Assembly: GCF_016785085.1 (NCBI RefSeq)
Contig: NZ_JAENHO010000005.1
Coordinates: 434,001 to 498,000, forward strand
Reading direction: 5' to 3'
Length of the DNA: 64,000 nt
Source: Paractinoplanes lichenicola
Lineage (GTDB): Bacteria > Actinomycetota > Actinomycetes > Mycobacteriales > Micromonosporaceae
Part shown: in pieces, positions 1 through 64,000 of the stretch
How positions within the stretch are numbered: the first letter of the stretch is position 1
Layout: the number at the start of each line of letters is the position of its first letter
The notes under the pieces: generated by a model
Told to the model about the DNA's origin: nothing
The model's input: only the letters and a program-made list of their open reading frames with translations
Database searches by the model: none
Position numbers and translations under genes: made by a program

Positions 1-1109
1 CACTGGCGCAGGGGGACGGCGTCGTAGACCCCGGCCGCGGCCAGCTCGGCCGTGCGGCGCGACGAGAACGGGCCCAGGTAGGCCGCGTCGTCGTCGGCCA
101 GCGCGCGGACCACCGACAGCCGCGGATAGGCCTCGGTGGTGAGCTTGAGCCAGACGACGCGTTCCGGATATTTCGAACGCCGGTTGTACGGCGGGGAGTG
201 GGCCGCGATGAGCCGCAGCTCACGGACCTCGGCCTCGAGCGAGTGGGCGCACTCGACGGCCTCGACCCGAGTGGCCGCGCCGAGCATCTCGGAGATGCGC
301 GCCCGCTTCTCGCTGGCGGTGAAATAGCTGCGGACGCGGGTGGCGATGTCTTTGGACGTGCCGACGTAGAGGGCGCGGTCGTCGGCGGCGCGGAACACGT
401 AGACCCCGGGGACGTGGGGCAGGCCGTCGGCCAGGTGGCGCTGGCGGCGCTGGGTGGGCGTGACCGCCTTGGCGAACTCGATCGCGTCGCCCAGGGTGTG
501 GACGCGATAGCTGCCCAGCCGCTCGATCAGGCCGTGCAGCACGTCGACCGTGGCGCGGGCGTCGTCGAGCGCGCGGTGGGTGGGCTGGACGGTCGCGTGG
601 AAGAACTGGGCCAGCGTGCCCAGCTTGCGGTTGGGCACCTCGTCGCGGGTGAGCGCCCGGCGGGCCACGGCGGCCGTGTCGAGCACCCGCGGGTTGGGCC
701 ACAGATAGCCGTGACGGGCGCAGGCGGCCTTGAGGAAGCCCACGTCATAGGGCGCGTTGTGCGCCACCAGCACCGCGCCCCGCAGGAACTCGAGGAGGCT
801 GGGCAGCACCGACTCGATCGGCGGGGCCGGGGCCAGCATCGCCTCGGTGATGCCGGTCAGCACGGTGATGAACGGCGGCAGCCGCTCGCCCGGGTTGACC
901 AGGGTCGCGAAGACGCCCAGCTCGACCCCGCCGCGCACCTTGACCGCGCCGATCTCGGTGATGCCGGCGCCGTCGGCCGCGCCGCCGGTCGTCTCGAGAT
1001 CGAGCACCACGAAGGTGGTGTCGGCCAGGGAGAGCGCGGCCGGCTCGACCGAGCCGTCGGCGCTGAGAAGGGTGTCCAGAGTGCCCTGGACATATGCCGG
1101 TTGTGCCAC
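1..1109 (-). CDS. DEDDh exonuclease fused to GIY-YIG (UvrC/Cho-like) nuclease, C-terminus cut by window edge
   Basis: The N-terminal half is a DnaQ-like 3'-5' exonuclease: DLETTG at residues 37-42 (ExoI), HNAPYD (ExoII) and an HxAxDD motif (ExoIII) near residue 180. A GIY-YIG domain follows near residues 230-300, with GVYVF, LYVGTS and an SPPYNRR stretch. This fusion is known in actinobacteria (Rv2191 in M. tuberculosis) and is presumed to act in DNA repair, by analogy with Cho/UvrC incision plus exonuclease trimming. I place the start at GTG 1109 because the reading continues cleanly from there into the exonuclease domain; no strong ribosome site is visible. About 369 codons are present. Family members are longer, so the C-terminal part lies beyond base 1. 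Function is inferred from domains only. Confidence 0.85.
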   Translation of the reverse strand, partial: MAQPAYVQGTLDTLLSADGSVEPAALSLADTTFVVLDLETTGGAADGAGITEIGAVKVRGGVELGVFATLVNPGERLPPFITVLTGITEAMLAPAPPIESVLPSLLEFLRGAVLVAHNAPYDVGFLKAACARHGYLWPNPRVLDTAAVARRALTRDEVPNRKLGTLAQFFHATVQPTHRALDDARATVDVLHGLIERLGSYRVHTLGDAIEFAKAVTPTQRRQRHLADGLPHVPGVYVFRAADDRALYVGTSKDIATRVRSYFTASEKRARISEMLGAATRVEAVECAHSLEAEVRELRLIAAHSPPYNRRSKYPERVVWLKLTTEAYPRLSVVRALADDDAAYLGPFSSRRTAELAAAGVYDAVPLRQ

Positions 1110-1213
1110 GGCGGGGAGATTAGAGAGGGGGTACGACAGAAACTGGCCGCGCTCTTGAAAAGATCACTTGCTTCGACAAGCTTTTCCGCAGTCCGCGGTG
1201 GGAGAATGGGTAG

Positions 1214-2584
1214 ATGTCAGAGCTCCTGCCGTCCGGCGACCGCCCCGAGGAGGAGGCGGCTGTCCAGGATGCGGAGTTCGGCCCGGAACCGGTGCTGCCC
1301 GAGCCGGTCCGCCAGCGGGTGACCGTTCTCGCCGCCGCCGCGCTGCCCGGCCTGCCCGCCGACGAGATGCCGGTGCAGATGCGCAAGGTCGCCCGGTTCG
1401 CCCCGAATCGCCGGGCCCGCCTGGGCGGCCGCGAGATCGCCGCCCAGCTCGCCTCCGACCCGCTGTTCCGCCAGCGGATCAGCAGCCGGATCGTGGCCGA
1501 CGCCGGTGATCTCGGCAACGCCGTGGCCGCGGGGGTGGCGCCCGGCGCGGCCGACCCGGTCGAGGTCGCCGCGCTGGCCTATCTCGCCCGCCCCGAGGGC
1601 TGGCGCGACCTGATCGAGGAGGCCGGGCACGCCGTCCAGGCCGAGGCCGACAGCGCCGCCGTCGCCCACCAGGTGCGCGAGGCCGAGCAGCGGGCCGCCC
1701 GGGCCGAGCACGACCGCGCGGTGGCCAAGGTCGAGGCCGACAAGCTGCGCGACGAGCTGGCCCGGGTCCGCGAGGAGCTCGGCCAGGTGCGGGAGGAGGC
1801 GCGCAGCAACGGCAAGGCCCTGCGCGAGGCCCACGCCGCCCAGAAGCGCGCGAGCGACCTGCTGGCCACCGAGAAGGGCCGGGCGGCCCGGGTCGCGGCC
1901 GACCACGACGCCGAGGTCCGCCGGCTCAAGACCCGGCTGGCCGAGGCCGAGGCGCTCGCCGCGACCGGCAAGGCCGCCGCCAAGGACGCCCGGGCCGCCG
2001 ACGACGCCCGGCTCTGGCTGCTGATCGAGACGATCGGCCAGGCCGCCTCGGGGCTGCGCCGCGAGCTCGCGCTCAACCCGTCCGACAAGATGCCGGCCGA
2101 CTTCGTGGCCGACGCCGCGGCCGACCGTCCCGGCTCGCCCGAGCGGTCGCAGGCCCGCGCGCAGGACACCGACGATCCCGGCCGGCTCGACCAGCTGCTC
2201 GCCCTGCCCCGGGCGCACCTGATCGTCGACGGCTACAACGTGACCAAGCGCGGGTTCGCCGAGATGTCGCTCGAGCAGCAGCGCAAACGCCTGATCACCG
2301 GGCTCGGCGGGATCGCGGCCCAGACCGGCGACGAGGTCACCGTGGTCTTCGACGGCGCCGAGCGGGTGCACGGCCTGCCCCCGGCGCCGCGCGGGGTGCG
2401 GGTGCTGTTCTCGCGCAAGGGCGACACCGCCGACGAGCTGATCCGCCAGCTGGTGCGGGGCGAGCCGGCCGGGCGCCCGCTCGTGGTCATCTCCTCCGAC
2501 CGCGAGGTGGCCGACGGCGTCCGGCGGCACGGGGCCTATCCGATGGGTGCGGACTCTCTGCTACGCCGGCTCTCCCGGTCGTGA
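1214..2584 (+). CDS. NYN-domain (YacP-type) RNA-binding/nuclease-like protein
   Basis: A 456-residue protein in three parts: an acidic N-terminal region, a long Ala/Glu/Arg-rich segment (about residues 150-280) with heptad-like coiled-coil character, and a C-terminal NYN domain from about residue 333. The NYN domain starts with LIVDGYNVTK and later has VVFDGAE and VVISSDREVADG; these carry the acidic residues typical of PIN-like nucleases. The family (PF05991, actinobacterial long form) is thought to bind or cleave RNA. GAGAAT at 1202-1207 lies 6 nt before the ATG and there is no Shine-Dalgarno, so the mRNA may be leaderless. The substrate is unknown. Confidence 0.8.
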   Translation: MSELLPSGDRPEEEAAVQDAEFGPEPVLPEPVRQRVTVLAAAALPGLPADEMPVQMRKVARFAPNRRARLGGREIAAQLASDPLFRQRISSRIVADAGDLGNAVAAGVAPGAADPVEVAALAYLARPEGWRDLIEEAGHAVQAEADSAAVAHQVREAEQRAARAEHDRAVAKVEADKLRDELARVREELGQVREEARSNGKALREAHAAQKRASDLLATEKGRAARVAADHDAEVRRLKTRLAEAEALAATGKAAAKDARAADDARLWLLIETIGQAASGLRRELALNPSDKMPADFVADAAADRPGSPERSQARAQDTDDPGRLDQLLALPRAHLIVDGYNVTKRGFAEMSLEQQRKRLITGLGGIAAQTGDEVTVVFDGAERVHGLPPAPRGVRVLFSRKGDTADELIRQLVRGEPAGRPLVVISSDREVADGVRRHGAYPMGADSLLRRLSRS

Positions 2585-2601
2585 CCTGCGGTAACGAATT
2601 T

Positions 2602-2624
2602 TTGTCATACCCCCGCCCTAGCGT
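2602..2624 (+). promoter_or_regulatory. PafBC-type (RecA-independent) DNA-damage promoter
   Basis: TTGTCATAC at 2602-2610, eight bases, then TAGCGT at 2619-2624. This fits the actinobacterial RecA-NDp/PafBC pattern TTGTCR...N8...TANNNT. Predicted transcription would start near 2631 and run into the small cysteine protein gene at 2699/2702. It is the only clear match I found in the window. Confidence 0.6.
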
Positions 2625-2698
2625 TCTGGTCACCGATGGTGGTCGGTCCGCGACGGTGCTTCCCCCGTTGACGTCGCGCCGCCACCCGGGGAGGAGGA

Positions 2699-2923
2699 GT
2701 GATGATCATCGACTGCGGTCGCTGCGACCGGAGCGTGCAGGACTGCCGCGAGTGCGTGGTCGGCGCGTTGCTGACCACGCCCGACGGCATCGGCGACCTG
2801 ACTCCGGGCGAGCTGCGGGCGGTCGAGGTGTTCGAGCTGGCCGGCTTCGAGGTCGAGCTGCTCGAGACGCCCGAGCCGCCAGTGGTGGTCCCGATGTATC
2901 CGCGGAGGCGTCACGTGGCGTGA
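2699..2923 (+). CDS. small CxxC-x6-CxxC protein, hypothetical, probably DNA-damage inducible
   Basis: A 73-74 residue protein with four cysteines at the N-terminus (C6, C9, C16, C19 from the GTG start), suggesting a small zinc or Fe-S knuckle. An LTPGELRAVEVF-type helix and an acidic tail follow. A strong GGAGGAG lies just before GTG 2699; ATG 2702 is the better-spaced start. Similar small cysteine proteins with a ...AERRAVEV... segment are widespread in actinobacteria, but I know of no assigned function. The upstream PafBC-type promoter suggests induction by DNA damage. The gene stands alone between the NYN protein and the M48 protease. Confidence 0.65.
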   Translation: MMIIDCGRCDRSVQDCRECVVGALLTTPDGIGDLTPGELRAVEVFELAGFEVELLETPEPPVVVPMYPRRRHVA

Positions 2924-2937
2924 TCATGACTCACCCC

Positions 2938-2943
2938 TAGGAT
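2938..2943 (+). promoter_or_regulatory. -10 hexamer for leaderless M48 gene
   Basis: TAGGAT followed by six bases and then ATG 2950; no Shine-Dalgarno. Transcription probably starts at or next to the ATG. Confidence 0.45.
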
Positions 2944-2949
2944 GGGCTG

Positions 2950-4203
2950 ATGAATCGGGTCTGGGCCGCGGGCACGCTGCTCGTCCTCGTGGCGGTTCTG
3001 GTGCTGGTCGCCTGGCACTCGATTCCGTGGCATCGGCCCCTGGCCCCGCGGCCCGATCAACTGGCCGCGCTCGACCAGTTGCCGGCCGACCAGGTCGCCC
3101 GGGGCCGCGAGTTCCACGCCGAGCTGCGTCCCGGTTCGTACGGGGCGATGCTGTTGACCCTGATCGTGGCCCTGGTCCTCGGGCTCACGCCGCTCGGCGC
3201 CTGGCTGGTCACCCAGGCCGGTCGCCCGTTCGGCGGCCACTGGCTGGCCCAGGCGATCCTCGGCGGGTTCGCCGTCGTGCTGGTGTCCGAGGTGGTCACG
3301 CTGCCGCTGGCGGCCTGGCGGCACACGGTCGTCGTGCGTTACGGCATCTCCACCCAGTCGTGGGGCGCGTGGACGGTCGACCTGCTCAAGTCGTTCGCGG
3401 TCGGCGCCGTGATCGGCGGCCTGGCGCTGGCCGGCTTCTACACGGTCACCCACTTCGCCCCGCGCTGGTGGTGGGCGATCGGGGCGGCGGGCGCGGCCGG
3501 GCTGGTCGTGCTGCTGTCGTTCGTGCTGCCGGTGGTGGTCGAGCCGGTCTTCAACAAGTTCACGCCGATGGCCGACGGCCCCCTGCGTACGGAATTGCTG
3601 GAACTGGCCGCCCGCGACGGCGTGCCGGTCAAGGACGTGCTGGTCGCCGACGCGTCCCGGCGCACGCGAGCCGTCAACGCATACGTCTCAGGGCTCGGCC
3701 CGACCCGGCGCATCGTGGTCTACGACACCATGCTCAAGGAAGCCGAGCCGGCCGAGGTCGTCTCGGTGGCCGCCCACGAGCTGGGCCACGCCAAGGACGG
3801 CGACGTGCTGACCGGCACGATCCTCGGCGCCCTGGGCACGGCGGCCGCGGGGATCGTGCTCTTCCTGCTCGGCTCCTGGCAGTGGCTGCTCGGCCGGGCC
3901 GGCGTCGACACGATCGGGGAGCCGCGTGCCATCGGCCTGCTGCTCGCGTTGGTCACGCTGGCGGGCCTGATCGCCGGGCCCGCCCAGGCCTTCGTGTCGC
4001 GGCGCATCGAGGCCCGCGCCGACGAGCACGCCCTCGTCCTCACCGGCGACCCGGCGACGTTCGAGGCCATGCAACGCCGCCTCGGCACGCTCAACCTGTC
4101 CGACCCCGATCCGCCCGCCTGGGAGCACCTCATGTTCGCCTCACACCCGTCCACGGTGGAACGGATGGCCGCCGCCCGCGCCTTCGCCCGGGGCGCGCGC
4201 TGA
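2950..4203 (+). CDS. M48-family membrane zinc metallopeptidase (Ste24/CAAX protease-like)
   Basis: A 417-residue integral membrane protein with several hydrophobic segments (about residues 7-25, 62-83, 98-120, 150-175 and 180-200). The zinc motif HELGH lies near residues 276-280, and the third ligand glutamate is in RRIEARADEHA near residue 352. This matches the Ste24/HtpX peptidase family M48 and its usual length of about 400 residues. In bacteria such enzymes take part in membrane protein quality control; the CAAX specificity seen in eukaryotes should not be assumed. The stop codon overlaps the ATG of the mannosyltransferase (TGATG), so the two are translationally coupled. Confidence 0.88.
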   Translation: MNRVWAAGTLLVLVAVLVLVAWHSIPWHRPLAPRPDQLAALDQLPADQVARGREFHAELRPGSYGAMLLTLIVALVLGLTPLGAWLVTQAGRPFGGHWLAQAILGGFAVVLVSEVVTLPLAAWRHTVVVRYGISTQSWGAWTVDLLKSFAVGAVIGGLALAGFYTVTHFAPRWWWAIGAAGAAGLVVLLSFVLPVVVEPVFNKFTPMADGPLRTELLELAARDGVPVKDVLVADASRRTRAVNAYVSGLGPTRRIVVYDTMLKEAEPAEVVSVAAHELGHAKDGDVLTGTILGALGTAAAGIVLFLLGSWQWLLGRAGVDTIGEPRAIGLLLALVTLAGLIAGPAQAFVSRRIEARADEHALVLTGDPATFEAMQRRLGTLNLSDPDPPAWEHLMFASHPSTVERMAAARAFARGAR

Positions 4204-5327
4204 TGGGCCGCACCCTGCTGGTCACCAACGACTTCCCGCCCCGCCCCGGCGGCATCCAGCAGTTCGTGCACAACCTGGCCGTACGCCAGCCGACCGGCTC
4301 GGTGGTCGTCTACGCGTCGACGTGGCGCGGCGCCGAGAAGTTCGACGCCGAGCAGCCGTTCGAGGTGGTGCGCGACAAGACCGGCCTGCTGCTGCCCACG
4401 CCCGCGGTGGCCCGTCGCGCGGCCGAGATCGCCAAGGCCCACGAGTGCGACCGGGTCTGGTTCGGCGCCGCCGCCCCGCTCGGCCTGCTCGCCGAGGGCC
4501 TGCGCCGCCGGGCCGGCATCACCCGCGCGGTCGCCCTGACCCACGGCCACGAGATCGGCTGGGCCGCCCTGCCCGGCGCGCGGGCCCTGCTCCGGCGCAT
4601 CGCCGACGGCAACGACGTGGTCACCTACCTCGGCGAATATCAGCGCACCAGGCTGGCCCAGGCGCTGCACGGCCTGACGTCGCTCGAGCGGCTGGCGCCG
4701 GGCGTCGACGTCGACACGTTCCACCCCGGCGTCGACGGCAGCGAGGTGCGCGCCCGTCACGGCCTGAGCGACCGGCCGGTGATCGTCTGCATCTCGCGGC
4801 TGGTGCCCCGCAAGGGGCAAGACATGCTGATCCGGGCCCTGCCGACGATCCGCCGCCGCGTGCCCGGCGCGGCCCTGTTGCTGGTCAGCGGCGGGCCGTA
4901 TCGCAAGACGCTCGAAAAGCTGGCGCGCGAGCACGACGTGGAGAATGACGTCGTCTTCACCGGCTCGGTGCCGTGGCCCGAGCTGCCGGCGCACTACGCG
5001 GCCGGTGACGTCTATGCGATGCCGTGCCGCACCCGGGCCCGCGGCCTCGACGTGGAGGGCCTGGGCATCGTCTATCTGGAGGCGTCGGCCACCGGCCTGC
5101 CCGTGCTCGGGGGCGACTCGGGCGGCGCGCCCGACGCGGTGCGCGAGGGCGAGACGGGCTATGTGGTGGGCGGCCGCGACATCCAGGCGATCGCCGCCCG
5201 GCTGACCGAACTGCTGACCGACACGGCCCGCGCCAAGGAGATGGGCGTGGCCGGGCGGGCCTGGGTCGAGCAGGAGTGGCGCTGGGAGACCCAGGCGGCC
5301 CGGCTCGATCGGCTGCTGGCTGCTTAG
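4203..5327 (+). CDS. pimB: GT4 glycosyltransferase, PimB'-like alpha-1,6-mannosyltransferase
   Basis: A 374-residue GT-B fold enzyme. Near the N-terminus is the glycine-rich acceptor loop NDFPPRPGGIQQF, then HGHEIGW, then the nucleotide-sugar site with RLVPRKGQD and the E-x7-E motif in EGLGIVYLEASATG. Sequence and context match Rv2188c (PimB'), which adds the second mannose of phosphatidyl-myo-inositol mannosides from GDP-mannose at the inner membrane face. The ATG at 4203 overlaps the stop of the protease gene. The stop (TAG 5325-5327) interlocks with the stop of the convergent thioredoxin gene. Specificity for PIM is inferred from synteny and overall sequence style. Confidence 0.8.
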   Translation: MGRTLLVTNDFPPRPGGIQQFVHNLAVRQPTGSVVVYASTWRGAEKFDAEQPFEVVRDKTGLLLPTPAVARRAAEIAKAHECDRVWFGAAAPLGLLAEGLRRRAGITRAVALTHGHEIGWAALPGARALLRRIADGNDVVTYLGEYQRTRLAQALHGLTSLERLAPGVDVDTFHPGVDGSEVRARHGLSDRPVIVCISRLVPRKGQDMLIRALPTIRRRVPGAALLLVSGGPYRKTLEKLAREHDVENDVVFTGSVPWPELPAHYAAGDVYAMPCRTRARGLDVEGLGIVYLEASATGLPVLGGDSGGAPDAVREGETGYVVGGRDIQAIAARLTELLTDTARAKEMGVAGRAWVEQEWRWETQAARLDRLLAA

Positions 5328-6034
5328 AGGACGTCGCCCAGGGCGGCGATCAATTGGGGCTTGCCGGGGACGCCGGTGGCGCGCTTGGTCACGCGGCCCT
5401 CGCCGTCCAGCACGAGCAGCGTCGGGGTGCGCCAGATGCCCAAAGCCCGTACGGCGTCGAGGTGGCTCTCGGCGTCGACCTCGACGTGCTGCACGCCCGG
5501 GATCATGCCGGCGATTTCTTCGCTGACCCGGCGCACGGCCCGGCAGGGAGCGCAGAACGCGGACGAGAACTGCAAGAGGGTCGCCCTGGCCGCGCCGACG
5601 CCCAGCTCACCGAGGAGGGCGGCGTCGAGACGCTGACCGGCGGCGCTGGGGTCGTGGCCGGTCTCTTCGATCATTCCCGGCTCCTCCCTCTCGTCGGCCG
5701 TGACGGCGCCTGTCTCGGTCCGCGCGACGGCTCCGGCAGCTCCGTGCGGCGCGAGGCCCGGTAGCCCTGCGGCGGCCGTGCCGGTCGCTGCCATGGCGTT
5801 CGTCTGGTTCGTTGCCACACCGTCCATGGCGAGTGGCGTCACCACTGTGCCTGACTTCCGCGCCGCGCCGCCAGAACTCGCCGCGCCGTGAGTGACCGCC
5901 GATCTTTGGGCCTGCCCGATATTTCCGGCAGGCGCGACATCTCGGATAAGGCCGTCCGTACGGCGTCGCCACAAGCCGACCAGAACGCCCACGACCAGCA
6001 CGGCGACGATCGCGACGACACCCACCAAATCCAT
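5324..6034 (-). CDS. membrane-anchored thioredoxin-family protein
   Basis: A 236-residue protein with a single N-terminal membrane segment (residues 3-21), followed by RRR and a low-complexity Ala/Gly/Thr-rich linker of about 100 residues. The C-terminal thioredoxin domain has the active site CAPC at 161-164 and a cis-proline at TPT near residue 204. The positive charges after the anchor predict a cytoplasmic thioredoxin domain by the positive-inside rule, although exported resa-like orientation cannot be excluded. It may serve as a tethered disulfide reductase. Its stop interlocks with that of pimB on the other strand. Confidence 0.8.
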   Translation of the reverse strand: MDLVGVVAIVAVLVVGVLVGLWRRRTDGLIRDVAPAGNIGQAQRSAVTHGAASSGGAARKSGTVVTPLAMDGVATNQTNAMAATGTAAAGLPGLAPHGAAGAVARTETGAVTADEREEPGMIEETGHDPSAAGQRLDAALLGELGVGAARATLLQFSSAFCAPCRAVRRVSEEIAGMIPGVQHVEVDAESHLDAVRALGIWRTPTLLVLDGEGRVTKRATGVPGKPQLIAALGDVL

Positions 6035-6119
6035 AGGACAACTCTGTCACGCCATCCCCCGAGTGGCGAGACCAAGCGATCCAACCCACGTCCCCGCCCA
6101 CCCCTCGCCCGGCGTGGCG

Positions 6120-6250
6120 GCCAGAGCAACCAGGGCGGGTGGAGAGGCCAGGTAGGGGATGGCCGGGGGCGGAGTGGGACCCGGGTGGGGGTGGCGGGGC
6201 TAGGTGAGGAGGAGGGGGCCGGACGCGGAGGAGGACCCAGGCGAGCTGGA
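6120..6250. other. strongly G-rich intergenic stretch
   Basis: Between the thioredoxin start and the MFS stop, the plus strand has many GGG to GGGGG runs with little C, whereas neighbours are balanced GC. It could form G-quadruplexes on the plus strand and give a C-rich 3' end to the MFS mRNA. I see no gene in 6035-6256. Confidence 0.4.
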
Positions 6251-6256
6251 AGGGAG

Positions 6257-7492
6257 TCAGGCGCCGGTGGCTTCTACTACTTCTGGGGGTTTTGTGGGGG
6301 TGGCCTGGTTGGGGTGGGTTCGGGTCAGGTTGCGGGTGCCGGGGATGAGGAGTTGGGCCGCGGCTGAGCAGAAGAGGACTGCGGCGCAGGCGGTCAGGAC
6401 CTTGTCGGTGCCGTAGCGGGCGGAGAGCGGGCCCGCGAGGACGTTGCCCAGGGGCATGGCCAGGAAAGACGTCAGGTAGTCCCACGAGGTGACGCGGCCC
6501 AGCATGCGCTGGGGGATGTTGTCCTGGATGGCGGTCTCCATGGCCACGTCGAAGAAGATCAGGCCCGCGTAGCCGATGATGGCGCCCGCGATGACGGCGA
6601 TCAGTTCGGCCGGCCACACGTACGCGAGGGCCCACAGCGGCATCAGCAGCAGCGTGAGCCAGCCCGCGCGCAGCAGCCGGCGTGGCTTGAAGCGCAGGGC
6701 GATCGCCGCGCCCAGCAGGCCGCCCAGCCCCTCGGCGGCGGCGATGAAGCCGGCCGCGGACGCCCCGCCCAGGCGTTCGATCGCCACGATCTGCACCAGG
6801 ACGAGGATGACGCCGTTGGCCACGTGATAGACCGTCGCGCCGAACAGGCCGCCGAGCAGCCAGTCACGCTTGCTGATCTCGCGCCAGCCCTCGGCCAGCT
6901 CGCCCAGCATCGACGTGCGGGGGCCGCGCTCGGCTCGCACCCGCAGCAGCAAGGCGGCGACCATCGAGGCCAGGAAGCTGACGGCGTTGACCGTGAAGCC
7001 GGCCGAGGCGCCGAACGCGGCCACGGTCACGCCGCCGAGCGCGGGGCCGGCCACCTGGCTGCCGGTCTGCAACATGCTGAAGGTCGCGTTGGCCGACTGG
7101 CGCCTCTCGGCCGGCACGAGCAGGGGGCGGAGCGCGCCGAAGGCCGGGTCGAAGAAGCTGGCGGCCCCGGTCGAGATCGCGGCCAGGGCGCAGAGCAGCA
7201 CGAGGTGATAGCCGTCGCTCGCGAACATGACCGCCATCGCGGTGGCGGCCAGGAGCCGTACGAGGTCGGAAGCGACCATGACGCGTTGCGGCTGCAGACG
7301 GTCGGCCCAGACGCCGCCGAAGAGGGTGCAGACGAGCCGGGCCACGATCGAGGACGCCATGACCAGGCCCAGGTCGCGGGCGCCACCGCCGGCCAGCACG
7401 ACCGCGACGGCGAGCGCCACCGTCTGGAAGCCGTTGCCGATCCAGGAGAGGGTCTGCCCGGCGGCGAGCAGCCGGAAGTCGGAGATCCGCAT
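6257..7492 (-). CDS. MFS exporter (enterobactin-exporter/TMS05-like)
   Basis: A 411-residue, 12-segment major facilitator protein. The loop-2/3 motif appears as GGVWADRLQPQRVM near residue 60, and a charged central loop (RVRAERGPRTSM) lies near residue 205. It resembles drug and siderophore exporters of the EntS/MdtH type. It is transcribed away from the MarR gene at 7552, and MarR proteins often repress an adjacent efflux pump. TAGTTT at 7500-7505 (read on the minus strand) lies 7 nt before the ATG, suggesting a leaderless mRNA whose -10 sits inside the shared palindrome. The substrate cannot be read from the sequence. Confidence 0.82.
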   Translation of the reverse strand: MRISDFRLLAAGQTLSWIGNGFQTVALAVAVVLAGGGARDLGLVMASSIVARLVCTLFGGVWADRLQPQRVMVASDLVRLLAATAMAVMFASDGYHLVLLCALAAISTGAASFFDPAFGALRPLLVPAERRQSANATFSMLQTGSQVAGPALGGVTVAAFGASAGFTVNAVSFLASMVAALLLRVRAERGPRTSMLGELAEGWREISKRDWLLGGLFGATVYHVANGVILVLVQIVAIERLGGASAAGFIAAAEGLGGLLGAAIALRFKPRRLLRAGWLTLLLMPLWALAYVWPAELIAVIAGAIIGYAGLIFFDVAMETAIQDNIPQRMLGRVTSWDYLTSFLAMPLGNVLAGPLSARYGTDKVLTACAAVLFCSAAAQLLIPGTRNLTRTHPNQATPTKPPEVVEATGA

Positions 7493-7503
7493 GCCGAGGA
7501 AAC

Positions 7504-7521
7504 TAGTTCACCGTCTAACTA
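7504..7521. promoter_or_regulatory. putative MarR operator between divergent MFS and marR genes
   Basis: Inverted repeat TAGTT-N8-AACTA, overlapping the predicted -10 of the MFS gene and preceding the MarR gene. Spacing and AT-rich arms fit MarR-family operators. Confidence 0.45.
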
Positions 7522-7551
7522 TTAGCAATCGAAAAGTCAGATGGTGGCAGA

Positions 7552-8064
7552 ATGGCGATCATGGAGCAGGACAGCGTCGATCAGCATGTGGCCCGGTGGG
7601 CGGCGTTCTGGAAGGACGAGCCGTCCTTCGCGCCCGAGGTCGAGGGGGCGCTGGTGCGGATGAACTTCATCCAGCGCGAGGCCCGGCGGGCCGACGCCGC
7701 GGCGTTCGCCGAGTCGCGCGAATTGACCTCGGAGGACTACAAGACCCTGCACGTGCTGATGATCCAGCCGTGGCCGATCGAGGCCACGCCGGCCCAGCTG
7801 GCCGAGGCGTCCAAGGTCACCCGGGCCGCGATGACCAGCCGGCTCGATCGGCTCGTGGCGGCCGAGCTGGTGACCCGTGAGAACGACGAGACGGATCGCC
7901 GTCGCGTGCTGATCCGGCCGACCGCCGCGGGGCGCGCGATGTGGAGCAAATACATCTTCGAGGGCATGGCGCGCGATCAACGCCTGCTGCGCGCGCTCTC
8001 GCACGAGGAGCTCGTGCAGCTCAACGGGCTGCTGCGGAAGGTCCTTCTCGACCTGGAGGGCTGA
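7552..8064 (+). CDS. MarR-family transcriptional regulator
   Basis: A 170-residue winged-helix protein. The DNA-binding part (about residues 75-130) has TPAQLAEASKVTRAAMTSRLDRLVAAELVTR followed by the wing ENDETDRRRVLIRPTAAG, which is typical of MarR. The ATG at 7552 starts M-A-I-M-E; a second ATG at 7561 is possible. The divergent arrangement with an MFS exporter and the palindrome between them suggest it represses the pump and itself, relieved by a small ligand. The ligand is unknown. Confidence 0.85.
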   Translation: MAIMEQDSVDQHVARWAAFWKDEPSFAPEVEGALVRMNFIQREARRADAAAFAESRELTSEDYKTLHVLMIQPWPIEATPAQLAEASKVTRAAMTSRLDRLVAAELVTRENDETDRRRVLIRPTAAGRAMWSKYIFEGMARDQRLLRALSHEELVQLNGLLRKVLLDLEG

Positions 8065-8123
8065 GATGCCCCTCACTGACCTCGGACGGCAATAAAAGTG
8101 CTGGTGAATGCGACCCTGACGGC

Positions 8124-8537
8124 ATGGAACTCGACCCCCGCGGGCAGCGGTTCGCCGCCACGCTGACCAGCGTCGTGCTCGTCGTCGTGCTGGCGACCGG
8201 GTGGGGATGGCTCGCGCTCGCGCAGGCGATCGTCTTCGCGATCACGGCGGCCGATCCGCGGCGCGGGCCCTACGCGTACGTCTATCGCGCTTTTGTGCTG
8301 CCCCGCCTGGGCCCGCCGGCCGAGCGCGAACCCGTCCCACCCGTACGGTTCGCGCAGTTAGTCGGATTTAGCTTCATGGCTGTCGCGAGTGTCGGGTACC
8401 TCTCCGGAGTGACGACGCTCGGGGTCGTTTTCGCCGCCTTCGCCCTCCTGGCCGCCTTCCTCAACGCCGCCTTCGGGCTGTGTCTGGGCTGCGAGGCCTA
8501 TCTGGCGATCCGGCGGCTGAGCGCGAGAAACGCCTAG
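8124..8537 (+). CDS. DUF4395 membrane protein
   Basis: A 137-residue protein with about four hydrophobic segments: two early (residues 12-40), then after a loop rich in Pro and Arg two more (about 78-118). The C-terminus has the characteristic GLCLGCEAYL cysteine motif. DUF4395 proteins often occur beside thioredoxin or rhodanese genes and may handle thiol or sulfur compounds, but no function is established. ATG 8124 is chosen because the family begins with a short Asp/Pro/Arg stretch before the first helix (MELDPRGQRF). It is convergent with the response regulator and shares the hairpin at 8548-8569. Confidence 0.75.
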   Translation: MELDPRGQRFAATLTSVVLVVVLATGWGWLALAQAIVFAITAADPRRGPYAYVYRAFVLPRLGPPAEREPVPPVRFAQLVGFSFMAVASVGYLSGVTTLGVVFAAFALLAAFLNAAFGLCLGCEAYLAIRRLSARNA

Positions 8538-8547
8538 AAAGACGACA

Positions 8548-8569
8548 CGCCCGGTGGGGGAACCGGGCG
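8548..8569. terminator. hairpin between convergent genes
   Basis: CGCCCGGT (8548-8555) pairs perfectly with ACCGGGCG (8562-8569) around a 6-base loop. There is no long T-run, but it lies between two convergent stops and can serve both strands. Confidence 0.55.
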
Positions 8570-8596
8570 CTGACGTCGTGGGGAAACTGACGACTC

Positions 8597-9265
8597 TTAG
8601 AACTTGGGGGCGTCGGGCGCCTCGAGCAGGCCCAGGCGCAGGGCCGTCATCAGGGCCTGGGCCCGGTTGGCCGCGCCCAGCTTCTCGTACAGCTTCGAGA
8701 TGTGGGTCTTGGCCGTGGACTCCGACACGAACAGCTGCTTGGCGATGCCCGCCACGCTCATGCCGTCGGCCAGCAGGCGCAGCACCTGACCCTCACGCGG
8801 GGAGAGCTGCGGGCCCGACGGGGCGAGCCGGCGCTTCATGGCCTCGGCCAGGTCGGCCGCGGTGAAGGCGCTGGGGGCGGAGGCGGCGTGCCGGGCGGCC
8901 GCGACGACCTCGTCGGCGGGGGCCGTCTTGGGCACGAACGCGCTCGCGCCGGCCTCGAGCGCTCCGAACAGCTGATCGTCACCCGCATACATGGTGAGGA
9001 CGACGATGCCCATGTTGGCGTTGTTCTTGCGGAGGGCCTTGGTCGCCTCGAGACCGCTGCCGTCGGGCAGGCGCAGGTCCATGATCACGACATCGGGCTG
9101 CAACGCGCCGGCCTGCCGGACCGCCTCGGCGGCCGTGGCCGCCTCGCCGACGACCTCGAACTGACGGTCGCGCTCGAATGCGTGTCGCAGCCCCTTACGA
9201 ATCAAGTCATGATCGTCAACAAGGAGGACCTTGGTGCGCGTAGTCGGCGCCGGACTGGTCGACAT
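8597..9265 (-). CDS. NarL/LuxR-type response regulator
   Basis: A 222-residue protein. The receiver domain has acidic residues D17/D18, phosphoacceptor D63 in VIMDLRLPDGS, a conserved T in VVLTMYAG and lysine in FVPKTAP. A LuxR-type HTH follows (about residues 153-215: LSPREGQVLRLLADG, STAKTHISKLYEKL). The gene is 7 nt downstream of the sensor kinase, so the two form one operon. In Streptomyces a NarL-type pair (MacRS) sits near glkA and a pfk gene, as here; orthology is a context-based guess. Target genes are not evident. Confidence 0.9.
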   Translation of the reverse strand: MSTSPAPTTRTKVLLVDDHDLIRKGLRHAFERDRQFEVVGEAATAAEAVRQAGALQPDVVIMDLRLPDGSGLEATKALRKNNANMGIVVLTMYAGDDQLFGALEAGASAFVPKTAPADEVVAAARHAASAPSAFTAADLAEAMKRRLAPSGPQLSPREGQVLRLLADGMSVAGIAKQLFVSESTAKTHISKLYEKLGAANRAQALMTALRLGLLEAPDAPKF

Positions 9266-9272
9266 GCTCGGG

Positions 9273-10955
9273 TTACTCCCCTTCTGGAGCGGAAACGCTA
9301 TCCCGCACGCTATCGCGCCTGGCAGGGGATCCGAGCACTACGGCAACGGTTGTCCCGCTGGGGTGTCGCGGCGTGATCTTCAATCGGCCCCGGATCCGTT
9401 CGGCCCGCTCGGCCATGATGGTCAGGCCGTAACGACCGTCCGGGCGGTCGTCCGCGAAGCCCCGTCCGTCGTCGGAGACTTCGATCTCGGCGTAGGGCGG
9501 GTCGACAGTACAGGTAACCCACAGATTAGAGGCTCCGGCGTGCTTGCGCGCATTGGTGATCGCCTCCTGGGCGATGCGCAGCAGCTCGGCCTCCGTGGCG
9601 GCGGGCAGCCGCGCCGTCGACTCGTCGAACGTGAAGTGCACCCGCAGGCCGGCCGACGTGCCGAGGGTGCGTGCGTATTCGGCGATCGCCGCGGCCAGGC
9701 CGCCGTTGCGATCCACCTCGGAGCGCAGCTCGAACAGGCTCAGCCGCAACTCGGTGATCACCCGGGTCACCTCGGCCCGCAGGGCCCGCAGCTCCTCGGC
9801 CGTCTCCTCCGCGCCCTCGGGCAGCGTGGCCTGCGCGTTGTCGATGCCGTAGCCGACCATGACGAGCTCCTGCGCGACCCCGTCGTGGATCTCGCGGGCC
9901 AGCCGCTGACGTTCCTCATTGGTGGCCAGCGACCGCACGTCGTCGAAGAGCAGGGCGGCCTCGAGGCGCAGGGCGGCGGCGTCGGTCACCCAGGTCACCT
10001 CGCCCACGGTCTCCTTGGGGTACGCGTTGGCGACGTCGCTCTCGAGAATGACGAGACCAATCGTCCGTACGCCGGCGACCAGCGGGACGACCAGCGAGGA
10101 GGTGTCGCCGCGGCGGCTCGACCGGGCCTGCGAGCGGCTCGCGACCTGCGGCTGCTGGCTGGCCCAGGCGTCGGCGATCGCGGAGTCGGCGTCGAGCGTG
10201 ACCTCCCAGTCGACCCGCTCGACCCCGGTCTGGGCCAGCACGACCAGCCGCCCGCCGCCGCTGGCCGACAGCACCGCGGCCCGGTCGGACGGCTTGACCA
10301 GGCGCAACTCCTCGAGCAGGTGCTCGGAGATGCCGCCCGGGTCCAGAGTGGCTCCCGGCAGCGACCGGGCCACGCTGCGCAGCTGGGTGAGCAGCCGCGT
10401 GGCCTCCGCGTACGGCTGGGGGGTGGGCTCGGCGGGCTGGATGAAGCGGCGCATGGTGTCGGCCGCGAACGTGATGATCGCGCCCAGCACCAGCCACTGG
10501 CCGCCGACCGCGAGGAACCCGGGCTGGGTGATCACGTCGCCGACCAGGGTGCCGCCGGCCACCAGCGAGACGGCCGCGACGCCGAGCAGCGCCGTGCCCT
10601 CGGTCGGGCGGCGGCGCAGGGCCGCGGTGAGCAGCGGGACCGCCAGATAGGGCAGCACCGCCTCGGCGCCGAAGCCCGCGTCCAATGTGTTGTTGCTGTC
10701 GCTGGCGGCGGCCACCGAGCCGGCCGCGAGACAGGTGACCACGACCTCGGCGAAGCGGCCCAGCGGGGCCAGCAGGTGATGGTCGGGGGCGAGCACCGCG
10801 GGCAGGGCGGCGACCGCGAGCAGCGCTATCCAGCGGAGCTGCCCGAAGTCGCTCGTGGCGATCACGGTGAGCGCCGCGACCAGCGCGAGCATGATGATGC
10901 GAGCGGCCACCGCGAGCGGTTGGACGCGCGCGGAGACACTGGCTAGCACCGGCAC
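9273..10955 (-). CDS. membrane sensor histidine kinase (HisKA_3 type)
   Basis: A 560-residue protein from GTG 10955. Roughly the first 180 residues carry about six hydrophobic segments. A GAF-like domain follows (about residues 200-345) with VDWEVTLDADSAIADAW and LVVPLVAGVRTIGLVILESD. The H-box LAREIHDGVAQE puts the phosphorylated histidine at about residue 357, followed by the N-box EAITNARKHAG and G-box DDGRGF. It is the partner of the response regulator directly downstream. The start is uncertain: an ORF extends further upstream, but its extra sequence lacks domain features and would overlap the divergent SRPBCC gene; GTG 10949 is also possible. Confidence 0.85.
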   Translation of the reverse strand: MPVLASVSARVQPLAVAARIIMLALVAALTVIATSDFGQLRWIALLAVAALPAVLAPDHHLLAPLGRFAEVVVTCLAAGSVAAASDSNNTLDAGFGAEAVLPYLAVPLLTAALRRRPTEGTALLGVAAVSLVAGGTLVGDVITQPGFLAVGGQWLVLGAIITFAADTMRRFIQPAEPTPQPYAEATRLLTQLRSVARSLPGATLDPGGISEHLLEELRLVKPSDRAAVLSASGGGRLVVLAQTGVERVDWEVTLDADSAIADAWASQQPQVASRSQARSSRRGDTSSLVVPLVAGVRTIGLVILESDVANAYPKETVGEVTWVTDAAALRLEAALLFDDVRSLATNEERQRLAREIHDGVAQELVMVGYGIDNAQATLPEGAEETAEELRALRAEVTRVITELRLSLFELRSEVDRNGGLAAAIAEYARTLGTSAGLRVHFTFDESTARLPAATEAELLRIAQEAITNARKHAGASNLWVTCTVDPPYAEIEVSDDGRGFADDRPDGRYGLTIMAERAERIRGRLKITPRHPSGTTVAVVLGSPARRDSVRDSVSAPEGE

Positions 10956-11033
10956 CTGAGGGATGGTAGCCGCCCTCTCCTCCGGAGGCGCGTCGTGCCT
11001 GGCCCGGCCGCCGGGAATGTCGCAGCCGAGGGG

Positions 11034-11039
11034 TAGCCT
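11034..11039 (+). promoter_or_regulatory. -10 hexamer for leaderless SRPBCC gene
   Basis: TAGCCT then six bases then ATG 11046; no Shine-Dalgarno visible. Confidence 0.45.
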
Positions 11040-11045
11040 CCGTGC

Positions 11046-11489
11046 ATGGCGGATACCTCGACCCAGTCGATCCAGGTCCAGGCGCCCCTCGACCGGGTGG
11101 CCGCGGTGATCAGCGACTTCCCGCGCTACACCGAGTGGGCCGAGGCGATGAAGCAGGTGGATGTCCTCGAGGAGTACGAGGACGGGTATGCCTATCGTGT
11201 CCGTTTCGTCATCGATGCCGGAGTCATGGCCGATGACTACACCCTCGAGTACGCCTACGCCGACGATCTCTCGCGGATCGAGTGGCACCTCGTCGAGCCG
11301 TCGAAGACGCAGAAGTCGCAGCGCGGGTCCTACGACCTGACCGAGGGCGCCGACGGCAGCACGACAGTGACGTACACACTCGAAGTAGAGCTGTCGATCG
11401 GGATGCTGGGCATGTTCCGCCGCAAGGCCGAAAAAATGATCATGGACACGGCCCTCAAGCAGCTCAAACGTCGAGTCGAGTCGTTGTAG
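11046..11489 (+). CDS. SRPBCC (START-like) family protein, Rv2185c/TB16.3-like
   Basis: A 147-residue protein spanning one helix-grip fold, with VAAVISDFPRYTEWAEAMKQV at the start and a long C-terminal helix (FRRKAEKMIMDTALKQLKRRV). It closely follows the pattern of M. tuberculosis Rv2185c (TB16.3). Family members bind hydrophobic ligands, and the polyketide-cyclase label is only structural. It heads a likely operon with the next gene and glucokinase, with 14-nt spacings. No catalytic role is known. Confidence 0.85.
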   Translation: MADTSTQSIQVQAPLDRVAAVISDFPRYTEWAEAMKQVDVLEEYEDGYAYRVRFVIDAGVMADDYTLEYAYADDLSRIEWHLVEPSKTQKSQRGSYDLTEGADGSTTVTYTLEVELSIGMLGMFRRKAEKMIMDTALKQLKRRVESL

Positions 11490-11503
11490 CGGGAGGTTTT
11501 TCT

Positions 11504-12553
11504 ATGGCCGGATCGGCACGGGAAGAGGCCGAGCGGCTCGTCGCCACGGTGCTGGCGCGGGCGGTCGCGGGGCAGGCCTTCAACGACAAGCGCTGGGCGA
11601 CGGGCGAGCCGGAATGCTGCGTGTGCCCGGTGTGCAAGGCGATCGCGGCCATGCGCGACCCGAAACCCGAGACGGCGGCCAAGCTGGCCGGCGGCGCGAG
11701 CGACCTCGCAGGCTCGGTGGCGGGGCTGCTGCGCTCGGTGTCGGCGATCGTGGGGGAGAAGCCGAAACCCGTGCCGCCCGCTCCGGCTAAGCCGGGTAAC
11801 GCCGACCAGACGTGGTCCGCGGCGACCCGGGCCGACAGCAACACGGCCGACTCGGCGTGGGCGGCCGCGATCAACGCTGAGGCGGCGATCTCCGGTCAAG
11901 GCCACGAGAATAAATCGGATTTGCCCGACTCGGGGGGCCTCGCGGATGACGGACCGGTGGGTACCGCGGACGATGGCCTCGCTCCGCCCACCCCGACTTC
12001 TATTGATAAATCGGATTTGTCCGGAACGGGTGCGGGGATTGAGGGGCTGGGTGTCGGGCGCGGGTCCGGCGGCGAAGGGCGTGCGGGTGGGGCTGGCGCT
12101 GTAAAGCGTGGGGCTGGCGCTGTGGGGCGCGGGGCCGGTGGGTTTTTCGGGGACGTGGTTCGGGATGATCCGTGGGCTTCGGCGACCACCAGCAGTGCGG
12201 CGGCGGTGGCCAAGGAGCATGCGGCCGAGTTGGCGGAGCGGCGGGCGGCCGCGTTGAAGGCCGCGGCGGAGGCAGAGCGGCGGGTGGCCGAGGCGGCTGA
12301 GCAGGCCAAAGCGCGGCGGGAGGCGGCGGCCGCCAAGGCCCGCGCCGAGGGCGGCGAGCCGGCGGCGGGCGAGCGCGGGCCCCGGAGGGTGGATGTCTGG
12401 GCCGCGGCCACTGCCGATGCGGGTGTTGCCGACGTGGCGTCCGGGGCGGGCGTGGATCATGATGTGGCGGGCGCCGCGGCGTCCGGGGGAGTGGGCGACG
12501 ACGAAGCGGGCAGTGCGGCCCGTGACGACGACGCCGGGAACAGGGACAACTGA
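11504..12553 (+). CDS. conserved actinobacterial protein with CCVCPVC motif, function unknown
   Basis: A 349-residue protein behind a GGGAGG ribosome site, starting at ATG 11504. The first about 85 residues are conserved in style: EEAERLVATVLARA, then ECCVCPVCKAIAAMRDPKPE, a four-cysteine knuckle near residues 41-46, and an amphipathic helix with LAGSVAGLLRSV. The rest is low-complexity Ala/Gly/Glu-rich sequence with two AT-rich KSDL patches at 11909-11928 and 12005-12025, and a Lys/Glu/Ala helical stretch near the C-terminus. It sits between the SRPBCC gene and glucokinase, an arrangement conserved in actinobacteria. I do not recognise a function; the cysteines might bind metal. Confidence 0.65.
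   Translation: MAGSAREEAERLVATVLARAVAGQAFNDKRWATGEPECCVCPVCKAIAAMRDPKPETAAKLAGGASDLAGSVAGLLRSVSAIVGEKPKPVPPAPAKPGNADQTWSAATRADSNTADSAWAAAINAEAAISGQGHENKSDLPDSGGLADDGPVGTADDGLAPPTPTSIDKSDLSGTGAGIEGLGVGRGSGGEGRAGGAGAVKRGAGAVGRGAGGFFGDVVRDDPWASATTSSAAAVAKEHAAELAERRAAALKAAAEAERRVAEAAEQAKARREAAAAKARAEGGEPAAGERGPRRVDVWAAATADAGVADVASGAGVDHDVAGAAASGGVGDDEAGSAARDDDAGNRDN
11909..11928 (+). repeat. AT-rich interspersed repeat, copy 1
   Basis: Contains ATAAATCGGATTTG in a region of very high G+C. The copy at 12005-12025 shares 14 bases with it, and a third copy of the core is at 61880-61896 in opposite orientation. In frame it encodes NKSDL. Confidence 0.45.
12005..12025 (+). repeat. AT-rich interspersed repeat, copy 2
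   Basis: GATAAATCGGATTTGTCCGG, 77 bases after copy 1 and in the same gene; encodes DKSDL. The 10-mer CGGATTTGTC within it recurs at 42823-42832. Confidence 0.45.
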
Positions 12554-12567
12554 GGGGACGGGGCAGC

Positions 12568-13518
12568 GTGACGCTGACCATCGGAGTCGACGTCGGCGGC
12601 ACGAAGGTGGCCGGTGGGGTGGTCGACGAGCACGGCACCGTGCTGGCTTCGAATCGCCGGAGCACGCCGGCCGAGGACCCGGCGGGCACCCGGGACACGA
12701 TCGTCGAGGTCGCGGCCGAGCTGGCGGTGCAGTTCCCGCAGGCCACTGCGGTCGGCATCGGCGCGGCGGCGTGGATCGACGCGCCCGGCGCGACCGTGCT
12801 GTTCGCCCCCAACCTGGCCTGGCGGGACGAGCCGCTGCGCGACTACGTAAGCAAGGCCGTCGGCCTGCCCACGGTGCTCGAGAACGACGCGAACGTCGCC
12901 GCCTGGGCCGAGTTCCGATACGGCGTGGCCCGCGAGGCCGACGACTCGATGGTGATGATCACCGTGGGCACCGGCATCGGCGGCGGCATCGTGCTGGGCG
13001 GCAAGCTGTGGCGCGGCGCCAACGGCATCGCCGGCGAGCTCGGCCACATCCAGTCGGTGCCCGACGGTCACCCCTGCGGCTGCGGCCGGCTGGGCTGCCT
13101 CGAGCAGTACGCGAGCGGCAACGCGCTGGTCCGCTTCGCCCGGGCGGGTGCGCGGCAGGAGCCGGAGCGGGCCGCGAAGCTGCTGGAGCTGGCCGGGGGC
13201 GACCCGCTGGCGATCAGCGGCCGGCAGATCACCGAGGCCGCCCGGGCCGGCGACGGGGTCGCCCGCGACGCGTTCGGCCAGATCGGCTATTGGCTGGGGG
13301 TCGCGATGGCCGACCTGGCGCAGAGCTTCGACCCGCAGATCCTGGTGGTCGGCGGGGGCGTGGTCGACGCCGGTGACCTGCTCATGACCCCGACCCGCGA
13401 CACCTATCGCGACCAGCTCAAACAGCGCGGCCGCTTCCCGGTGGCCGAGGTGCACGCGGCCGAGACGGGCAACACGGCCGGCGTGGTCGGCGCGGCCGAC
13501 CTGGCCCGGCGCATCTGA
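12568..13518 (+). CDS. glkA: ROK-family glucokinase
   Basis: A 316-residue ROK kinase. The phosphate-binding loop is GVDVGGTK (residues 6-13), followed by ENDANVAAWAE with the catalytic aspartate, GTGIGGG, GELGHIQ, and the ROK zinc site HPCGCGRLGCLEQY. It phosphorylates glucose with ATP in glycolysis; in Streptomyces GlkA also mediates carbon catabolite repression. The length is normal for the family. Start GTG 12568 follows a gggACGGGGcag stretch. It closes an operon-like group with the SRPBCC and cysteine-motif genes; a PPi-type phosphofructokinase lies 10 kb downstream. Confidence 0.92.
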   Translation: MTLTIGVDVGGTKVAGGVVDEHGTVLASNRRSTPAEDPAGTRDTIVEVAAELAVQFPQATAVGIGAAAWIDAPGATVLFAPNLAWRDEPLRDYVSKAVGLPTVLENDANVAAWAEFRYGVAREADDSMVMITVGTGIGGGIVLGGKLWRGANGIAGELGHIQSVPDGHPCGCGRLGCLEQYASGNALVRFARAGARQEPERAAKLLELAGGDPLAISGRQITEAARAGDGVARDAFGQIGYWLGVAMADLAQSFDPQILVVGGGVVDAGDLLMTPTRDTYRDQLKQRGRFPVAEVHAAETGNTAGVVGAADLARRI

Positions 13519-13534
13519 GCCGGCGGAGGTCATC

Positions 13535-14212
13535 ATGACGGGCGCGGGCCTGCGAGTTGTCAGCTACAACGTCCACGGAATGAAGGACGACCGGGCCGCC
13601 CTGATCGGCGTGATCCGCGACCTGGCGCCCGACGTGCTGGTCGTGCAGGAGGCGCCGCGCCGGTTCCGGTGGCGGCACAAGTGCGCGGCCCTGGCCGACG
13701 ACGTGGGCATGGTGGTGGCGGCCGGGGGCCTGCCCTCGCTGGGCAACCTGCTGCTGGTCAGCCTGCGGGTGGCGGTGCACGAGACGTGGTGCATGCGCTA
13801 CCCGCTGACCCCGGGCCGGCATCTGCGGGGCGCCGCGTTCGCCCGGGGCACCGTACGGGGTGGCGGCTTCACCGTCTCGGGCTCGCACCTCGCGACCGAT
13901 CCCACCGAGCGGCCCACGCAGGCGGCGCTCTGGAAGGACGAGCTGGGCAAGATCGAGGGGCCGGTGATCGCGGCGGCCGACCTCAACGAGGGCCCCGGCG
14001 GCGGCGCCTGGCGCACGGTCGAGGACGGCTTCACCTCGTACGGGGAAGCGCCCTTGACCTTTCCGGCGACGCTGCCGAACCGGCGGATCGACGGCATCTT
14101 CGTCACCCCCGACATCACGATCGAGAAGTACGACGTCGTCGACACCGACCAGGCTCGCCGCGCCAGTGATCATCTTCCCGTGGTTGTCGACCTGACGCTC
14201 CCTTCCGAGTAA
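13535..14212 (+). CDS. endonuclease/exonuclease/phosphatase-family hydrolase
   Basis: A 225-residue protein with the EEP fold: SYNVHGMK near the start, VVQEAPRR with the metal-binding glutamate, GSHLATD, AADLNEGP, RRIDGIFV and the terminal SDHLPVVVDL. Active-site residues look complete. It lacks a signal peptide, so it is cytoplasmic. The family spans DNases, sphingomyelinases and phosphatases, so the substrate is undetermined. It is 16 nt after glkA, possibly co-transcribed; ribosome site GGAGG at about 13525. Confidence 0.82.
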   Translation: MTGAGLRVVSYNVHGMKDDRAALIGVIRDLAPDVLVVQEAPRRFRWRHKCAALADDVGMVVAAGGLPSLGNLLLVSLRVAVHETWCMRYPLTPGRHLRGAAFARGTVRGGGFTVSGSHLATDPTERPTQAALWKDELGKIEGPVIAAADLNEGPGGGAWRTVEDGFTSYGEAPLTFPATLPNRRIDGIFVTPDITIEKYDVVDTDQARRASDHLPVVVDLTLPSE

Positions 14213-14238
14213 CCCTCGGGTTCTGGCAATATCGCCGG

Positions 14239-15582
14239 GTGCCCGACACACCCGACATCGCCGACCGCCGTGACGCCGTGTGTGTCATCGGGGCCGGGGC
14301 CAGCGGTCTCGCCGCGATCAAGAACCTGCGCGAGCACGGCTTCGAGGTCGACTGCTACGAGCGCGAGACGTCGGTGGGCGGCGCGTGGAACTGGCGGCAC
14401 GACCGCAGCCCGGTCTATGCGGGCACCCACCTGATCTCCTCGCGGCCGCTGACCGAGTTCCCCGACTTCCCGATGCCGGACACCTGGCCCGACTATCCCG
14501 ACCACCGTCAGGTCTTGTCCTACCTGGAGCGATACTCCCGGCATTTCGACCTGGAACGCGACGTCTGGTTCGGCACCCAGGTCGTCTCGGTCGTGCCGGT
14601 CGGCGACGGCCGCTGGGACGTGACCACCCAGTCCACCGGCGGCGGATCGTCACGGGTGCAGCGGTACGCGGGGGTGGTCGTCGCCAACGGGCACAACTGG
14701 GCGCCGCTCAAGCCGAAGATCCCCGGCGACTTCAGCGGGCAGCTCATCCACTCGGCCAAGTTCAAGGACCCGGCCCAGCTGCGCAAGCGCAAGGTGCTGG
14801 TGATCGGCGGCGGCAACACCGGCTGCGACATCGCCGTCGAGGCGGCCCAGCAGGCGAGCACGGTCTGGCACTCGACCCGGCGCGGCTACTGGTACGCGCC
14901 GAAATACGTACTGGGCCGCCCGGCCGACCAGGTCAACGACCGCATGCTCAAGCTCGGCCTGCCGCTGCGCCTGCGCCAGTGGCTCTATCGCCGCGCGCTC
15001 GGGCTGACCACCGGCGACCTGACCCGGTACGGCGTCCCCGAGCCCGACCACCGCCCGTACGAGAGTCATCCGATCGTCAACAGCCAGCTCCCGTACTACC
15101 TGGGCCATGGGCGGATCACCCCGGTGCCCGACGTGACGAGCTTAGACGGGTCCTTCGCCGTGCTCGCCGACGGGCGCCGGATCGAGCCCGAGCTGGTGAT
15201 CACCGCGACCGGCTACCGGCCGCGCTTCGAGTTCCTCGCCCCCGAGCTGCTCGACATCGGCGAGGACGGCCGCCCCGACCTGCACCTGCACGCGTTCGCC
15301 CGCCAGCACCCGACGCTGGCCGTGGTGGGACTGGTGCAGGCCGACTTCGGGCTGTTCCCGCTGGCGCACTGGCAGAGCGTGGCCGTCGCCCGGTGGCTGC
15401 GGCTGCGCGTCACCGACCCCGAGCGGGCCACCGCCGTACAGCAGAAGGAATCGACCCGGCCGCTGGCGAGCTGGTCGCGGCGGCGGGTCGTGCCCACCCC
15501 ACGGCACTGGTTCGAGGTCGACCACACCGACTACCTGCGGGCCGTCGAGGGCCTCCTGCGCGAGATGGAGCCCCGCCCATGA
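14239..15582 (+). CDS. flavin-containing monooxygenase (class B, FMO-like)
   Basis: A 447-residue enzyme with an N-terminal FAD Rossmann motif (GAGASG near residues 18-23), the FMO fingerprint-like FSGQLIHSAKF near residue 170, and a second, NADPH-binding Rossmann motif GGGNTGCD near 192-199, followed by VITATGYRPRF. Such enzymes oxygenate soft nucleophiles or ketones with NADPH and O2. Start GTG 14239 has CAATAT six bases upstream, so it may be leaderless. Its stop overlaps the ATG of the hydrolase gene (ATGA), which suggests the two act together. The substrate is unknown. Confidence 0.85.
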   Translation: MPDTPDIADRRDAVCVIGAGASGLAAIKNLREHGFEVDCYERETSVGGAWNWRHDRSPVYAGTHLISSRPLTEFPDFPMPDTWPDYPDHRQVLSYLERYSRHFDLERDVWFGTQVVSVVPVGDGRWDVTTQSTGGGSSRVQRYAGVVVANGHNWAPLKPKIPGDFSGQLIHSAKFKDPAQLRKRKVLVIGGGNTGCDIAVEAAQQASTVWHSTRRGYWYAPKYVLGRPADQVNDRMLKLGLPLRLRQWLYRRALGLTTGDLTRYGVPEPDHRPYESHPIVNSQLPYYLGHGRITPVPDVTSLDGSFAVLADGRRIEPELVITATGYRPRFEFLAPELLDIGEDGRPDLHLHAFARQHPTLAVVGLVQADFGLFPLAHWQSVAVARWLRLRVTDPERATAVQQKESTRPLASWSRRRVVPTPRHWFEVDHTDYLRAVEGLLREMEPRP

Positions 15583-16352
15583 AGTCCGAGCTGCTGCGCT
15601 TCCAGGACTGGACCGATCCCGTACGCCCGGTCGAGCGCGAGGTCGTCTCGATGACCGAGGAGACGGACGCCAAGCTGCCGCCGCTGCTCTTCGTGCCCGG
15701 TCTCGGTCACGGCGCCTGGGCGTTCGCCGAGCACTGGCTGCCCGCGACCGCCGCCCGGGGCTTCCCGGCGCACGCCCTCACCCCGCGACCGGGCGGCGAC
15801 CTGCGCGCCCACGCCCACGACGTCGTGCAGGTGGCCGCCTCGCTGCCGCGCCAGGCGGTGCTCGTCGGGCACGGGGCCGGGGCGCTCGTGGTGGCGTACG
15901 CGATGGGTCGTTACCCGGCGCGGGCGGCGGTGCTGGCCGCACCCGTGATGGACGGCTGGCCGGCGCTCGGGGCGGCGCTGCGGGCCAACCCGTTCGGCAC
16001 GCTGCCCGCGATCTTCGGCGGCCGGCTGCGGCTCAACCGCAAGCAGCTCTTCGGCCCCGGCCTGCCCGAGGAGCGCGCCACCGCGATCCTCGACCGGCTC
16101 GACGCCCGGCCCCGCCGCGAGCTGGTCACGCACGCCCCCGCCCCGCGCCCGGCCGGCGACCCGCCCGTACTGGTGGTGGGCAGCCCGGACGACCGGGTGG
16201 TGCCGCGCAAGTCGCTGGACCGCACGGCGACCCGCTACGGCGGCGCGCCCCTGCTGTTCCCCGGCATGGGCCACGACCTGCCGCTCGACGTGGCCTGGGC
16301 CGAGCCGATCGAGGCGATCCTGGACTGGCTCGGCAAGGAGCTAGGGCACTAG
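15579..16352 (+). CDS. alpha/beta-hydrolase fold protein lacking the nucleophile
   Basis: A 257-residue alpha/beta-hydrolase: LLFVPGLGHGAWAF provides the oxyanion-hole loop, GSPDDRVVP the acid and GMGHDLP the histidine. The nucleophile elbow reads GHGAG where GxSxG is expected, so the catalytic Ser is Gly, although the elbow, acid and His are otherwise intact. It is translationally coupled to the monooxygenase (ATGA overlap) and overlaps the convergent otsA by 12 bp. It may be a non-catalytic binding partner or use another chemistry; a plain esterase role is unlikely. Confidence 0.78.
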   Translation: MKSELLRFQDWTDPVRPVEREVVSMTEETDAKLPPLLFVPGLGHGAWAFAEHWLPATAARGFPAHALTPRPGGDLRAHAHDVVQVAASLPRQAVLVGHGAGALVVAYAMGRYPARAAVLAAPVMDGWPALGAALRANPFGTLPAIFGGRLRLNRKQLFGPGLPEERATAILDRLDARPRRELVTHAPAPRPAGDPPVLVVGSPDDRVVPRKSLDRTATRYGGAPLLFPGMGHDLPLDVAWAEPIEAILDWLGKELGH

Positions 16353-17747
16353 CGCCTTGGCTTGCTCGAGCGCGGTCAGGTAGGCCCGCGCCCAGGCGTG
16401 GATGTCGTTGGACGTGATGTAGTCGCGCATCGCCTTCATCCGGGTCGCCAGGTCTTCGGGCGCGGCCGCCAGCGCCTGCAGCAGCGTCTCCTTGAGCCCG
16501 TCGACGTCGTGCGGGTTGACCAGGAACGCGTCCTCGAGCTCGGCCGCGGCCCCGGCGAACTCGCTGAGCACCAGGGCGCCGCTGTCGTCGCGCCGGGCGG
16601 CCACGAACTCCTTGGCGACCAGGTTCATGCCATCGCGCAGCGGGGTCACCACCATGACGTCGGCGGTCTGATAGAGCGCGGCCAGGTCGGCCCGGTCGAA
16701 CGGCTGGTTGAGGTAGTGGATCGCGGGCTCGCCGACCCGGCCGTACTCGCCGTTGATCCGGCCGACCTCGCGCTCGATCCGGTCGCGCAGGCCGCGGTAG
16801 TTCTCCACGCGTTCCCGGCTCGGCACGGCCACCTGCACCATCACGGTGTCGCGGACCTTGATCCGGCCGTCGCGGAGCAGTTCCGAGTACGCCGTGAGGC
16901 GGTGCTCGATGCCCTTGGTGTAGTCGAGCCGGTCGACGCTGAGCAGCACCCGCTTGTGCGCGCCGAGGTCGTGCCGCAGCTGGCGGGCCTGATTCACCAC
17001 GTACGACCGGGCGTTGAGGGTCCGCATCTCGGCGACGTCGATCGAGACCGGGAACGCGCCCGTCCGCACCACCCGGTCGTCCAGGGTGATCGCGTCGTCG
17101 GCCCCGTGCGCGCCGAGCAGCTTCGCCGCGAGCTGGGCGACGTTGTGGGCCGCCTGGGGCCGCTGGAACCCGACGAGGTCGGCCCCGAGCATGCCCCGCA
17201 GCAGCTCGACCCGGCGCGGTAGCTGCATGAACAGCTCGGGCGGGGGGAACGGGACGTGCAGGAAGAACCCGATCCGCACGTCGGGCCGCAGCTCGCGCAG
17301 CAGCTGGGGGACGAGTTGCAGGTGGTAATCCTGCACCCAGACGGTGGCGCCGGGCTCGGCCACCTCGGCCGCGGCCTCGGCGAAGCGCCGGTTGACCGCG
17401 CGGTAGGCCAGCCACCACTCGCGGTCGAAGACGGGCTGCTCGACCGCGTCGTGATAGAGCGGCCACAGCGTCGAGTTGGCGAAGCCCTCGTAATAGCCGC
17501 GCAGCTCCTCCTCGCTGAGCGGGACCGGGCGCAGCCGCAGGGTGCCGATGTCGGGCAGGTCGCGGGCCGGGCCCGTGCCGCCGCCCCAGCCCACCCACGT
17601 CGCCGGGGTCTGTTCGAGGATCGCGTGCAGCGCGCCGGCCAGGCCGCCGGGACTTCGCCGCCATTCGCAGGCCCCGTCGGGCGCGACGTTGTCATCGAGG
17701 GGAAGACGGTTGGCGACGACGACCAGCGAGCTCTGGCGCAGCATCAC
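16341..17747 (-). CDS. otsA: trehalose-6-phosphate synthase
   Basis: A 468-residue GT20 enzyme, the usual OtsA length. Near the N-terminus are VVVANRLP and the RRSPGGL glucose-6-phosphate loop; then come [28 protein letters not shown] and the C-terminal [15 protein letters not shown]. It joins UDP- (or GDP-) glucose to glucose-6-phosphate. Start GTG 17747 or ATG 17744; GATAAC at 17755-17760 (minus strand) is 7 nt upstream, suggesting a leaderless mRNA. No otsB phosphatase is adjacent. It is convergent with the hydrolase gene, with 12 bp of coding overlap. Confidence 0.93.
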
Positions 17748-17814
17748 CGAAGGTTATCGGATGGCTACCCAGATATATACCGACGGTGGTCTATGGAACA
17801 TTTCACACCGCGGA

Positions 17815-18648
17815 TCAGACCACGGCGCCGTCGTCGTAGTCGTCCTCGTCGTCGCCCGAGCGCAGCCGCCAGACCAGCATCACCGCGCCGCCGACGATCG
17901 CCGCGAAGCCGAGCATCGTCACGTAGTCGCGATCGATCGGGATCATGGTCGGGAACAGGAAGAGCAGGAAGCCGACGATCACGCCGAGCACGCCGATGAC
18001 CGCGTACTTCGAGATGCGGGGGAGCGGCGGGGGCGGGGGCGGGACGTACCGCTCGTTCTCCTCGTCGTCCTCGTCGCCGGGCAGGTCGGCGCCGAACGTG
18101 TCGAGACCGTCGAGCAGCGAGGGATCCTCGGCGGGCGGGTCGGTGCGCCGCCGGTTGAGCGAGACGCCGGAGAAGTCGGACGCGTTGGAGAGCCCACCCG
18201 TGCGGGGCGGCTCCTTGGGGCGCTCGATGGCCTCGGAGGCCGGCCACGGGGCCGCGGTCGGATCGACCGTGGTGTGGAAACCGGCGACGATCTTGGCCCA
18301 CTCGGCCTCGACGTCGACGCCGCCGGCGGGTTCGGCCGTCGGGTCGGCGGGCGGCGGCGCCGGTGGGGTCGGCGGCTCGCCCCCGGTCACCTTGTGCAGA
18401 TGCTCGCGGGCGACCTCGAGATGAGCGCGATCGACATAGAGCCGGTCGATCGGCCGCGCGGGCAGGGTGGTGGCGCGCAGAATGGGGTTGAGATCGGCCG
18501 TGGGCTGCAGATACGCCGCGATGCCACCGGCCGCCAGCACGTCGAGTAGGTGTTCGCCGACGCGCGGATCCACGTCGCCCGCGACCGCGTAATCGGCCGC
18601 GTCGAGCCCGTTGTCCCGCCGCCCGCGGCGGGCGCCACCCGCTGTCAC
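17815..18648 (-). CDS. two-transmembrane hypothetical protein with DUF2007-like N-terminus
   Basis: A 277-residue protein from GTG 18648. Residues about 15-75 (VDPRVGEHLLDVLAAGGIAAYL ... VDRAHLEVAREHL) look like the DUF2007 putative signal-transducing fold. A long Pro/Asp/Glu-rich linker follows, then two C-terminal membrane helices (YAVIGVLGVIVGFLLFLF and TMLGFAAIVGGAVMLVW) and an acidic tail. The AGGAG overlaps the start codon, so the start is uncertain; GTG about 50 nt further upstream is an alternative. It is divergent from the acyltransferase gene. Conserved in actinobacteria; no function known to me. Confidence 0.6.
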   Translation of the reverse strand: MTAGGARRGRRDNGLDAADYAVAGDVDPRVGEHLLDVLAAGGIAAYLQPTADLNPILRATTLPARPIDRLYVDRAHLEVAREHLHKVTGGEPPTPPAPPPADPTAEPAGGVDVEAEWAKIVAGFHTTVDPTAAPWPASEAIERPKEPPRTGGLSNASDFSGVSLNRRRTDPPAEDPSLLDGLDTFGADLPGDEDDEENERYVPPPPPPLPRISKYAVIGVLGVIVGFLLFLFPTMIPIDRDYVTMLGFAAIVGGAVMLVWRLRSGDDEDDYDDGAVV

Positions 18649-18777
18649 TCCTGCACACTCCCTCGCCGACCGTGCCTTGAATGGTGACACGACATGGACA
18701 GTCTGCGGGAGTGCGTTGTGGCGCGCCGTCCCGCTTCGTACGCTTCCTAGACGCTCGGACGTCCCGGAAAGGACACC

Positions 18778-19506
18778 GTGTTCTACTGGCTGCTCAAGTT
18801 CGTGGTCCTCGGACCCGTGCTCAAGCTTCTCTTCCGTCCCGATGTGCGCGGACTGTCCCACCTGCCCCGCACCGGGCCGGTGATCCTGGCCTGCAACCAT
18901 CTGTCGTTCTCCGACTCGATCTTCACACCCCTGGTGGTGGACCGTAGGGTGACGTTCGTCGCCAAAGCGGAGTACTTCACCGGCAAGGGGATCAAAGGCT
19001 GGCTCATGCGCCAGTTCTTCAGCGGAACGGGGACGATTCCGGTGGACCGTTCGGGCGGCAAGGCTGCCCAGGCGGCCCTCGACACGCTGCTGCGGGTGCT
19101 GCGCGAGGGCGGCGTCGCGGGCATCTATCCGGAGGGCACCCGCTCGCCCGACGGCCGGCTCTATCGCGGCAAGACCGGCGTGGCCCGCCTGGTGCTCGAG
19201 AGCGGGGCCGTGGTGGTGCCGGTCGCGCTGCTCAACACCGACGAGATCCAGCCCACCGGCGTGCTCATGCCCAAGATCAAGCGAGTCCGGATGAGATTCG
19301 GCGCGCCCCTGGACTTCTCGCGCTACTCCCATGCCAAGGGCGACCGGTTCGTCGAGCGGGCCATCACCGACGAGATCATGTTCGAGCTCATGGCGATGTC
19401 CGGCCGCGAGTACGTGGACGTCTACGCATCGAAGTTGAAGACAACGATCGAGGCGCCTACGCCGCATTCATCCCCGCGCGTCGCCGGAGAGCCTGCAGAT
19501 CGGTGA
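18778..19506 (+). CDS. PlsC-type 1-acylglycerol-3-phosphate acyltransferase
   Basis: A 242-residue enzyme with the acyltransferase motif NHLSFSD (NHx4D) near residue 41, a motif II region around FVAKAEYF, motif III YPEGTRS, and a later proline-containing VVPVALLNT. It transfers acyl groups to lysophosphatidic acid or a related glycolipid at the membrane. Gene order parallels Rv2182c of M. tuberculosis. AAAGGA precedes GTG 18778. Its last 50 bases overlap the 3' end of the convergent Crp/Fnr gene; the C-terminal tail past YASKLKTT looks unconserved. Confidence 0.87.
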   Translation: MFYWLLKFVVLGPVLKLLFRPDVRGLSHLPRTGPVILACNHLSFSDSIFTPLVVDRRVTFVAKAEYFTGKGIKGWLMRQFFSGTGTIPVDRSGGKAAQAALDTLLRVLREGGVAGIYPEGTRSPDGRLYRGKTGVARLVLESGAVVVPVALLNTDEIQPTGVLMPKIKRVRMRFGAPLDFSRYSHAKGDRFVERAITDEIMFELMAMSGREYVDVYASKLKTTIEAPTPHSSPRVAGEPADR

Positions 19507-20149
19507 CCACGATGCGGCGGCCCTCGGTGCGCAGCCAGCCGCGGCTGGCGAACGAGCCGATCGCCTGATTCACGCTCTGCCGCGAGCCGCCGGCCATCTC
19601 GGCCAGCTGGCTCTGGTTGAGCTCGATCGTGATCATCGGGGCCTGGCTCTCGCCGGCCAGCCGCACCAGCGTCTTGGCGACCCGGCCGGGCAGGTCGAGG
19701 AAGACGTGGTCGGTGTTCTGCTCGGTCAGGCGGCGGATCAGGGCGCCGACCGAGCGCATCACCGCGTCGAGGATGCGCGGGTTGGCGTGCACCAGGTCGA
19801 TGAACGCGGACCGCGACAGCGTGAGCGCCTGGCAGTCCTCGATCGCCTCGGCCGACGCGCTGCGGGCCGACGCGTCCAGAAGGGACACCTCGCCCAGCAC
19901 GTCGGGCGGGCGGACCACGGTGAGCACCGCGCGCTCCCCGGTCGGGGCCGTGCGGAAGATGGCGACGGCGCCACGTTTGAGAATGATCAAGGATTCGCCG
20001 GGGTCGTGCTCGACGAAGATGATCTGTCCTTTGCGGTACGTACGCGGGACTGCCGTGGCGATGACCCGTTGCCGGACGTCCGGCTCCAGGCCTGCGAACA
20101 TCTCCACGCCGGTCAGCGCGTCGCCGTTGTCCGGCATGCGATGGTCCAC
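19457..20149 (-). CDS. Crp/Fnr-family transcriptional regulator
   Basis: A 230-residue protein with an N-terminal cyclic-nucleotide-binding beta-roll (residues about 15-130: GQIIFVEHDPGESLIILKRG and GERAVLTVVRPPDVLGEVSLLD) and a C-terminal winged helix with LNQSQLAEMAGGSRQSVNQAIGSF. A FGE-x-RSA cAMP pocket is not clear (LGEVSLLD ... RSAS), so the ligand is uncertain. Start GTG 20149 has GGGAGGG upstream. The 3' coding end overlaps the acyltransferase gene by 50 bp in convergent orientation. Targets are unknown. Confidence 0.87.
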   Translation of the reverse strand: MDHRMPDNGDALTGVEMFAGLEPDVRQRVIATAVPRTYRKGQIIFVEHDPGESLIILKRGAVAIFRTAPTGERAVLTVVRPPDVLGEVSLLDASARSASAEAIEDCQALTLSRSAFIDLVHANPRILDAVMRSVGALIRRLTEQNTDHVFLDLPGRVAKTLVRLAGESQAPMITIELNQSQLAEMAGGSRQSVNQAIGSFASRGWLRTEGRRIVVTDLQALRRRAGMNAA

Positions 20150-20404
20150 GGCGTCATCCCTCCCCCGGTGGGGGCCGTGTCGGCGAGTGTGGCCGCGCCG
20201 GCCCCACGACGCGAACGATCACTCTTAGCACACGGCAACCCGCCGGCGCCATTTCTGAGCACCCGTACCGCCGGTGCCTCATAGGATCATGTCGCGCAGG
20301 TCGCTATCTGTAAACACCTGAATGCCATGAGTGAACGTTCCCGCGGATGAGGTCCTCATGCGGGGGTCGCCCAACCAGTCCGTCGCATTTACCTCTTCTG
20401 CCGT

Positions 20405-20410
20405 GATAAT
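20405..20410 (+). promoter_or_regulatory. -10 hexamer for leaderless phosphotransferase-like gene
   Basis: GATAAT, six bases, then GTG 20417. The rest of the 20150-20416 gap (267 bases) should also hold the Crp/Fnr promoter; I see no further clear element. Confidence 0.45.
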
Positions 20411-20416
20411 CCCGCC

Positions 20417-21271
20417 GTGCCGGATGCCGAGCTTCTTCGATCGACGCTGCGGGACGAGTGGCATCTCGTGCCCAGCGAGATCACCGCCCTGGACGACGTG
20501 CTGCTGTCGCGTGGCTGGGAGGTGACAGCCGGATCCCGTACGTACGTGGTGCGGCTGTGCGACCCCGGCGCGCGGCTCCCGGTGGAGGCCGGCCTGGTCG
20601 CCACCGAGCATCTGCGCGGCCGGGACATAGCGGCCGGCGAGCCCGTCCGTACGCTCTCGGGCAGCCTCACCGCGCAGACCGAGGCCGGGGCGTTCGCCGT
20701 GCTGCACCGGGTGCCCGGCCGGCGCCTCGACGGCGGCGACCCGGTCGACCAGCAGTGGTGGGGCGACCGCCTCGGCGCCGTGCACCGCGCCCTGCAGGGG
20801 TTCCACCACCCGGGGCTGCGGTCGTGGCAGCCGCTCGACGCGGGCGCGGCCCACCTGGACGCCGAGCCGTGGCTGCGCGGCGCCGTGGCCGAGGCGACGG
20901 CCGCCGCGACCCGGCTGACGATCACCGACCGCCTCACGTACGGGGTGCTGCACGGCGACCCGGCGCCCGGCGTCTTCGTGCTCGACCCGGGCACCGGCCG
21001 GGCCGGGCTGCTCGACTGCGGGGCGAGCGGGGTCGGCCCGCTGGTCTACGACGTGGCCGCGGCCGTGCTCTACGCCGGGGGAGTGACCAGGGCCGGCGAG
21101 CTGCTCGACGGCTACCTCGCGGCGGGCCCGGTCGAGGCCGGTGAGCTGGACGCGGCCCTGCCGGTGCTGCTGCGCCTGCGGTGGGCCGTGCAGGCCGACC
21201 GGGCGGCCCGCCGGGGGTGCCCCGAGGCGCTGCGGCGGGCCCGGGTGGCCCTGGAGTCGGCGCCCGGCTGA
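20417..21271 (+). CDS. aminoglycoside-phosphotransferase-fold protein with degenerate active site
   Basis: A 284-residue protein with an APH/choline-kinase-like layout: a small N-lobe (VTAGSRTYVVRLCD ... VATEHL), a hinge near FAVLHRVPGR, and a Brenner-type loop HGDPAPGVFVLD. In active members this loop is HxDxxxxN; here the Asn position is Val. The following metal site is LLDCGASGVGP with Asp kept. The C-terminal part is helical (VYDVAAAVLYAGG). It may be a weak or dead kinase, or a divergent one. Resistance activity should not be inferred. It is 22 nt upstream of RNase AS. Confidence 0.7.
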   Translation: MPDAELLRSTLRDEWHLVPSEITALDDVLLSRGWEVTAGSRTYVVRLCDPGARLPVEAGLVATEHLRGRDIAAGEPVRTLSGSLTAQTEAGAFAVLHRVPGRRLDGGDPVDQQWWGDRLGAVHRALQGFHHPGLRSWQPLDAGAAHLDAEPWLRGAVAEATAAATRLTITDRLTYGVLHGDPAPGVFVLDPGTGRAGLLDCGASGVGPLVYDVAAAVLYAGGVTRAGELLDGYLAAGPVEAGELDAALPVLLRLRWAVQADRAARRGCPEALRRARVALESAPG

Positions 21272-21293
21272 CGATGGGCAAGGATGGGACCCG

Positions 21294-21782
21294 ATGGTTT
21301 ATCGCTATTTCTACGACTGCGAGTTCATCGAGGACGGGCGCGTGGTCGACCTGGTCTCGATCGGTGTCGTCGACGAGTTCGGCCGTGAGTTCTACGCGGT
21401 CAGCACGGAGTTCGACGACAGCCGCGCCATTCCCTGGGTGCGGCGCAACGTGCTCGACAAGCTGCCCTCGCCGTCCGACAAGGCGTGGCGCTCGCGCGAG
21501 CGGATCCGTGACGACCTCTACGCGTTCCTGACCGAGCCGGTCGCGGGGCGGGGCGAGCAGATCGAGCTGTGGGCGTGGTTCGCCGCGTACGACCACGTCG
21601 CGCTGGCCCAGCTCTGGGGGGCCATGCCGGCCCTGCCGCGCGACCTGCCGCGCTTCACCAAGGATCTGCGCCAGCTGTGGGACGACAAGGGCCGCCCGAC
21701 GCTGCCCGCGATGTCCGGCCGGCACGACGCGCTGGTCGACGCCCGGCACAACCTGGCCCGCTGGCGCGCGATGGGTGGCTGA
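21294..21782 (+). CDS. RNase AS-like 3'-5' exoribonuclease
   Basis: A 162-residue single-domain DEDDh exonuclease. YFYDCEFIEDG provides the first Asp and Glu (residues 8 and 10), WFAAYDHVAL the next Asp, and GRHDALVDARHNL the His and last Asp. Size and sequence style match Rv2179c of M. tuberculosis, a 3'-exoribonuclease that prefers adenylate. Rv2179c also lies next to aroG, as here within 6 kb. It likely trims or degrades RNA in the cytoplasm. Start ATG 21294 puts the catalytic motif at the expected N-terminal position. Confidence 0.86.
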   Translation: MVYRYFYDCEFIEDGRVVDLVSIGVVDEFGREFYAVSTEFDDSRAIPWVRRNVLDKLPSPSDKAWRSRERIRDDLYAFLTEPVAGRGEQIELWAWFAAYDHVALAQLWGAMPALPRDLPRFTKDLRQLWDDKGRPTLPAMSGRHDALVDARHNLARWRAMGG

Positions 21783-21822
21783 GCCCCGTTTGACCCGGCC
21801 GGGTCCGGGCACGACAAGAGGC

Positions 21823-22320
21823 ATGACTGACACCGAGCAGGAGCGTCGCGACAAGGTCAAGTCCCTGGTCGCGGACGCCCGCATCTGCATGCTGACCACG
21901 ATGACCTCGGACGGCAAGCACGTCAGCCGCCCGATGGCCCTGCAGGACGTCGAGTTCGACGGCGACCTGTGGTTCTTCGCGTACTCCGACTCCGACCTGG
22001 TGCAGCAGATCGCCGTCCACCCGCAGGTGAACGTCGCGTTCAGCGACCAGAAGCACAACAACTGGATCTCCATGGCGGGCGAGGCCGTGCGTACGGACAA
22101 CCCGGCCAAGGCCAAGGAGCTGTGGAGCGCGCCGCTCAAGGCCTGGTTCCCCGAGGGCCTCGAGACGCCGAACCTCACCCTGGTCAAGGTGCACGCCGAC
22201 ACCGCCGAGTACTGGGAGGCGGCGCACAGCTCGAAGGTCGTCACTCTGCTCGGCTACGCCAAGGCCGCCGTCACCGGAAAGACCCCGGACGCGGGCGAGA
22301 ACGAAACAGTCCGGCTTTAA
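21823..22320 (+). CDS. pyridoxamine-5'-phosphate-oxidase-fold general stress protein
   Basis: A 165-residue split-barrel flavin-binding protein: ARICMLTTMTSDGKHVSRPM, DGDLWFFAYSDSDLVQQI, VNVAFSDQKHNNWISMAGEA and a C-terminal AEYWEA ... VVTLLGYAKA. This pattern is that of the general-stress-protein-26-like PNPOx subfamily, which binds FMN or F420. No PNPOx substrate residues are recognised, so a vitamin B6 role is not implied. Start ATG 21823 has AGAGG just upstream. Confidence 0.82.
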   Translation: MTDTEQERRDKVKSLVADARICMLTTMTSDGKHVSRPMALQDVEFDGDLWFFAYSDSDLVQQIAVHPQVNVAFSDQKHNNWISMAGEAVRTDNPAKAKELWSAPLKAWFPEGLETPNLTLVKVHADTAEYWEAAHSSKVVTLLGYAKAAVTGKTPDAGENETVRL

Positions 22321-22352
22321 GGGGCGGATGCATCACGGTGGTGGGCGGCGAC

Positions 22353-22358
22353 TAGAGT
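22353..22358 (+). promoter_or_regulatory. candidate -10 of pfkA
   Basis: TAGAGT in the 135-base gap before pfkA. It would give a leader of about 90 nt ending in a good ribosome site (AGGGAGG at about 22441). No riboswitch fold was recognised in the leader. Confidence 0.3.
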
Positions 22359-22455
22359 TCGGGTCGCGGCCCGCCCCGGACCGGCAACGCTGCCGACGTG
22401 GGGTTCGACGGGCTCTCTGACTTCTCGCATACCCCGATACAGGGAGGACGAGCAC

Positions 22456-23484
22456 ATGCGTATCGGCGTGCTCACCGGCGGCGGCGACTGCCCCGGTCTC
22501 AACGCGGTGATCCGGGCGGTGGTCCGCAAGGGCGTCGCCGCTTACGGTCACGAGTTCGTCGGCTTCCGCGACGGCTGGAAGGGCCCGCTCGAGGGTCTGA
22601 CGAAGCCGCTCGGCATCGCCGAGGTTCGCGGCATCCTGCCCCGCGGCGGCACGATCCTGGGCTCCTCGCGCACCAACCCGTTCAAGATCGACGGTGGTGT
22701 CGAGAAGATCAAGGCCAACCTGGCCGAGCAGGGCGTGGACGCGCTCGTGGCGATCGGCGGCGAGGACACCCTCGGCGTCGCCACCAAGCTCAACGACCTG
22801 GGCGTCAACGTCGTCGGCGTGCCGAAGACGATCGACAACGACCTCAACGCCACCGACTTCACGTTCGGCTTCGACACCGCGGTCAACATCGCGATGGAGG
22901 CCATCGACCGGCTGCACACCACCGCCGAGTCGCACCACCGCACCCTGGTCGTCGAGGTCATGGGCCGGCACGCCGGCTGGATCGCGCTGCACGCCGGCCT
23001 GGCCGGTGGCGCCAACGTGATCCTGCTGCCCGAGCGCCCGTTCGACGTGGAGCAGGTCGCGACCTACGTGACCAAGCGTTTCCAGGTCGAGTACGCGCCG
23101 ATCGTCGTCGTCTCCGAGGGCGCGCACCCGCTCGAGGGCCAGATGGCGCTGCAGAGCCAGGAGAAGGACTCGTTCGGCCACGTCCGCCTCGGCGGCATCG
23201 GCCAGTGGCTCGCCGAGCAGCTGGAGGAGAAGACCGGCAAGGAGGCCCGCACGGTCGTCCTCGGTCACATCCAGCGCGGTGGCACCCCGACCGCGTTCGA
23301 CCGGGTGCTCGCCACCCGGTTCGGTCTGCAGGCGATCGACGCCGTCCACGACGGCGATTTCGGTAAGATGATGGCGCTGCGGGGCACCGACATCGTGCGC
23401 GTGCCGCTGATCGACGGCACCGGTGAGCTCAAGACCGTGCCGCTGTCGCGGTACGAAGAGGCTGAGGTCTTCTTCGGCAGCTAG
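22456..23484 (+). CDS. pfkA: 6-phosphofructokinase with PPi-dependent signature
   Basis: A 342-residue group-A phosphofructokinase. GVLTGGGDCPGLNAV binds the phosphoryl donor; GGEDT (residues 101-105) and VPKTIDND (about 122-129) form the active site, with catalytic Asp in TIDND. Position 104 is Asp and 124 is Lys. Gly at both positions marks ATP enzymes, while Asp104 plus Lys124 is the PPi-PFK pattern, as known from Amycolatopsis methanolica. The reaction is fructose-6-phosphate to fructose-1,6-bisphosphate, reversible if PPi is used. AGGGAGG precedes ATG. A strong terminator follows at 23501. Confidence 0.9.
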   Translation: MRIGVLTGGGDCPGLNAVIRAVVRKGVAAYGHEFVGFRDGWKGPLEGLTKPLGIAEVRGILPRGGTILGSSRTNPFKIDGGVEKIKANLAEQGVDALVAIGGEDTLGVATKLNDLGVNVVGVPKTIDNDLNATDFTFGFDTAVNIAMEAIDRLHTTAESHHRTLVVEVMGRHAGWIALHAGLAGGANVILLPERPFDVEQVATYVTKRFQVEYAPIVVVSEGAHPLEGQMALQSQEKDSFGHVRLGGIGQWLAEQLEEKTGKEARTVVLGHIQRGGTPTAFDRVLATRFGLQAIDAVHDGDFGKMMALRGTDIVRVPLIDGTGELKTVPLSRYEEAEVFFGS

Positions 23485-23500
23485 GTCGAGCTTTTGGGTT

Positions 23501-23530
23501 AGGGGCGGCCGGCGACGGTCGCCCCTTTCT
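23501..23530 (+). terminator. intrinsic terminator of pfkA
   Basis: AGGGGCG (23501-23507) pairs with CGCCCCT (23520-23526), with GCC/GGT extending the stem inward. A T-rich tract (TTTCTT) follows. It separates pfkA from proC, whose ATG is only 17 nt further on. Confidence 0.75.
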
Positions 23531-23546
23531 TCGTTGAGGGGCGTGT

Positions 23547-24368
23547 ATGACCAAGCACAGTGTCGCCGTGATCGGCGCGGGCAAGCTCGGCGAGCTGGTC
23601 CTGGCCGGTCTGCTGCGCTCCGGCTGGACGCCGCAGCAGGTGCTGGCCACCGCCCGGCGCCCCGAGCGCGCGGCCGAGCTGGCCGAGCGCCACGGCATCC
23701 GCCCGGTGCTCAACCTGACCGCCGTCACCCAGGCCGACGTGCTGCTGATCGCCGTCAAGCCGCAGGACGCGGGCGCGCTGCTCGACGACTTCGGCATGAA
23801 GGTGCCGCCCGACACGCTGGTCGTCTCGCTCTGCGCCGGCCTGCCCACCAGCTTCTTCTCCGAGCGGCTGCCCGGCGGCATCCCGGTCGTGCGGGTCATG
23901 ACCAACACGCCGGCCCTGGTCGACCAGGCGATGACGGCGATCTCCCCGGGCCCGTACGCGACTGACGACCACCTCGCGATCGTCGAGGAGATCTTCCAGC
24001 CGCTCGGCCGCACCCTGCGCGTGCCCGAGAGCCAGCAGGACGCGGTGACCGCGCTCTCCGGCTCCGGCCCGGCCTACTTCTATCTGCTCGTCGAGGCGAT
24101 GGTCGACGCGGGCATCCTGCTCGGGCTGCCCCGCAACGTCGCCCACGAGCTGGCCGTGCAGACCGCGGTCGGCTCCGCGATCATGCTGCGCGACTCGGGC
24201 GAGCACCCGGTGCGCCTGCGCGAGTCGGTCACCTCGCCCGGCGGCACCACCGCGTCGGCCCTGCGCGAGCTCGAGACGCACGGGTTGCGGGCGGCTTTCT
24301 TGACCGCCCTCGAAGCGGCCCGCGACCGCGCCCGTCAGATCGCCACCGAGATGACCGGTAAAGGCTGA
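23547..24368 (+). CDS. proC: pyrroline-5-carboxylate reductase
   Basis: A 273-residue enzyme with the N-terminal NAD(P) Rossmann motif VIGAGKLGELVL. It also has LIAVKPQDA, the dimer-domain signature SGSGPAYFYLLVEAMVDAG and the family hallmark VTSPGGTTASALRELE near the C-terminus. It makes proline from pyrroline-5-carboxylate with NADPH. The length is typical. GAGGGG lies 5 nt before ATG 23547. It sits just behind the pfkA terminator, so it probably has its own promoter or depends on read-through. Confidence 0.95.
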   Translation: MTKHSVAVIGAGKLGELVLAGLLRSGWTPQQVLATARRPERAAELAERHGIRPVLNLTAVTQADVLLIAVKPQDAGALLDDFGMKVPPDTLVVSLCAGLPTSFFSERLPGGIPVVRVMTNTPALVDQAMTAISPGPYATDDHLAIVEEIFQPLGRTLRVPESQQDAVTALSGSGPAYFYLLVEAMVDAGILLGLPRNVAHELAVQTAVGSAIMLRDSGEHPVRLRESVTSPGGTTASALRELETHGLRAAFLTALEAARDRARQIATEMTGKG

Positions 24369-24473
24369 ACTGTCAGCAACGTCACGGGCCCCAGCCTGTG
24401 GATAAGTCAGTTTGACCGTTTTGCGCAGCGTATTTTTCTGGCCAGCCCCCTGGGTGCGGTGGGGAGGGCCTAG

Positions 24474-25151
24474 TTAGTACCAGATGGCGATCTTGGAGCC
24501 GTTCGTCTCCTCGGGCGGGCTGGGGTGGCTGAGGGCCGTTCCGGTGGCCATCCGGTGCGCCGACCAGGCCACCGCGGCCGCGTCCAAGATGTCGTCGGGC
24601 GGCGCCTGGCCGGCCGGTCCGATCTGGTCGGGCAGCACGATGCCGTTGCGGGCCAGCAGCTCGCGCCGCCGGGCCTGACCGGTCCACGTCTTCTTGGCGA
24701 ACTGCAGGGGCTCGCCCGCCATCGTGCGGAACGAGACCTCGGGGTGCGCCTCGAAGAGCAGGCCGGGGTGCCGCTCCCAGATCGCGTTGGCCTCGAGCAG
24801 CTTGGGCCGCAGGGCCCAGGACTGCCGGCTCAGCCCGGCGCCGGTCAGCTCGCGGCAGAGCCGGTTGGCCGCGGTGAAGTCGGCCTCCTGCCAGACGGCG
24901 CGGGGCGGCACCCGGAAGACGCTGCCGCGCCGGGGGCCCAGTTCCTCGGCCGCGAGCGTGTCGGCGGCCCGCCAGCGGTCGGGCAGCATGCCCAGGGGGA
25001 TGTCCACGCCGATCACGGAGGCGCCGGAGCTGCCGGCGACTATCTCGTACAGCGTGGAGGCCAGCACGGCCCGGCCGAACGCGCCGTCCCGCAGCTCGAC
25101 GCCGACCCAGCCGAGCGCGTAAGCATCGACACCTATAACTCGGACACTCAT
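24474..25151 (-). CDS. DUF429-family protein
   Basis: A 225-residue protein beginning VIGVDAYALGWVGVEL, with an RNase H-like first strand holding Asp, then VIGVDIPLGMLPDRWRAADTLA, RVPPRAVWQ, FEAHPEVSF and a C-terminal DDILDAAAVAWSAHR. The acidic residues at these points fit the DUF429 putative RNase H/integrase-like nuclease fold. No biochemical role is established. It is divergent from the chitinase; the 24369-24473 gap downstream shows no clear terminator. Confidence 0.78.
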   Translation of the reverse strand: MSVRVIGVDAYALGWVGVELRDGAFGRAVLASTLYEIVAGSSGASVIGVDIPLGMLPDRWRAADTLAAEELGPRRGSVFRVPPRAVWQEADFTAANRLCRELTGAGLSRQSWALRPKLLEANAIWERHPGLLFEAHPEVSFRTMAGEPLQFAKKTWTGQARRRELLARNGIVLPDQIGPAGQAPPDDILDAAAVAWSAHRMATGTALSHPSPPEETNGSKIAIWY

Positions 25152-25286
25152 CGGCGGCGTGCGGCCAATCGGACAACGACGTCGGAGATGGTCATGAACG
25201 CAGACTACGCGCTGTGTCCGTCAGTGTGCACCCCGTAGCCGTCGGTGCGACAAAGTTAAGCCTTTGCGTAATCCCTCGTCGCTGTC

Positions 25287-25316
25287 TTGACGAGCATGAA
25301 TATCTGTGACTACCGT
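25287..25316 (+). promoter_or_regulatory. candidate chitinase promoter
   Basis: TTGACG (25287-25292), 18 bases, TACCGT (25311-25316). A start near 25323 would put the GGAAAGTTTCC palindrome in the first bases of the transcript, a good operator position. Confidence 0.45.
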
Positions 25317-25334
25317 CTCCCCAACGAACTTTTT

Positions 25335-25345
25335 GGAAAGTTTCC
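25335..25345. promoter_or_regulatory. GGAAAGTTTCC palindrome upstream of chitinase
   Basis: Perfect 5-base arms around a central G, between the predicted promoter and the AGAGGAG ribosome site. Position suggests a repressor site controlling the secreted chitinase. It does not match the DasR consensus. Confidence 0.45.
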
Positions 25346-25368
25346 TAACTGTTCAAAGAGGAGCCCCA

Positions 25369-29348
<3,980 letters not shown>

Positions 29349-29449
29349 GCCCGGCGTGAGTCAGGGTGGGTAGGCCCATGACCACTCTCCGTTCATGACC
29401 AATACTGACGGACGGGCAGGTCAGAGGGGCCGCGTATGGTCGTGGGGCC

Positions 29450-30652
29450 ATGACCGATCCTGCCGCTCTCACGTTTGACGACTTTGCCGCCGAAACGGCT
29501 GTTCTGGGGATTTATCGGCAGGTCTTCGCCGTGTTGGCTAAAGAGGCCAACGGCATGGTCGACGATGCGGCGTCGGTGGCGGCCGATGAGGCGATCTTCA
29601 CCGCGTTCGCGGGGGCGGGGCCGGCCGGGCTGACGGTCGAGCAGGTGGTCTTCGCCTGTGGGGGACTGCCGGCCGAGCGGGTGCGGCGGCGGTTCGAGGT
29701 GTTGCGCTCCTATCGGGCGGTCACGCGGGTCAATGAGCGGCCGCACGAGATGTTTTATCAGGCGACCTTCGCGCCGTACGTGATGTTGCTCTTTCTGCGG
29801 CGGCTGTCGCAGACGGGTGGGCAGGCCGAGCTGCACCGGATGCTGTCGATGGCCCGGCTCGCGCTGGACGACGCCGAGACCACCGCGGCCGTCGTGCGGG
29901 AGCAGCTGGCCGAGATGACCACCGTGTTCCGGCTGCTCTCGAACCCGATCATGCAGCTGGCCAAGTCCGCGTCGGTGGAGTCGTTGCAGGCCCAGGCGCA
30001 GCCGCTGCTCGGCAACAGCGAGCTGCTCGACAAGGCCCGCCTCTTCCACAACGCGGCCGCCGACCGGTGGCCCGAGCTGCTGCCGGAATGCACCCGGCTG
30101 CGGATGGCCCTGGCCGCCTATCGCGACTCGCTCAACACCGCGGCCGGGCGCCTGCTCGCGCACGCGGGCAAGACCCGGGCGCTGGGGCTGCTGCCGACCG
30201 AGCGGTGGCGCACATTCGCTCGCGAGGGGAGCACCGAGGAGCTGGCCGGGGCGCTCGACGGGCTGCTCTTCGACGCGCCGGAGCCGCTGTTCACGGTGGA
30301 CGAGCTGCTCGAAGCGGTCGAGGAGGGGCTGCACGCCGAGGCGGGCCGGGTGCCGCCGCCGCGGCCGCGGACCGACGAGGAGCCGCCGGCCGCCGACCCG
30401 GACGACGACCCGCAGGTGCGTCAGCTGACGATGCGCGCCGAGGAGCTGCTGGGCGACCGGGCCGAGGCGACCGTGGCCCAGCTGCTGGCCGAGGCGGGGG
30501 ACTGGGCGGCCGGCCGCCGGGTGCTGTCCGACCTGACCGCGATCCATTTGCGAGAGGAGATCCCGTACGCCCTGACGTGGGGCGACGGCTGGCGGGTGGA
30601 CCAGGGGGCGTCGCCCACGTGGGTCAGCGAGGGCTGGTTCCGGCATGCGTGA
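29450..30652 (+). CDS. kleisin-like subunit of an SMC-type complex, uncharacterised
   Basis: A 400-residue, mostly helical cytoplasmic protein. The N-terminal region (AVLGIYRQVFAVLAKEA ... LTVEQVVFACGGLPAERVRRRFEVLRSYRAVTRV) looks like a winged helix. A long helical middle follows (ELHRMLSMARLALDDAETTAAVVREQL ... VFRLLSNPIMQLAKSASVESL), then a Pro/Asp-rich linker (about 300-325) and a C-terminal domain ending in GWFRHA. This plan resembles MukF/MksF/JetA kleisins, but the likeness is architectural; I recognise no specific family. It overlaps the next gene by 8 bases and heads the four-gene operon. Confidence 0.6.
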   Translation: MTDPAALTFDDFAAETAVLGIYRQVFAVLAKEANGMVDDAASVAADEAIFTAFAGAGPAGLTVEQVVFACGGLPAERVRRRFEVLRSYRAVTRVNERPHEMFYQATFAPYVMLLFLRRLSQTGGQAELHRMLSMARLALDDAETTAAVVREQLAEMTTVFRLLSNPIMQLAKSASVESLQAQAQPLLGNSELLDKARLFHNAAADRWPELLPECTRLRMALAAYRDSLNTAAGRLLAHAGKTRALGLLPTERWRTFAREGSTEELAGALDGLLFDAPEPLFTVDELLEAVEEGLHAEAGRVPPPRPRTDEEPPAADPDDDPQVRQLTMRAEELLGDRAEATVAQLLAEAGDWAAGRRVLSDLTAIHLREEIPYALTWGDGWRVDQGASPTWVSEGWFRHA

Positions 30653-31148
30653 CGACGACACGGCCCTGTGGTGGGCCAAGATCCGGTCGGGTGGGCCGCA
30701 GCGGGTCGCGCCCGGGGGAGCGACGCCGGGCGGGCTGCGCCGGCTCGTGGAGGCCGACGCGCAGGCCGTGTGGCTGATTCCGGAGCTGCCCGAGGGGGCC
30801 GGGCCGTCGGTGCTGGCCGAATACGGGGTGCCGGGCGCCTCGATGCTCGACAGCAAGGGCACGCTGCGGGTGTTCGCGGCCTGCCTGCGCTGCTGCTGGC
30901 CGGACCCGGCGACGGACCCGTGGCCGGGCGTGTCCGCGACCGTCGAGCAGGTCGACGAGGTGCTGCAACGCCTGGTGCCGGGTCGTAACTCGGTGAGCCG
31001 TCGCCAGCTGCTGACCGGCGCGCTGCGCAGGCTGACGGCGGCGGGGTGGCTGTTGACCGATGCGGACCGGATAAGAACGGGGCCGCGCGTCGCCTCGTAC
31101 GGGAACTTGGAATTGAGCACCCTGCGCGAGCTGTGGCGACTGATATGA
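30645..31148 (+). CDS. small winged-helix subunit of SMC-type operon
   Basis: A 167-residue protein. The first half is unclassified (ALWWAKIRSGGPQRVAPGG, VWLIPELPEGAGPSVLAEYG). The C-terminal half has VSRRQLLTGALRRLTAAGWLLTDADRIRTGPRV, a likely winged helix. It starts inside the preceding gene and its stop overlaps the next start (ATGA at 31145). In SMC complexes, small winged-helix proteins (KITE: MukE, MksE, ScpB) bind the kleisin, and this protein could fill such a role. I know of no assigned function. Confidence 0.55.
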   Translation: MRDDDTALWWAKIRSGGPQRVAPGGATPGGLRRLVEADAQAVWLIPELPEGAGPSVLAEYGVPGASMLDSKGTLRVFAACLRCCWPDPATDPWPGVSATVEQVDEVLQRLVPGRNSVSRRQLLTGALRRLTAAGWLLTDADRIRTGPRVASYGNLELSTLRELWRLI

Positions 31149-31783
31149 CGACGATCTTCGACGACGTTCTCAACTCCCTCACCGATCGGCAGCGCGAGCT
31201 CGTCGAGGCCGCGTACGCGCTGCTCGAGAACGCGACCGACCCGGTGCACCGGCAGTTCCTCCCGGCGCTGGGCGACGCCACGAGCCGCGATCGCCTGCAG
31301 GAGTTGCTCCGGCGTACGGGAAGAACGCTTGTGTCGGTGGACGGGCTGCACTTCACGTCCGGGTTCGACGACGCCGTACGGGCGGAGCTGACCGGCCTCG
31401 GCTGGCAGCCGCAGCCGCTCGTCGACCGGGCCGTGCTCGTGCTGGTGCTGGTCTACTCCGTCGCGATCCCGCGCAGCGAGGAGCAGCTCGGGCCGGACAC
31501 CTGGACCAGCCCCTACCCGGCGACCCTGCAGGACGTCCTGCGCGACAGCAAGGTGCCCGCGAGCGAGGCCCGCGCCGCCCTGGGCCGGCTCACCGCGAGC
31601 GGGCTGCTGCGCACCGTCCGGGCCGGCGACGAGCAGGACGGCGGCTACGTGCCCGGCCCCCAGTTCCACCGCCTCACCCCGGCCGCCCGCGAGCAACTGC
31701 AGGACCAGCTGATCCTGGCCGCCGCCCCCGACCACCCGCTCGCCGCAGCCATTCGCGAACGTCGTCACGGAGATCTACGTTGA
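31145..31783 (+). CDS. KITE/MksE-like winged-helix subunit of SMC-type operon
   Basis: A 212-residue protein: SLTDRQRELVEAAYALLE, a hydrophobic LVDRAVLVLVLVYSVAIPRS helix, then a winged helix (TLQDVLRDSKVPASEARAALGRLTASGLLRTVRAG) and VPGPQFHRLTPAAREQLQDQLI. The ATG overlaps the upstream stop as ATGA, and its own stop overlaps the TTG start of the ATPase gene. This layout and its position just before the SMC ATPase match MksE/JetB proteins. The assignment is structural inference. Confidence 0.55.
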   Translation: MTTIFDDVLNSLTDRQRELVEAAYALLENATDPVHRQFLPALGDATSRDRLQELLRRTGRTLVSVDGLHFTSGFDDAVRAELTGLGWQPQPLVDRAVLVLVLVYSVAIPRSEEQLGPDTWTSPYPATLQDVLRDSKVPASEARAALGRLTASGLLRTVRAGDEQDGGYVPGPQFHRLTPAAREQLQDQLILAAAPDHPLAAAIRERRHGDLR

Positions 31784-34737
31784 CCACCACCCCCACCGAC
31801 GGACCGGCCGAGGACATCGTCGGGTCGCGGGTCCTCGCCGGCGTCCAGATGGTCAACATCTCGCGCCTGTCGACCCACCCCGTGCCGATCACCGCGCGCG
31901 GGCTGATCACCGTGGCCGGGCAGGGGCCGTCCGACTCGAACGGCGCCGGCAAGTCGTCGTTCATCGCCGGGCTGAGCCTGCTGCACGCCGACGAGCAGTG
32001 GCGGCCGCAGTCGGGCGCGCAGGCGGCGGCCGAGCTGCTCTTCACGGCCGAGCTCGCCGGTCAGGAGTCGATGCACGCCAACGCCGACCGCGGCTACATC
32101 ATCGGCGTCTTCGTGCCCCCGGCCGCCCAGACCGTGGCCGAGCTCGAGGCGGACGCGCTGACCGTCTGGCTGCGGGTCAACCGGCAGAGCCCGCACGTCG
32201 AGCTGCGCTGGGCCGAGCGGCTGCACGTCCCGTACGGGGAAACCGAGAATGAACGGGCGGGCGGCGCCGATGCCTTGTGGGACCTGCTGCCGAAGGCCAA
32301 CGGCCGCTCCGATCTGCGCGCCAACCGCCTGGCCCGGACCCTGTACGGCTCGACCGTGCGCTGCGTGTCGTTCCTGTCGACCTCGGTGCGGGCCAGTCTG
32401 ACCGCGAACCTGCTGGCCCAGCCGCTCAACGAGCTCTCGCCGGAACGGATCTTCGACGCGGTCGGCGCGCTGACCGGCCTGACCCGCGAGATCGAGCTGG
32501 AGCAGAGGGCCCGCGCCCAGGAGTACGAGCAGGCCGCCAAGGCCGAGAGCGCGCAGGCCGAGTACGAGCTGTGGGACGGCCGGATGCGGGTCGTCGAGCA
32601 GGGCATCGCCGACCGGCAACGGGCCCGCCTGCTGCTGGCCGAGGCCGAGGACAGTTGGCGCGGCCGGTGCGCGCGCTACCTGATCGACGGCGTGCACGAG
32701 GCCGACCGGCTGGCCACCGCGGCGGCGGCCCAGGAGGCCCGGCTGGACGAGCTGGACATGCAGGTCGCGGCGGCCGGCGAGGAGGTCGAGCGGCTCTCCG
32801 ACGACCAGGCGTTCGAGGCGAGCGGGCGGGCGCGGATCACCGCGTACGAGGAGCTCAAGGTCGTCGAGAAGGCGCTGCACGACGAGCACAGCCAGAACGT
32901 CGGCGCGGTGGAGACCCTCGGCGACCAGCTGCGCCGGCTGCGGGAGGAGGCGGGGGCGGCCGACGGCCGTACGGTGGCGCAGGCGGAGACCGAGGTCGCG
33001 CTGGCCGAGGAGCGGATCCGGACGGCGCAACGGATCAAGGGGCGGACCGAGCACGCGATAGCGAAGAAACGCGAAAACGCCCAGGTGCGGCTGCTGCGGG
33101 AACACGGGATCGCGGCCGTCCCGCTGGTGGACGCCCTCGCGTTGACCGAGGACGAGCGCGAGGTCTGGGCGGCTCGGCTGGTGCCCTACCGCCACGCCGT
33201 GGTGGCCCCGCCGGAGGCGCTTCCCCTGCTGGCCGCGCTGCCGGGATCGCTGCTGGTCGAGGACGTGGACGGCTTCCGGGCCGCCCTGGCCGACCGGGCG
33301 GGCAAGGACGGGAACATCGACACCCTGGCCGGCGTGCACGGCGTGGCCGGCCCTCCGGAGGTGCTGGCCGGACGAGTCGAGGCCGCCCGCGCCGAGCTGG
33401 AACGGGCCGTCGCCGAGGACGAGGCGGCCGACCGCGAGGCCGAGGAGGCCCAGCGGGCCAAGACCCGGGCCGAGGAGCACCTGCGCGGCGCGCGGGCCGA
33501 GGACGAGGCGGCCCGGGTGCAGCAGGCGATCATCCGGCTGCGTGCGCGCAACGCGGCCGTCGACCGCGAGCTCGACGACCTGGCCGGCCCGCTGCGCTCG
33601 ACCCGAGACGGCTACGAGGCCGCGCTGGGCGAACGCAACGCGCGGGCCCGGCAGGTCGAGGCCGCGACGACCGTGCTGGCCAACCTCAAGAAGGAGCGTG
33701 AGGCCGCCCGCGCCCGGTGGTCGGAGCTGCGCGACCAGCGGACCGCCCTCGACCTGCCCCGGCTGCACGCGGCGTGGGCGGGCACGGTCGAATCGGCCGA
33801 GCAGCACCTGCTCGCCCTCGACGAGCCGGAGCAGCGGCGGGCGCCGGCCGAGTGGGACGACCTGTGCGCGCAGCGGGCCGGCGACGCACGGGCGGCCTGC
33901 TTTCCGCCCGGCGACCCCGAGCAGAACCGGCCCGAGGAGCTGCGGGTGGTCGACGAGCAGCGCCGCGACCGCCGCTCGTCCGCGTACGTCCAGCTCGTGC
34001 CGGACGTGCTGCGGATCGTGGGCGGCTTCCTGACCGAGCACGAGCGCGTCGACCGCGACAACGCCACCCAGATCCAGTCGGAGCGGGCGGCCAAGACCAT
34101 GACCCTGCGCGGGGCCCAGGCCGCCCTGGAGGAGGCGCGGCTGGCCTCCGAGGCGCTGCGGGCCACCACGGCCACGGCCATCCGGACGAAGCTGCGGCAG
34201 GTGTCCGAGGAGTTCGACCGGCTCGACCAGACGTACGGGGGATATGGCGGCAGCCTCGACTTCCCCGAGCCCGAGGCGCCGGCCGACCCGAAGAAGCCGT
34301 GGCAGTGGACGATCACCCCGCGCTGGCGCCGCGGCGAGGGCAAGCCGCCGTCGTCGTACCGGCTGCGGGGCAACACGGCCCAGATGGACGACAAGGCGGT
34401 CAAGCTCGTCTGCGCCGCCGCGCTGGCCGGCGCCCAGGACCGGCCGCTGATGCTCGTGCTCGACGAGCTGGGCCGCAACCTCGGCTCGGCGCACCGCCGG
34501 GACGCGGTCGCGCTGTTCGAGAACATCGGCCGCGACCGGGCCATCAGCGTGGTCGGCGCCCTGCAGGACGACATGGAGCGCTACGCGATCGGCGCCTCCA
34601 GCCTCTACATCAAGCTGCGCCGGCCCTCCGACGTCCAGCCCTACAACCAGGCCCCGGTCGTCATCGGCAGCGAGGCCGACGCGGCCCGCGTACAACTGCT
34701 CTCGGAGTGGATGAGTTCCTTCAGGATAGTCCGCTAG
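31780..34737 (+). CDS. SMC/MukB-like coiled-coil ATPase
   Basis: A 985-residue ATPase from a TTG start (GGAG 7 nt upstream; TTGA overlap). The P-loop at residues 49-60 reads GPSDSNGAGKSS, three residues longer than the common GPNGAGKS. Coiled coils (about 215-430 and 515-820) flank a globular middle (about 440-510) that could be a hinge. A signature-like MDDKAVKLVCAAALAGA lies near 865-882, and Walker B PLMLVLDELG puts Asp895 and Glu896. Head-coil-hinge-coil-head order identifies an SMC-like protein. With its three small partners it may act on DNA topology, plasmid or phage defence, or chromosome organisation. No nuclease gene accompanies it. Confidence 0.75.
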   Translation: MTTTPTDGPAEDIVGSRVLAGVQMVNISRLSTHPVPITARGLITVAGQGPSDSNGAGKSSFIAGLSLLHADEQWRPQSGAQAAAELLFTAELAGQESMHANADRGYIIGVFVPPAAQTVAELEADALTVWLRVNRQSPHVELRWAERLHVPYGETENERAGGADALWDLLPKANGRSDLRANRLARTLYGSTVRCVSFLSTSVRASLTANLLAQPLNELSPERIFDAVGALTGLTREIELEQRARAQEYEQAAKAESAQAEYELWDGRMRVVEQGIADRQRARLLLAEAEDSWRGRCARYLIDGVHEADRLATAAAAQEARLDELDMQVAAAGEEVERLSDDQAFEASGRARITAYEELKVVEKALHDEHSQNVGAVETLGDQLRRLREEAGAADGRTVAQAETEVALAEERIRTAQRIKGRTEHAIAKKRENAQVRLLREHGIAAVPLVDALALTEDEREVWAARLVPYRHAVVAPPEALPLLAALPGSLLVEDVDGFRAALADRAGKDGNIDTLAGVHGVAGPPEVLAGRVEAARAELERAVAEDEAADREAEEAQRAKTRAEEHLRGARAEDEAARVQQAIIRLRARNAAVDRELDDLAGPLRSTRDGYEAALGERNARARQVEAATTVLANLKKEREAARARWSELRDQRTALDLPRLHAAWAGTVESAEQHLLALDEPEQRRAPAEWDDLCAQRAGDARAACFPPGDPEQNRPEELRVVDEQRRDRRSSAYVQLVPDVLRIVGGFLTEHERVDRDNATQIQSERAAKTMTLRGAQAALEEARLASEALRATTATAIRTKLRQVSEEFDRLDQTYGGYGGSLDFPEPEAPADPKKPWQWTITPRWRRGEGKPPSSYRLRGNTAQMDDKAVKLVCAAALAGAQDRPLMLVLDELGRNLGSAHRRDAVALFENIGRDRAISVVGALQDDMERYAIGASSLYIKLRRPSDVQPYNQAPVVIGSEADAARVQLLSEWMSSFRIVR

Positions 34738-34762
34738 CAGATCATCTGTTACAGTCGGAGGC

Positions 34763-36157
34763 ATGAGTCCTTCGACCGATGAGCGACGCATGGGTGCCCT
34801 CGCGGTGCTGTGCGCGATGTCCCTGATGATCGTTCTCGACAGCACGATCGTCGCCGTGGCCGTCCCCGACATCCAGCGCGACCTCGGCTTCACCGAGGCC
34901 GGAGTGTCCTGGGTGGTCAACGGCTATCTGGTCGCCTTCGCGGGCCTGCTCCTGCTGGCCGGCCGGCTCGGCGACCTGGTCGGGGCGTGGCGGGTCTTCC
35001 TGGCCGGGCTGACCCTGTTCACGGTGGCCAGCCTGCTCTGCGGGTTCGCGACCACGGCCGGCCTGCTCATCGCGGGCCGTTTCGTGCAGGGCGCGGGCGG
35101 CGCGCTGGCCGCGGCCGTCGTCATCGGCATGATCGTGCGGTTGTTCCCCGAGCCCGAGGCGCAGGCCCGCGCGATGGGCATCTACAGCTTCACCCAGGCC
35201 GGCGGGGCGGCTGCCGGTTTCGTGCTGGGCGGCCTGCTGACCGACGCGCTCGGCTGGCCCGTCATCTTCCTGATCAACGCGCCGATCGGCGTCGCCGTGT
35301 GGTTCTTCGGCCGCCGCCTGCTGCCCCGCGAGACCGGCCTCGGCCTGGGCCGCGGGCTCGACGTGCCGGGCGCCCTGCTGATCACCTCGGGCCTCTCACT
35401 CGGGGTGTACGCAATCATCCAGGCCTCGATCCCCGCCGCGGCCGTGGCCGTCCTGCTGATCGCGGGCTTCCTGGTGCGGCAACGACTGGCGAGCCACCCG
35501 CTCATCCCGCTGCGGATCCTGAGCCGCCGCTGGCTGCTGACCGCGAGCGCCGCCGTCGTGCTGGTCTTCGCCACCGGCATGGGCTTCCAGTTCATGAACG
35601 CCCTGTTCGTGCAGCGAGTGATGGGCTACGACGCGCTCGGCACCGGCCTGGCCTTCCTGCCCACCCCGATCGTCATCGGTCTCGTCTCCCTCTTCGCCGC
35701 GCCCCGCCTGACCGGCCGCTTCGGCCCCCGCCCGGTGCTGATGGCCGGCCTGACCCTGCTGGTCGGCGGTCTGCTGCTGCTCTGGCGCCTGCCGGTCGAG
35801 CCGTCCTACGCGACCCACATGCTGCCCGCCCTGATCGTCATGGGTCTCGGCGTCGGCGTCACCGTCCCGTCGATCATCATGCTGGCCATGGCCGGCGCCG
35901 CCCCCGCCGACACCGGCGTCGTCTCGGGCTTCATCAACACCGCGCAACAGGCCGGGGGCGCGCTCGGCCTCTCGGTGCTGGCCGCGCTGGCCGCCTCCCG
36001 CGCCGGCGGTTCATCAGTGACGGCCCTGCACGCCGGCTACACGCTCGCGTTCCTGGTGGCGGCCGGTTTCGTGCTCACCGCCCTGCTGATCACGACGTTC
36101 CTGTTGAAAACCAAAGATTCCGTACGCCACGTCGAGGCCTCAACCGCATTGGGTTAG
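34763..36157 (+). CDS. MFS drug exporter, DHA2 (EmrB/QacA) family
   Basis: A 464-residue, about 14-segment transporter. It has DSTIVAVAVPDIQRDLGF in the first helix and loop (the D-x-TIVNVALP motif of DHA2), LAGRLGDLVGAWRVFLAG in loop 2, GRFVQGAGGAL, and the helix-5 motif AGFVLGGLLTDALGWPVIF-like segment. It likely expels hydrophobic drugs by proton antiport. TACAGT at about 34751 and GGAGG just before ATG 34763 suggest its own promoter with a very short leader. No adjacent regulator. It is 25 nt after the SMC gene, so read-through is possible. Confidence 0.86.
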   Translation: MSPSTDERRMGALAVLCAMSLMIVLDSTIVAVAVPDIQRDLGFTEAGVSWVVNGYLVAFAGLLLLAGRLGDLVGAWRVFLAGLTLFTVASLLCGFATTAGLLIAGRFVQGAGGALAAAVVIGMIVRLFPEPEAQARAMGIYSFTQAGGAAAGFVLGGLLTDALGWPVIFLINAPIGVAVWFFGRRLLPRETGLGLGRGLDVPGALLITSGLSLGVYAIIQASIPAAAVAVLLIAGFLVRQRLASHPLIPLRILSRRWLLTASAAVVLVFATGMGFQFMNALFVQRVMGYDALGTGLAFLPTPIVIGLVSLFAAPRLTGRFGPRPVLMAGLTLLVGGLLLLWRLPVEPSYATHMLPALIVMGLGVGVTVPSIIMLAMAGAAPADTGVVSGFINTAQQAGGALGLSVLAALAASRAGGSSVTALHAGYTLAFLVAAGFVLTALLITTFLLKTKDSVRHVEASTALG

Positions 36158-36207
36158 AACGCGAGGCTCCCCGCGGCCCGGGTGGGTGGTCACGGCCGGA
36201 GCGCGCG

Positions 36208-36224
36208 ACCGGGATGTTCCCGGT
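36208..36224. terminator. hairpin between MFS and hicA
   Basis: ACCGGGA and TCCCGGT around a TGT loop; GTGGGTG (about 36182) and CACCCAC (about 36228) can extend it as an outer stem. It lies between convergent genes. Nothing else is recognisable in 36158-36331. Confidence 0.5.
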
Positions 36225-36331
36225 GGTCACCCACGACCCCCCGGATCGCCTAAGCGCGAGGGCCTTCCACGTGTTCAAGTAGGCGGGGCGCTTGGTGGGT
36301 GGTCAGCGCCAGCATCGAGAGTCCGGGTGTC

Positions 36332-36556
36332 CTATCGAAGCAACTGCAGGAACTCGGTTGCGGTGAGGCCGGCCTGGCGAAGAATCGAGGCGAGCGTCCC
36401 GCGCTTGATCGTCGAGTGCTGGGGAACTATGACAACCCTGCCGTTTGGGTGTTGGTAAACGGCATGGCTGCCCTTGGTACGGACGTGGGCGAAGCCGGCC
36501 TTGATGAGAGCGTTGACGACCTTGCGGAGAGGGAGATCGGCGAGCGCAGGGCTCAT
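36332..36556 (-). CDS. hicA: HicA-type toxin (mRNA interferase)
   Basis: A 74-residue dsRBD-fold protein: PLRKVVNALIKAGF, then TKGSHAVYQHPNGR with the catalytic His31, then VIVPQHSTIKRGTLASILRQAGL. All HicA landmarks are present and the length is normal, so it looks intact. Family members cleave mRNA in a translation-independent way. ATG 36556 overlaps the hicB stop, so the antitoxin is made first. It is in the accessory block, near the end of the MFS gene on the other strand. Confidence 0.88.
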   Translation of the reverse strand: MSPALADLPLRKVVNALIKAGFAHVRTKGSHAVYQHPNGRVVIVPQHSTIKRGTLASILRQAGLTATEFLQLLR

Positions 36557-36765
36557 GCCGCCGAAGCGATCTGGAACGACGTGACGAACGGGGTCGACTC
36601 GATCTGTGGGCGGGAGACCTGTTCCAAGTACAGCTCGACCGCCTCACGAAGGTTCGCCAGCGCTTCCTCGAGTGACTCTCCCTGGCTGGCCACGTCGAGT
36701 TCCAGGCACCGCGCGACGTACCAGTCATCTTCCTGATGGACTGCTGCGGTCAGCGTTCGGGTCAT
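36553..36765 (-). CDS. hicB: HicB-type antitoxin
   Basis: A 70-residue protein matching the HicB core: LTAAVHQEDDWYVARCLELDVASQGESLEEALANLREAVELYL, a partially degraded RNase H fold that occludes HicA. There is no C-terminal DNA-binding (HTH or RHH) domain, so autoregulation may depend on another protein or be absent. Antitoxin-first order and the ATGA overlap with hicA are typical. The gap 36766-36921 upstream holds its promoter (TAGGTA-like hexamer near 36797) and nothing else I recognise. Confidence 0.87.
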   Translation of the reverse strand: MTRTLTAAVHQEDDWYVARCLELDVASQGESLEEALANLREAVELYLEQVSRPQIESTPFVTSFQIASAA

Positions 36766-36921
36766 CGGTGTCTCCCGCGGGCTCTGGCTGGTGTACCTAT
36801 CTTATGCGAGAGTCGGCAGTTCTCAGCCTCACGAGCACGGAGCGCAGGCCGCCGGCGCGGAAGTCCCGGAGTTTCACGCGAGCTCTGGCGATCGTCACGA
36901 GACGCTATCGGAGAGGTGGCG

Positions 36922-38115
36922 TCAGAACGCCGGGTGGGACGAGGCGGGCGCGGTGTGCGGGGTGGCTCGCAGAGCGATCAGCGCGGCGGTGACGCTCGCG
37001 ACGGCGGTGACGGCCAAGGGCACGACGGCGCCGATGTGGATGGCGGCCGCGCCCAGCGGGATGCCGAGGGCCACCGGCCCGAACATGACCGTGGTGGAGG
37101 TGGCCGCGACCCGGCCCAGCAGGTGGTCGGGCGTCAGCGTCTGCACGGCGGTCAGCGCGGCGATCAGGGTCCAGGGCAGCCCGACGCCGATCACCACACT
37201 GCCGGCGACCATCGCGGGGAACCAGGGCAGCGCCTGTGAGACGCACCCGGCGGCGAAGACCACGGCACCGATGGCGGCCACGGTGATCGCGCTGCGGCGG
37301 GCCAGGATGCGACCGGCGATCAGACCACCGGCGATCGAGCCCGCGCCCTGAGCCGTGCCGAGAAAGCCCAGGTGGGTGGCCGGCAGGTGCAGATCGTGTA
37401 CGAGATGGGCGAGCACCGCGGCGTCCTTGAGCCCGGACCCACCGATCGCGACGGCCGCCAGCAGCACCGGGTTCCGCACGGCGGGCACGCTGAACAGGGC
37501 CCGCAACCCGTCTCGCAGCCCTGACCGGGCGCCGGCGACGGGCTGCTGCGGCGGGACCTCAGCGGCGGGCCGCAACCGGACGGCCGCGTAGCAGGCGGCC
37601 GTCAGCAACGGCATGGCCGCGCTGAGCAACACCACCGCCATCGGCCCGTGCCAGGCATACAGCGCCGCCCCCGCCACCGGTGCGATCAGTTTTGTGCCCT
37701 CCTGGGCGCTCGAGCGCCAGCCGTTGACGTCGCCCAGCATCGACGCGGGTAGCGCGGACGGCATGATGGCCGACTCCCCGGCCTCGATCAGCACGTAACT
37801 GGCGCCGCGGGCCAGGAGGACGGCGAAGATGAGCCAGGCCGCCGACGCCGAGCGGACGGCCAGCAGCGTGAGCAGGAGCAGGCCGAGGCCCAGGTCGACG
37901 CCGATCACCAGGGGGCGGCGGGGCAGCCGGTCGACCAGTGCGCCCAGCCACGGGGCGGCCAGCGTCGGCGCGTAGATGCACACGGCGGTCAGGGCGGCCA
38001 GGCTCACCGAACCGGTCAGGTCGAGCACCCAGAGGCCCGCGGCGAGGGTCATCGTGGTGCTGCCGAAGCCGGACAGCAGCGAGATCAGCACGAACAGGAC
38101 CGCGTTGCGCCGCAT
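36922..38115 (-). CDS. MFS transporter
   Basis: A 397-residue, 12-segment major facilitator protein from ATG 38115 with GGAGG 5 nt upstream. Loop 2/3 reads GALVDRLPRRPLVIGVD; other segments include LARGASYVLIEAGESAIMPSAL and GRVAATSTTVMFGPVALGIPLG. It resembles exporters of the MFS_3/tetracycline-macrolide kind. An ORF extends 22 codons further upstream but without a ribosome site. The HTH regulator gene lies 62 nt upstream on the same strand, so the pair may be one operon under the palindromic operator. The substrate is unknown. Confidence 0.82.
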   Translation of the reverse strand: MRRNAVLFVLISLLSGFGSTTMTLAAGLWVLDLTGSVSLAALTAVCIYAPTLAAPWLGALVDRLPRRPLVIGVDLGLGLLLLTLLAVRSASAAWLIFAVLLARGASYVLIEAGESAIMPSALPASMLGDVNGWRSSAQEGTKLIAPVAGAALYAWHGPMAVVLLSAAMPLLTAACYAAVRLRPAAEVPPQQPVAGARSGLRDGLRALFSVPAVRNPVLLAAVAIGGSGLKDAAVLAHLVHDLHLPATHLGFLGTAQGAGSIAGGLIAGRILARRSAITVAAIGAVVFAAGCVSQALPWFPAMVAGSVVIGVGLPWTLIAALTAVQTLTPDHLLGRVAATSTTVMFGPVALGIPLGAAAIHIGAVVPLAVTAVASVTAALIALRATPHTAPASSHPAF

Positions 38116-38135
38116 GACGCCTCCGAAGCAGGTTG

Positions 38136-38147
38136 AGTCGTGAGAAC
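38136..38147. promoter_or_regulatory. small palindrome upstream of MFS gene
   Basis: GTGAG-AA-CTCAC (approximate position) within the 62-base gap between the HTH gene and the MFS gene, flanked by two GTTGAGT copies. It could be an operator for the exporter. Confidence 0.3.
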
Positions 38148-38177
38148 TCACATACTTCAGAGTTGAGTGTCCATCTG

Positions 38178-38654
38178 TCAACGTTCCGGTGACGCGGCCT
38201 CCAATGCTTTCCGTAGGCGGTCGACGGCCGCCCGGGTGGGGGCGGGCAGCGCGGCGGACACGTCGGCGAGGTCGGCGATCACGGCCTCGGCCAGGGCGAA
38301 GAGAGCGCCGCCGGTCGCGCCGGGCACCGCGGCGAGGGTCTCGCGGACCAGCACGGCGCGGGTGAAGCGGCGGTCCCAGCGGCGGTCGGCTCCGACGCGT
38401 CGGTGCAGCTCAAGGGCCGCTCGCCGCAGAGAGTCGAAGTCTTTCCCGTACGCATCGGCGACCACCGGCTGCACGGCGGCGACCAGGCGTAGCCGGCGCT
38501 GCTCCGCGGCCTGGCGGCTGCCCAGACCGAGCGCGGCGGCGATCTCGCCCCAGGTCGCGCCGTCGCGCCGGGCCCGGTCGATCAGCTCGAGCTCCTGGAC
38601 GTCGAGCCGGGCCCGCGCGGCGGGAATGGTCCGCAAGTCGTCGAGGTCAGCCAC
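38178..38654 (-). CDS. HTH regulator, HSP18-regulator-like
   Basis: A 158-residue protein with an N-terminal helix (VQELELIDRARRDG), an HTH (ATWGEIAAALGLGSRQAAEQRRLRL), and a C-terminal helical region. This matches actinobacterial proteins annotated as HSP18 (RheA-like) regulators in my recollection; binding of a heat-shock promoter is not shown here. GTG 38654 is 6 nt from TACACT (38661-38666), suggesting a leaderless mRNA. The 29-bp palindrome overlapping its promoter suggests self-repression. It probably controls the MFS gene directly downstream. Confidence 0.65.
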   Translation of the reverse strand: MADLDDLRTIPAARARLDVQELELIDRARRDGATWGEIAAALGLGSRQAAEQRRLRLVAAVQPVVADAYGKDFDSLRRAALELHRRVGADRRWDRRFTRAVLVRETLAAVPGATGGALFALAEAVIADLADVSAALPAPTRAAVDRLRKALEAASPER

Positions 38655-38660
38655 GGACTC

Positions 38661-38666
38661 AGTGTA
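38661..38666 (-). promoter_or_regulatory. -10 hexamer for leaderless HTH gene
   Basis: TACACT read on the minus strand, six bases before GTG 38654. Confidence 0.4.
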
Positions 38667-38668
38667 GG

Positions 38669-38697
38669 GACTATGTCAATGATTCGTTGACATAGTC
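38669..38697. promoter_or_regulatory. large palindromic operator
   Basis: GACTATGTCAA (38669-38679) and TTGACATAGTC (38687-38697) are perfect 11-base inverted repeats with a 7-base spacer. It covers the -35 region of the HTH gene and the 3' coding end of the cupin gene. AT-rich and unlike the surroundings, it is most likely the binding site of the HTH protein. Confidence 0.7.
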
Positions 38698-39026
38698 GGG
38701 CCCAGAGTGCTGGAGCCGGCGGCCGATTCCTTGAGTTCGACGAAGACGCAATGCGTAGGCGTGTCACCGACATTCTCGCCGGAGTGCTCCTGGGCGCCGA
38801 CCCAGCGCACTGCACCGGCCGGAAGCGCCACGTCGACCGACCGCGACCCGTCGCTGATCCGGCGGCGGAAAGCGCCCAGCGTGTACATGACCGTGTCGGG
38901 GTGGTGGTGCGGATGGGTGCGGTCCCCGGGGTGGTCGCGATATTCCAGCACGCGGACCCGGTCGTTCTCGAAGACCACGCGGTAGAGCTCGGGATCGGTG
39001 ACAGCAGGGTCGTCGTAGCCGCTCAT
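38676..39026 (-). CDS. small cupin-domain protein
   Basis: A 116-residue single cupin from ATG 39026 (GTG 39035 is an alternative, nearer to the AAGGCGGG). Segments are DPELYRVVFENDRVRVLEYRD, the metal-binding THPHHHPDTVMYTL and GAVRWVGAQEHSGENVGDTPTHCVFVEL. The histidine cluster suggests a bound metal. Relatives are generic cytoplasmic cupins without a fixed reaction. It is divergent from the TetR gene; its last codons lie inside the palindromic operator of the HTH gene. Confidence 0.75.
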   Translation of the reverse strand: MSGYDDPAVTDPELYRVVFENDRVRVLEYRDHPGDRTHPHHHPDTVMYTLGAFRRRISDGSRSVDVALPAGAVRWVGAQEHSGENVGDTPTHCVFVELKESAAGSSTLGPTMSTNH

Positions 39027-39051
39027 GAGGGTCACCCGCCTTTATGGGACT

Positions 39052-39097
39052 CCAATACCATGGGATGACGGTACCATTACGATGATGTCAATACCAT
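39052..39097. promoter_or_regulatory. TetR/cupin divergent control region with CAATACCAT repeats
   Basis: CAATACCAT occurs at about 39052-39060 and at 39089-39097 in the same orientation, with another TACCAT (39072-39077) between. The last acts as the -10 of the TetR gene. Repeats this close to both starts suggest TetR binding sites. Confidence 0.4.
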
Positions 39098-39702
39098 ATG
39101 AGGCGAGCGGCCGCGTCGAGCAGAAGACCCGCACCCGGCAGGCCCTGGTCGAGGCCGCGCGGGAGCTGTTGGCCGGGGGGTCGACGCCGAGGGTCGAGGA
39201 CGCGGCCGTGCGGGCTCGGATCAGCCGTACGACGGCGTACCGCTACTTCGCCAACCAGCGTTCGCTCCTGCTCGCCGCCCAGCCTCAAATGCAGCCCGAC
39301 ACGCTGCTCCCCCCGGACGCGCCCCGCGAGCCACGGGCCCGGCTGGCCGCGTTCATGAGCGGCTTCGCCGCCTACAACCTGCGGTGGGAACCCCAGCTGC
39401 GCTCGGCCCTGCGGCTTTCGCTGGAAGATGCCACGGCCGAACGCCCGCTGCTGCGGCGGGGCCGGGCGATCGGCTGGATCGAGGACGCGTTGGCGCCCCT
39501 GGCGAACGACCATCCGCACGTCGACCGGCACGCGCTGGCGGTCGCCATCCGGTCGGCGACGGGGATCGAGTCGCTGATCTGGCTGATGGACATCGCCGGT
39601 CAGACCCGCGACGAGGCCGCCACAACAGTACGGGGAACCGCTCTTGCCCTCCTCGACGCGGCGCTCGCAGCGACCGGGGACGCGGCAGCCGCAGCAACCT
39701 GA
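39082..39702 (+). CDS. TetR-family transcriptional regulator
   Basis: A 206-residue protein. The N-terminal HTH (TRQALVEAARELLAGGSTPRVEDAAVRARISRTTAYRYFANQRSLL) is typical TetR, with the recognition helix at SRTTAYRYF. The C-terminal ligand domain is helical and ends in low-complexity Ala. Two ATGs (39082, 39085) are possible; 39085 lies 7 nt after TACCAT and may be leaderless. Divergent from the cupin gene, which is the likely target. The 3' end is 7 bases from the endonuclease IV stop on the other strand. Confidence 0.85.
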   Translation: MMSIPYEASGRVEQKTRTRQALVEAARELLAGGSTPRVEDAAVRARISRTTAYRYFANQRSLLLAAQPQMQPDTLLPPDAPREPRARLAAFMSGFAAYNLRWEPQLRSALRLSLEDATAERPLLRRGRAIGWIEDALAPLANDHPHVDRHALAVAIRSATGIESLIWLMDIAGQTRDEAATTVRGTALALLDAALAATGDAAAAAT

Positions 39703-39709
39703 GAAGCGG

Positions 39710-40570
39710 CTAACGCAGCGACTTGAGCAGGGCGATATCGGCCGCGTGGCCCTCGTGCTCCACCGACGGCGTCTCGACGATCACGGGCACGCCGGCCGTG
39801 GCCGGGTGGGTCATCAGCTCGGCGAACGCGGCCGTCCCGATGCGCCCGGCGCCGATCGTCTCGTGACGGTCGCGGGTGGAGCCGCAGTCGTCCTTCGAGT
39901 CGTTCGCGTGGATCAGTTTGAGGCGGTCGCGGCCGACCGTGGCGATCAGCGCGTCCAGCGTCGCCGTCATGCCGCCCGGGGTGGCCAGGTCGTGGCCGGC
40001 GGCCCAGGCGTGGCACGTGTCGAAGCAGACGCCCAGGCCGGGATGATTTTCCACCGCGTCCAGGTAGCGCTCGAGTTCCTGCACCTTGGAGGCCAGGCTG
40101 CGCCCGCCCCCGGCGCTCGGCTCGACCAGCAGCTGGGGCAGGCCGGGCCGTTCCAGCAGCGGCAGCAGCGCCTCGTGCAGCTGGTGGAACGCCTTGTCCT
40201 CGTGCGCCTCGTCGACCGAGCTGCCGGCGTGGAAGACCACCGCGGTCGCCCCGATGGCCTGGCCCCGTTCGAGCGCGTGGGCCAGCACGGCCGCCGACTT
40301 CTCGACCGTGAGCTCGGTCGGTGAGCCCAGATTCACGAGCAGGGAGGCGTGGATGTACGCCGGGATCTCGCGCTCGCCGATGCCGTCGCGGAACAGCACG
40401 TCCTGCTTCGGGTCGCCGGGCGGCATGGCCCAGCCGCGCGAGTTCGAGACGTACACCTGCAGCGTCTCGGACCCGGCGGCGTCCACGTAGGGCAGGGCGG
40501 CCTTGGCCAGCCCGCCCGACGTCTTGGTGTGTGAGCCGATCCGGCGGTCGGGAGAAGAGCCTAGAAGCAC
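39710..40570 (-). CDS. nfo: endonuclease IV (AP endonuclease, deoxyribonuclease IV)
   Basis: A 286-residue TIM-barrel zinc enzyme from GTG 40570. Metal-site segments are all present: RIGSHTKTSGG, YIHASLLVNLGS, VVFHAGSSVD, LLVEPSAGGG, VCFDTCHAWAAGHD, LKLIHANDSKDDCGSTRDRHETIGAGRIG and VIVETPS. It cuts DNA 5' to abasic sites in base-excision repair. The start lies 10 bases inside the 3' end of the kinase gene, so the two are translationally coupled. The longer upstream reading has no family likeness. Confidence 0.92.
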   Translation of the reverse strand: MLLGSSPDRRIGSHTKTSGGLAKAALPYVDAAGSETLQVYVSNSRGWAMPPGDPKQDVLFRDGIGEREIPAYIHASLLVNLGSPTELTVEKSAAVLAHALERGQAIGATAVVFHAGSSVDEAHEDKAFHQLHEALLPLLERPGLPQLLVEPSAGGGRSLASKVQELERYLDAVENHPGLGVCFDTCHAWAAGHDLATPGGMTATLDALIATVGRDRLKLIHANDSKDDCGSTRDRHETIGAGRIGTAAFAELMTHPATAGVPVIVETPSVEHEGHAADIALLKSLR

Positions 40571-42507
40571 TGGATGGCGACCTCGGTCTGCGGCGGCACC
40601 TGGGTGTTTCCGCCGGGCTGCTGGCTGCGGACGATGGCGTTGGCGTTGAAGTCGACCCGGACGCGCAGGTTCATCCCCTCCAGCGTGGCCTTGGCCTGCT
40701 GGCACGGCTGGTTGGTCAGGTCGGGCACGGTGACCAGCGGCGGGCCCTTGCTGACGTCGAGCGTGACCGTGTCGTCCTTGGTCGCGCCCGTGTTCGGCTT
40801 CGGGTTCTGCCCGATGACCGTGTCGGCCGGCTGGTCGCTGTCCTTGTAGACCTCGGCCGCGGTCAGGCCCAGGTTGGCCAGCTCGGTGCGGGCGTCGTTG
40901 ATGTTCTTGCCGGACAGGTCGGGCACCCGGATCGGGGCACGGCCCTTGCTGAGCACGACGGTGATCGTCGAGCCCCGCTTGAGCTGCGTGCCCGTCTTGG
41001 GGTCGGAGGCGATGACCGCACCCTCGGGCACGGTGTCGCTGTATTGCCCCGCGCCCTCCTTGAGCTTGAGGTTGAGCTGCTCGAGCTCGCCCCGCGCGGC
41101 CGTCAGCTCGAGGCCGGACAGGTCGGGCACGGCGAAGCGCTCGGGGCCGAGCGACAGGTTGACCGTGAGGACGCCGCCCTTGACGATCCGCTCATTGGCC
41201 GGCGGATCCTGCGAGACGACCGTGTCCTTGGCGACCGTCTCGCTGTAGGCGCCGTCGCCGTAGAAGAGCTCGAACCCGTTCTGCTGCGCGTACAGCTCGG
41301 CCTGGGCCTTGGTCATGTTGACCATGGGCGGCGAGTCGGTGTAGCGCCCGAGGGTGACCCACCACGTGCTGCCGATGACCACCAGCACCATCACGGCAAC
41401 GGCCGCGCTGAGCAGGATGCGGCGCCGGTCGGTGCCGCCGCGCAGCGAGCGCGACTTCGACCGGGGCATGCGGCCCGCGGTGTATTCCTGGCCGCGGGGG
41501 GCCTGGTTGGGCAGGCGGGCCCAGTTCGGACGATCGCCGACGCCGACCGCGGGCACCACGGTGGTGGCATCGGTGATGGCGCCGCGCGCGGGCGGCACCT
41601 GGCGCAGCAGCGCGGTCTCGACGTTCGCCGCGCCCAGGTCGTCGCGGACCGTCTGCACCTCGGCCAGCAGCGCGCCGGCGTCGGTGGGGCGGGCCCCCGG
41701 GTCGCGGCGGGTGGCGCGGGCGGTCAGGTCGTCGAGCACCGAGGGCAGGCCCTTGACGATGCTGGACGGGGCCGGGACGTCGTTGTCGACGTGCTCCCAG
41801 GCGACCGCGACCGGGTCGTCGCCGTCGAACGGCACCCGGCCGGTGAGCATCTCGAACAGCACGATGCCGGCCGAATACACATCCGTACGGGCGTCGGCGT
41901 GACCCTCGGTGACCAGCTCGGGCGCGACGTAGGCGACGGTGGCCATCAGCTGGCCGCCCTCGTCGGCGCTGCTCGCCTCGACGGCGCGGGCCAGCCCGAA
42001 GTCGGCCACCTTGACGACGGAGTCGACCAGGTTGGCCACGCCGCCGCTGGGCGCCTCGGCCACCAGCACGTTCTCGGGCTTGACGTCACGGTGCACGAGG
42101 CCGGCGCGGTGGGCGGCGGCGATCGCGGCGAGCATCTGCTCGAGGATCGCCAGCGCCTCCACCGGGTTGAGCCGGCGGCGCTGGGTCAGCAGGTCGCGCA
42201 GCGTGCGGCCCTGCACGTACTCCATGACCAGATAGGGCAGGCCCTGGTGGCGGCCCTGGTCGTACACGGCGACGACGTTGGGATGGGTGAGCCGGGCGAT
42301 CGTCTTGGCCTCGTCGGTGAACCGGTCGACGAAGTGGGCATTGGTCGCCTGCGACGGGTGAATGATCTTCAGAGCGACGGTGCGTTCGAGTCGTTCGTCG
42401 GTGGCGGTGTAGACGGTTGCCATGCCACCACGGGCCACGCGACCGGTGATCCGGTAGCGGCCGTCAATCGTCGTGCCGATCAACGTGTCGGCGACTGTGG
42501 TGTCCAT
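40561..42507 (-). CDS. pknL: Ser/Thr protein kinase with four PASTA domains (PknL-like)
   Basis: A 648-residue membrane kinase. The kinase domain (about residues 17-280) has ARGGMATVY, ATP-binding K47, HRDVKPENVLV (Asp141) and DFGLA (169-173); all catalytic residues are present. A linker, one membrane helix (about 370-390) and four extracellular PASTA repeats follow; the last ends in QCF. Such kinases sense muropeptides or lipid II. The nearby Rv2175c-like gene, a known PknL substrate in M. tuberculosis, supports the name. TACACT at 42516-42521 (minus) lies 8 nt before ATG 42507. Confidence 0.9.
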   Translation of the reverse strand: MDTTVADTLIGTTIDGRYRITGRVARGGMATVYTATDERLERTVALKIIHPSQATNAHFVDRFTDEAKTIARLTHPNVVAVYDQGRHQGLPYLVMEYVQGRTLRDLLTQRRRLNPVEALAILEQMLAAIAAAHRAGLVHRDVKPENVLVAEAPSGGVANLVDSVVKVADFGLARAVEASSADEGGQLMATVAYVAPELVTEGHADARTDVYSAGIVLFEMLTGRVPFDGDDPVAVAWEHVDNDVPAPSSIVKGLPSVLDDLTARATRRDPGARPTDAGALLAEVQTVRDDLGAANVETALLRQVPPARGAITDATTVVPAVGVGDRPNWARLPNQAPRGQEYTAGRMPRSKSRSLRGGTDRRRILLSAAVAVMVLVVIGSTWWVTLGRYTDSPPMVNMTKAQAELYAQQNGFELFYGDGAYSETVAKDTVVSQDPPANERIVKGGVLTVNLSLGPERFAVPDLSGLELTAARGELEQLNLKLKEGAGQYSDTVPEGAVIASDPKTGTQLKRGSTITVVLSKGRAPIRVPDLSGKNINDARTELANLGLTAAEVYKDSDQPADTVIGQNPKPNTGATKDDTVTLDVSKGPPLVTVPDLTNQPCQQAKATLEGMNLRVRVDFNANAIVRSQQPGGNTQVPPQTEVAIQCF

Positions 42508-42621
42508 CGGCGTGAAGTGTATGTGGCTTTCGCTTGGGGGCAGCCCAGGATGTCACAGCTGAGTCCAAACGGGTACGACCAAGCCCCGTACGCGGCCGGA
42601 TCTGCCCCGGCAAAAGCGGAT

Positions 42622-43338
42622 TTAGTGGTTCCTCTTGTGGCGTCGGCCATGCCACGACTGGCTCGGCGAGACGGAGTTGCCCGGGCTCGCGGAGTCGCTC
42701 GGGGACGGGCCGGGACTGCCCGGATCGGACGAATCCGGCGAGGACGGTGACGGCGAGGTCGTCGGCGAGGGCGACGAGGTGGGGGCCGTCGGCGTCGGCA
42801 CGGGCGGCTTGCCATGGCTTTCCGGATTTGTCGGCTTAGTGGACCGGATCGGAGTGTTCGCAGGTGGCGGTGGAGGCGGCGGCGCCTCGACCGCGCGCGG
42901 CGGGGCCGGATCCGTCGGCACGGGAGCGGGCGCGGCGGGAACGGTCGCCGCCGTGGTGGCGGGCGGAACCCGTACGGGGGAAGCCGACGACCCCATGCCC
43001 ACGGCGGTGGTCGCGGCGGCGCGCGGCGGGGAGGTGCCGGCCGCGGCCGTGGTCTCCGACACGAGCGAGCCCAGCCCGTTCACGACGGCCAGGTAGGCCC
43101 CGGCCGCACCGGCCACGGTCAACGTCGCGAAGGCGGTCACCGCGAGCGCGCGGCGCGGCCGGCGGGCCACCGGGGCGGGCGCCGGGTCGATCGGCAGGTC
43201 GATGCCGAAGGTGCCCATCCCGGTCGAGGTCATGTCGGGCCCACCGGCGGGCGGTTCGGCCGGCGTGCGGCCCATGTCGTAGCGCAGCGAACGCCACGCG
43301 CCGGCGACCTCCGTACGGGTCCTGCGCAGCAGGCTCAT
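42622..43338 (-). CDS. single-pass membrane protein with long Pro/Ser/Thr-rich tail
   Basis: A 238-residue protein from ATG 43338 (AAGGA upstream). A cytoplasmic N-terminus (MSLLRRTRTEVAGAWRSLRYD) is followed by one membrane helix (ALAVTAFATLTVAGAAGAYLAVV, about residues 68-90). An extracellular tail then follows, of Pro, Ala, Thr and Ser with runs of Pro and SPSP-type repeats, ending in a basic HGRRHKRNH. It lies between pknL and the Rv2175c-like gene, divergent from the latter. Possibly a cell-wall-spanning anchor or a kinase substrate; no family recognised. Confidence 0.6.
   Translation of the reverse strand: MSLLRRTRTEVAGAWRSLRYDMGRTPAEPPAGGPDMTSTGMGTFGIDLPIDPAPAPVARRPRRALAVTAFATLTVAGAAGAYLAVVNGLGSLVSETTAAAGTSPPRAAATTAVGMGSSASPVRVPPATTAATVPAAPAPVPTDPAPPRAVEAPPPPPPPANTPIRSTKPTNPESHGKPPVPTPTAPTSSPSPTTSPSPSSPDSSDPGSPGPSPSDSASPGNSVSPSQSWHGRRHKRNH
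42823..42832 (+). repeat. CGGATTTGTC decamer, relative of the AT-rich repeat
   Basis: Shares 10 bases with the repeat copy at 12005-12025. It lies inside the proline-rich protein gene. Confidence 0.25.
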
Positions 43339-43359
43339 CGGGTTCCTTCTCCGCTCTCG

Positions 43360-43365
43360 TACGCT
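43360..43365 (+). promoter_or_regulatory. -10 hexamer for leaderless Rv2175c-like gene
   Basis: TACGCT, six bases, then GTG 43372. Confidence 0.45.
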
Positions 43366-43371
43366 GTAGGG

Positions 43372-43722
43372 GTGAGCGATTCCGTAACCGCCGGCCCGGC
43401 CGAGTGGATCAACCTGCCGGACGTGTCGGCGAAGCTCGACGTGTCGATCAGCAAGGTCCACCAGATGATTCGCGACGGGCACCTGCTCGCCGTGCGCCGT
43501 GACGGCATCCGCGTGGTCCCGGCCGACCTGGTGGCCAACAGCACGGTGCTGAAGCACCTCCCCGGCGTCCTGAACTTGCTGCGCGACGCCGGGTATAACG
43601 ACGAAGAGGCCCTCCGGTGGCTGTACGAGCCGGACGAGGCGCTCGACGGGAACGCGGCGAAGGGCCTCGGCGGGCATCGCGCCCGCGAGGTGAAGAGGCG
43701 CGCTCAGGCGCTGGGTTTCTAA
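43372..43722 (+). CDS. Rv2175c-like DNA-binding protein
   Basis: A 116-residue protein. The N-terminal half is a winged helix of excisionase/MerR type (EWINLPDVSAKLDVSISKVHQMIRDGHLLAVRRDGIRVVPADL). The C-terminal half is the conserved LPGVLNLLRDAGYNDEEALRWLYEPDEAL and ends in HRAREVKRRAQALGF, closely following M. tuberculosis Rv2175c. Rv2175c is phosphorylated by PknL, which weakens its DNA binding. The Thr/Ser-rich head here (SDSVTAGPAE) could hold the phosphosite. Convergent with the polyprenyl synthase gene. Confidence 0.86.
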   Translation: MSDSVTAGPAEWINLPDVSAKLDVSISKVHQMIRDGHLLAVRRDGIRVVPADLVANSTVLKHLPGVLNLLRDAGYNDEEALRWLYEPDEALDGNAAKGLGGHRAREVKRRAQALGF

Positions 43723-43727
43723 GAGCC

Positions 43728-44795
43728 TCAGACCGTACGGCGGGTCGCGGCGTCGGCCAGGCGGTGCAGCACGTCGCGCGCCTCCGGCTCGACCGGCGCG
43801 CCGTCCAGGGCCGCCAGCGAGGTCGTCATCAGCTCGTCGATGCGGCGCTCGGTGGCGGCCAGCGCCCCGCTGTCGCGGATCAGGGCCCGCAGCCGCTGCA
43901 CGCCGGCGTCGTCGAGGCCCTGATCGCCCAGCCCGGCGTCGAGCTCCGCGCTCTCCTTCTCGCCCAGGGCCGCGAACGCCGCCGCCACGAGATAGGTGCG
44001 CTTGCCCTCGCGCAGGTCGTCGCCGGCGGGCTTGCCGGTGCGCTCCGGGTCGCCGAACACGCCCAGCACGTCGTCGCGCAGCTGGAACGCCTCGCCCAGC
44101 GGCAGGCCGAAACCCGAATAGGCCGCGGAGACGGCGGCGCTCGCCCCGGCCAATGCCGCGCCCAGCAGCAGCGGGCGCTCGACCGTGTATTTCGCCGACT
44201 TGAACCGGGCGACCTTGCCGGCCCGCTCGAGCGACGTGTCGGCCGTGGCCTGGGTCAGCACGTCGAGATATTGCCCGACGGTGACCTCCGTACGCATCTC
44301 GTCGAAGACCGGCCGGGCCCGGGTGAGCTCGACCGCCCCGACCCCCGAGGTGTGCAGCAGCTCGTCCGACCAGACCAGGGCCAGGTCGCCCAGCAGCACG
44401 GCCGCGCTGTCGCCGAAGGCCGCCGCCCCGCCCCGCCAGCCCGACGCCGTGTGCCGCGCCTCGAACCGCCGGTGCACCGAGGGCTCGCCGCGCCGGGTGT
44501 CCGACCGGTCCATCAGGTCGTCGTGGATCAGCGCGCTGGCCTGCACCAGTTCGAGCGCCGCGAGCGCGGAGACGACCTGCTCGGAGTCGGCGCCGCCGGC
44601 CCCGCGGAAGCCCCAGTAGGCGAACGCCGGGCGCAGCCGCTTGCCGCCCTTGAGCACCAGATCCTCGACCGCCTCGGCCACGGGGACCAGCGCCGGGTCG
44701 ATCCCGGTGAGGCGGGCGCGCTGCTCACCGAGGAAGGCGGCGAGCGCCTTGTCGACGCGGGCGCGCAGGTCGGCGGCATCCAGGGGCGAGGTCAC
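43728..44795 (-). CDS. idsA2: polyprenyl (geranylgeranyl-type) diphosphate synthase
   Basis: A 355-residue trans-prenyltransferase: GGKRLRPAFAYW, the first aspartate motif DDLMD (about residues 92-96), and a second DDVLGVFGD region. The residues before the first motif are A-L-I-H, so chain length is not obvious; GGPP is likely. Gene order (next to metF and the Rv2175c gene) matches M. tuberculosis idsA2 (Rv2173). It could feed the carotenoid genes 13 kb away. GTG 44795 is 7 nt after TAGCGT on the minus strand. Confidence 0.88.
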   Translation of the reverse strand: MTSPLDAADLRARVDKALAAFLGEQRARLTGIDPALVPVAEAVEDLVLKGGKRLRPAFAYWGFRGAGGADSEQVVSALAALELVQASALIHDDLMDRSDTRRGEPSVHRRFEARHTASGWRGGAAAFGDSAAVLLGDLALVWSDELLHTSGVGAVELTRARPVFDEMRTEVTVGQYLDVLTQATADTSLERAGKVARFKSAKYTVERPLLLGAALAGASAAVSAAYSGFGLPLGEAFQLRDDVLGVFGDPERTGKPAGDDLREGKRTYLVAAAFAALGEKESAELDAGLGDQGLDDAGVQRLRALIRDSGALAATERRIDELMTTSLAALDGAPVEPEARDVLHRLADAATRRTV

Positions 44796-44802
44796 CGCAC
44801 GA

Positions 44803-44828
44803 ACGCTAGCGGACGACCTCGGTAGAGT
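44803..44828. promoter_or_regulatory. divergent leaderless promoters of idsA2 and metF
   Basis: TAGCGT on the minus strand (44803-44808) is 7 nt before GTG 44795, and TAGAGT on the plus strand (44823-44828) is 6 nt before GTG 44835. The two -10 boxes are only 14 bases apart, so the -35 regions overlap the opposite promoter. Confidence 0.5.
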
Positions 44829-44834
44829 GACGGT

Positions 44835-45752
44835 GTGGCTCTCGGACTTCCCTCTCGTCTCCCCGCGACACCGGCGATCGGTGAGCTCGTCCGGGGGTCC
44901 GTCCCGACGTTCTCGTTCGAGTTCTTCCCGCCCAAGACCCCCGAGGGCGAGCGGCTGCTGTGGCGGGCGATCCGCGAGCTCGAGCCGCTGCGGCCGAGCT
45001 TCGTGTCGATCACGTACGGCGCGGGCGGCACCACGCGCGACACCACGGTCGCCGTCACCGAGCGGGTCGCGACCGAGACCACGCTGCTGCCCATGGCCCA
45101 CCTGACCGCGGTCAACCACTCGGTGGCCGAGCTGCGCAACGTGATCGGCCGGCTGGCCGGGGCGGGCATCCGCAACGTGCTCGCGGTGCGTGGCGACCCG
45201 CCCGGCGACCCGATGGGTGAGTGGGTGCAGCACGCCGACGGAGTGCTCTACGCGGAGGATCTGGTCCGGCTGGTCAAGGAGTCGGGCGACTTCAGCGTCG
45301 GCGTGGCCGCCTTCCCGTACAAACACCCCCGCTCGGCCGACGTCGAGAGCGACACCGCGAATTTCGTCCGCAAATGCCGGGCCGGGGCCGATTTTGCGAT
45401 CACGCAGATGTTCTTCGAGGCCGACGAGTATCTGCGCCTGCGCGACCGGGTCGCGGCCACGGGTTGCGACACGCCGATCCTGCCCGGCGTGATGCCGGTG
45501 ACCCGGATGGCCACGATCGAGCGCTCGTCCCAGCTCTCCGGGGCGCCGTTCCCGCCGGCCCTGCTCGCTCGCTTCGAGAAGGTGGCGAACGACGAGGCCG
45601 CCGTACGGGAACTCGGGGTCGAAGTGTGCGCCGAGATGTGCGCCAAACTGATCGACGAGGGCGTGCCGGGCATCCACTTCATCACGCTCAACCGGTCGAC
45701 GGCGACGCGCGAGGTGTGGCAACTGCTGGCGCCCCTGCCCGCGGCCGCCTGA
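44835..45752 (+). CDS. metF: 5,10-methylenetetrahydrofolate reductase
   Basis: A 305-residue FAD-containing TIM barrel: TFSFEFFPPKTPEGERLLW at the start, FVSITYGAGGTTRD, AHLTAVNHS, VLAVRGDPPGD, FAITQMFFEADEYLRL, and PGVMPVTRM. It makes 5-methyl-THF for methionine synthesis. The length is that of bacterial MetF. Homologue of the reductase gene beside idsA2 in mycobacteria (Rv2172c). The mRNA seems leaderless. The next gene starts 3 nt after the stop. I see no SAM or B12 riboswitch upstream. Confidence 0.93.
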   Translation: MALGLPSRLPATPAIGELVRGSVPTFSFEFFPPKTPEGERLLWRAIRELEPLRPSFVSITYGAGGTTRDTTVAVTERVATETTLLPMAHLTAVNHSVAELRNVIGRLAGAGIRNVLAVRGDPPGDPMGEWVQHADGVLYAEDLVRLVKESGDFSVGVAAFPYKHPRSADVESDTANFVRKCRAGADFAITQMFFEADEYLRLRDRVAATGCDTPILPGVMPVTRMATIERSSQLSGAPFPPALLARFEKVANDEAAVRELGVEVCAEMCAKLIDEGVPGIHFITLNRSTATREVWQLLAPLPAAA

Positions 45753-45754
45753 CC

Positions 45755-46405
45755 GTGCTCTGGGACGACTACGCCACGGCGTGGTCCGGGCTGCACGGCG
45801 GCTTCGATCCACGGCGAGCTTCCTTCCTCGTACGGGGGTGGGTGCGCATCGCGTACGGGGTGGGCTCGTGGCTGGGCCGGCACCGGGTCGGCCCGATGAC
45901 CGTGACCACCGCGGGGCTGCTGATCTGCGCCACCGTGCCCGCGGCCGTGCTGCTGGGGCGGTGGGGCGCGCTGCTGGCGGCGGTGCTGGTGCTGGTGGCG
46001 GCGCTGGCCGACGGGCTGGACGGCGCGGTCGCCGTGATCACCGGGCGCACCACCAAGCTGGGCTACGTCTACGACTCGGTCGCCGACCGGCTCGGCGAGC
46101 TGGCCTGGCTGATCGCCTTCTGGCTGGCCGGCGCGCCCGGTTGGCTGGTGGTGACGGCCGGGGCGGCGTCCTGGCTGCAGGAGTATGCGCGGGCCCGCGC
46201 CACGGCGGCCGGCATGTCCGAGATCGGCGTCGTGACCGTGGCCGAACGGCCTACGCGGGTGCTGGTCGCCATCTTCGGGCTGCTGGCGGCGGCACTGGTG
46301 CCGGTCGCGATCACTGTTGCTACCGCGGTCTGGCTGGGGCTGGCGCTGGTGGCGGGTGTTCAGCTCGCGGTCGCTATCGGGCGGGCGCTGCGAACCTCCT
46401 CATGA
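45755..46405 (+). CDS. CDP-alcohol phosphatidyltransferase
   Basis: A 216-residue membrane enzyme with about six hydrophobic segments. The active-site motif is DGLDGAVAVITGRTTKLGYVYDSVAD, which keeps the D-x2-DG-x2-A ... G-x3-D-x3-D pattern with all four Asp; the usual Arg after Ala is Val. It joins CDP-diacylglycerol (or CDP-archaeol-like donors) to an alcohol such as inositol phosphate or glycerol phosphate. GTG 45755 follows metF by 2 nt, so it is probably in the same operon. The alcohol is unknown. Confidence 0.78.
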   Translation: MLWDDYATAWSGLHGGFDPRRASFLVRGWVRIAYGVGSWLGRHRVGPMTVTTAGLLICATVPAAVLLGRWGALLAAVLVLVAALADGLDGAVAVITGRTTKLGYVYDSVADRLGELAWLIAFWLAGAPGWLVVTAGAASWLQEYARARATAAGMSEIGVVTVAERPTRVLVAIFGLLAAALVPVAITVATAVWLGLALVAGVQLAVAIGRALRTSS

Positions 46406-46633
46406 CCGCGCCATCGTGCGGATGCTCCGGGGCTCGTGCAACGTCCGGAACATCAGGGTGCTCAGCAGAGGCAGGATCACCAACGGGGCCGGCCGCTCCT
46501 GGTCGCTCCTGCGTGATCGTTAATCGGTTGTAAGGAAGCCGACGCGGATCGTACGGTTGTCCACATCGGAGCCGCCGGGCCGGGCGGCGGGCCGACACGG
46601 GGGCAGGTCCGCCGACCGTCCCGGCCCCGGATC

Positions 46634-46653
46634 ATCCGCTACCGGATAATCCG
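46634..46653. promoter_or_regulatory. putative MarR operator (three half-sites)
   Basis: ATCCG (46634-46638), CGGAT (46643-46647) and ATCCG (46649-46653) form two overlapping inverted repeats just upstream of the -10 box of the MarR gene; likely autoregulation. Confidence 0.5.
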
Positions 46654-46656
46654 AGT

Positions 46657-46662
46657 TAGGCT
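46657..46662 (+). promoter_or_regulatory. -10 hexamer for leaderless marR
   Basis: TAGGCT, six bases, then ATG 46669. Confidence 0.45.
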
Positions 46663-46668
46663 GGACTC

Positions 46669-47136
46669 ATGTCCGCCCCCGAACGCACCGAGCGCGACGT
46701 CACCGGCCTGCTCAACATGGCCGGCCACGCCCTCACCAACCGCCTCGCTGCAGCCCTGGCCGGCATCGACTTGACGCCGCGCATGCAGTGCGTGCTGGTG
46801 CATGCGCTCGAAGAGGAGCGAACCCAGATCCAACTGGCCGCCCTGGCCGACATGGACAAAACCACCATGGTCAGCACGGTCGACGACCTGGAAAGCCGCG
46901 GCCTGGCCGAACGCCGTCCCTCGACCACGGACCGCCGAGCCCGCATCATCGCCGTCACCGAAAAGGGTCGCCTGGCCGCCGAGGAGGGCCAACGCATCGT
47001 CGACGAAGTGCACGCCGACGCGTTGAGCAGCCTGCCGGACGCCGCCCGGACCGCGTTCGTCGAGGCCCTCGGCCTGCTGGCCGACACCACCCGCGATCAA
47101 GGCCCGCAGCCCGTACGCCGGGCGCGCGGCCGCTGA
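46669..47136 (+). CDS. MarR-family transcriptional regulator
   Basis: A 155-residue winged-helix protein: LTPRMQCVLVHALEEERTQIQLAALADMDKTTMVSTVDDLESRGLAERR followed by the wing STTDRRARIIAVTEKG. Both dimer helices are present. No partner gene is adjacent downstream: 229 bases follow before the convergent monooxygenase. The overlapping inverted repeats in its promoter suggest negative autoregulation. Ligand and targets unknown. Confidence 0.87.
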   Translation: MSAPERTERDVTGLLNMAGHALTNRLAAALAGIDLTPRMQCVLVHALEEERTQIQLAALADMDKTTMVSTVDDLESRGLAERRPSTTDRRARIIAVTEKGRLAAEEGQRIVDEVHADALSSLPDAARTAFVEALGLLADTTRDQGPQPVRRARGR

Positions 47137-47365
47137 CCGGTGCGCCTTCACGGCCCCTCCGGCGCTGACCTGCACCGACTCGGCCGTGCCGGCCGCCTGG
47201 CTGCGCGCCCCGGCCGGCTTCCGCCTCCGACGTTGCCCTCCCCGACGGGGGCGAGCGTCGTCGAGTTCTACCCGCGGGCCAGGAAGCGGTCGACTGGCGC
47301 GCCGACGGCAGGCGTTCCGGAGCGGGCCCGTCCGGGGGCCGCGGCTGTGTTGTGAACCGGGCGGG
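47137..47365. other. 229-base region without supported gene
   Basis: The sequence keeps coding-like codon bias in short pieces of different frames (for example VALPDGGERRRVLPAGQEA near 47230-47290), which may be a decayed gene. No frame is open throughout and no family is recognised. Confidence 0.35.
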
Positions 47366-48733
47366 CTAAAGCTGGGTGGACGGGGTGCGGATGGCGTCCA
47401 GGTAGTTGGTGACGTCGTCGGCGTTGTGGGTGGCGCAGGCGATGTAGTTGTCCGGGCGTACGAGGAAAAGTGTGGGCTTTTGGGCGTCGTAGGTGCTGGC
47501 CGCGGAAGGGTCGGTGACGTGGTGGACGTGGCAGTCCGGGGGCAGGGCGGGCAGCGGGCCGGTCCAGTGGAAGGCCAGCAGCGTGAAGTGCGGCCCGTGC
47601 AGCAGATCGAGCAGCGGCCCGGGAGCGCGGTCGCCCGCCTGGACGCGGCCGGGGTGGGGGCGGTGTTCGGCGGAGAGGGAGCTGCCGCGGTAGTTCAGGG
47701 AGAGTTGCCGCAGCACCGGGTCATCGCGGCGGAGGGCGTCGTCGGTAGCGGAAACAGCGCGGCGGTGCAGCTTTGTGCTGATGCCCAGGACCCCGGCGGC
47801 GACCGGCAGGCGTTCCTCCTCGTACGTGTCGAGCAAGCCCTCGTAGGCCAGCTTCCAGCCCAGGTTGTAGGCGTCCTGGATGCCGGTGTTGAGACCTTGG
47901 CCGCCGGCGGGGGAGTGGACGTGGGCGGCGTCGCCGGCCAGGAAGTACTTGCCGGCTCGGTAACGCGAGACCATGCGGATGTTCGCCCGGTACAGGGACT
48001 GCCAGCCGACGGCGGCCAGGGAAAGACCCACCGAGGCGACGAGCGACGACAGCGACAGGTCTGAGGGTGGCGCCGTGAGCTGGAACGTGTCGGTGCCGGG
48101 CATGGGGCACAGGGCCAGGCGCATGGAGCGCTGGTCTGCGCCGGGCCAGATGTGCCAGTGGTCGCGGGAGAGGCCGGGCACCTGGACGTCGGCAACAATC
48201 AACTGCTCGGTCGGGAACGAGTCGCCTTCGAAGGGGATGTCGAGGGCCTTGCGGATGGTGCTGCGGCCGCCGTCGCAGCCGACTATGTAGCGCGGGGTGA
48301 CCGTCTCGCCGGTGGAGAGAGTGACGTCGTCGTCGGTCAGGGAGACGACGCTGACGCCGTATTCGACCGGGATTCCCTCGGCCAGCAGCGCGGACGTGCG
48401 CCACTGCGGGTGCATCAGCATGTTGGGGTACGGCACGGCGGGTGTCGGGTCGTGCAGTTCGTCCATGCGTTGCGTCATCTCGCCGCCGTCGGGCAGGTGG
48501 ATCAGCAGCGCGGGGTAGTCGCGGCCGACGGAGCGAAACGCGGGGAGCAGGCCCAGGTCGTCGAGGACCTCCTGCGTACGGGGCTGGATGCCTTTGCCTC
48601 GGGAGCCGTCGGGTGGTGTCGGCGACTGCTCGACGATGCGGAACGGGACGCCGTGGCGCTGGAGGACGCGGGCCAGGGTGAGGCCGGTCGGGCCGGCGCC
48701 GACAATGAGGGTGAATCCAGATTCAGTGAACAT
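47366..48733 (-). CDS. FAD-dependent aromatic monooxygenase (PHBH/UbiH-like)
   Basis: A 455-residue flavoprotein hydroxylase: FAD motif IVGAGPTGLTLARVL near residue 10, RGKGIQPRTQEVLDDLG, YIVGCDGGRSTIRKAL (DG motif), and FLAGDAAHVHSPAGGQGLNTGIQDAYNLGWKL (GD motif). The C-terminal about 100 residues resemble a thioredoxin-like lobe found in phenol-hydroxylase relatives. It hydroxylates an aromatic substrate with NAD(P)H and O2. Divergent from the TetR gene; the shared operator covers its ATG. Role could be drug inactivation or tailoring. Confidence 0.87.
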   Translation of the reverse strand: MFTESGFTLIVGAGPTGLTLARVLQRHGVPFRIVEQSPTPPDGSRGKGIQPRTQEVLDDLGLLPAFRSVGRDYPALLIHLPDGGEMTQRMDELHDPTPAVPYPNMLMHPQWRTSALLAEGIPVEYGVSVVSLTDDDVTLSTGETVTPRYIVGCDGGRSTIRKALDIPFEGDSFPTEQLIVADVQVPGLSRDHWHIWPGADQRSMRLALCPMPGTDTFQLTAPPSDLSLSSLVASVGLSLAAVGWQSLYRANIRMVSRYRAGKYFLAGDAAHVHSPAGGQGLNTGIQDAYNLGWKLAYEGLLDTYEEERLPVAAGVLGISTKLHRRAVSATDDALRRDDPVLRQLSLNYRGSSLSAEHRPHPGRVQAGDRAPGPLLDLLHGPHFTLLAFHWTGPLPALPPDCHVHHVTDPSAASTYDAQKPTLFLVRPDNYIACATHNADDVTNYLDAIRTPSTQL

Positions 48734-48741
48734 AGATTCAC
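48726..48741. promoter_or_regulatory. putative TetR operator overlapping monooxygenase start
   Basis: GTGAA (48726-48730) and TTCAC (48737-48741) are inverted; AGATTCA also occurs twice as a direct repeat here. The site covers the ATG of the monooxygenase gene and lies 28 nt upstream of the TetR gene. Confidence 0.4.
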
Positions 48742-48769
48742 CGTACGGGGGGCTGATAATCTCCGTCAA

Positions 48770-49375
48770 GTGGTGACGGGTATTCGCAGGCAGCAGGCGG
48801 CGCAGACCGAGGCGGAGCTGAAGGCGGCCGCGGTGCGGGTGTTCGAGCGGGCCGGCTATCTCAACGCCAAGATCACTGACATCACGGCGGAGGCGGGGCG
48901 GGCGACCGGGTCGTTCTACAAGCACTTCGCGGGAAAGGAGCAGCTGCTCGAGGCGTTGCTGCAGGACCTGCTGGCCGAGGGGGACGAGTCGGCTGCGTCG
49001 GCGGAGCACAGCGACGACTTCCGGGATCGGGAAGCGGTGCGCTATCACGTGGCGGCGTACTGGAACTTCTACCGGCGGCACCGCGCGGTCATGGACGCGC
49101 TGCGGCAGGCGGCCATCGTCGACGAGGGGTTCGCCGAGCGGTCGCGGCAGATGATGGAGCCCGACCTGGGGCACATCGCGCAGCACATCGCCAAGGTCGA
49201 TCCGCACGGGGATCCGTACGTGCTGGCTTCGATCTTCACCACGCTGGTGTCGGCATTCGCCGCGAATCACCCACCACACGACGACGAGGCGATCGAGACG
49301 CTGACGACGTTCATCCACAACGGGATCGGGGCCGGCCGCCAGGAAACAGCGACCGGCCCCGATGAGCAAACCTAG
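48770..49375 (+). CDS. TetR-family transcriptional regulator
   Basis: A 201-residue protein. The N-terminal HTH is QTEAELKAAAVRVFERAGYLNAKITDITAEAGRATGSFYKHFAGKEQLLEALL. The helical C-terminal domain includes YHVAAYWNFYRRHRAVMDALRQAAIVDEGF. Two GTG starts (48770, 48773) are possible; GATAAT (48755-48760) lies just upstream, so the leader is minimal or absent. It likely represses the divergent monooxygenase gene. Its 3' end overlaps the sdhB stop by 4 bases and holds a terminator-like hairpin. Confidence 0.85.
   Translation: MVTGIRRQQAAQTEAELKAAAVRVFERAGYLNAKITDITAEAGRATGSFYKHFAGKEQLLEALLQDLLAEGDESAASAEHSDDFRDREAVRYHVAAYWNFYRRHRAVMDALRQAAIVDEGFAERSRQMMEPDLGHIAQHIAKVDPHGDPYVLASIFTTLVSAFAANHPPHDDEAIETLTTFIHNGIGAGRQETATGPDEQT
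49325..49363. terminator. 11-bp hairpin inside tetR 3' end, likely sdh terminator
   Basis: The arms at 49325-49335 and 49353-49363 (ATCGGGGCCGG and its complement) pair perfectly. It sits within the last TetR codons, just past the sdhB stop, and can end transcription from either side. Confidence 0.6.
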
Positions 49376-50117
49376 AGCTGCTTGCGCAGCGCCTTGCGGT
49401 AGTCGCTGTTCAGGCGGCCGATCAGGGTGAGCGGAATGCCCTTGGGGCAGACCTGCGAGCACTCGCCCATGTTGGTGCAGCCGCCGAAGCCCGCGTCGTC
49501 CTGGGCCTGCAGCATGTCGAGCACGCGGGTGTCACGCTCCGGCTGGCCCTGCGGCATCAGGCCGAGGTGCGCGACCTTGGCCGCGGTGAACAGCATCGCC
49601 GAGCCGTTCGGGCAGGCCGCCACGCAGGCGCCGCAGCCGATGCAGGTGGCCGCCTCGAACGCCAGGTCGGCGTCCTTCTTGGGCACCGGGGTGGCATGCG
49701 CCTCGGGGGCGGCGCCGGTCGGGGCGGTGATGTAGCCGCCGGCCGCGATGATCTTGTCGAGGTTGCCGCGGTTGACGACCAGGTCCTTGATCACCGGGAA
49801 CGCGGCGGCCCGCCACGGCTCCACGTCGATCTTGTCGCCGTCCTTGAAGTGGCGCATGTGCAGCTGGCAGGCGGTGGTGGCCTTCTCGGGGCCGTGCGCC
49901 ACGCCGTCGATCACCATGCTGCACGCGCCGCAGATGCCCTCGCGGCAGTCGTGGTCGAAGGCGATCGGGTCGTCGCCGTCGAGGATCAGCTTCTCGTTCA
50001 GCACATCGAGCATCTCGAGGAAGCTGGCGTCGGGGGAGATGTCCTTGACGTCGTAGGACTCCATCCGGCCTTTGTCGGACGAGTCCTGCTGACGCCACAC
50101 GCGGACCTGGATATCCA

Positions 50118-50118
<1 letters not shown>
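49372..50118 (-). CDS. sdhB: succinate dehydrogenase/fumarate reductase iron-sulfur subunit
   Basis: A 248-residue subunit with three clusters. The [2Fe-2S] site has C58, C63, C66 and C84 (CREGICGAC ... TTAC); the [4Fe-4S] and [3Fe-4S] sites are in CIGCGACVAACPNGS and CTNMGECSQVCPKGIP. It passes electrons from SdhA flavin to the quinone site. ATG 50118 overlaps the sdhA stop by one base (TAATG). The gene ends the sdhCAB operon. Confidence 0.95.
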
Positions 50119-52064
<1,946 letters not shown>

Positions 52065-52066
52065 TT

Positions 52067-52795
52067 TCAGTCCACCAATCCGACCAGAACCGCGAACGGC
52101 ACCGACAGGTACCCGACGACCAGCACCACCGACAGCACCAGGGCCGTCGCGCGGGCGTAGACCTCGCCGCGCGGGCTCTGCAGGCCGAGCGTGCGGACGG
52201 CGCTCCACAGGCCGTGCCGCAGGTGGAAGCCGACCGCCACGATCGACAGCGTGTAGAACAGCGTCACGTACCAGCGGGACGGGGCGAAGTCCTCCGCCAC
52301 GTTGCGATACACCTCACCGGTGACGCCGTGCGGGTTCAGCGTGAGCGTGGTCAGGTCGAGGATGTGGTAGATCACGAAGAGCAGGACGATCACGCCGCCC
52401 CAGCGCATCGTGCGGGCCGCGTAGCTGCCCTGCACCTTGGGCCGGTGCGCGTATTTGACCGGGCGCGCCTGGCGGGCCCGGCGGGTCAGGATCACCGCTG
52501 CCACGATGTGCCCGATCACCGCCACGGTCAGCACGGTGCGCTGGATGTAGAGGTACCACGCCTCCGGCAGCAGCGGGGTGCCGATGCTGCGCAGCCAGTG
52601 CGCGTAGTGGTCGAAGGTCTCCTCGCCGAAGAAGATCTTCAGGTTGCCGATCATGTGTACGTAGAGGAAGGCGACCAGCAGGAAGCCGGTCACCGCCATG
52701 AAGATCTTGAGGGCGACCGACGAGCGCCGCCGAACTGGTTTGCCCGGAGCGGGCGCTGCCGCCGCCGACTTCCGGGTCGAAGTATCTACCGCCAC
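52067..52795 (-). CDS. sdhC: succinate dehydrogenase cytochrome b subunit
   Basis: A 242-residue membrane anchor with five helices, as in type B enzymes (Bacillus SdhC, Wolinella FrdC). Histidines in [33 protein letters not shown] and [12 protein letters not shown] are positioned to bind two hemes. No sdhD follows, in keeping with a single anchor. It starts at GTG 52795, 7 nt after TACCGT (minus strand), probably leaderless. Divergent from a LysR gene, 77 bases away. Quinone partner is presumably menaquinone. Confidence 0.92.
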
Positions 52796-52802
52796 ACTCT
52801 GG

Positions 52803-52808
52803 ACGGTA
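52803..52808 (-). promoter_or_regulatory. -10 hexamer of leaderless sdhCAB operon
   Basis: TACCGT on the minus strand, seven bases before GTG 52795. Confidence 0.45.
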
Positions 52809-52853
52809 GGAAGCTGTGTGCGATTCGTCTAATGCATGATCGACGCAGTAACC

Positions 52854-52868
52854 ATAGAGATAAGCTAT
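52854..52868. promoter_or_regulatory. putative LysR box
   Basis: ATAG-N7-CTAT, overlapping the -10 (TAAGCT, 52861-52866) of the LysR gene and 59 bases from the sdhC start. LysR proteins usually bind T-N11-A sites in such divergent gaps. Confidence 0.4.
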
Positions 52869-52872
52869 CGAC

Positions 52873-53790
52873 GTGCAGCTCCAGCAGCTTCGTTACTTCC
52901 TAGCAGTCGAACAGACACGACATTTCACCCAAGCGGCGGACATTCTGGGCGTCTCCCAGCCGACTCTCAGTAAGCAAATTCACACGCTGGAAGCCACCCT
53001 CGGCGCGCCCCTGTTCGAGCGGATTCGTGGCGGTGTGACCCTCACGGCGGCCGGCCAGACCCTGCTGCCGCTCGCCCAGCGCATGGTCGCCGACGCCGAC
53101 GCGGCCCAGGAGGCGGTCGCCGACATCGTCGGCCTGCGTCGCGGCGAGGTGCGGCTCGGCGCCACCCCCAGCCTGTGCTCGTCGCTCGTGCCCGAGGTGC
53201 TGCGCACCTTCCGCGCGGCCCACCCCGACATCCAGCTCTACGTCAACGAGGGCGGCTCGCAGGACCTGATCGAGAACCTGCAGGCCCACACGCTCGACCT
53301 GGCCCTGATCGTGCAGCCCGAGGAGGGCGTCGACGACTCGCTCCACACCACCCCCGTGCTGCGCGAGAGCCTGGTCGTGGCCTCGGTGGCCGACGGCCCG
53401 CCGCCCACGCCGCACGCGCAGATCGCCCTCTCCGAGCTCGAGCACACCCCGCTGGTCATGTTCCGCGCCGGCTACGACATTCGTGGCGTCACGCTCGAGG
53501 CCTGCGAGAAGGCCGGCTTCACCCCGAAGTTCGCCGTCGAGGGCGGCGAGATGGACGCCGTGCTGGCCTTCGTCGAGGCCGGCCTGGGCGTCGCCCTCGT
53601 GCCGAGCATGGTGCTGGCCAACCGTCCTTTGCTGCGGGCCACTCCGCTGGCCCCGCCCGGCATGCGTCGCACCATCGCGCTGGCCCACCGCACCCGCTCG
53701 GTGCTGCCGCACGCCGCTCAGGCCCTGCGCGAGACCCTGCTCCACCACGTCGCCACCCAGGAGCTTCCCCTCGGCGTGCGTCCTCTTTAG
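52873..53790 (+). CDS. LysR-family transcriptional regulator
   Basis: A 305-residue protein. The N-terminal HTH is LQQLRYFLAVEQTRHFTQAADILGVSQPTLSKQIHTLEATLGAPLFER. The C-terminal effector domain has VRLGATPSLCSSLVPEVLRTFRAAHPDIQLYV and a GLGVALVPSMV segment. GTG 52873 is leaderless by position. Its place beside sdhCAB in divergent orientation is common in actinomycetes, so control of sdh is plausible. A Cys in the effector pocket (LCSS) is not in the OxyR position. Effector unknown. Confidence 0.88.
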   Translation: MQLQQLRYFLAVEQTRHFTQAADILGVSQPTLSKQIHTLEATLGAPLFERIRGGVTLTAAGQTLLPLAQRMVADADAAQEAVADIVGLRRGEVRLGATPSLCSSLVPEVLRTFRAAHPDIQLYVNEGGSQDLIENLQAHTLDLALIVQPEEGVDDSLHTTPVLRESLVVASVADGPPPTPHAQIALSELEHTPLVMFRAGYDIRGVTLEACEKAGFTPKFAVEGGEMDAVLAFVEAGLGVALVPSMVLANRPLLRATPLAPPGMRRTIALAHRTRSVLPHAAQALRETLLHHVATQELPLGVRPL

Positions 53791-53860
53791 ATCAAAACCG
53801 TTTCCCCGTACGCGTCCTCGGGCGCGACAAACTCCCGAGGGGCCCCCGAATCGGGTCCCG

Positions 53861-54574
53861 TCAGAACCGGGTGCCCGCTCGCCAGCGCTCCCAGAGCCCG
53901 GCGTCCCCCTCGATCGCCTCCGGGGCGGGCAGTCGCCGGTTGAGCGCCAGCAGCAGGCTCAGCACCGGCGCCGTGACCGTGACGTCGGCCGGTTGATCGT
54001 CCTCGGTCCACGTGATGCCGCTGGTCGTCAGCGTGACGTGCCAACTTCGCGGCACATCGGTGGCCCGGAAGCGCAGCGTCTCGCCCTCCCCGGTGAGGCC
54101 CGTGCCGACCGCCTCGAAGGTCAGCAGGAAGTCGGCCACGCCGTCGGCCGCCAGATCGGGCGCCAGCTCACCCGACGGGTCGGCGTCGAAGCGGTGCACC
54201 ACCAGGTCGTGCACCATGCGCCGGAGCCAGAACCCGGTCGTCTGATGCCGCGGGTGCCACGTCCACACCTCGGCGCCGAAGCCCCGCTCGAATACGGCCG
54301 CGTTCAACCCCCGCGCGCCGCCGAGCAGCCACGACGTCCACTCGTCCGGTTCGGACGGCGCCTCGATCCGGCGATACTCCACCGGCGCCCCGGTCGTGAT
54401 GACCTCGGTGGCGTAGCGGTGGCCCGTGCCGACGTGCGTGACCAGGTCGCGCACCGTCCACTCGGGACAGGTGGGCACGATCGCGCCGGGCGCCGGACCG
54501 GTCGCCGCGGCGCCCAGCCGGCCCGACTCCGCCTCGAGCTCCGCCGCGTATCTCTCCGGTGCCAGCCAGCCCAT
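53861..54574 (-). CDS. mycothiol-dependent maleylpyruvate-isomerase-family protein
   Basis: A 237-residue protein of the DinB-like MDMPI fold: RYAAELEAESGRLGAAATG, CPEWTVRDLVTHVGTGHRYATEVI with the first metal histidine, then RRMVHDLVVHRFDAD with the further His pair and Glu/Asp positions. The C-terminal SCP2-like part reads WHVTLTTSGITWTEDD. Family members use mycothiol or bind divalent metal; the isomerase label is loose. The start has no clear ribosome site. The 53791-53860 gap shows nothing notable. Confidence 0.8.
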   Translation of the reverse strand: MGWLAPERYAAELEAESGRLGAAATGPAPGAIVPTCPEWTVRDLVTHVGTGHRYATEVITTGAPVEYRRIEAPSEPDEWTSWLLGGARGLNAAVFERGFGAEVWTWHPRHQTTGFWLRRMVHDLVVHRFDADPSGELAPDLAADGVADFLLTFEAVGTGLTGEGETLRFRATDVPRSWHVTLTTSGITWTEDDQPADVTVTAPVLSLLLALNRRLPAPEAIEGDAGLWERWRAGTRF

Positions 54575-54625
54575 GCCGAGAGCCTATCCAGCAGCTGTGT
54601 GCAGTTGCGTACCGGAAACCGGACT

Positions 54626-54631
54626 TAGCAT
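54626..54631 (+). promoter_or_regulatory. -10 hexamer for leaderless methyltransferase gene
   Basis: TAGCAT, seven bases, then GTG 54639. Confidence 0.45.
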
Positions 54632-54638
54632 CGTCGCT

Positions 54639-55391
54639 GTGCATCATGGTGAGTTCGAGGATCCGCGCCTGGTCGAGATCTACGACGCCGAGTTCGTCTG
54701 GGGCTACGACGACGACCTGTTCATGGCGTTGCTGGCCGAGCGCAACGCGCCCCGCGTGCTCGACTTCGGCTGCGGCACCGGCCGGCTCGCGATCGCGATG
54801 GCGAAGGCCGGTCACGAGGTCACCGGGGTCGATCCCGCGCGCGCCTCGCTCGACGCCGCCCGCCGCAAGCCGGGCGCCGAGCAGGTGACCTGGATCGAGG
54901 GCTCGGCCGAGGTGCTCCCGGCGCGGGCGTTCGATGCGGTGTTACTCACAAGTCACGTCGCGCAGTTCCTCGTCAGTGACGAGCAGTGGTTGTCGACCTT
55001 GCGGGCGCTGCGCCGGTCGCTCGTCGAGGGCGGCCGGTTGATCTTCGACAGTCGCGACCCGGCCGACCGCCGGTGGCTCCGCTGGAATCCCGTCGACTCA
55101 CGTCGCACCGTGGTCCGGCCCGGCGGCGACCGGATCGAGACATGGACGGAGGTGAATTCCGAGGTCGAGGGGGTAGTCACCTTCACCCGGCATTACCTGT
55201 TCACGGAGGGTGACGAGCTGACGAGCACGGCCACGCTACGTTTTCGGTCCGAAAGTGAGATCAGGACAACGGTCGAGGCGGCCGGGTTCGACGTCGACCG
55301 GATCTACGGCGGCTGGGCCAAGGAGCCTGTTGGCACAGGTGAAGATGGGGAATTGATCGTGATCGCGGTGGCGCGGCCGCAGGGTAGGTGA
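54639..55391 (+). CDS. class I SAM-dependent methyltransferase
   Basis: A 250-residue enzyme. The SAM motif VLDFGCGTGRLAIAMAKAGHEVTGVDPA starts near residue 40 with the Asp of motif II in GVD; motif III region is FDAVLLTSHVAQFL. The C-terminal half is a beta-rich cap (VDSRRTVVRPGGDRIETWTEV ... GDELTSTATLRFRSESEIRTTVEAAGF). This plan resembles small-molecule methyltransferases of the UbiE/TehB kind. Divergent from the isomerase-family gene by 64 bases. Substrate unknown. Confidence 0.84.
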   Translation: MHHGEFEDPRLVEIYDAEFVWGYDDDLFMALLAERNAPRVLDFGCGTGRLAIAMAKAGHEVTGVDPARASLDAARRKPGAEQVTWIEGSAEVLPARAFDAVLLTSHVAQFLVSDEQWLSTLRALRRSLVEGGRLIFDSRDPADRRWLRWNPVDSRRTVVRPGGDRIETWTEVNSEVEGVVTFTRHYLFTEGDELTSTATLRFRSESEIRTTVEAAGFDVDRIYGGWAKEPVGTGEDGELIVIAVARPQGR

Positions 55392-55406
55392 TCGGTCACG
55401 GGGTGT

Positions 55407-55427
55407 CTATCGGCAATGTGCCAATAG
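55407..55427. promoter_or_regulatory. 21-bp imperfect palindrome upstream of VWA gene
   Basis: CTATCGGCA and TGCCAATAG, nine-base arms with one mismatch around ATG. It lies 50 bases before a TACTAT hexamer near 55458 that may be the -10 of the VWA gene. Confidence 0.4.
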
Positions 55428-55564
55428 GGGCCGGGCGGTTGTCGGCCGCCGAGATGTGATTACTATTCGCTCACGTTGCAGAGAGACCGCTCGATGTTGC
55501 GATCAAGGTCGGAGAGGCTGACCGGGTCGCCGGGCGCGTCCGGGTCGAAGGAGAGGTGGGTGCG

Positions 55565-57286
55565 ATGTCGGATCTGACGGGACGCAATCAGTCGCCGATG
55601 GACGAGCCTGTGACCCACCACGGCCCGCCCGGTGGTGGCGCCGGCCGGGTGCTGCTGGCCGCCGCGATCGTGCTGCTGCTGGTCGCCGTCGCGGGCGGCA
55701 CCACCTGGTGGATGTACACCCGCGAGCCCGCCCCGACCTCGAACACCGCGCCGACCGCCCGGCCCTCCACCCCGGCCGCCTGCCCCGGGGTCAAGCTGCG
55801 GGTGGTCGCCGCCCCCGAGATCGCGCCGGCGGTGCAGGCCGCGGCCAAGACGCTCGACGACGACGCGGCCGACCCGTGCGACCCGATCGCGGTCGTCGCC
55901 GAGGAGCCCGGCATCACGGCCTCGGCCGCCGCCAAGCCCGACATCTGGATCCCCTCCAGCAGCGCCTGGCTGGGCATCGCCAACGCCGGGGGCGCCGCGT
56001 TCACCGCGCAGGGCCAGCCGATGGCGTATTCGCCGATCATGCTGGCCGCCCCGGAATCCCTCGCCGACTCGCTCGGCCAGGGCGGCCGCACCTCGTGGGC
56101 CCAGCTCACCAGCGCCGTCGCCACCGGCAAGGTCGTCTCCATGACCATGCCCGACGCCCAGACCAGCACGGTCGGCCTGCTCTCGGTCTACGGCGTCAAC
56201 GCGGCCATGGCCCGCACCACACCCGACAGCGGCATCGCCCAGCTGCGCGCGCTGACCCTGCGCAGCCGGCTCAAGGAGGCCGCGGCCGACCCGGCCAAGC
56301 TGATCGCCAAGATCACCGAGCAGTGGAACACCAACAGCGTGGTCTACGACGTCGGCGTCTTCCCGCTCGTCGAGCAGCAGCTCAAGAACTATCAGCGCGG
56401 CAAGCACACCGTACGGCTCAAGGGCGCGTACCCGGCCGACGGCATGGTTCAGGCCGACTACCCGTTCGCGGTGGCCAAGAACAACCAGGACACCGAGCTG
56501 ACCGCGAAGCTGCGGGCCGCGATCACCCGCTCGTCGCTGATCAAGGCCGGCTTCCGCCCGCTGCCCGTCCCGAACGCGCTGCCGCTGCCGGAGCAGCCCG
56601 CCGGCCTGATCGCCCCGGCCACCATGTGGAGCGAATACAAGTCGCTCGCGACCCAGGTGCTGCTGCTGATCGACGCGTCCGGCTCGATGAACCAGAAGAT
56701 CCAGGCGCCCGGCGGCCGCACGGTCACCCGCGCCGCCCTGCTCCGCGAGTCCGGCCGCTTCGCCGCGGACCTGTTCGCCGAGGACACCACCGTCGGCATG
56801 TGGTATTTCGGGCAGCCCACCCCGACCAGCCCGGCCCACCAGGAGGTCGTCCCCTTCGGACCGATCACCGAGCAGCTCGACGGGGCCAAGACCCGCCGCG
56901 ACGCGCTGGTCAAGGCGATGAACAACTATCGGGCGGCCGACAACTCGGGCACCCCGCTCTATCAGACCGTGCTCGACGGCATCGCCGAGATGCGCGACAA
57001 GGTCGCGCCCGGCACGGTCACGCTGGTCGTGGTGCTGACCGACGGCGAGGACGGCGAGTCCACGTTCAAGATGACGCAGGCCCAGTTCATGGCCAAGCTG
57101 GCCGGCGAGCAGGACCCGAGCCGCCCCGTCCCGATCATCGCGGTGGGCTACGGCCCCGACGTCGACATGAAGGCCCTCGACGACATGTCGGCGGCCACGG
57201 GCGGCAAGGCGTTCCCGGCCACCAACCCGGCCGACCTGTCCTCCGCCATCGCCAAGGCGTTCCTGGCGGCCCACGCCCCGCGCTGA
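55565..57286 (+). CDS. membrane-anchored solute-binding plus von Willebrand factor A protein
   Basis: A 573-residue protein. A cytoplasmic tail and one membrane helix (GRVLLAAAIVLLLVAVAGGTTWWMY, about residues 27-50) precede an extracytoplasmic region like a solute-binding protein (KLRVVAAPEIAPAVQAAAKTL ... KPDIWIPSSSAWLG). The C-terminal VWA domain from about residue 362 has an intact metal site DASGS (370-374), then LTDGEDGES. Such proteins are common in actinobacteria, and their ligands are unknown. GGAGAGG lies 8 nt before ATG 55565; the GTG at 55556 is less well placed. Confidence 0.82.
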   Translation: MSDLTGRNQSPMDEPVTHHGPPGGGAGRVLLAAAIVLLLVAVAGGTTWWMYTREPAPTSNTAPTARPSTPAACPGVKLRVVAAPEIAPAVQAAAKTLDDDAADPCDPIAVVAEEPGITASAAAKPDIWIPSSSAWLGIANAGGAAFTAQGQPMAYSPIMLAAPESLADSLGQGGRTSWAQLTSAVATGKVVSMTMPDAQTSTVGLLSVYGVNAAMARTTPDSGIAQLRALTLRSRLKEAAADPAKLIAKITEQWNTNSVVYDVGVFPLVEQQLKNYQRGKHTVRLKGAYPADGMVQADYPFAVAKNNQDTELTAKLRAAITRSSLIKAGFRPLPVPNALPLPEQPAGLIAPATMWSEYKSLATQVLLLIDASGSMNQKIQAPGGRTVTRAALLRESGRFAADLFAEDTTVGMWYFGQPTPTSPAHQEVVPFGPITEQLDGAKTRRDALVKAMNNYRAADNSGTPLYQTVLDGIAEMRDKVAPGTVTLVVVLTDGEDGESTFKMTQAQFMAKLAGEQDPSRPVPIIAVGYGPDVDMKALDDMSAATGGKAFPATNPADLSSAIAKAFLAAHAPR

Positions 57287-57342
57287 CCCGACGCGCCGGC
57301 CCACGCTGACCTGACGTGCCGGCCCACGCCTCGCGCTGACCT
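57284..57342 (+). repeat. short tandem repeat after VWA gene
   Basis: GCTGACC(C/T)GACG(C/T)GCCGGCCCACG occurs twice in tandem (about 23-base unit) and a third, broken CGCTGACCTG copy follows. It begins at the VWA stop codon. Confidence 0.5.
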
Positions 57343-57375
57343 GTCACGCGGGGCCGGGCCGGGCCGGCTCGGGGG

Positions 57376-58806
57376 CTAGGCCGGGCCGATCCTGTCGGCG
57401 ATGATCTGGGCCGACAGGGTGACCATGGGCAGGCCGCCGCCCGGGTGCACCGACCCGCCGACCAGGTGCAGCCCGGCCACCGGACCGTGGTTGACCGGCC
57501 GCATCAGCCCGCCCGCGGTGCCGTAGATCGCCCCGCCCGGCGCGCCCGTCGCCGCGGCCAGGTCGGCCGGCGTGCGCGTCTCCCGGAAGAGCAGCCGATC
57601 CCGCACGTCCAGGCCGCGCCGGGCCAGCACGTCGAGCACCAGATCCCCGTACGCCTCGGCCAGCCCCGCGCGCCGCCAGTCGACGGCCCGCCACCCGGTG
57701 CCGTGCCGCGGCGCGTTCACCAGCACGAACCAAGCCTCGGCGCCCGCCGGACGCACGCTCGGATCGGGGGCCCGGGTGACGAACACGGTCGGGTCGCTCG
57801 CCGGCCGGGCCCGCCGCGACGCCGAACCGAAGATCGCGTCGAACTCGGCGTCGTAATAGGACGGGAAGAACACCGTGTGATGGGCCAGCTCCGGGGTCTC
57901 GCCACGCACGCCCAGCAGCAGCACGAACCCGGCCAGGCTGCGATCGGTGAGCCCGGTCAGCCGCCTTGGCTCGGGCAGCAGGTCGCGATAGACCGTCAGC
58001 GCGTCCACATTCGACACAACCTCGTCGGCCGGCTCGTGCGAGCCGTCGGCCAGCCGGACGCCGGTGACCCGCCCGTCCGCCGTCTCGATCCGCTCGACGG
58101 CCTGGCCGAGCACGATCCGCACCCCGGCCCCGGCGCAGCCCGACGCCAGCGCGGTCGCGATCGTGCCCAGCCCGCCCGGCAGATACCAGCCCCCGAACGC
58201 CAGCTCGGCGTACGGCACCGCGGCCAGCGCGGCCGGCGCCCGCCGCGGATCGGCGCCCGTGTAAGTCGCGTACCGGTCGAGCATCATCCGCAGCCGCGGG
58301 TCGCGCAGATAGTGCCGGCCCAGCGACCGCAGCGAGCGGCCCGGGGCGATCGCGGCCAGGTCGCCGACCCGCCACGACAGCGCCGCCAGCGACGCGGCAG
58401 TGACCGGTTTACGCAGCACCGAGCGCCAGGACGCCTCCCAGATGCGCCGGGCCCGGCGCCAGAACCTGTCCCAGTCGTGCGCCGCCTCCGCACCCAGCGC
58501 GTCCCCGATGCGGTCGAGGAACTCGGAGTGCACCGGCGAGGAGTCGAGCACCGTGCCGTCGGGGAAGACGTGCCGCACCACCGGGTCGAGCGGCACCGGC
58601 TCGAGCTCGGCCTCGGTGAAGACCTGCGGCAGCGTCAGCAGGCTGGGCCCGGTGTCGAAGCGGAAGCCGTCCCGCTCGTAGACGCCGAGCTTGCCGCCCA
58701 GCCGGTCCGATTGCTCGAACACCGTCACCGCGTGCCCGCCCCGGGCCAGCCGGACGGCCGCGGTCAGCCCGCCGACCCCGGCCCCGATCACGACGATCCG
58801 GCTCAT
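57376..58806 (-). CDS. carotenoid desaturase, CrtI/CrtD family
   Basis: A 476-residue flavoprotein. RIVVIGAGVGGLTAAVRLARGGHAVTVFEQSDRLGGK is the FAD-binding N-terminus; FRFDTGPSLLTLPQVF follows, and the C-terminus is GLHLVGGSVHPGGGLPMVTLSAQIIAD. The family includes phytoene desaturase, 4,4'-oxygenases and CrtD (C-3',4' desaturase). The C-terminal GGGLPMV segment and the neighbouring CruF-like gene favour a CrtD-type role on a 1-hydroxylated end. It is the last gene of the minus-strand string; the upstream glycosyltransferase gene ends 43 bases before it. Confidence 0.85.
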   Translation of the reverse strand: MSRIVVIGAGVGGLTAAVRLARGGHAVTVFEQSDRLGGKLGVYERDGFRFDTGPSLLTLPQVFTEAELEPVPLDPVVRHVFPDGTVLDSSPVHSEFLDRIGDALGAEAAHDWDRFWRRARRIWEASWRSVLRKPVTAASLAALSWRVGDLAAIAPGRSLRSLGRHYLRDPRLRMMLDRYATYTGADPRRAPAALAAVPYAELAFGGWYLPGGLGTIATALASGCAGAGVRIVLGQAVERIETADGRVTGVRLADGSHEPADEVVSNVDALTVYRDLLPEPRRLTGLTDRSLAGFVLLLGVRGETPELAHHTVFFPSYYDAEFDAIFGSASRRARPASDPTVFVTRAPDPSVRPAGAEAWFVLVNAPRHGTGWRAVDWRRAGLAEAYGDLVLDVLARRGLDVRDRLLFRETRTPADLAAATGAPGGAIYGTAGGLMRPVNHGPVAGLHLVGGSVHPGGGLPMVTLSAQIIADRIGPA

Positions 58807-58849
58807 GCGGGCCGCCTGCTGGTCTGGCCAGTCGATGCGATGTGGTGGC

Positions 58850-60040
58850 TCATACCGGCCGTCCGCGCCAGGTCAGGGCGCCGCGGCGGCGCAGGCGGAA
58901 CGAGCGGGTCACCAGCCAGGCGAACAGCGCGACCGAGACCGGGTGGGCCGGCGCGTCCGGCCAGGCGCGGGCCCCGGTCGCCGCGGCGGCCACGACCCGG
59001 CCCAGCACCCCCAGCCCGTACGCGGTCAGGGCGACACCCGCCCACTCGAACTCCCCGGCCGCGGCGAGGACTGCGGCCGCGAGCGGCGGGACAACGTACA
59101 GGGAAAGGAGCATGACCACGACGGCGCTCGCGCCGGCCGCCGAGCCGAAGGACGCCCAGAGCGACTTGGCGTAGCCGGCGGTGAGCTCGGGCCACGAGTC
59201 GTACATGCGGCAGGTCGCCATGGGGGAGCCGTCGGCCAGCGCGATCCGGCCGCCGGCCCGTTTGACCGCGCGGGCCAGGGCGATGTCCTCGAGGATCTCG
59301 GTGCGCACGGAGGCGTGGCCGCCCGCCGCACGGTAGGCCGCCGCGTCGATCACCAGCCACTGACCGCCGGCCGCGGCCAGGGAGGGGCGGGGGGAGCGTT
59401 CCATGGCCCGCAGCGGGAGGAACGTCAGCCACGACCATTGCAGCAGCGGCTGAACCAGACGGCCGGCGCCGGTGATCCTGGGGTAGGGCGAGAGCAGGTC
59501 GGCCTCGATCCGGCGCAACTCGGACACGGCGGAGGCGATCGCGTCCTGATTCAGTATGACATCGGCGTCTATATAGGACAGGACGGTGGCGTCGGCGGCG
59601 GCTCGGGCCAGCTGGTCGCAGGCATGCGGCTTGCCCAGCCAGCCCGGCGGGAGGGGCTCGCCGGTGAGCAGCTCTACCTTGTCGCCGGCTACGGACCGGA
59701 CTACGTCGGCGGTTCCGTCGGTCGAGCCGTCGTCGAGCACGTAGATCGTCAGATGCTCGACGCCACGCTGCGCGAGCAGCGACTCGAGGCAGGGGCCGAC
59801 GCGCTCGGCCTCATTGCGCACGGGAAGCAGAACCGCGACCCGCTCGGTGGGGCTGTTCCCGGCCGCGCGATTTCCGGTGGCGCGAGCCTCGGCGGCGCGG
59901 TTCCCGACGAGGCTGTTCCCGGCGGCGCTGCTCTCAGTGGCGTGGCTTTTGGCGGCGCGGGGCAGGCGGCGGAGGAGGAGCGCGTTCACGGCGGTGTGCG
60001 CGGTCAGGGCGACCCAGGGCAGCAGCGCGAGCCACTTCAT
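58850..60040 (-). CDS. family 2 glycosyltransferase, CruG/CrtQ-like
   Basis: A 396-residue enzyme from ATG 60040, whose ATGA overlaps the cruF stop. An N-terminal membrane segment (KWLALLPWVALTAHTAVNALLL) is followed by a variable Asn/Arg/Ala-rich insert, then the GT2 core: VAVLLPVRNEAERVGPCLESLL, IYVLDDGSTDGTADV, YIDADVILN (metal DxD), TEILEDIALARAV (acid). The C-terminal third has two or three membrane helices. Beside CruF, a CruG-like carotenoid glycosylation is the best guess. Confidence 0.8.
   Translation of the reverse strand: MKWLALLPWVALTAHTAVNALLLRRLPRAAKSHATESSAAGNSLVGNRAAEARATGNRAAGNSPTERVAVLLPVRNEAERVGPCLESLLAQRGVEHLTIYVLDDGSTDGTADVVRSVAGDKVELLTGEPLPPGWLGKPHACDQLARAAADATVLSYIDADVILNQDAIASAVSELRRIEADLLSPYPRITGAGRLVQPLLQWSWLTFLPLRAMERSPRPSLAAAGGQWLVIDAAAYRAAGGHASVRTEILEDIALARAVKRAGGRIALADGSPMATCRMYDSWPELTAGYAKSLWASFGSAAGASAVVVMLLSLYVVPPLAAAVLAAAGEFEWAGVALTAYGLGVLGRVVAAAATGARAWPDAPAHPVSVALFAWLVTRSFRLRRRGALTWRGRPV
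59850..59955 (-). repeat. degenerate repeat in glycosyltransferase N-terminal insert
   Basis: Repeating NRAA/ATGN/AAGN-type codons (SSAAGNSLVGNRAAEARATGN pattern) lie between the first membrane helix and the catalytic core. Repeat decay suggests slippage growth. Confidence 0.5.
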
Positions 60041-60960
60041 GGCCGGCGCCGCAGGTGGGGCAGGAGCGGAAGCACGGCCGCGCCCATCAGCACGCCGCCC
60101 CACACCGCCGAGGCGGGCAGGTCGAGGAAGACGGCGTGGGCGAGCACTGAGGAAGCGTACGTCCAAATCCAGAGCACGATGATTGGCACGTCATCGCCTG
60201 TGGATAACCCCGTATCCCCGGCTTGACACCGGGTAGTGTCCTCAGCCGTCTCCCCGTGGTGGGCGGGGGTTTGGGATGGCTGAACAGCAACATCAACGAT
60301 CTTGGCGGAGGCGATCTTGCGGACTGGGGCGTTCTTGCGGACTGGGGCGTTCTTGCGGACTGGGGCGTTCTTGCGGACCAGGTAGTCCAGGGCGGTCATC
60401 AGGACCACGGCGAAGCCCAGCCAGCCGAGGTAGTTGCTGATCGGGATGCCGGGGATGCCGGGCAGCGCCGGAGTGGGGGAGACCCAGCGCCAATAGCCCT
60501 CGGCCACCATCTGCGGGTCGAGGAAGACGTCCCAGGCGGCCAGGCCGAAGGCGGCCACGGCGACGCGGGCCCACCGGGTGAGCGGCAGCCGTTGCGCGGC
60601 CAGCCAGGCCGGCCAGGCCATCCACGTCCAGGCCAGCGGGATGATCAGCGGGACGCCGAGCACCTTCGGGCCGAGCTGGCCGGAGTAGTCGTACGTGCCG
60701 AACGGGAAACTCGTGGCCACGCCGAGCGCCTCGACCGCGAAGCCGCCCAGCGTGGCCGTGCCGACCAGCGCGAGGGCCGTACGGGGGCCGCGGGTGAAAT
60801 AGGCGTGCGAGACCGACAGCAGATAGCCCAGCACGACCGTGGCCACGGTGAACGCGGCCCGGGTGTCGCCCGACGTGAGCGGGTAGCAGATCTGCGCGAG
60901 GATCAGGAGCCCGAGCAGGCCCCAGGGCGTGACTCTAGAGACCGACAATGCCCGGTGCAT
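60037..60960 (-). CDS. cruF: CruF-like carotenoid 1',2'-hydratase (DUF422)
   Basis: A 307-residue integral membrane protein with about seven helices: LLGLLILAQICYPL, LALVGTATLGGFAVEALGVATSFPFGTYDYSGQLGPKVLGVPLIIPLAWTWMAWPAW and WDVFLDPQMVAEGYWRW are the conserved parts with polar residues inside membranes. These match CruF, which hydrates psi-ends. A hydrophilic insert (about residues 195-255) contains VRKNAP in tandem. ATG 60960 lies inside the 3' end of the GNAT gene. CruG-like and CrtD-like genes follow in the same string. Confidence 0.82.
   Translation of the reverse strand: MHRALSVSRVTPWGLLGLLILAQICYPLTSGDTRAAFTVATVVLGYLLSVSHAYFTRGPRTALALVGTATLGGFAVEALGVATSFPFGTYDYSGQLGPKVLGVPLIIPLAWTWMAWPAWLAAQRLPLTRWARVAVAAFGLAAWDVFLDPQMVAEGYWRWVSPTPALPGIPGIPISNYLGWLGFAVVLMTALDYLVRKNAPVRKNAPVRKNAPVRKIASAKIVDVAVQPSQTPAHHGETAEDTTRCQAGDTGLSTGDDVPIIVLWIWTYASSVLAHAVFLDLPASAVWGGVLMGAAVLPLLPHLRRRP
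60321..60374 (-). repeat. three perfect 18-bp tandem repeats inside cruF
   Basis: Units at 60321-60338, 60339-60356 and 60357-60374 are identical and encode VRKNAP; a degenerate fourth unit precedes on the plus strand (gcgatcttgc). They sit in a hydrophilic loop insertion. Confidence 0.9.
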
Positions 60961-61513
60961 CCTCGGCCGGGCGCTCCACGAGCGGCAGGTCACGGCCGAG
61001 GATCGCGAAAGCGCGCTCGTCGCCGGGGAACATGAACTGGCGCAGCACGTCGCTGAAGCCGAACCGGCGGTAGAGCCGCCACGCCCGCGACTTCTGCTCG
61101 TCGGCCTCGGGGGTCGAGAGCAGCACGGTCTCGCCGTCGGCCATGGCCAGCAGGGCGCGCAGCTGCCGGGCGCCGACGCCGTGACCCTGGGCCGCGGGCC
61201 GCACGTGCAGCTCGACGACCTCGAAGCAGTTGCTCAGCCAGCGCAGCCGCTCGGGGTCGGGCAGGCTCGCGCGCACCTGGTCGTGCCACCACTGGCCGGG
61301 GCCGGAGGTGTAGCCGTAGCCGAAGCCGGCCAGCCGCCCGTCGGTGGTCAGGGTGGCGACCGCCCGGAAACCGGCCCGGCGCACGTGGGCGCCGATGTAA
61401 CCGCGGCGGGTCTGCAGCAGCTCCTGGCGATAACCCATCGCCTCGCCGTAGACGCTCACCACGTCGTCGAGCCGCCGCAGCAGATCGTCGGGCTGCCAAG
61501 CCACGAGCCTCAT
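60935..61513 (-). CDS. GNAT-family N-acetyltransferase
   Basis: A 192-residue protein with the GNAT core: AGFRAVATLTTDGRLAGFGYGYTSG, ELHVRPAAQGHGVGARQLRALLAM (acetyl-CoA P-loop, QGHGVG), and SRAWRLYRRFGF. It lies within the carotenoid string, 7 nt downstream of the CrtA-like gene and overlapping the cruF start. Acetyl acceptor unknown; a role in pigment modification is not implied. Confidence 0.84.
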   Translation of the reverse strand: MRLVAWQPDDLLRRLDDVVSVYGEAMGYRQELLQTRRGYIGAHVRRAGFRAVATLTTDGRLAGFGYGYTSGPGQWWHDQVRASLPDPERLRWLSNCFEVVELHVRPAAQGHGVGARQLRALLAMADGETVLLSTPEADEQKSRAWRLYRRFGFSDVLRQFMFPGDERAFAILGRDLPLVERPAEDAPGIVGL

Positions 61514-61520
61514 CGTCGAG

Positions 61521-62180
61521 TCACGCCCCTTTGTCCCCAGCCGCTACCCACCCGAGCACCGCCCGGTCACCGCTGATCTCACGCACCGCGAACCGGGCGA
61601 AAAGCTCCTCGGCATACCACCGATCGGCCGGTGTCCGCGCGATCACCGCCCGATGCTCCGGCTGACGGTACGCGAATCGGGCCAGGTCCGCCGCATTGCG
61701 CCACAGGCTGATCGTGCCCTGGTAGCCGATCGGGGCCTCGCCGATGCCGAGATGGGCCAGCAGCCCGGGTGCTTGATCGACTTCGGCCGCCACCGCCGGG
61801 ACGGCCCGATAGAACGTGATCATCTTTGCCGGCCGGAGCCGGGCCCGGGTCAGCGCCAGCACCATGCCATCGTGCGCAACGTCCGATTTATCCGGATGGA
61901 AGGGTTCCTGGCCCGACCAGGCGCCACGACTGAGCAGCGGCTCCAGCTCGACCCGGGCCGACGCGATCGCCAATCTGTCCCATTTGTCCACGCGAACCGG
62001 GGCGTCGCTGACAGTAAGAGCTGCATACCGTGTCAGATCGGCGTCTTGCGGCAGGAACCCCCGCGAGGTGCCCACAAACTTCGCAAACCGCATTCCCCGT
62101 ACGCCCGGGAACGCGATCCGGAACATCGCCGCCCCGATCCGCCGTCGCGGCACCCGCCAGACGTGCAGGGTGACCGGCAT
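61521..62180 (-). CDS. CrtA-like (spheroidene monooxygenase family) protein
   Basis: A 219-residue protein. LHVWRVPRRRIGAAMFRIAFP opens it; LTRARLRPAKMITFYRAVPAV, APGLLAHLGIGEAPIGYQGTISLWRNAADLARFAYRQPEHRAVI and WYAEELFARFAV follow the pattern of CrtA, which makes 2-keto groups on acyclic carotenoids. Many actinobacteria carry distant relatives outside pigment clusters, so the neighbourhood is the main support. An AT-rich repeat copy lies inside it (61880-61896). ATG 62180 overlaps the upstream stop (ATGA). Confidence 0.72.
   Translation of the reverse strand: MPVTLHVWRVPRRRIGAAMFRIAFPGVRGMRFAKFVGTSRGFLPQDADLTRYAALTVSDAPVRVDKWDRLAIASARVELEPLLSRGAWSGQEPFHPDKSDVAHDGMVLALTRARLRPAKMITFYRAVPAVAAEVDQAPGLLAHLGIGEAPIGYQGTISLWRNAADLARFAYRQPEHRAVIARTPADRWYAEELFARFAVREISGDRAVLGWVAAGDKGA
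61880..61896 (-). repeat. AT-rich interspersed repeat, copy 3
   Basis: On the minus strand it reads TCCGGATAAATCGGACG, sharing GATAAATCGGA with the copy at 12005 and encoding DKSDV. Confidence 0.45.
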
Positions 62181-62668
62181 CAGGCCACGTCGGCGGGGGT
62201 GCCGTCGGTGACGCGAACCAGCTCGGCGTACGTGATCGGAAACACCGCCTGCGGCACGCCGCCCGCCGCCCAGACGTCGCGATACCGCTCCAGCGCCGTG
62301 TCGACCAGGGTCCGTACGGGCTTGGGGTGTCCCAGCGGCGCCACCCCGCCGATCGCCTGCCCGGTGTGCTCGCGGACGAACTCGGGGGTGGCCCGCTTGA
62401 GCCTGGCCACGCCCAGCGACGCCGCGACCTTGGCCGTGTCGACCCGGTGCGCGCCCGACGTGAGCACGAGCAGCGGCTCCCCGTCGGCGTCGAAGATCAG
62501 CGAGTTGGCGATCTGGCCCACCTCGATGCACAGGGCCTCGGCGGCGGCCGCCGCGGTGTGCGCGGCCGCGTCCAGGATGATCACCAGGGACGGCGCGTCG
62601 TCGGCGGTGCGCGCGCCCGCGGCCTCCAGGGCGTCCTGCACGGCGATGACGTTGGGGTGTTCTCTCAC
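62180..62668 (-). CDS. YbaK/ProX-type aminoacyl-tRNA deacylase
   Basis: A 162-residue single-domain protein of the YbaK fold: HPNVIAVQDALEAAG, ALCIEVGQIANSLIFDADGEPLLVLTSGAHRVD, and TPEFVREHTGQAIGGVAPLGHPKPVRTLVD. The lysine in DTAKVA and the GGVAPLGH loop correspond to the editing site. It probably removes mischarged amino acids from tRNA (Cys-tRNA-Pro or Ala-tRNA-Pro types). Its stop overlaps the CrtA-like start. Confidence 0.86.
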   Translation of the reverse strand: MREHPNVIAVQDALEAAGARTADDAPSLVIILDAAAHTAAAAAEALCIEVGQIANSLIFDADGEPLLVLTSGAHRVDTAKVAASLGVARLKRATPEFVREHTGQAIGGVAPLGHPKPVRTLVDTALERYRDVWAAGGVPQAVFPITYAELVRVTDGTPADVA

Positions 62669-62720
62669 CAGCCCATTCTCCCCGCTTGGCCCGTTGCCGG
62701 CGCGAGCGGGAGGCCCGTTC

Positions 62721-64000
62721 TCACCACCCGAACCGTTCCCGGTGCAGGCGGGCCGGGGGCACGCCGACCGCGCGGGCGGCCCGGAACACCGAGGCGGCCC
62801 AGGCGTCGGGCCCGCAGACGTACACGTCGTGACCGGCGATGTCGGGCGACAGGACGCGTAGGGCGCCGGCGTCGTCGTGGTCCGCGTACTCGGCGGGCAG
62901 CCACGACCCGGCCTCGGCGCGCGGCCCGACCAGCGGCACCAGCCGCACCCCGCGGTGCTCGGCCAGCCACTCGAGCTCGCTCAGGAACGCCACCTCGTGC
63001 GGATGGCGGGTGCGATAGACGAGCGTGGCCTGGCCGGGGGCGTACGGGAGGTCCCACAGCAGCGCCAGCAGCGGCGTCACCCCGACCCCGCAGGCCAGCA
63101 TGGTCACCGGCCCGCCCGCATAGGTGGCCGCGGTCATCCGCCCGTACGGGCCCTCGATCAGCACCCGGGTGCCGGGCCGCAGCGCCGCCACCCGCGAGCT
63201 GCCGTCGCCCACGACCTTGACCGTGATCCGCAACGCGTCGCTGCGCGGCGGGCCGGACAGCGAGAACGGGTTGCCGCGCAGCGATCCCCGGCCGTCGAGG
63301 AAACGCCACACGAAGAACTGACCCGCCCGTACGGGAAGCCGGTCGAGACGCCGCCCGCTCAGATAGACCGACACCAGGCCGGGCGCCTCGGGGTCGACGT
63401 GCTCGACGATGAGCCGGTGCCGCAGCGTGCGCCACACCGGCAGGCCGAGCCGGAAGACGAGCGCCGAGCCCGCGGCCACGACGTACAGGCTCCACCAGTA
63501 CGCGCGGGCGAGCGGCGAGCGGAAGTCACTGCCCAGCAGCAGCATGTGCGGCAGGGCCAGCCCGACGCCCAGGTAGGCGTACAGGTGCAGCAGATGCCAC
63601 GACTCGTAACGCATCCGCCGGCGCACCAGCCGCGCCGACGTGACCACGACCAGGATCAACGCGGCCAGCGCGGCCAGGGCCCAGGGCATCCCGGGTTCGG
63701 TGATCAGCTGCGGCCAGGGCTCTCTTTTCCCGTACGCGATGACGGCGAGCCCGACGTGCGCCAGCAGCAGCTGGAACGAGGCGAAGCCGGTCCACCGGTG
63801 CCAGCGGGCCAGCGTGTCCTGGCCGTACGCCCGCTCGATCCACGGGATGCGGGCCATCAGCACGACCTGGAGCAGCAGCAGGTCGGCCGACCACAGCGCG
63901 GCCAGCCGTCCCCACGCGGCCACTCCGCCGGGCGCGTCGCCCAGGCCCGCCGTCCACAGTGCTGTGACGACGAGCAAGGAGAGGGCCGCGGCTTTCCGCA
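62721..64000 (-). CDS. ferric-reductase-like transmembrane flavoprotein, N-terminus cut by window edge
   Basis: At least 425 residues; the frame stays open to base 64000, so the true start is outside. The N-terminal half is a cytochrome-b-like ferric reductase domain with heme histidines in RWHRWTGF, LLAHVGLAV, SWHLLHLYAY and LALPHMLLL. The C-terminal half binds FAD (GNPFSLSGPP) and NAD (ACGVGVTPLLALLW, VYVCGPD). It likely moves electrons across the membrane from NAD(P)H, for instance to ferric iron. The last gene upstream in the carotenoid string, 52 bases from ybaK. Confidence 0.85.
   Translation of the reverse strand, partial: RKAAALSLLVVTALWTAGLGDAPGGVAAWGRLAALWSADLLLLQVVLMARIPWIERAYGQDTLARWHRWTGFASFQLLLAHVGLAVIAYGKREPWPQLITEPGMPWALAALAALILVVVTSARLVRRRMRYESWHLLHLYAYLGVGLALPHMLLLGSDFRSPLARAYWWSLYVVAAGSALVFRLGLPVWRTLRHRLIVEHVDPEAPGLVSVYLSGRRLDRLPVRAGQFFVWRFLDGRGSLRGNPFSLSGPPRSDALRITVKVVGDGSSRVAALRPGTRVLIEGPYGRMTAATYAGGPVTMLACGVGVTPLLALLWDLPYAPGQATLVYRTRHPHEVAFLSELEWLAEHRGVRLVPLVGPRAEAGSWLPAEYADHDDAGALRVLSPDIAGHDVYVCGPDAWAASVFRAARAVGVPPARLHRERFGW

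Follow-up and report, generated by a model that had tools for sequence, protein, structure and literature searches.

What does an SMC-type ATPase operon do when no nuclease gene accompanies it? An operon of this kind lies on the + strand at 29450-34737 of the 64,000-nucleotide stretch of Paractinoplanes lichenicola DNA analysed here (the window), in a genome of 10.67 Mb. As the earlier note had described, its four genes, A to D, overlap (by 8, 4 and 4 bases) and encode proteins of 400, 167, 212 and 985 residues, and the neighbours it had named were confirmed: upstream lies a threonine aldolase gene (PF01212), downstream one for an MFS pump (PF07690). We give an even chance to the reading that A-D form an SMC motor of a new lineage, similar to Wadjet and MksBEF, which takes an exchangeable payload and which in this genome, payload-free, acts on DNA architecture. 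The relevant features are as follows.

29450..30652, + strand: gene A, first in the conserved unit; 400-aa candidate kleisin, in the position of MukF/JetA
30645..31148, + strand: gene B, 167 aa; additional small subunit with an RCCW motif
31145..31783, + strand: gene C, 212 aa from its ATG; candidate KITE subunit
31780..34737, + strand: gene D, 985 aa; SMC-like ATPase with a TTG start
31918..31959, + strand: Walker A of D, GQGPSDSNGAGKSS
34366..34389, + strand: ABC signature position of D, NTAQ (SGGQ in the aligned type I JetC)
34447..34479, + strand: Walker B of D, LMLVLDELGRN
34722..34762, + strand: junction between D (end FRIVR-stop) and the upstream region of the MFS gene

The longest open reading frame of gene C begins upstream of that ATG, at 31046. 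In Pfam and NCBIfam all four proteins stayed below the family cut-offs, with weak sub-threshold matches, and none matched a PADLOC model (E up to 1).

Conservation and distribution of the operon

Homologs of D were found in 9/150 genomes of the window's family, a patchy distribution, and in 15/298 genomes of its order and 24/216 of its class (18 of them strong); the three figures overlap, with the window's genome counted in every one. One order-level genome (G263) was afterwards removed as false, the six weak class-level matches (E > 1e-7) were left out of follow-up, and L061 was discarded as false. The sample comprised 41 loci with D, some partial and two (L031 and L032) possibly pieces of one gene. 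Genes A, B, C and D were recognisable and in order in 33/41 loci, which argues that the operon is a unit and not a chance arrangement, and the expectation of a conserved four-gene unit in other genomes was borne out. Four far relatives (L029, L030, L058 and L059) have A, C and D and, where B would be, a diverged ORF of similar size, while the remaining four loci (L032, L060, L148 and L149) are fragments or are cut by contig ends. Homology of A, C and D between near and far relatives is clear (profile probability 99.6-100%), whereas the B-sized ORF matched B weakly (22%). Broken relatives were seen at L055 (frameshifts, in an incomplete draft), L056 (a frameshift and a transposase in D) and L149 (a fragment). 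L062 and L145-L148 were considered as broken copies and rejected, their D pieces sharing one frame.

The closest relative is in Paractinoplanes ovalisporus (L022; 85% in the best D segment). No relatives were found among viral contigs (in one scan) or phages, and the plasmid collection yielded one, on an 11.85-Mb Nonomuraea record labelled plasmid. Threonine aldolase was found in 23 other genomes of the genus, and 20 of these loci were read (21 with L022): A-D occupy this site in L022 and are absent from it in 20/20 of the others. The flanks are shared by L194 (85.6% over 430 bp and 84.6% over 442), which has 583 unalignable bases in the operon's place, and in another genome of the genus (G056) the operon (L024) lies among different genes. 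In the genus g150, D is present in 12/12 genomes. No payload gene was seen in 12 loci of g150's family (10 from g150 and 2 from g172), among which flanking genes are largely shared. A canonical SMC scored above cut-off in 8/9 D carriers tested, the window's genome among the eight; a synteny search for canonical smc in G537 found no syntenic block in 380 kb of 5.59 Mb.

Payload genes in relatives of the operon

Relatives differ in a partner gene near D. A JetD-like Toprim gene directly follows D in 7/41 loci (L023, L025, L026, L050, L030, L059 and, as a fragment, L149), and a kinase-form partner is present in 4/41 (L028, L056, L058 and L029, in the last case in divergent orientation upstream of A). 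The other 30/41 loci showed neither, among them the window and also L031, which ends 5 bp after D and is uninformative. The earlier observation that a toprim-type JetD/MksG gene is missing therefore stands for the window locus itself but does not describe the family; with both payload forms in relatives, the lack of a nuclease is not supported as a defining feature, and the state of the window looks secondary.

PADLOC JetD1 was matched by 6/10 payload proteins (E limit 1), presumably the six nuclease forms. The nuclease of L023 matched it at E 4.9e-11 and also scored above cut-off for the Pfam models DUF2399 and JetD_C, and the Toprim E..DxD residues are invariant in 6/6 nuclease forms. Pkinase matched the three kinase forms scanned (L028, L058 and L029) at E 1e-30 to 3e-27, and the alignment of all four displays a lysine together with what we take to be the glycine loop, HRD and DWG motifs. 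Nuclease and kinase forms share an N-terminal domain, 49.7% identical over 143 residues between the L026 nuclease and the L028 kinase form; profiles of six nuclease and three kinase rows gave a 99.3% match, and the nuclease N-terminal domain alone had no match to JetD. A kinase gene elsewhere in the window (40561-42507) was rejected as a payload, because only its kinase domain matches.

A search of the window's genome with JetD_C/PF09983, a model that may miss some nucleases of this family, found none (the control was positive in C. glutamicum), nor was an L023-type nuclease found with the L023 protein as query, a search run with no positive control. These results bear on whether the operon is still a defence system, in which a payload-free motor would trap or silence small circular DNA or recruit an unrelated effector encoded elsewhere. 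Such a role is possible because D is patchy in the window's own family, resembling an accessory or defence gene; the empty site in the same-genus loci and the existence of nuclease- and kinase-bearing relatives are also consistent with it. However, besides the two negative nuclease searches, the immediate neighbours (the two genes covered by our defence-gene check) are a threonine aldolase and an MFS pump, and D is present in every g150 genome sampled, with no payload in the 10 flanks read. We consider defence an unlikely role for the window's operon, although one that deserves some weight, and favour a payload-free motor acting on DNA architecture.

Probable nuclease loss and selection in the window's lineage

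The history of the payload was assessed on a tree of D (a quick method with no mixture, 38 rows, six of them less than half filled). The window and L022 are sister to the nuclease-bearing L023 with support of 100, within a clade of eight rows in which a nuclease is present in L023, L025, L026 and L050 and absent from the window, L022, L024 and L027. Payload state changes six times in all on the tree, an unrooted count that cannot separate loss from gain. The four clade nucleases are 52-71% identical to each other (pairwise tblastn), and for this reason we read them as probably inherited and then lost three times, although three gains would require an equal number of changes. The ends of D are more telling of direction. 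Where a nuclease follows, D ends in PEPQT-stop (L023, L026 and L050) or KTEA-stop (L025), in each case overlapping an ATGA/GTGA nuclease start. Without one, D ends in RPPT in L022 and RPEPLP in L027, GTGA being retained in both, and in the window it ends in FRIVR-stop and passes straight into the upstream region of the MFS gene. Given these remnants at the ends of D (the GTGA of L022 and L027, and the altered tail of the window), we infer that the window's lineage probably lost its nuclease, with loss favoured over repeated gain.

Genes A-D of the window's lineage are under purifying selection: between the window and L022, dN/dS (NG86) was 0.19 for A, 0.25 for B, 0.18 for C and 0.23 for D, and two D pairs in g150 gave 0.105 and 0.159. 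YN00 returned 0.05 for A and no value for most pairs. Separately, the ratios between the window and L022 may partly reflect the period preceding nuclease loss. An operon that had lost its nuclease and was simply decaying would also account for the altered tail of D at the junction, and a few relatives are indeed broken. Nevertheless, the window retains four intact reading frames and intact D motifs, and dN/dS of 0.18-0.25 compares with 0.167 for the neighbouring threonine aldolase and 0.105 for DAHP synthase, making a decaying remnant improbable and a maintained, payload-free motor the better account.

Comparison with known SMC systems

As the earlier note had read from the single sequence, D has Walker A and Walker B motifs; both (GP..SNG.GK and DE.G.N) are invariant in 30 aligned full-length D, and Walker A has one additional residue in four far relatives. 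At the ABC signature position, 30/30 of these sequences have NTA[QE], whereas JetC has SGGQ. In comparisons of D part-profiles, for which non-matching parts score 0.05-0.5%, the N-terminal head matched type I JetC at 53% (50 columns), a type III JetC set at 45% (13 columns only) and SbcC at 60% (39 columns), the matches to type I JetC and SbcC lying largely around the P-loop. As these scores are far above those of non-matching parts, D is predicted to carry an SMC/Rad50-like head. A Rad50/RecN-like repair ATPase operon in place of an SMC-kleisin complex would suit an N-head equally close to SbcC and JetC, and two loci that adjoin sbcDC and a helicase fragment, but we think it very doubtful, given the JetD-like partner gene of relatives and a C-terminal head that matched SbcC at 0.8% as against 16% for canonical SMC, 8% for type III JetC and 3% for type I JetC (all weak).

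The yardsticks for Wadjet were a type I (L084) and a type III (L096) operon with their relatives, identified by PADLOC, which left the small gene of L096 unmatched. Among 56 profile pairs against them, only D-JetC (69 and 13%) and nuclease-JetD (13-61%) exceeded 10%. The 69% match falls in the coil/hinge region, and the hinge by itself scored 1.2% against JetC, so the hinge of the proposed head-coil-hinge-coil-head architecture was not separately confirmed. One PADLOC JetC3 model had weak matches to up to 5 of 18 D proteins (best E for JetC 0.0001). PDB sequences were searched with D and A singly and with D, A, C and nuclease profiles, and no specific relative emerged: D matched transporter ATPases and coiled coils, whether designed or natural, at E no better than 0.0009.

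For the smaller proteins, A had no convincing family match in Pfam, NCBIfam or PADLOC. Profile comparison gave no detectable likeness of A and C to JetA and JetB, but this is uninformative because the method also misses known pairs: between types I and III, JetC and JetD scored 93%, and JetA and JetB 0.2% and 1.2%. AlphaFold models of A and C from two-row alignments (the window and L022) had pLDDT of 48 and 47, and fold searches with them returned nothing at E 0.001 or better, MukF appearing at rank 46 (E 3.0) for A. Of the winged helices that the earlier note had assigned to both small proteins, that of B was not confirmed (no Pfam match for B of the window, L027 or L030), and that of C drew only weak winged-helix matches, with TrmB in 9/23 members (best E 0.011).

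The operon resembles Wadjet (JetABCD/MksBEFG/EptABCD) in its compactness, its SMC-like ATPase, its small partners and, in the 7/41 loci above, a JetD-like Toprim gene after D. It differs in having two small genes between A and D, where L084 and L096 consist of JetA, one small gene, JetC and JetD; gene B has no counterpart in the four-gene Wadjet operons examined. D, at 985-1072 aa, also falls short of the examined type I and III JetC proteins (about 1130-1510 aa), NTA replaces the SGGQ signature, and the payload is a kinase or absent in some loci. Wadjet types I-III are named in PMC10586767, and Wadjet is present in 42% of Actinobacteria according to PMC10482375 (see also PMC10123090). Among the titles and abstract openings surveyed in the open-access PMC literature, which does not extend to preprints, no kinase-bearing Wadjet appeared, and the papers searched there yielded no type IV or novel Wadjet and no paper on JetABCD with a threonine kinase.

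With MukBEF and MksBEF the window's operon shares a motor without a nuclease (at its locus, none being found in the genome) and, in g150, presence in every genome. In contrast to them it has an extra subunit, and a canonical SMC is co-present in most carriers tested; no Muk family was among the Pfam and NCBIfam matches of the operon proteins. Lamassu, as described in PMC10586767, also combines an SMC-like ATPase with a variable effector. Its variation is on LmuA, whereas here it is on a JetD-type protein, and no LmuA effector was found among the window's A-D, which match no PADLOC model. LmuB was matched by 10/18 D proteins (best 9.3e-10), a likeness we judged unspecific because a type I JetC also hits that model, along its coil, at 4.5e-10. 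The earlier note's reading of the operon as separate from known SMC-like ones, with two small partners and no nuclease at this locus, is supported; no match to a characterised system was found.

A candidate motor with exchangeable payloads

We propose that two D proteins would form the ATPase, that a kleisin-like A would close the ring, and that a KITE-like C and B would bind at the D heads, the complex probably extruding DNA loops. In relatives, the motor may take on a payload, either a Toprim nuclease similar to JetD or a protein kinase, through the common N-terminal domain, which would serve for docking. With the nuclease lost, the motor of the window's lineage would now be payload-free, and would most likely act on chromosome or plasmid architecture. 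The presence of D throughout g150 and the co-present canonical SMC fit a second, payload-free SMC motor, by analogy with MksBEF of Pseudomonas aeruginosa, a nuclease-free motor acting on DNA architecture and a precedent reviewed in PMC10586767. We extend this, with a little less than even confidence, to the family as a whole, as a previously undescribed class of SMC machine in bacteria: the docking domain may deliver either nuclease or kinase, so that sensing of small circles would lead to cutting or to phosphorylation, and payload-free copies would have become domesticated, serving alongside canonical SMC as a second condensin.

Section 7 of PMC10586767 relates the speculation that MukBEF and MksBEF descend from Wadjet-like defence systems. 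In this family, nuclease-bearing and nuclease-free states occur among close relatives and a kinase is also found where the nuclease would be, so a transition between defence and the folding of chromosomes would be directly testable within one clade. Moreover, an SMC motor that carried a kinase would give DNA-shape sensing a new output.

Genomic context of the A–D operon and related loci

A canonical SMC scored over the cut-off in eight of the nine A–D carrier genomes tested; in the exception, G537, a single-contig genome of genus g150, none was found over the cut-off, possibly through an artefact of masking or search. Downstream of the operon in the window, the gene block at 34763–45752 is apparently inverted and rearranged relative to L022 (the locus of the closest relative, Paractinoplanes ovalisporus), L195 and L196, and one breakpoint seems to lie at the end of D, the SMC-like ATPase gene.

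Among loci in other genomes, one kinase-bearing copy (L056) has a frameshifted C gene and a DDE transposase ORF (10359–11141) within D, shortly ahead of Walker B. Two genes at L060:5042–6927, one ThiF/E1-like and the other weakly similar to prokaryotic E2, lie close to an incomplete D at the end of a contig. L092 (1907–10003) carries a JetD gene with an upstream ORF of 1544 residues; its gene order differs from those of the type I and type III Wadjet loci, and it is possibly another Wadjet layout.

In two nuclease-bearing loci, a helicase fragment, SbcD and SbcC stand immediately upstream of the A–D operon (L025:44–5452 and L059:19–4967), with identities between the two of 33% for SbcC and 41% for SbcD. 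L025 and L059 occupy far branches of the D tree, and this arrangement suggests that these genes and the operon form a recurrent larger cassette.
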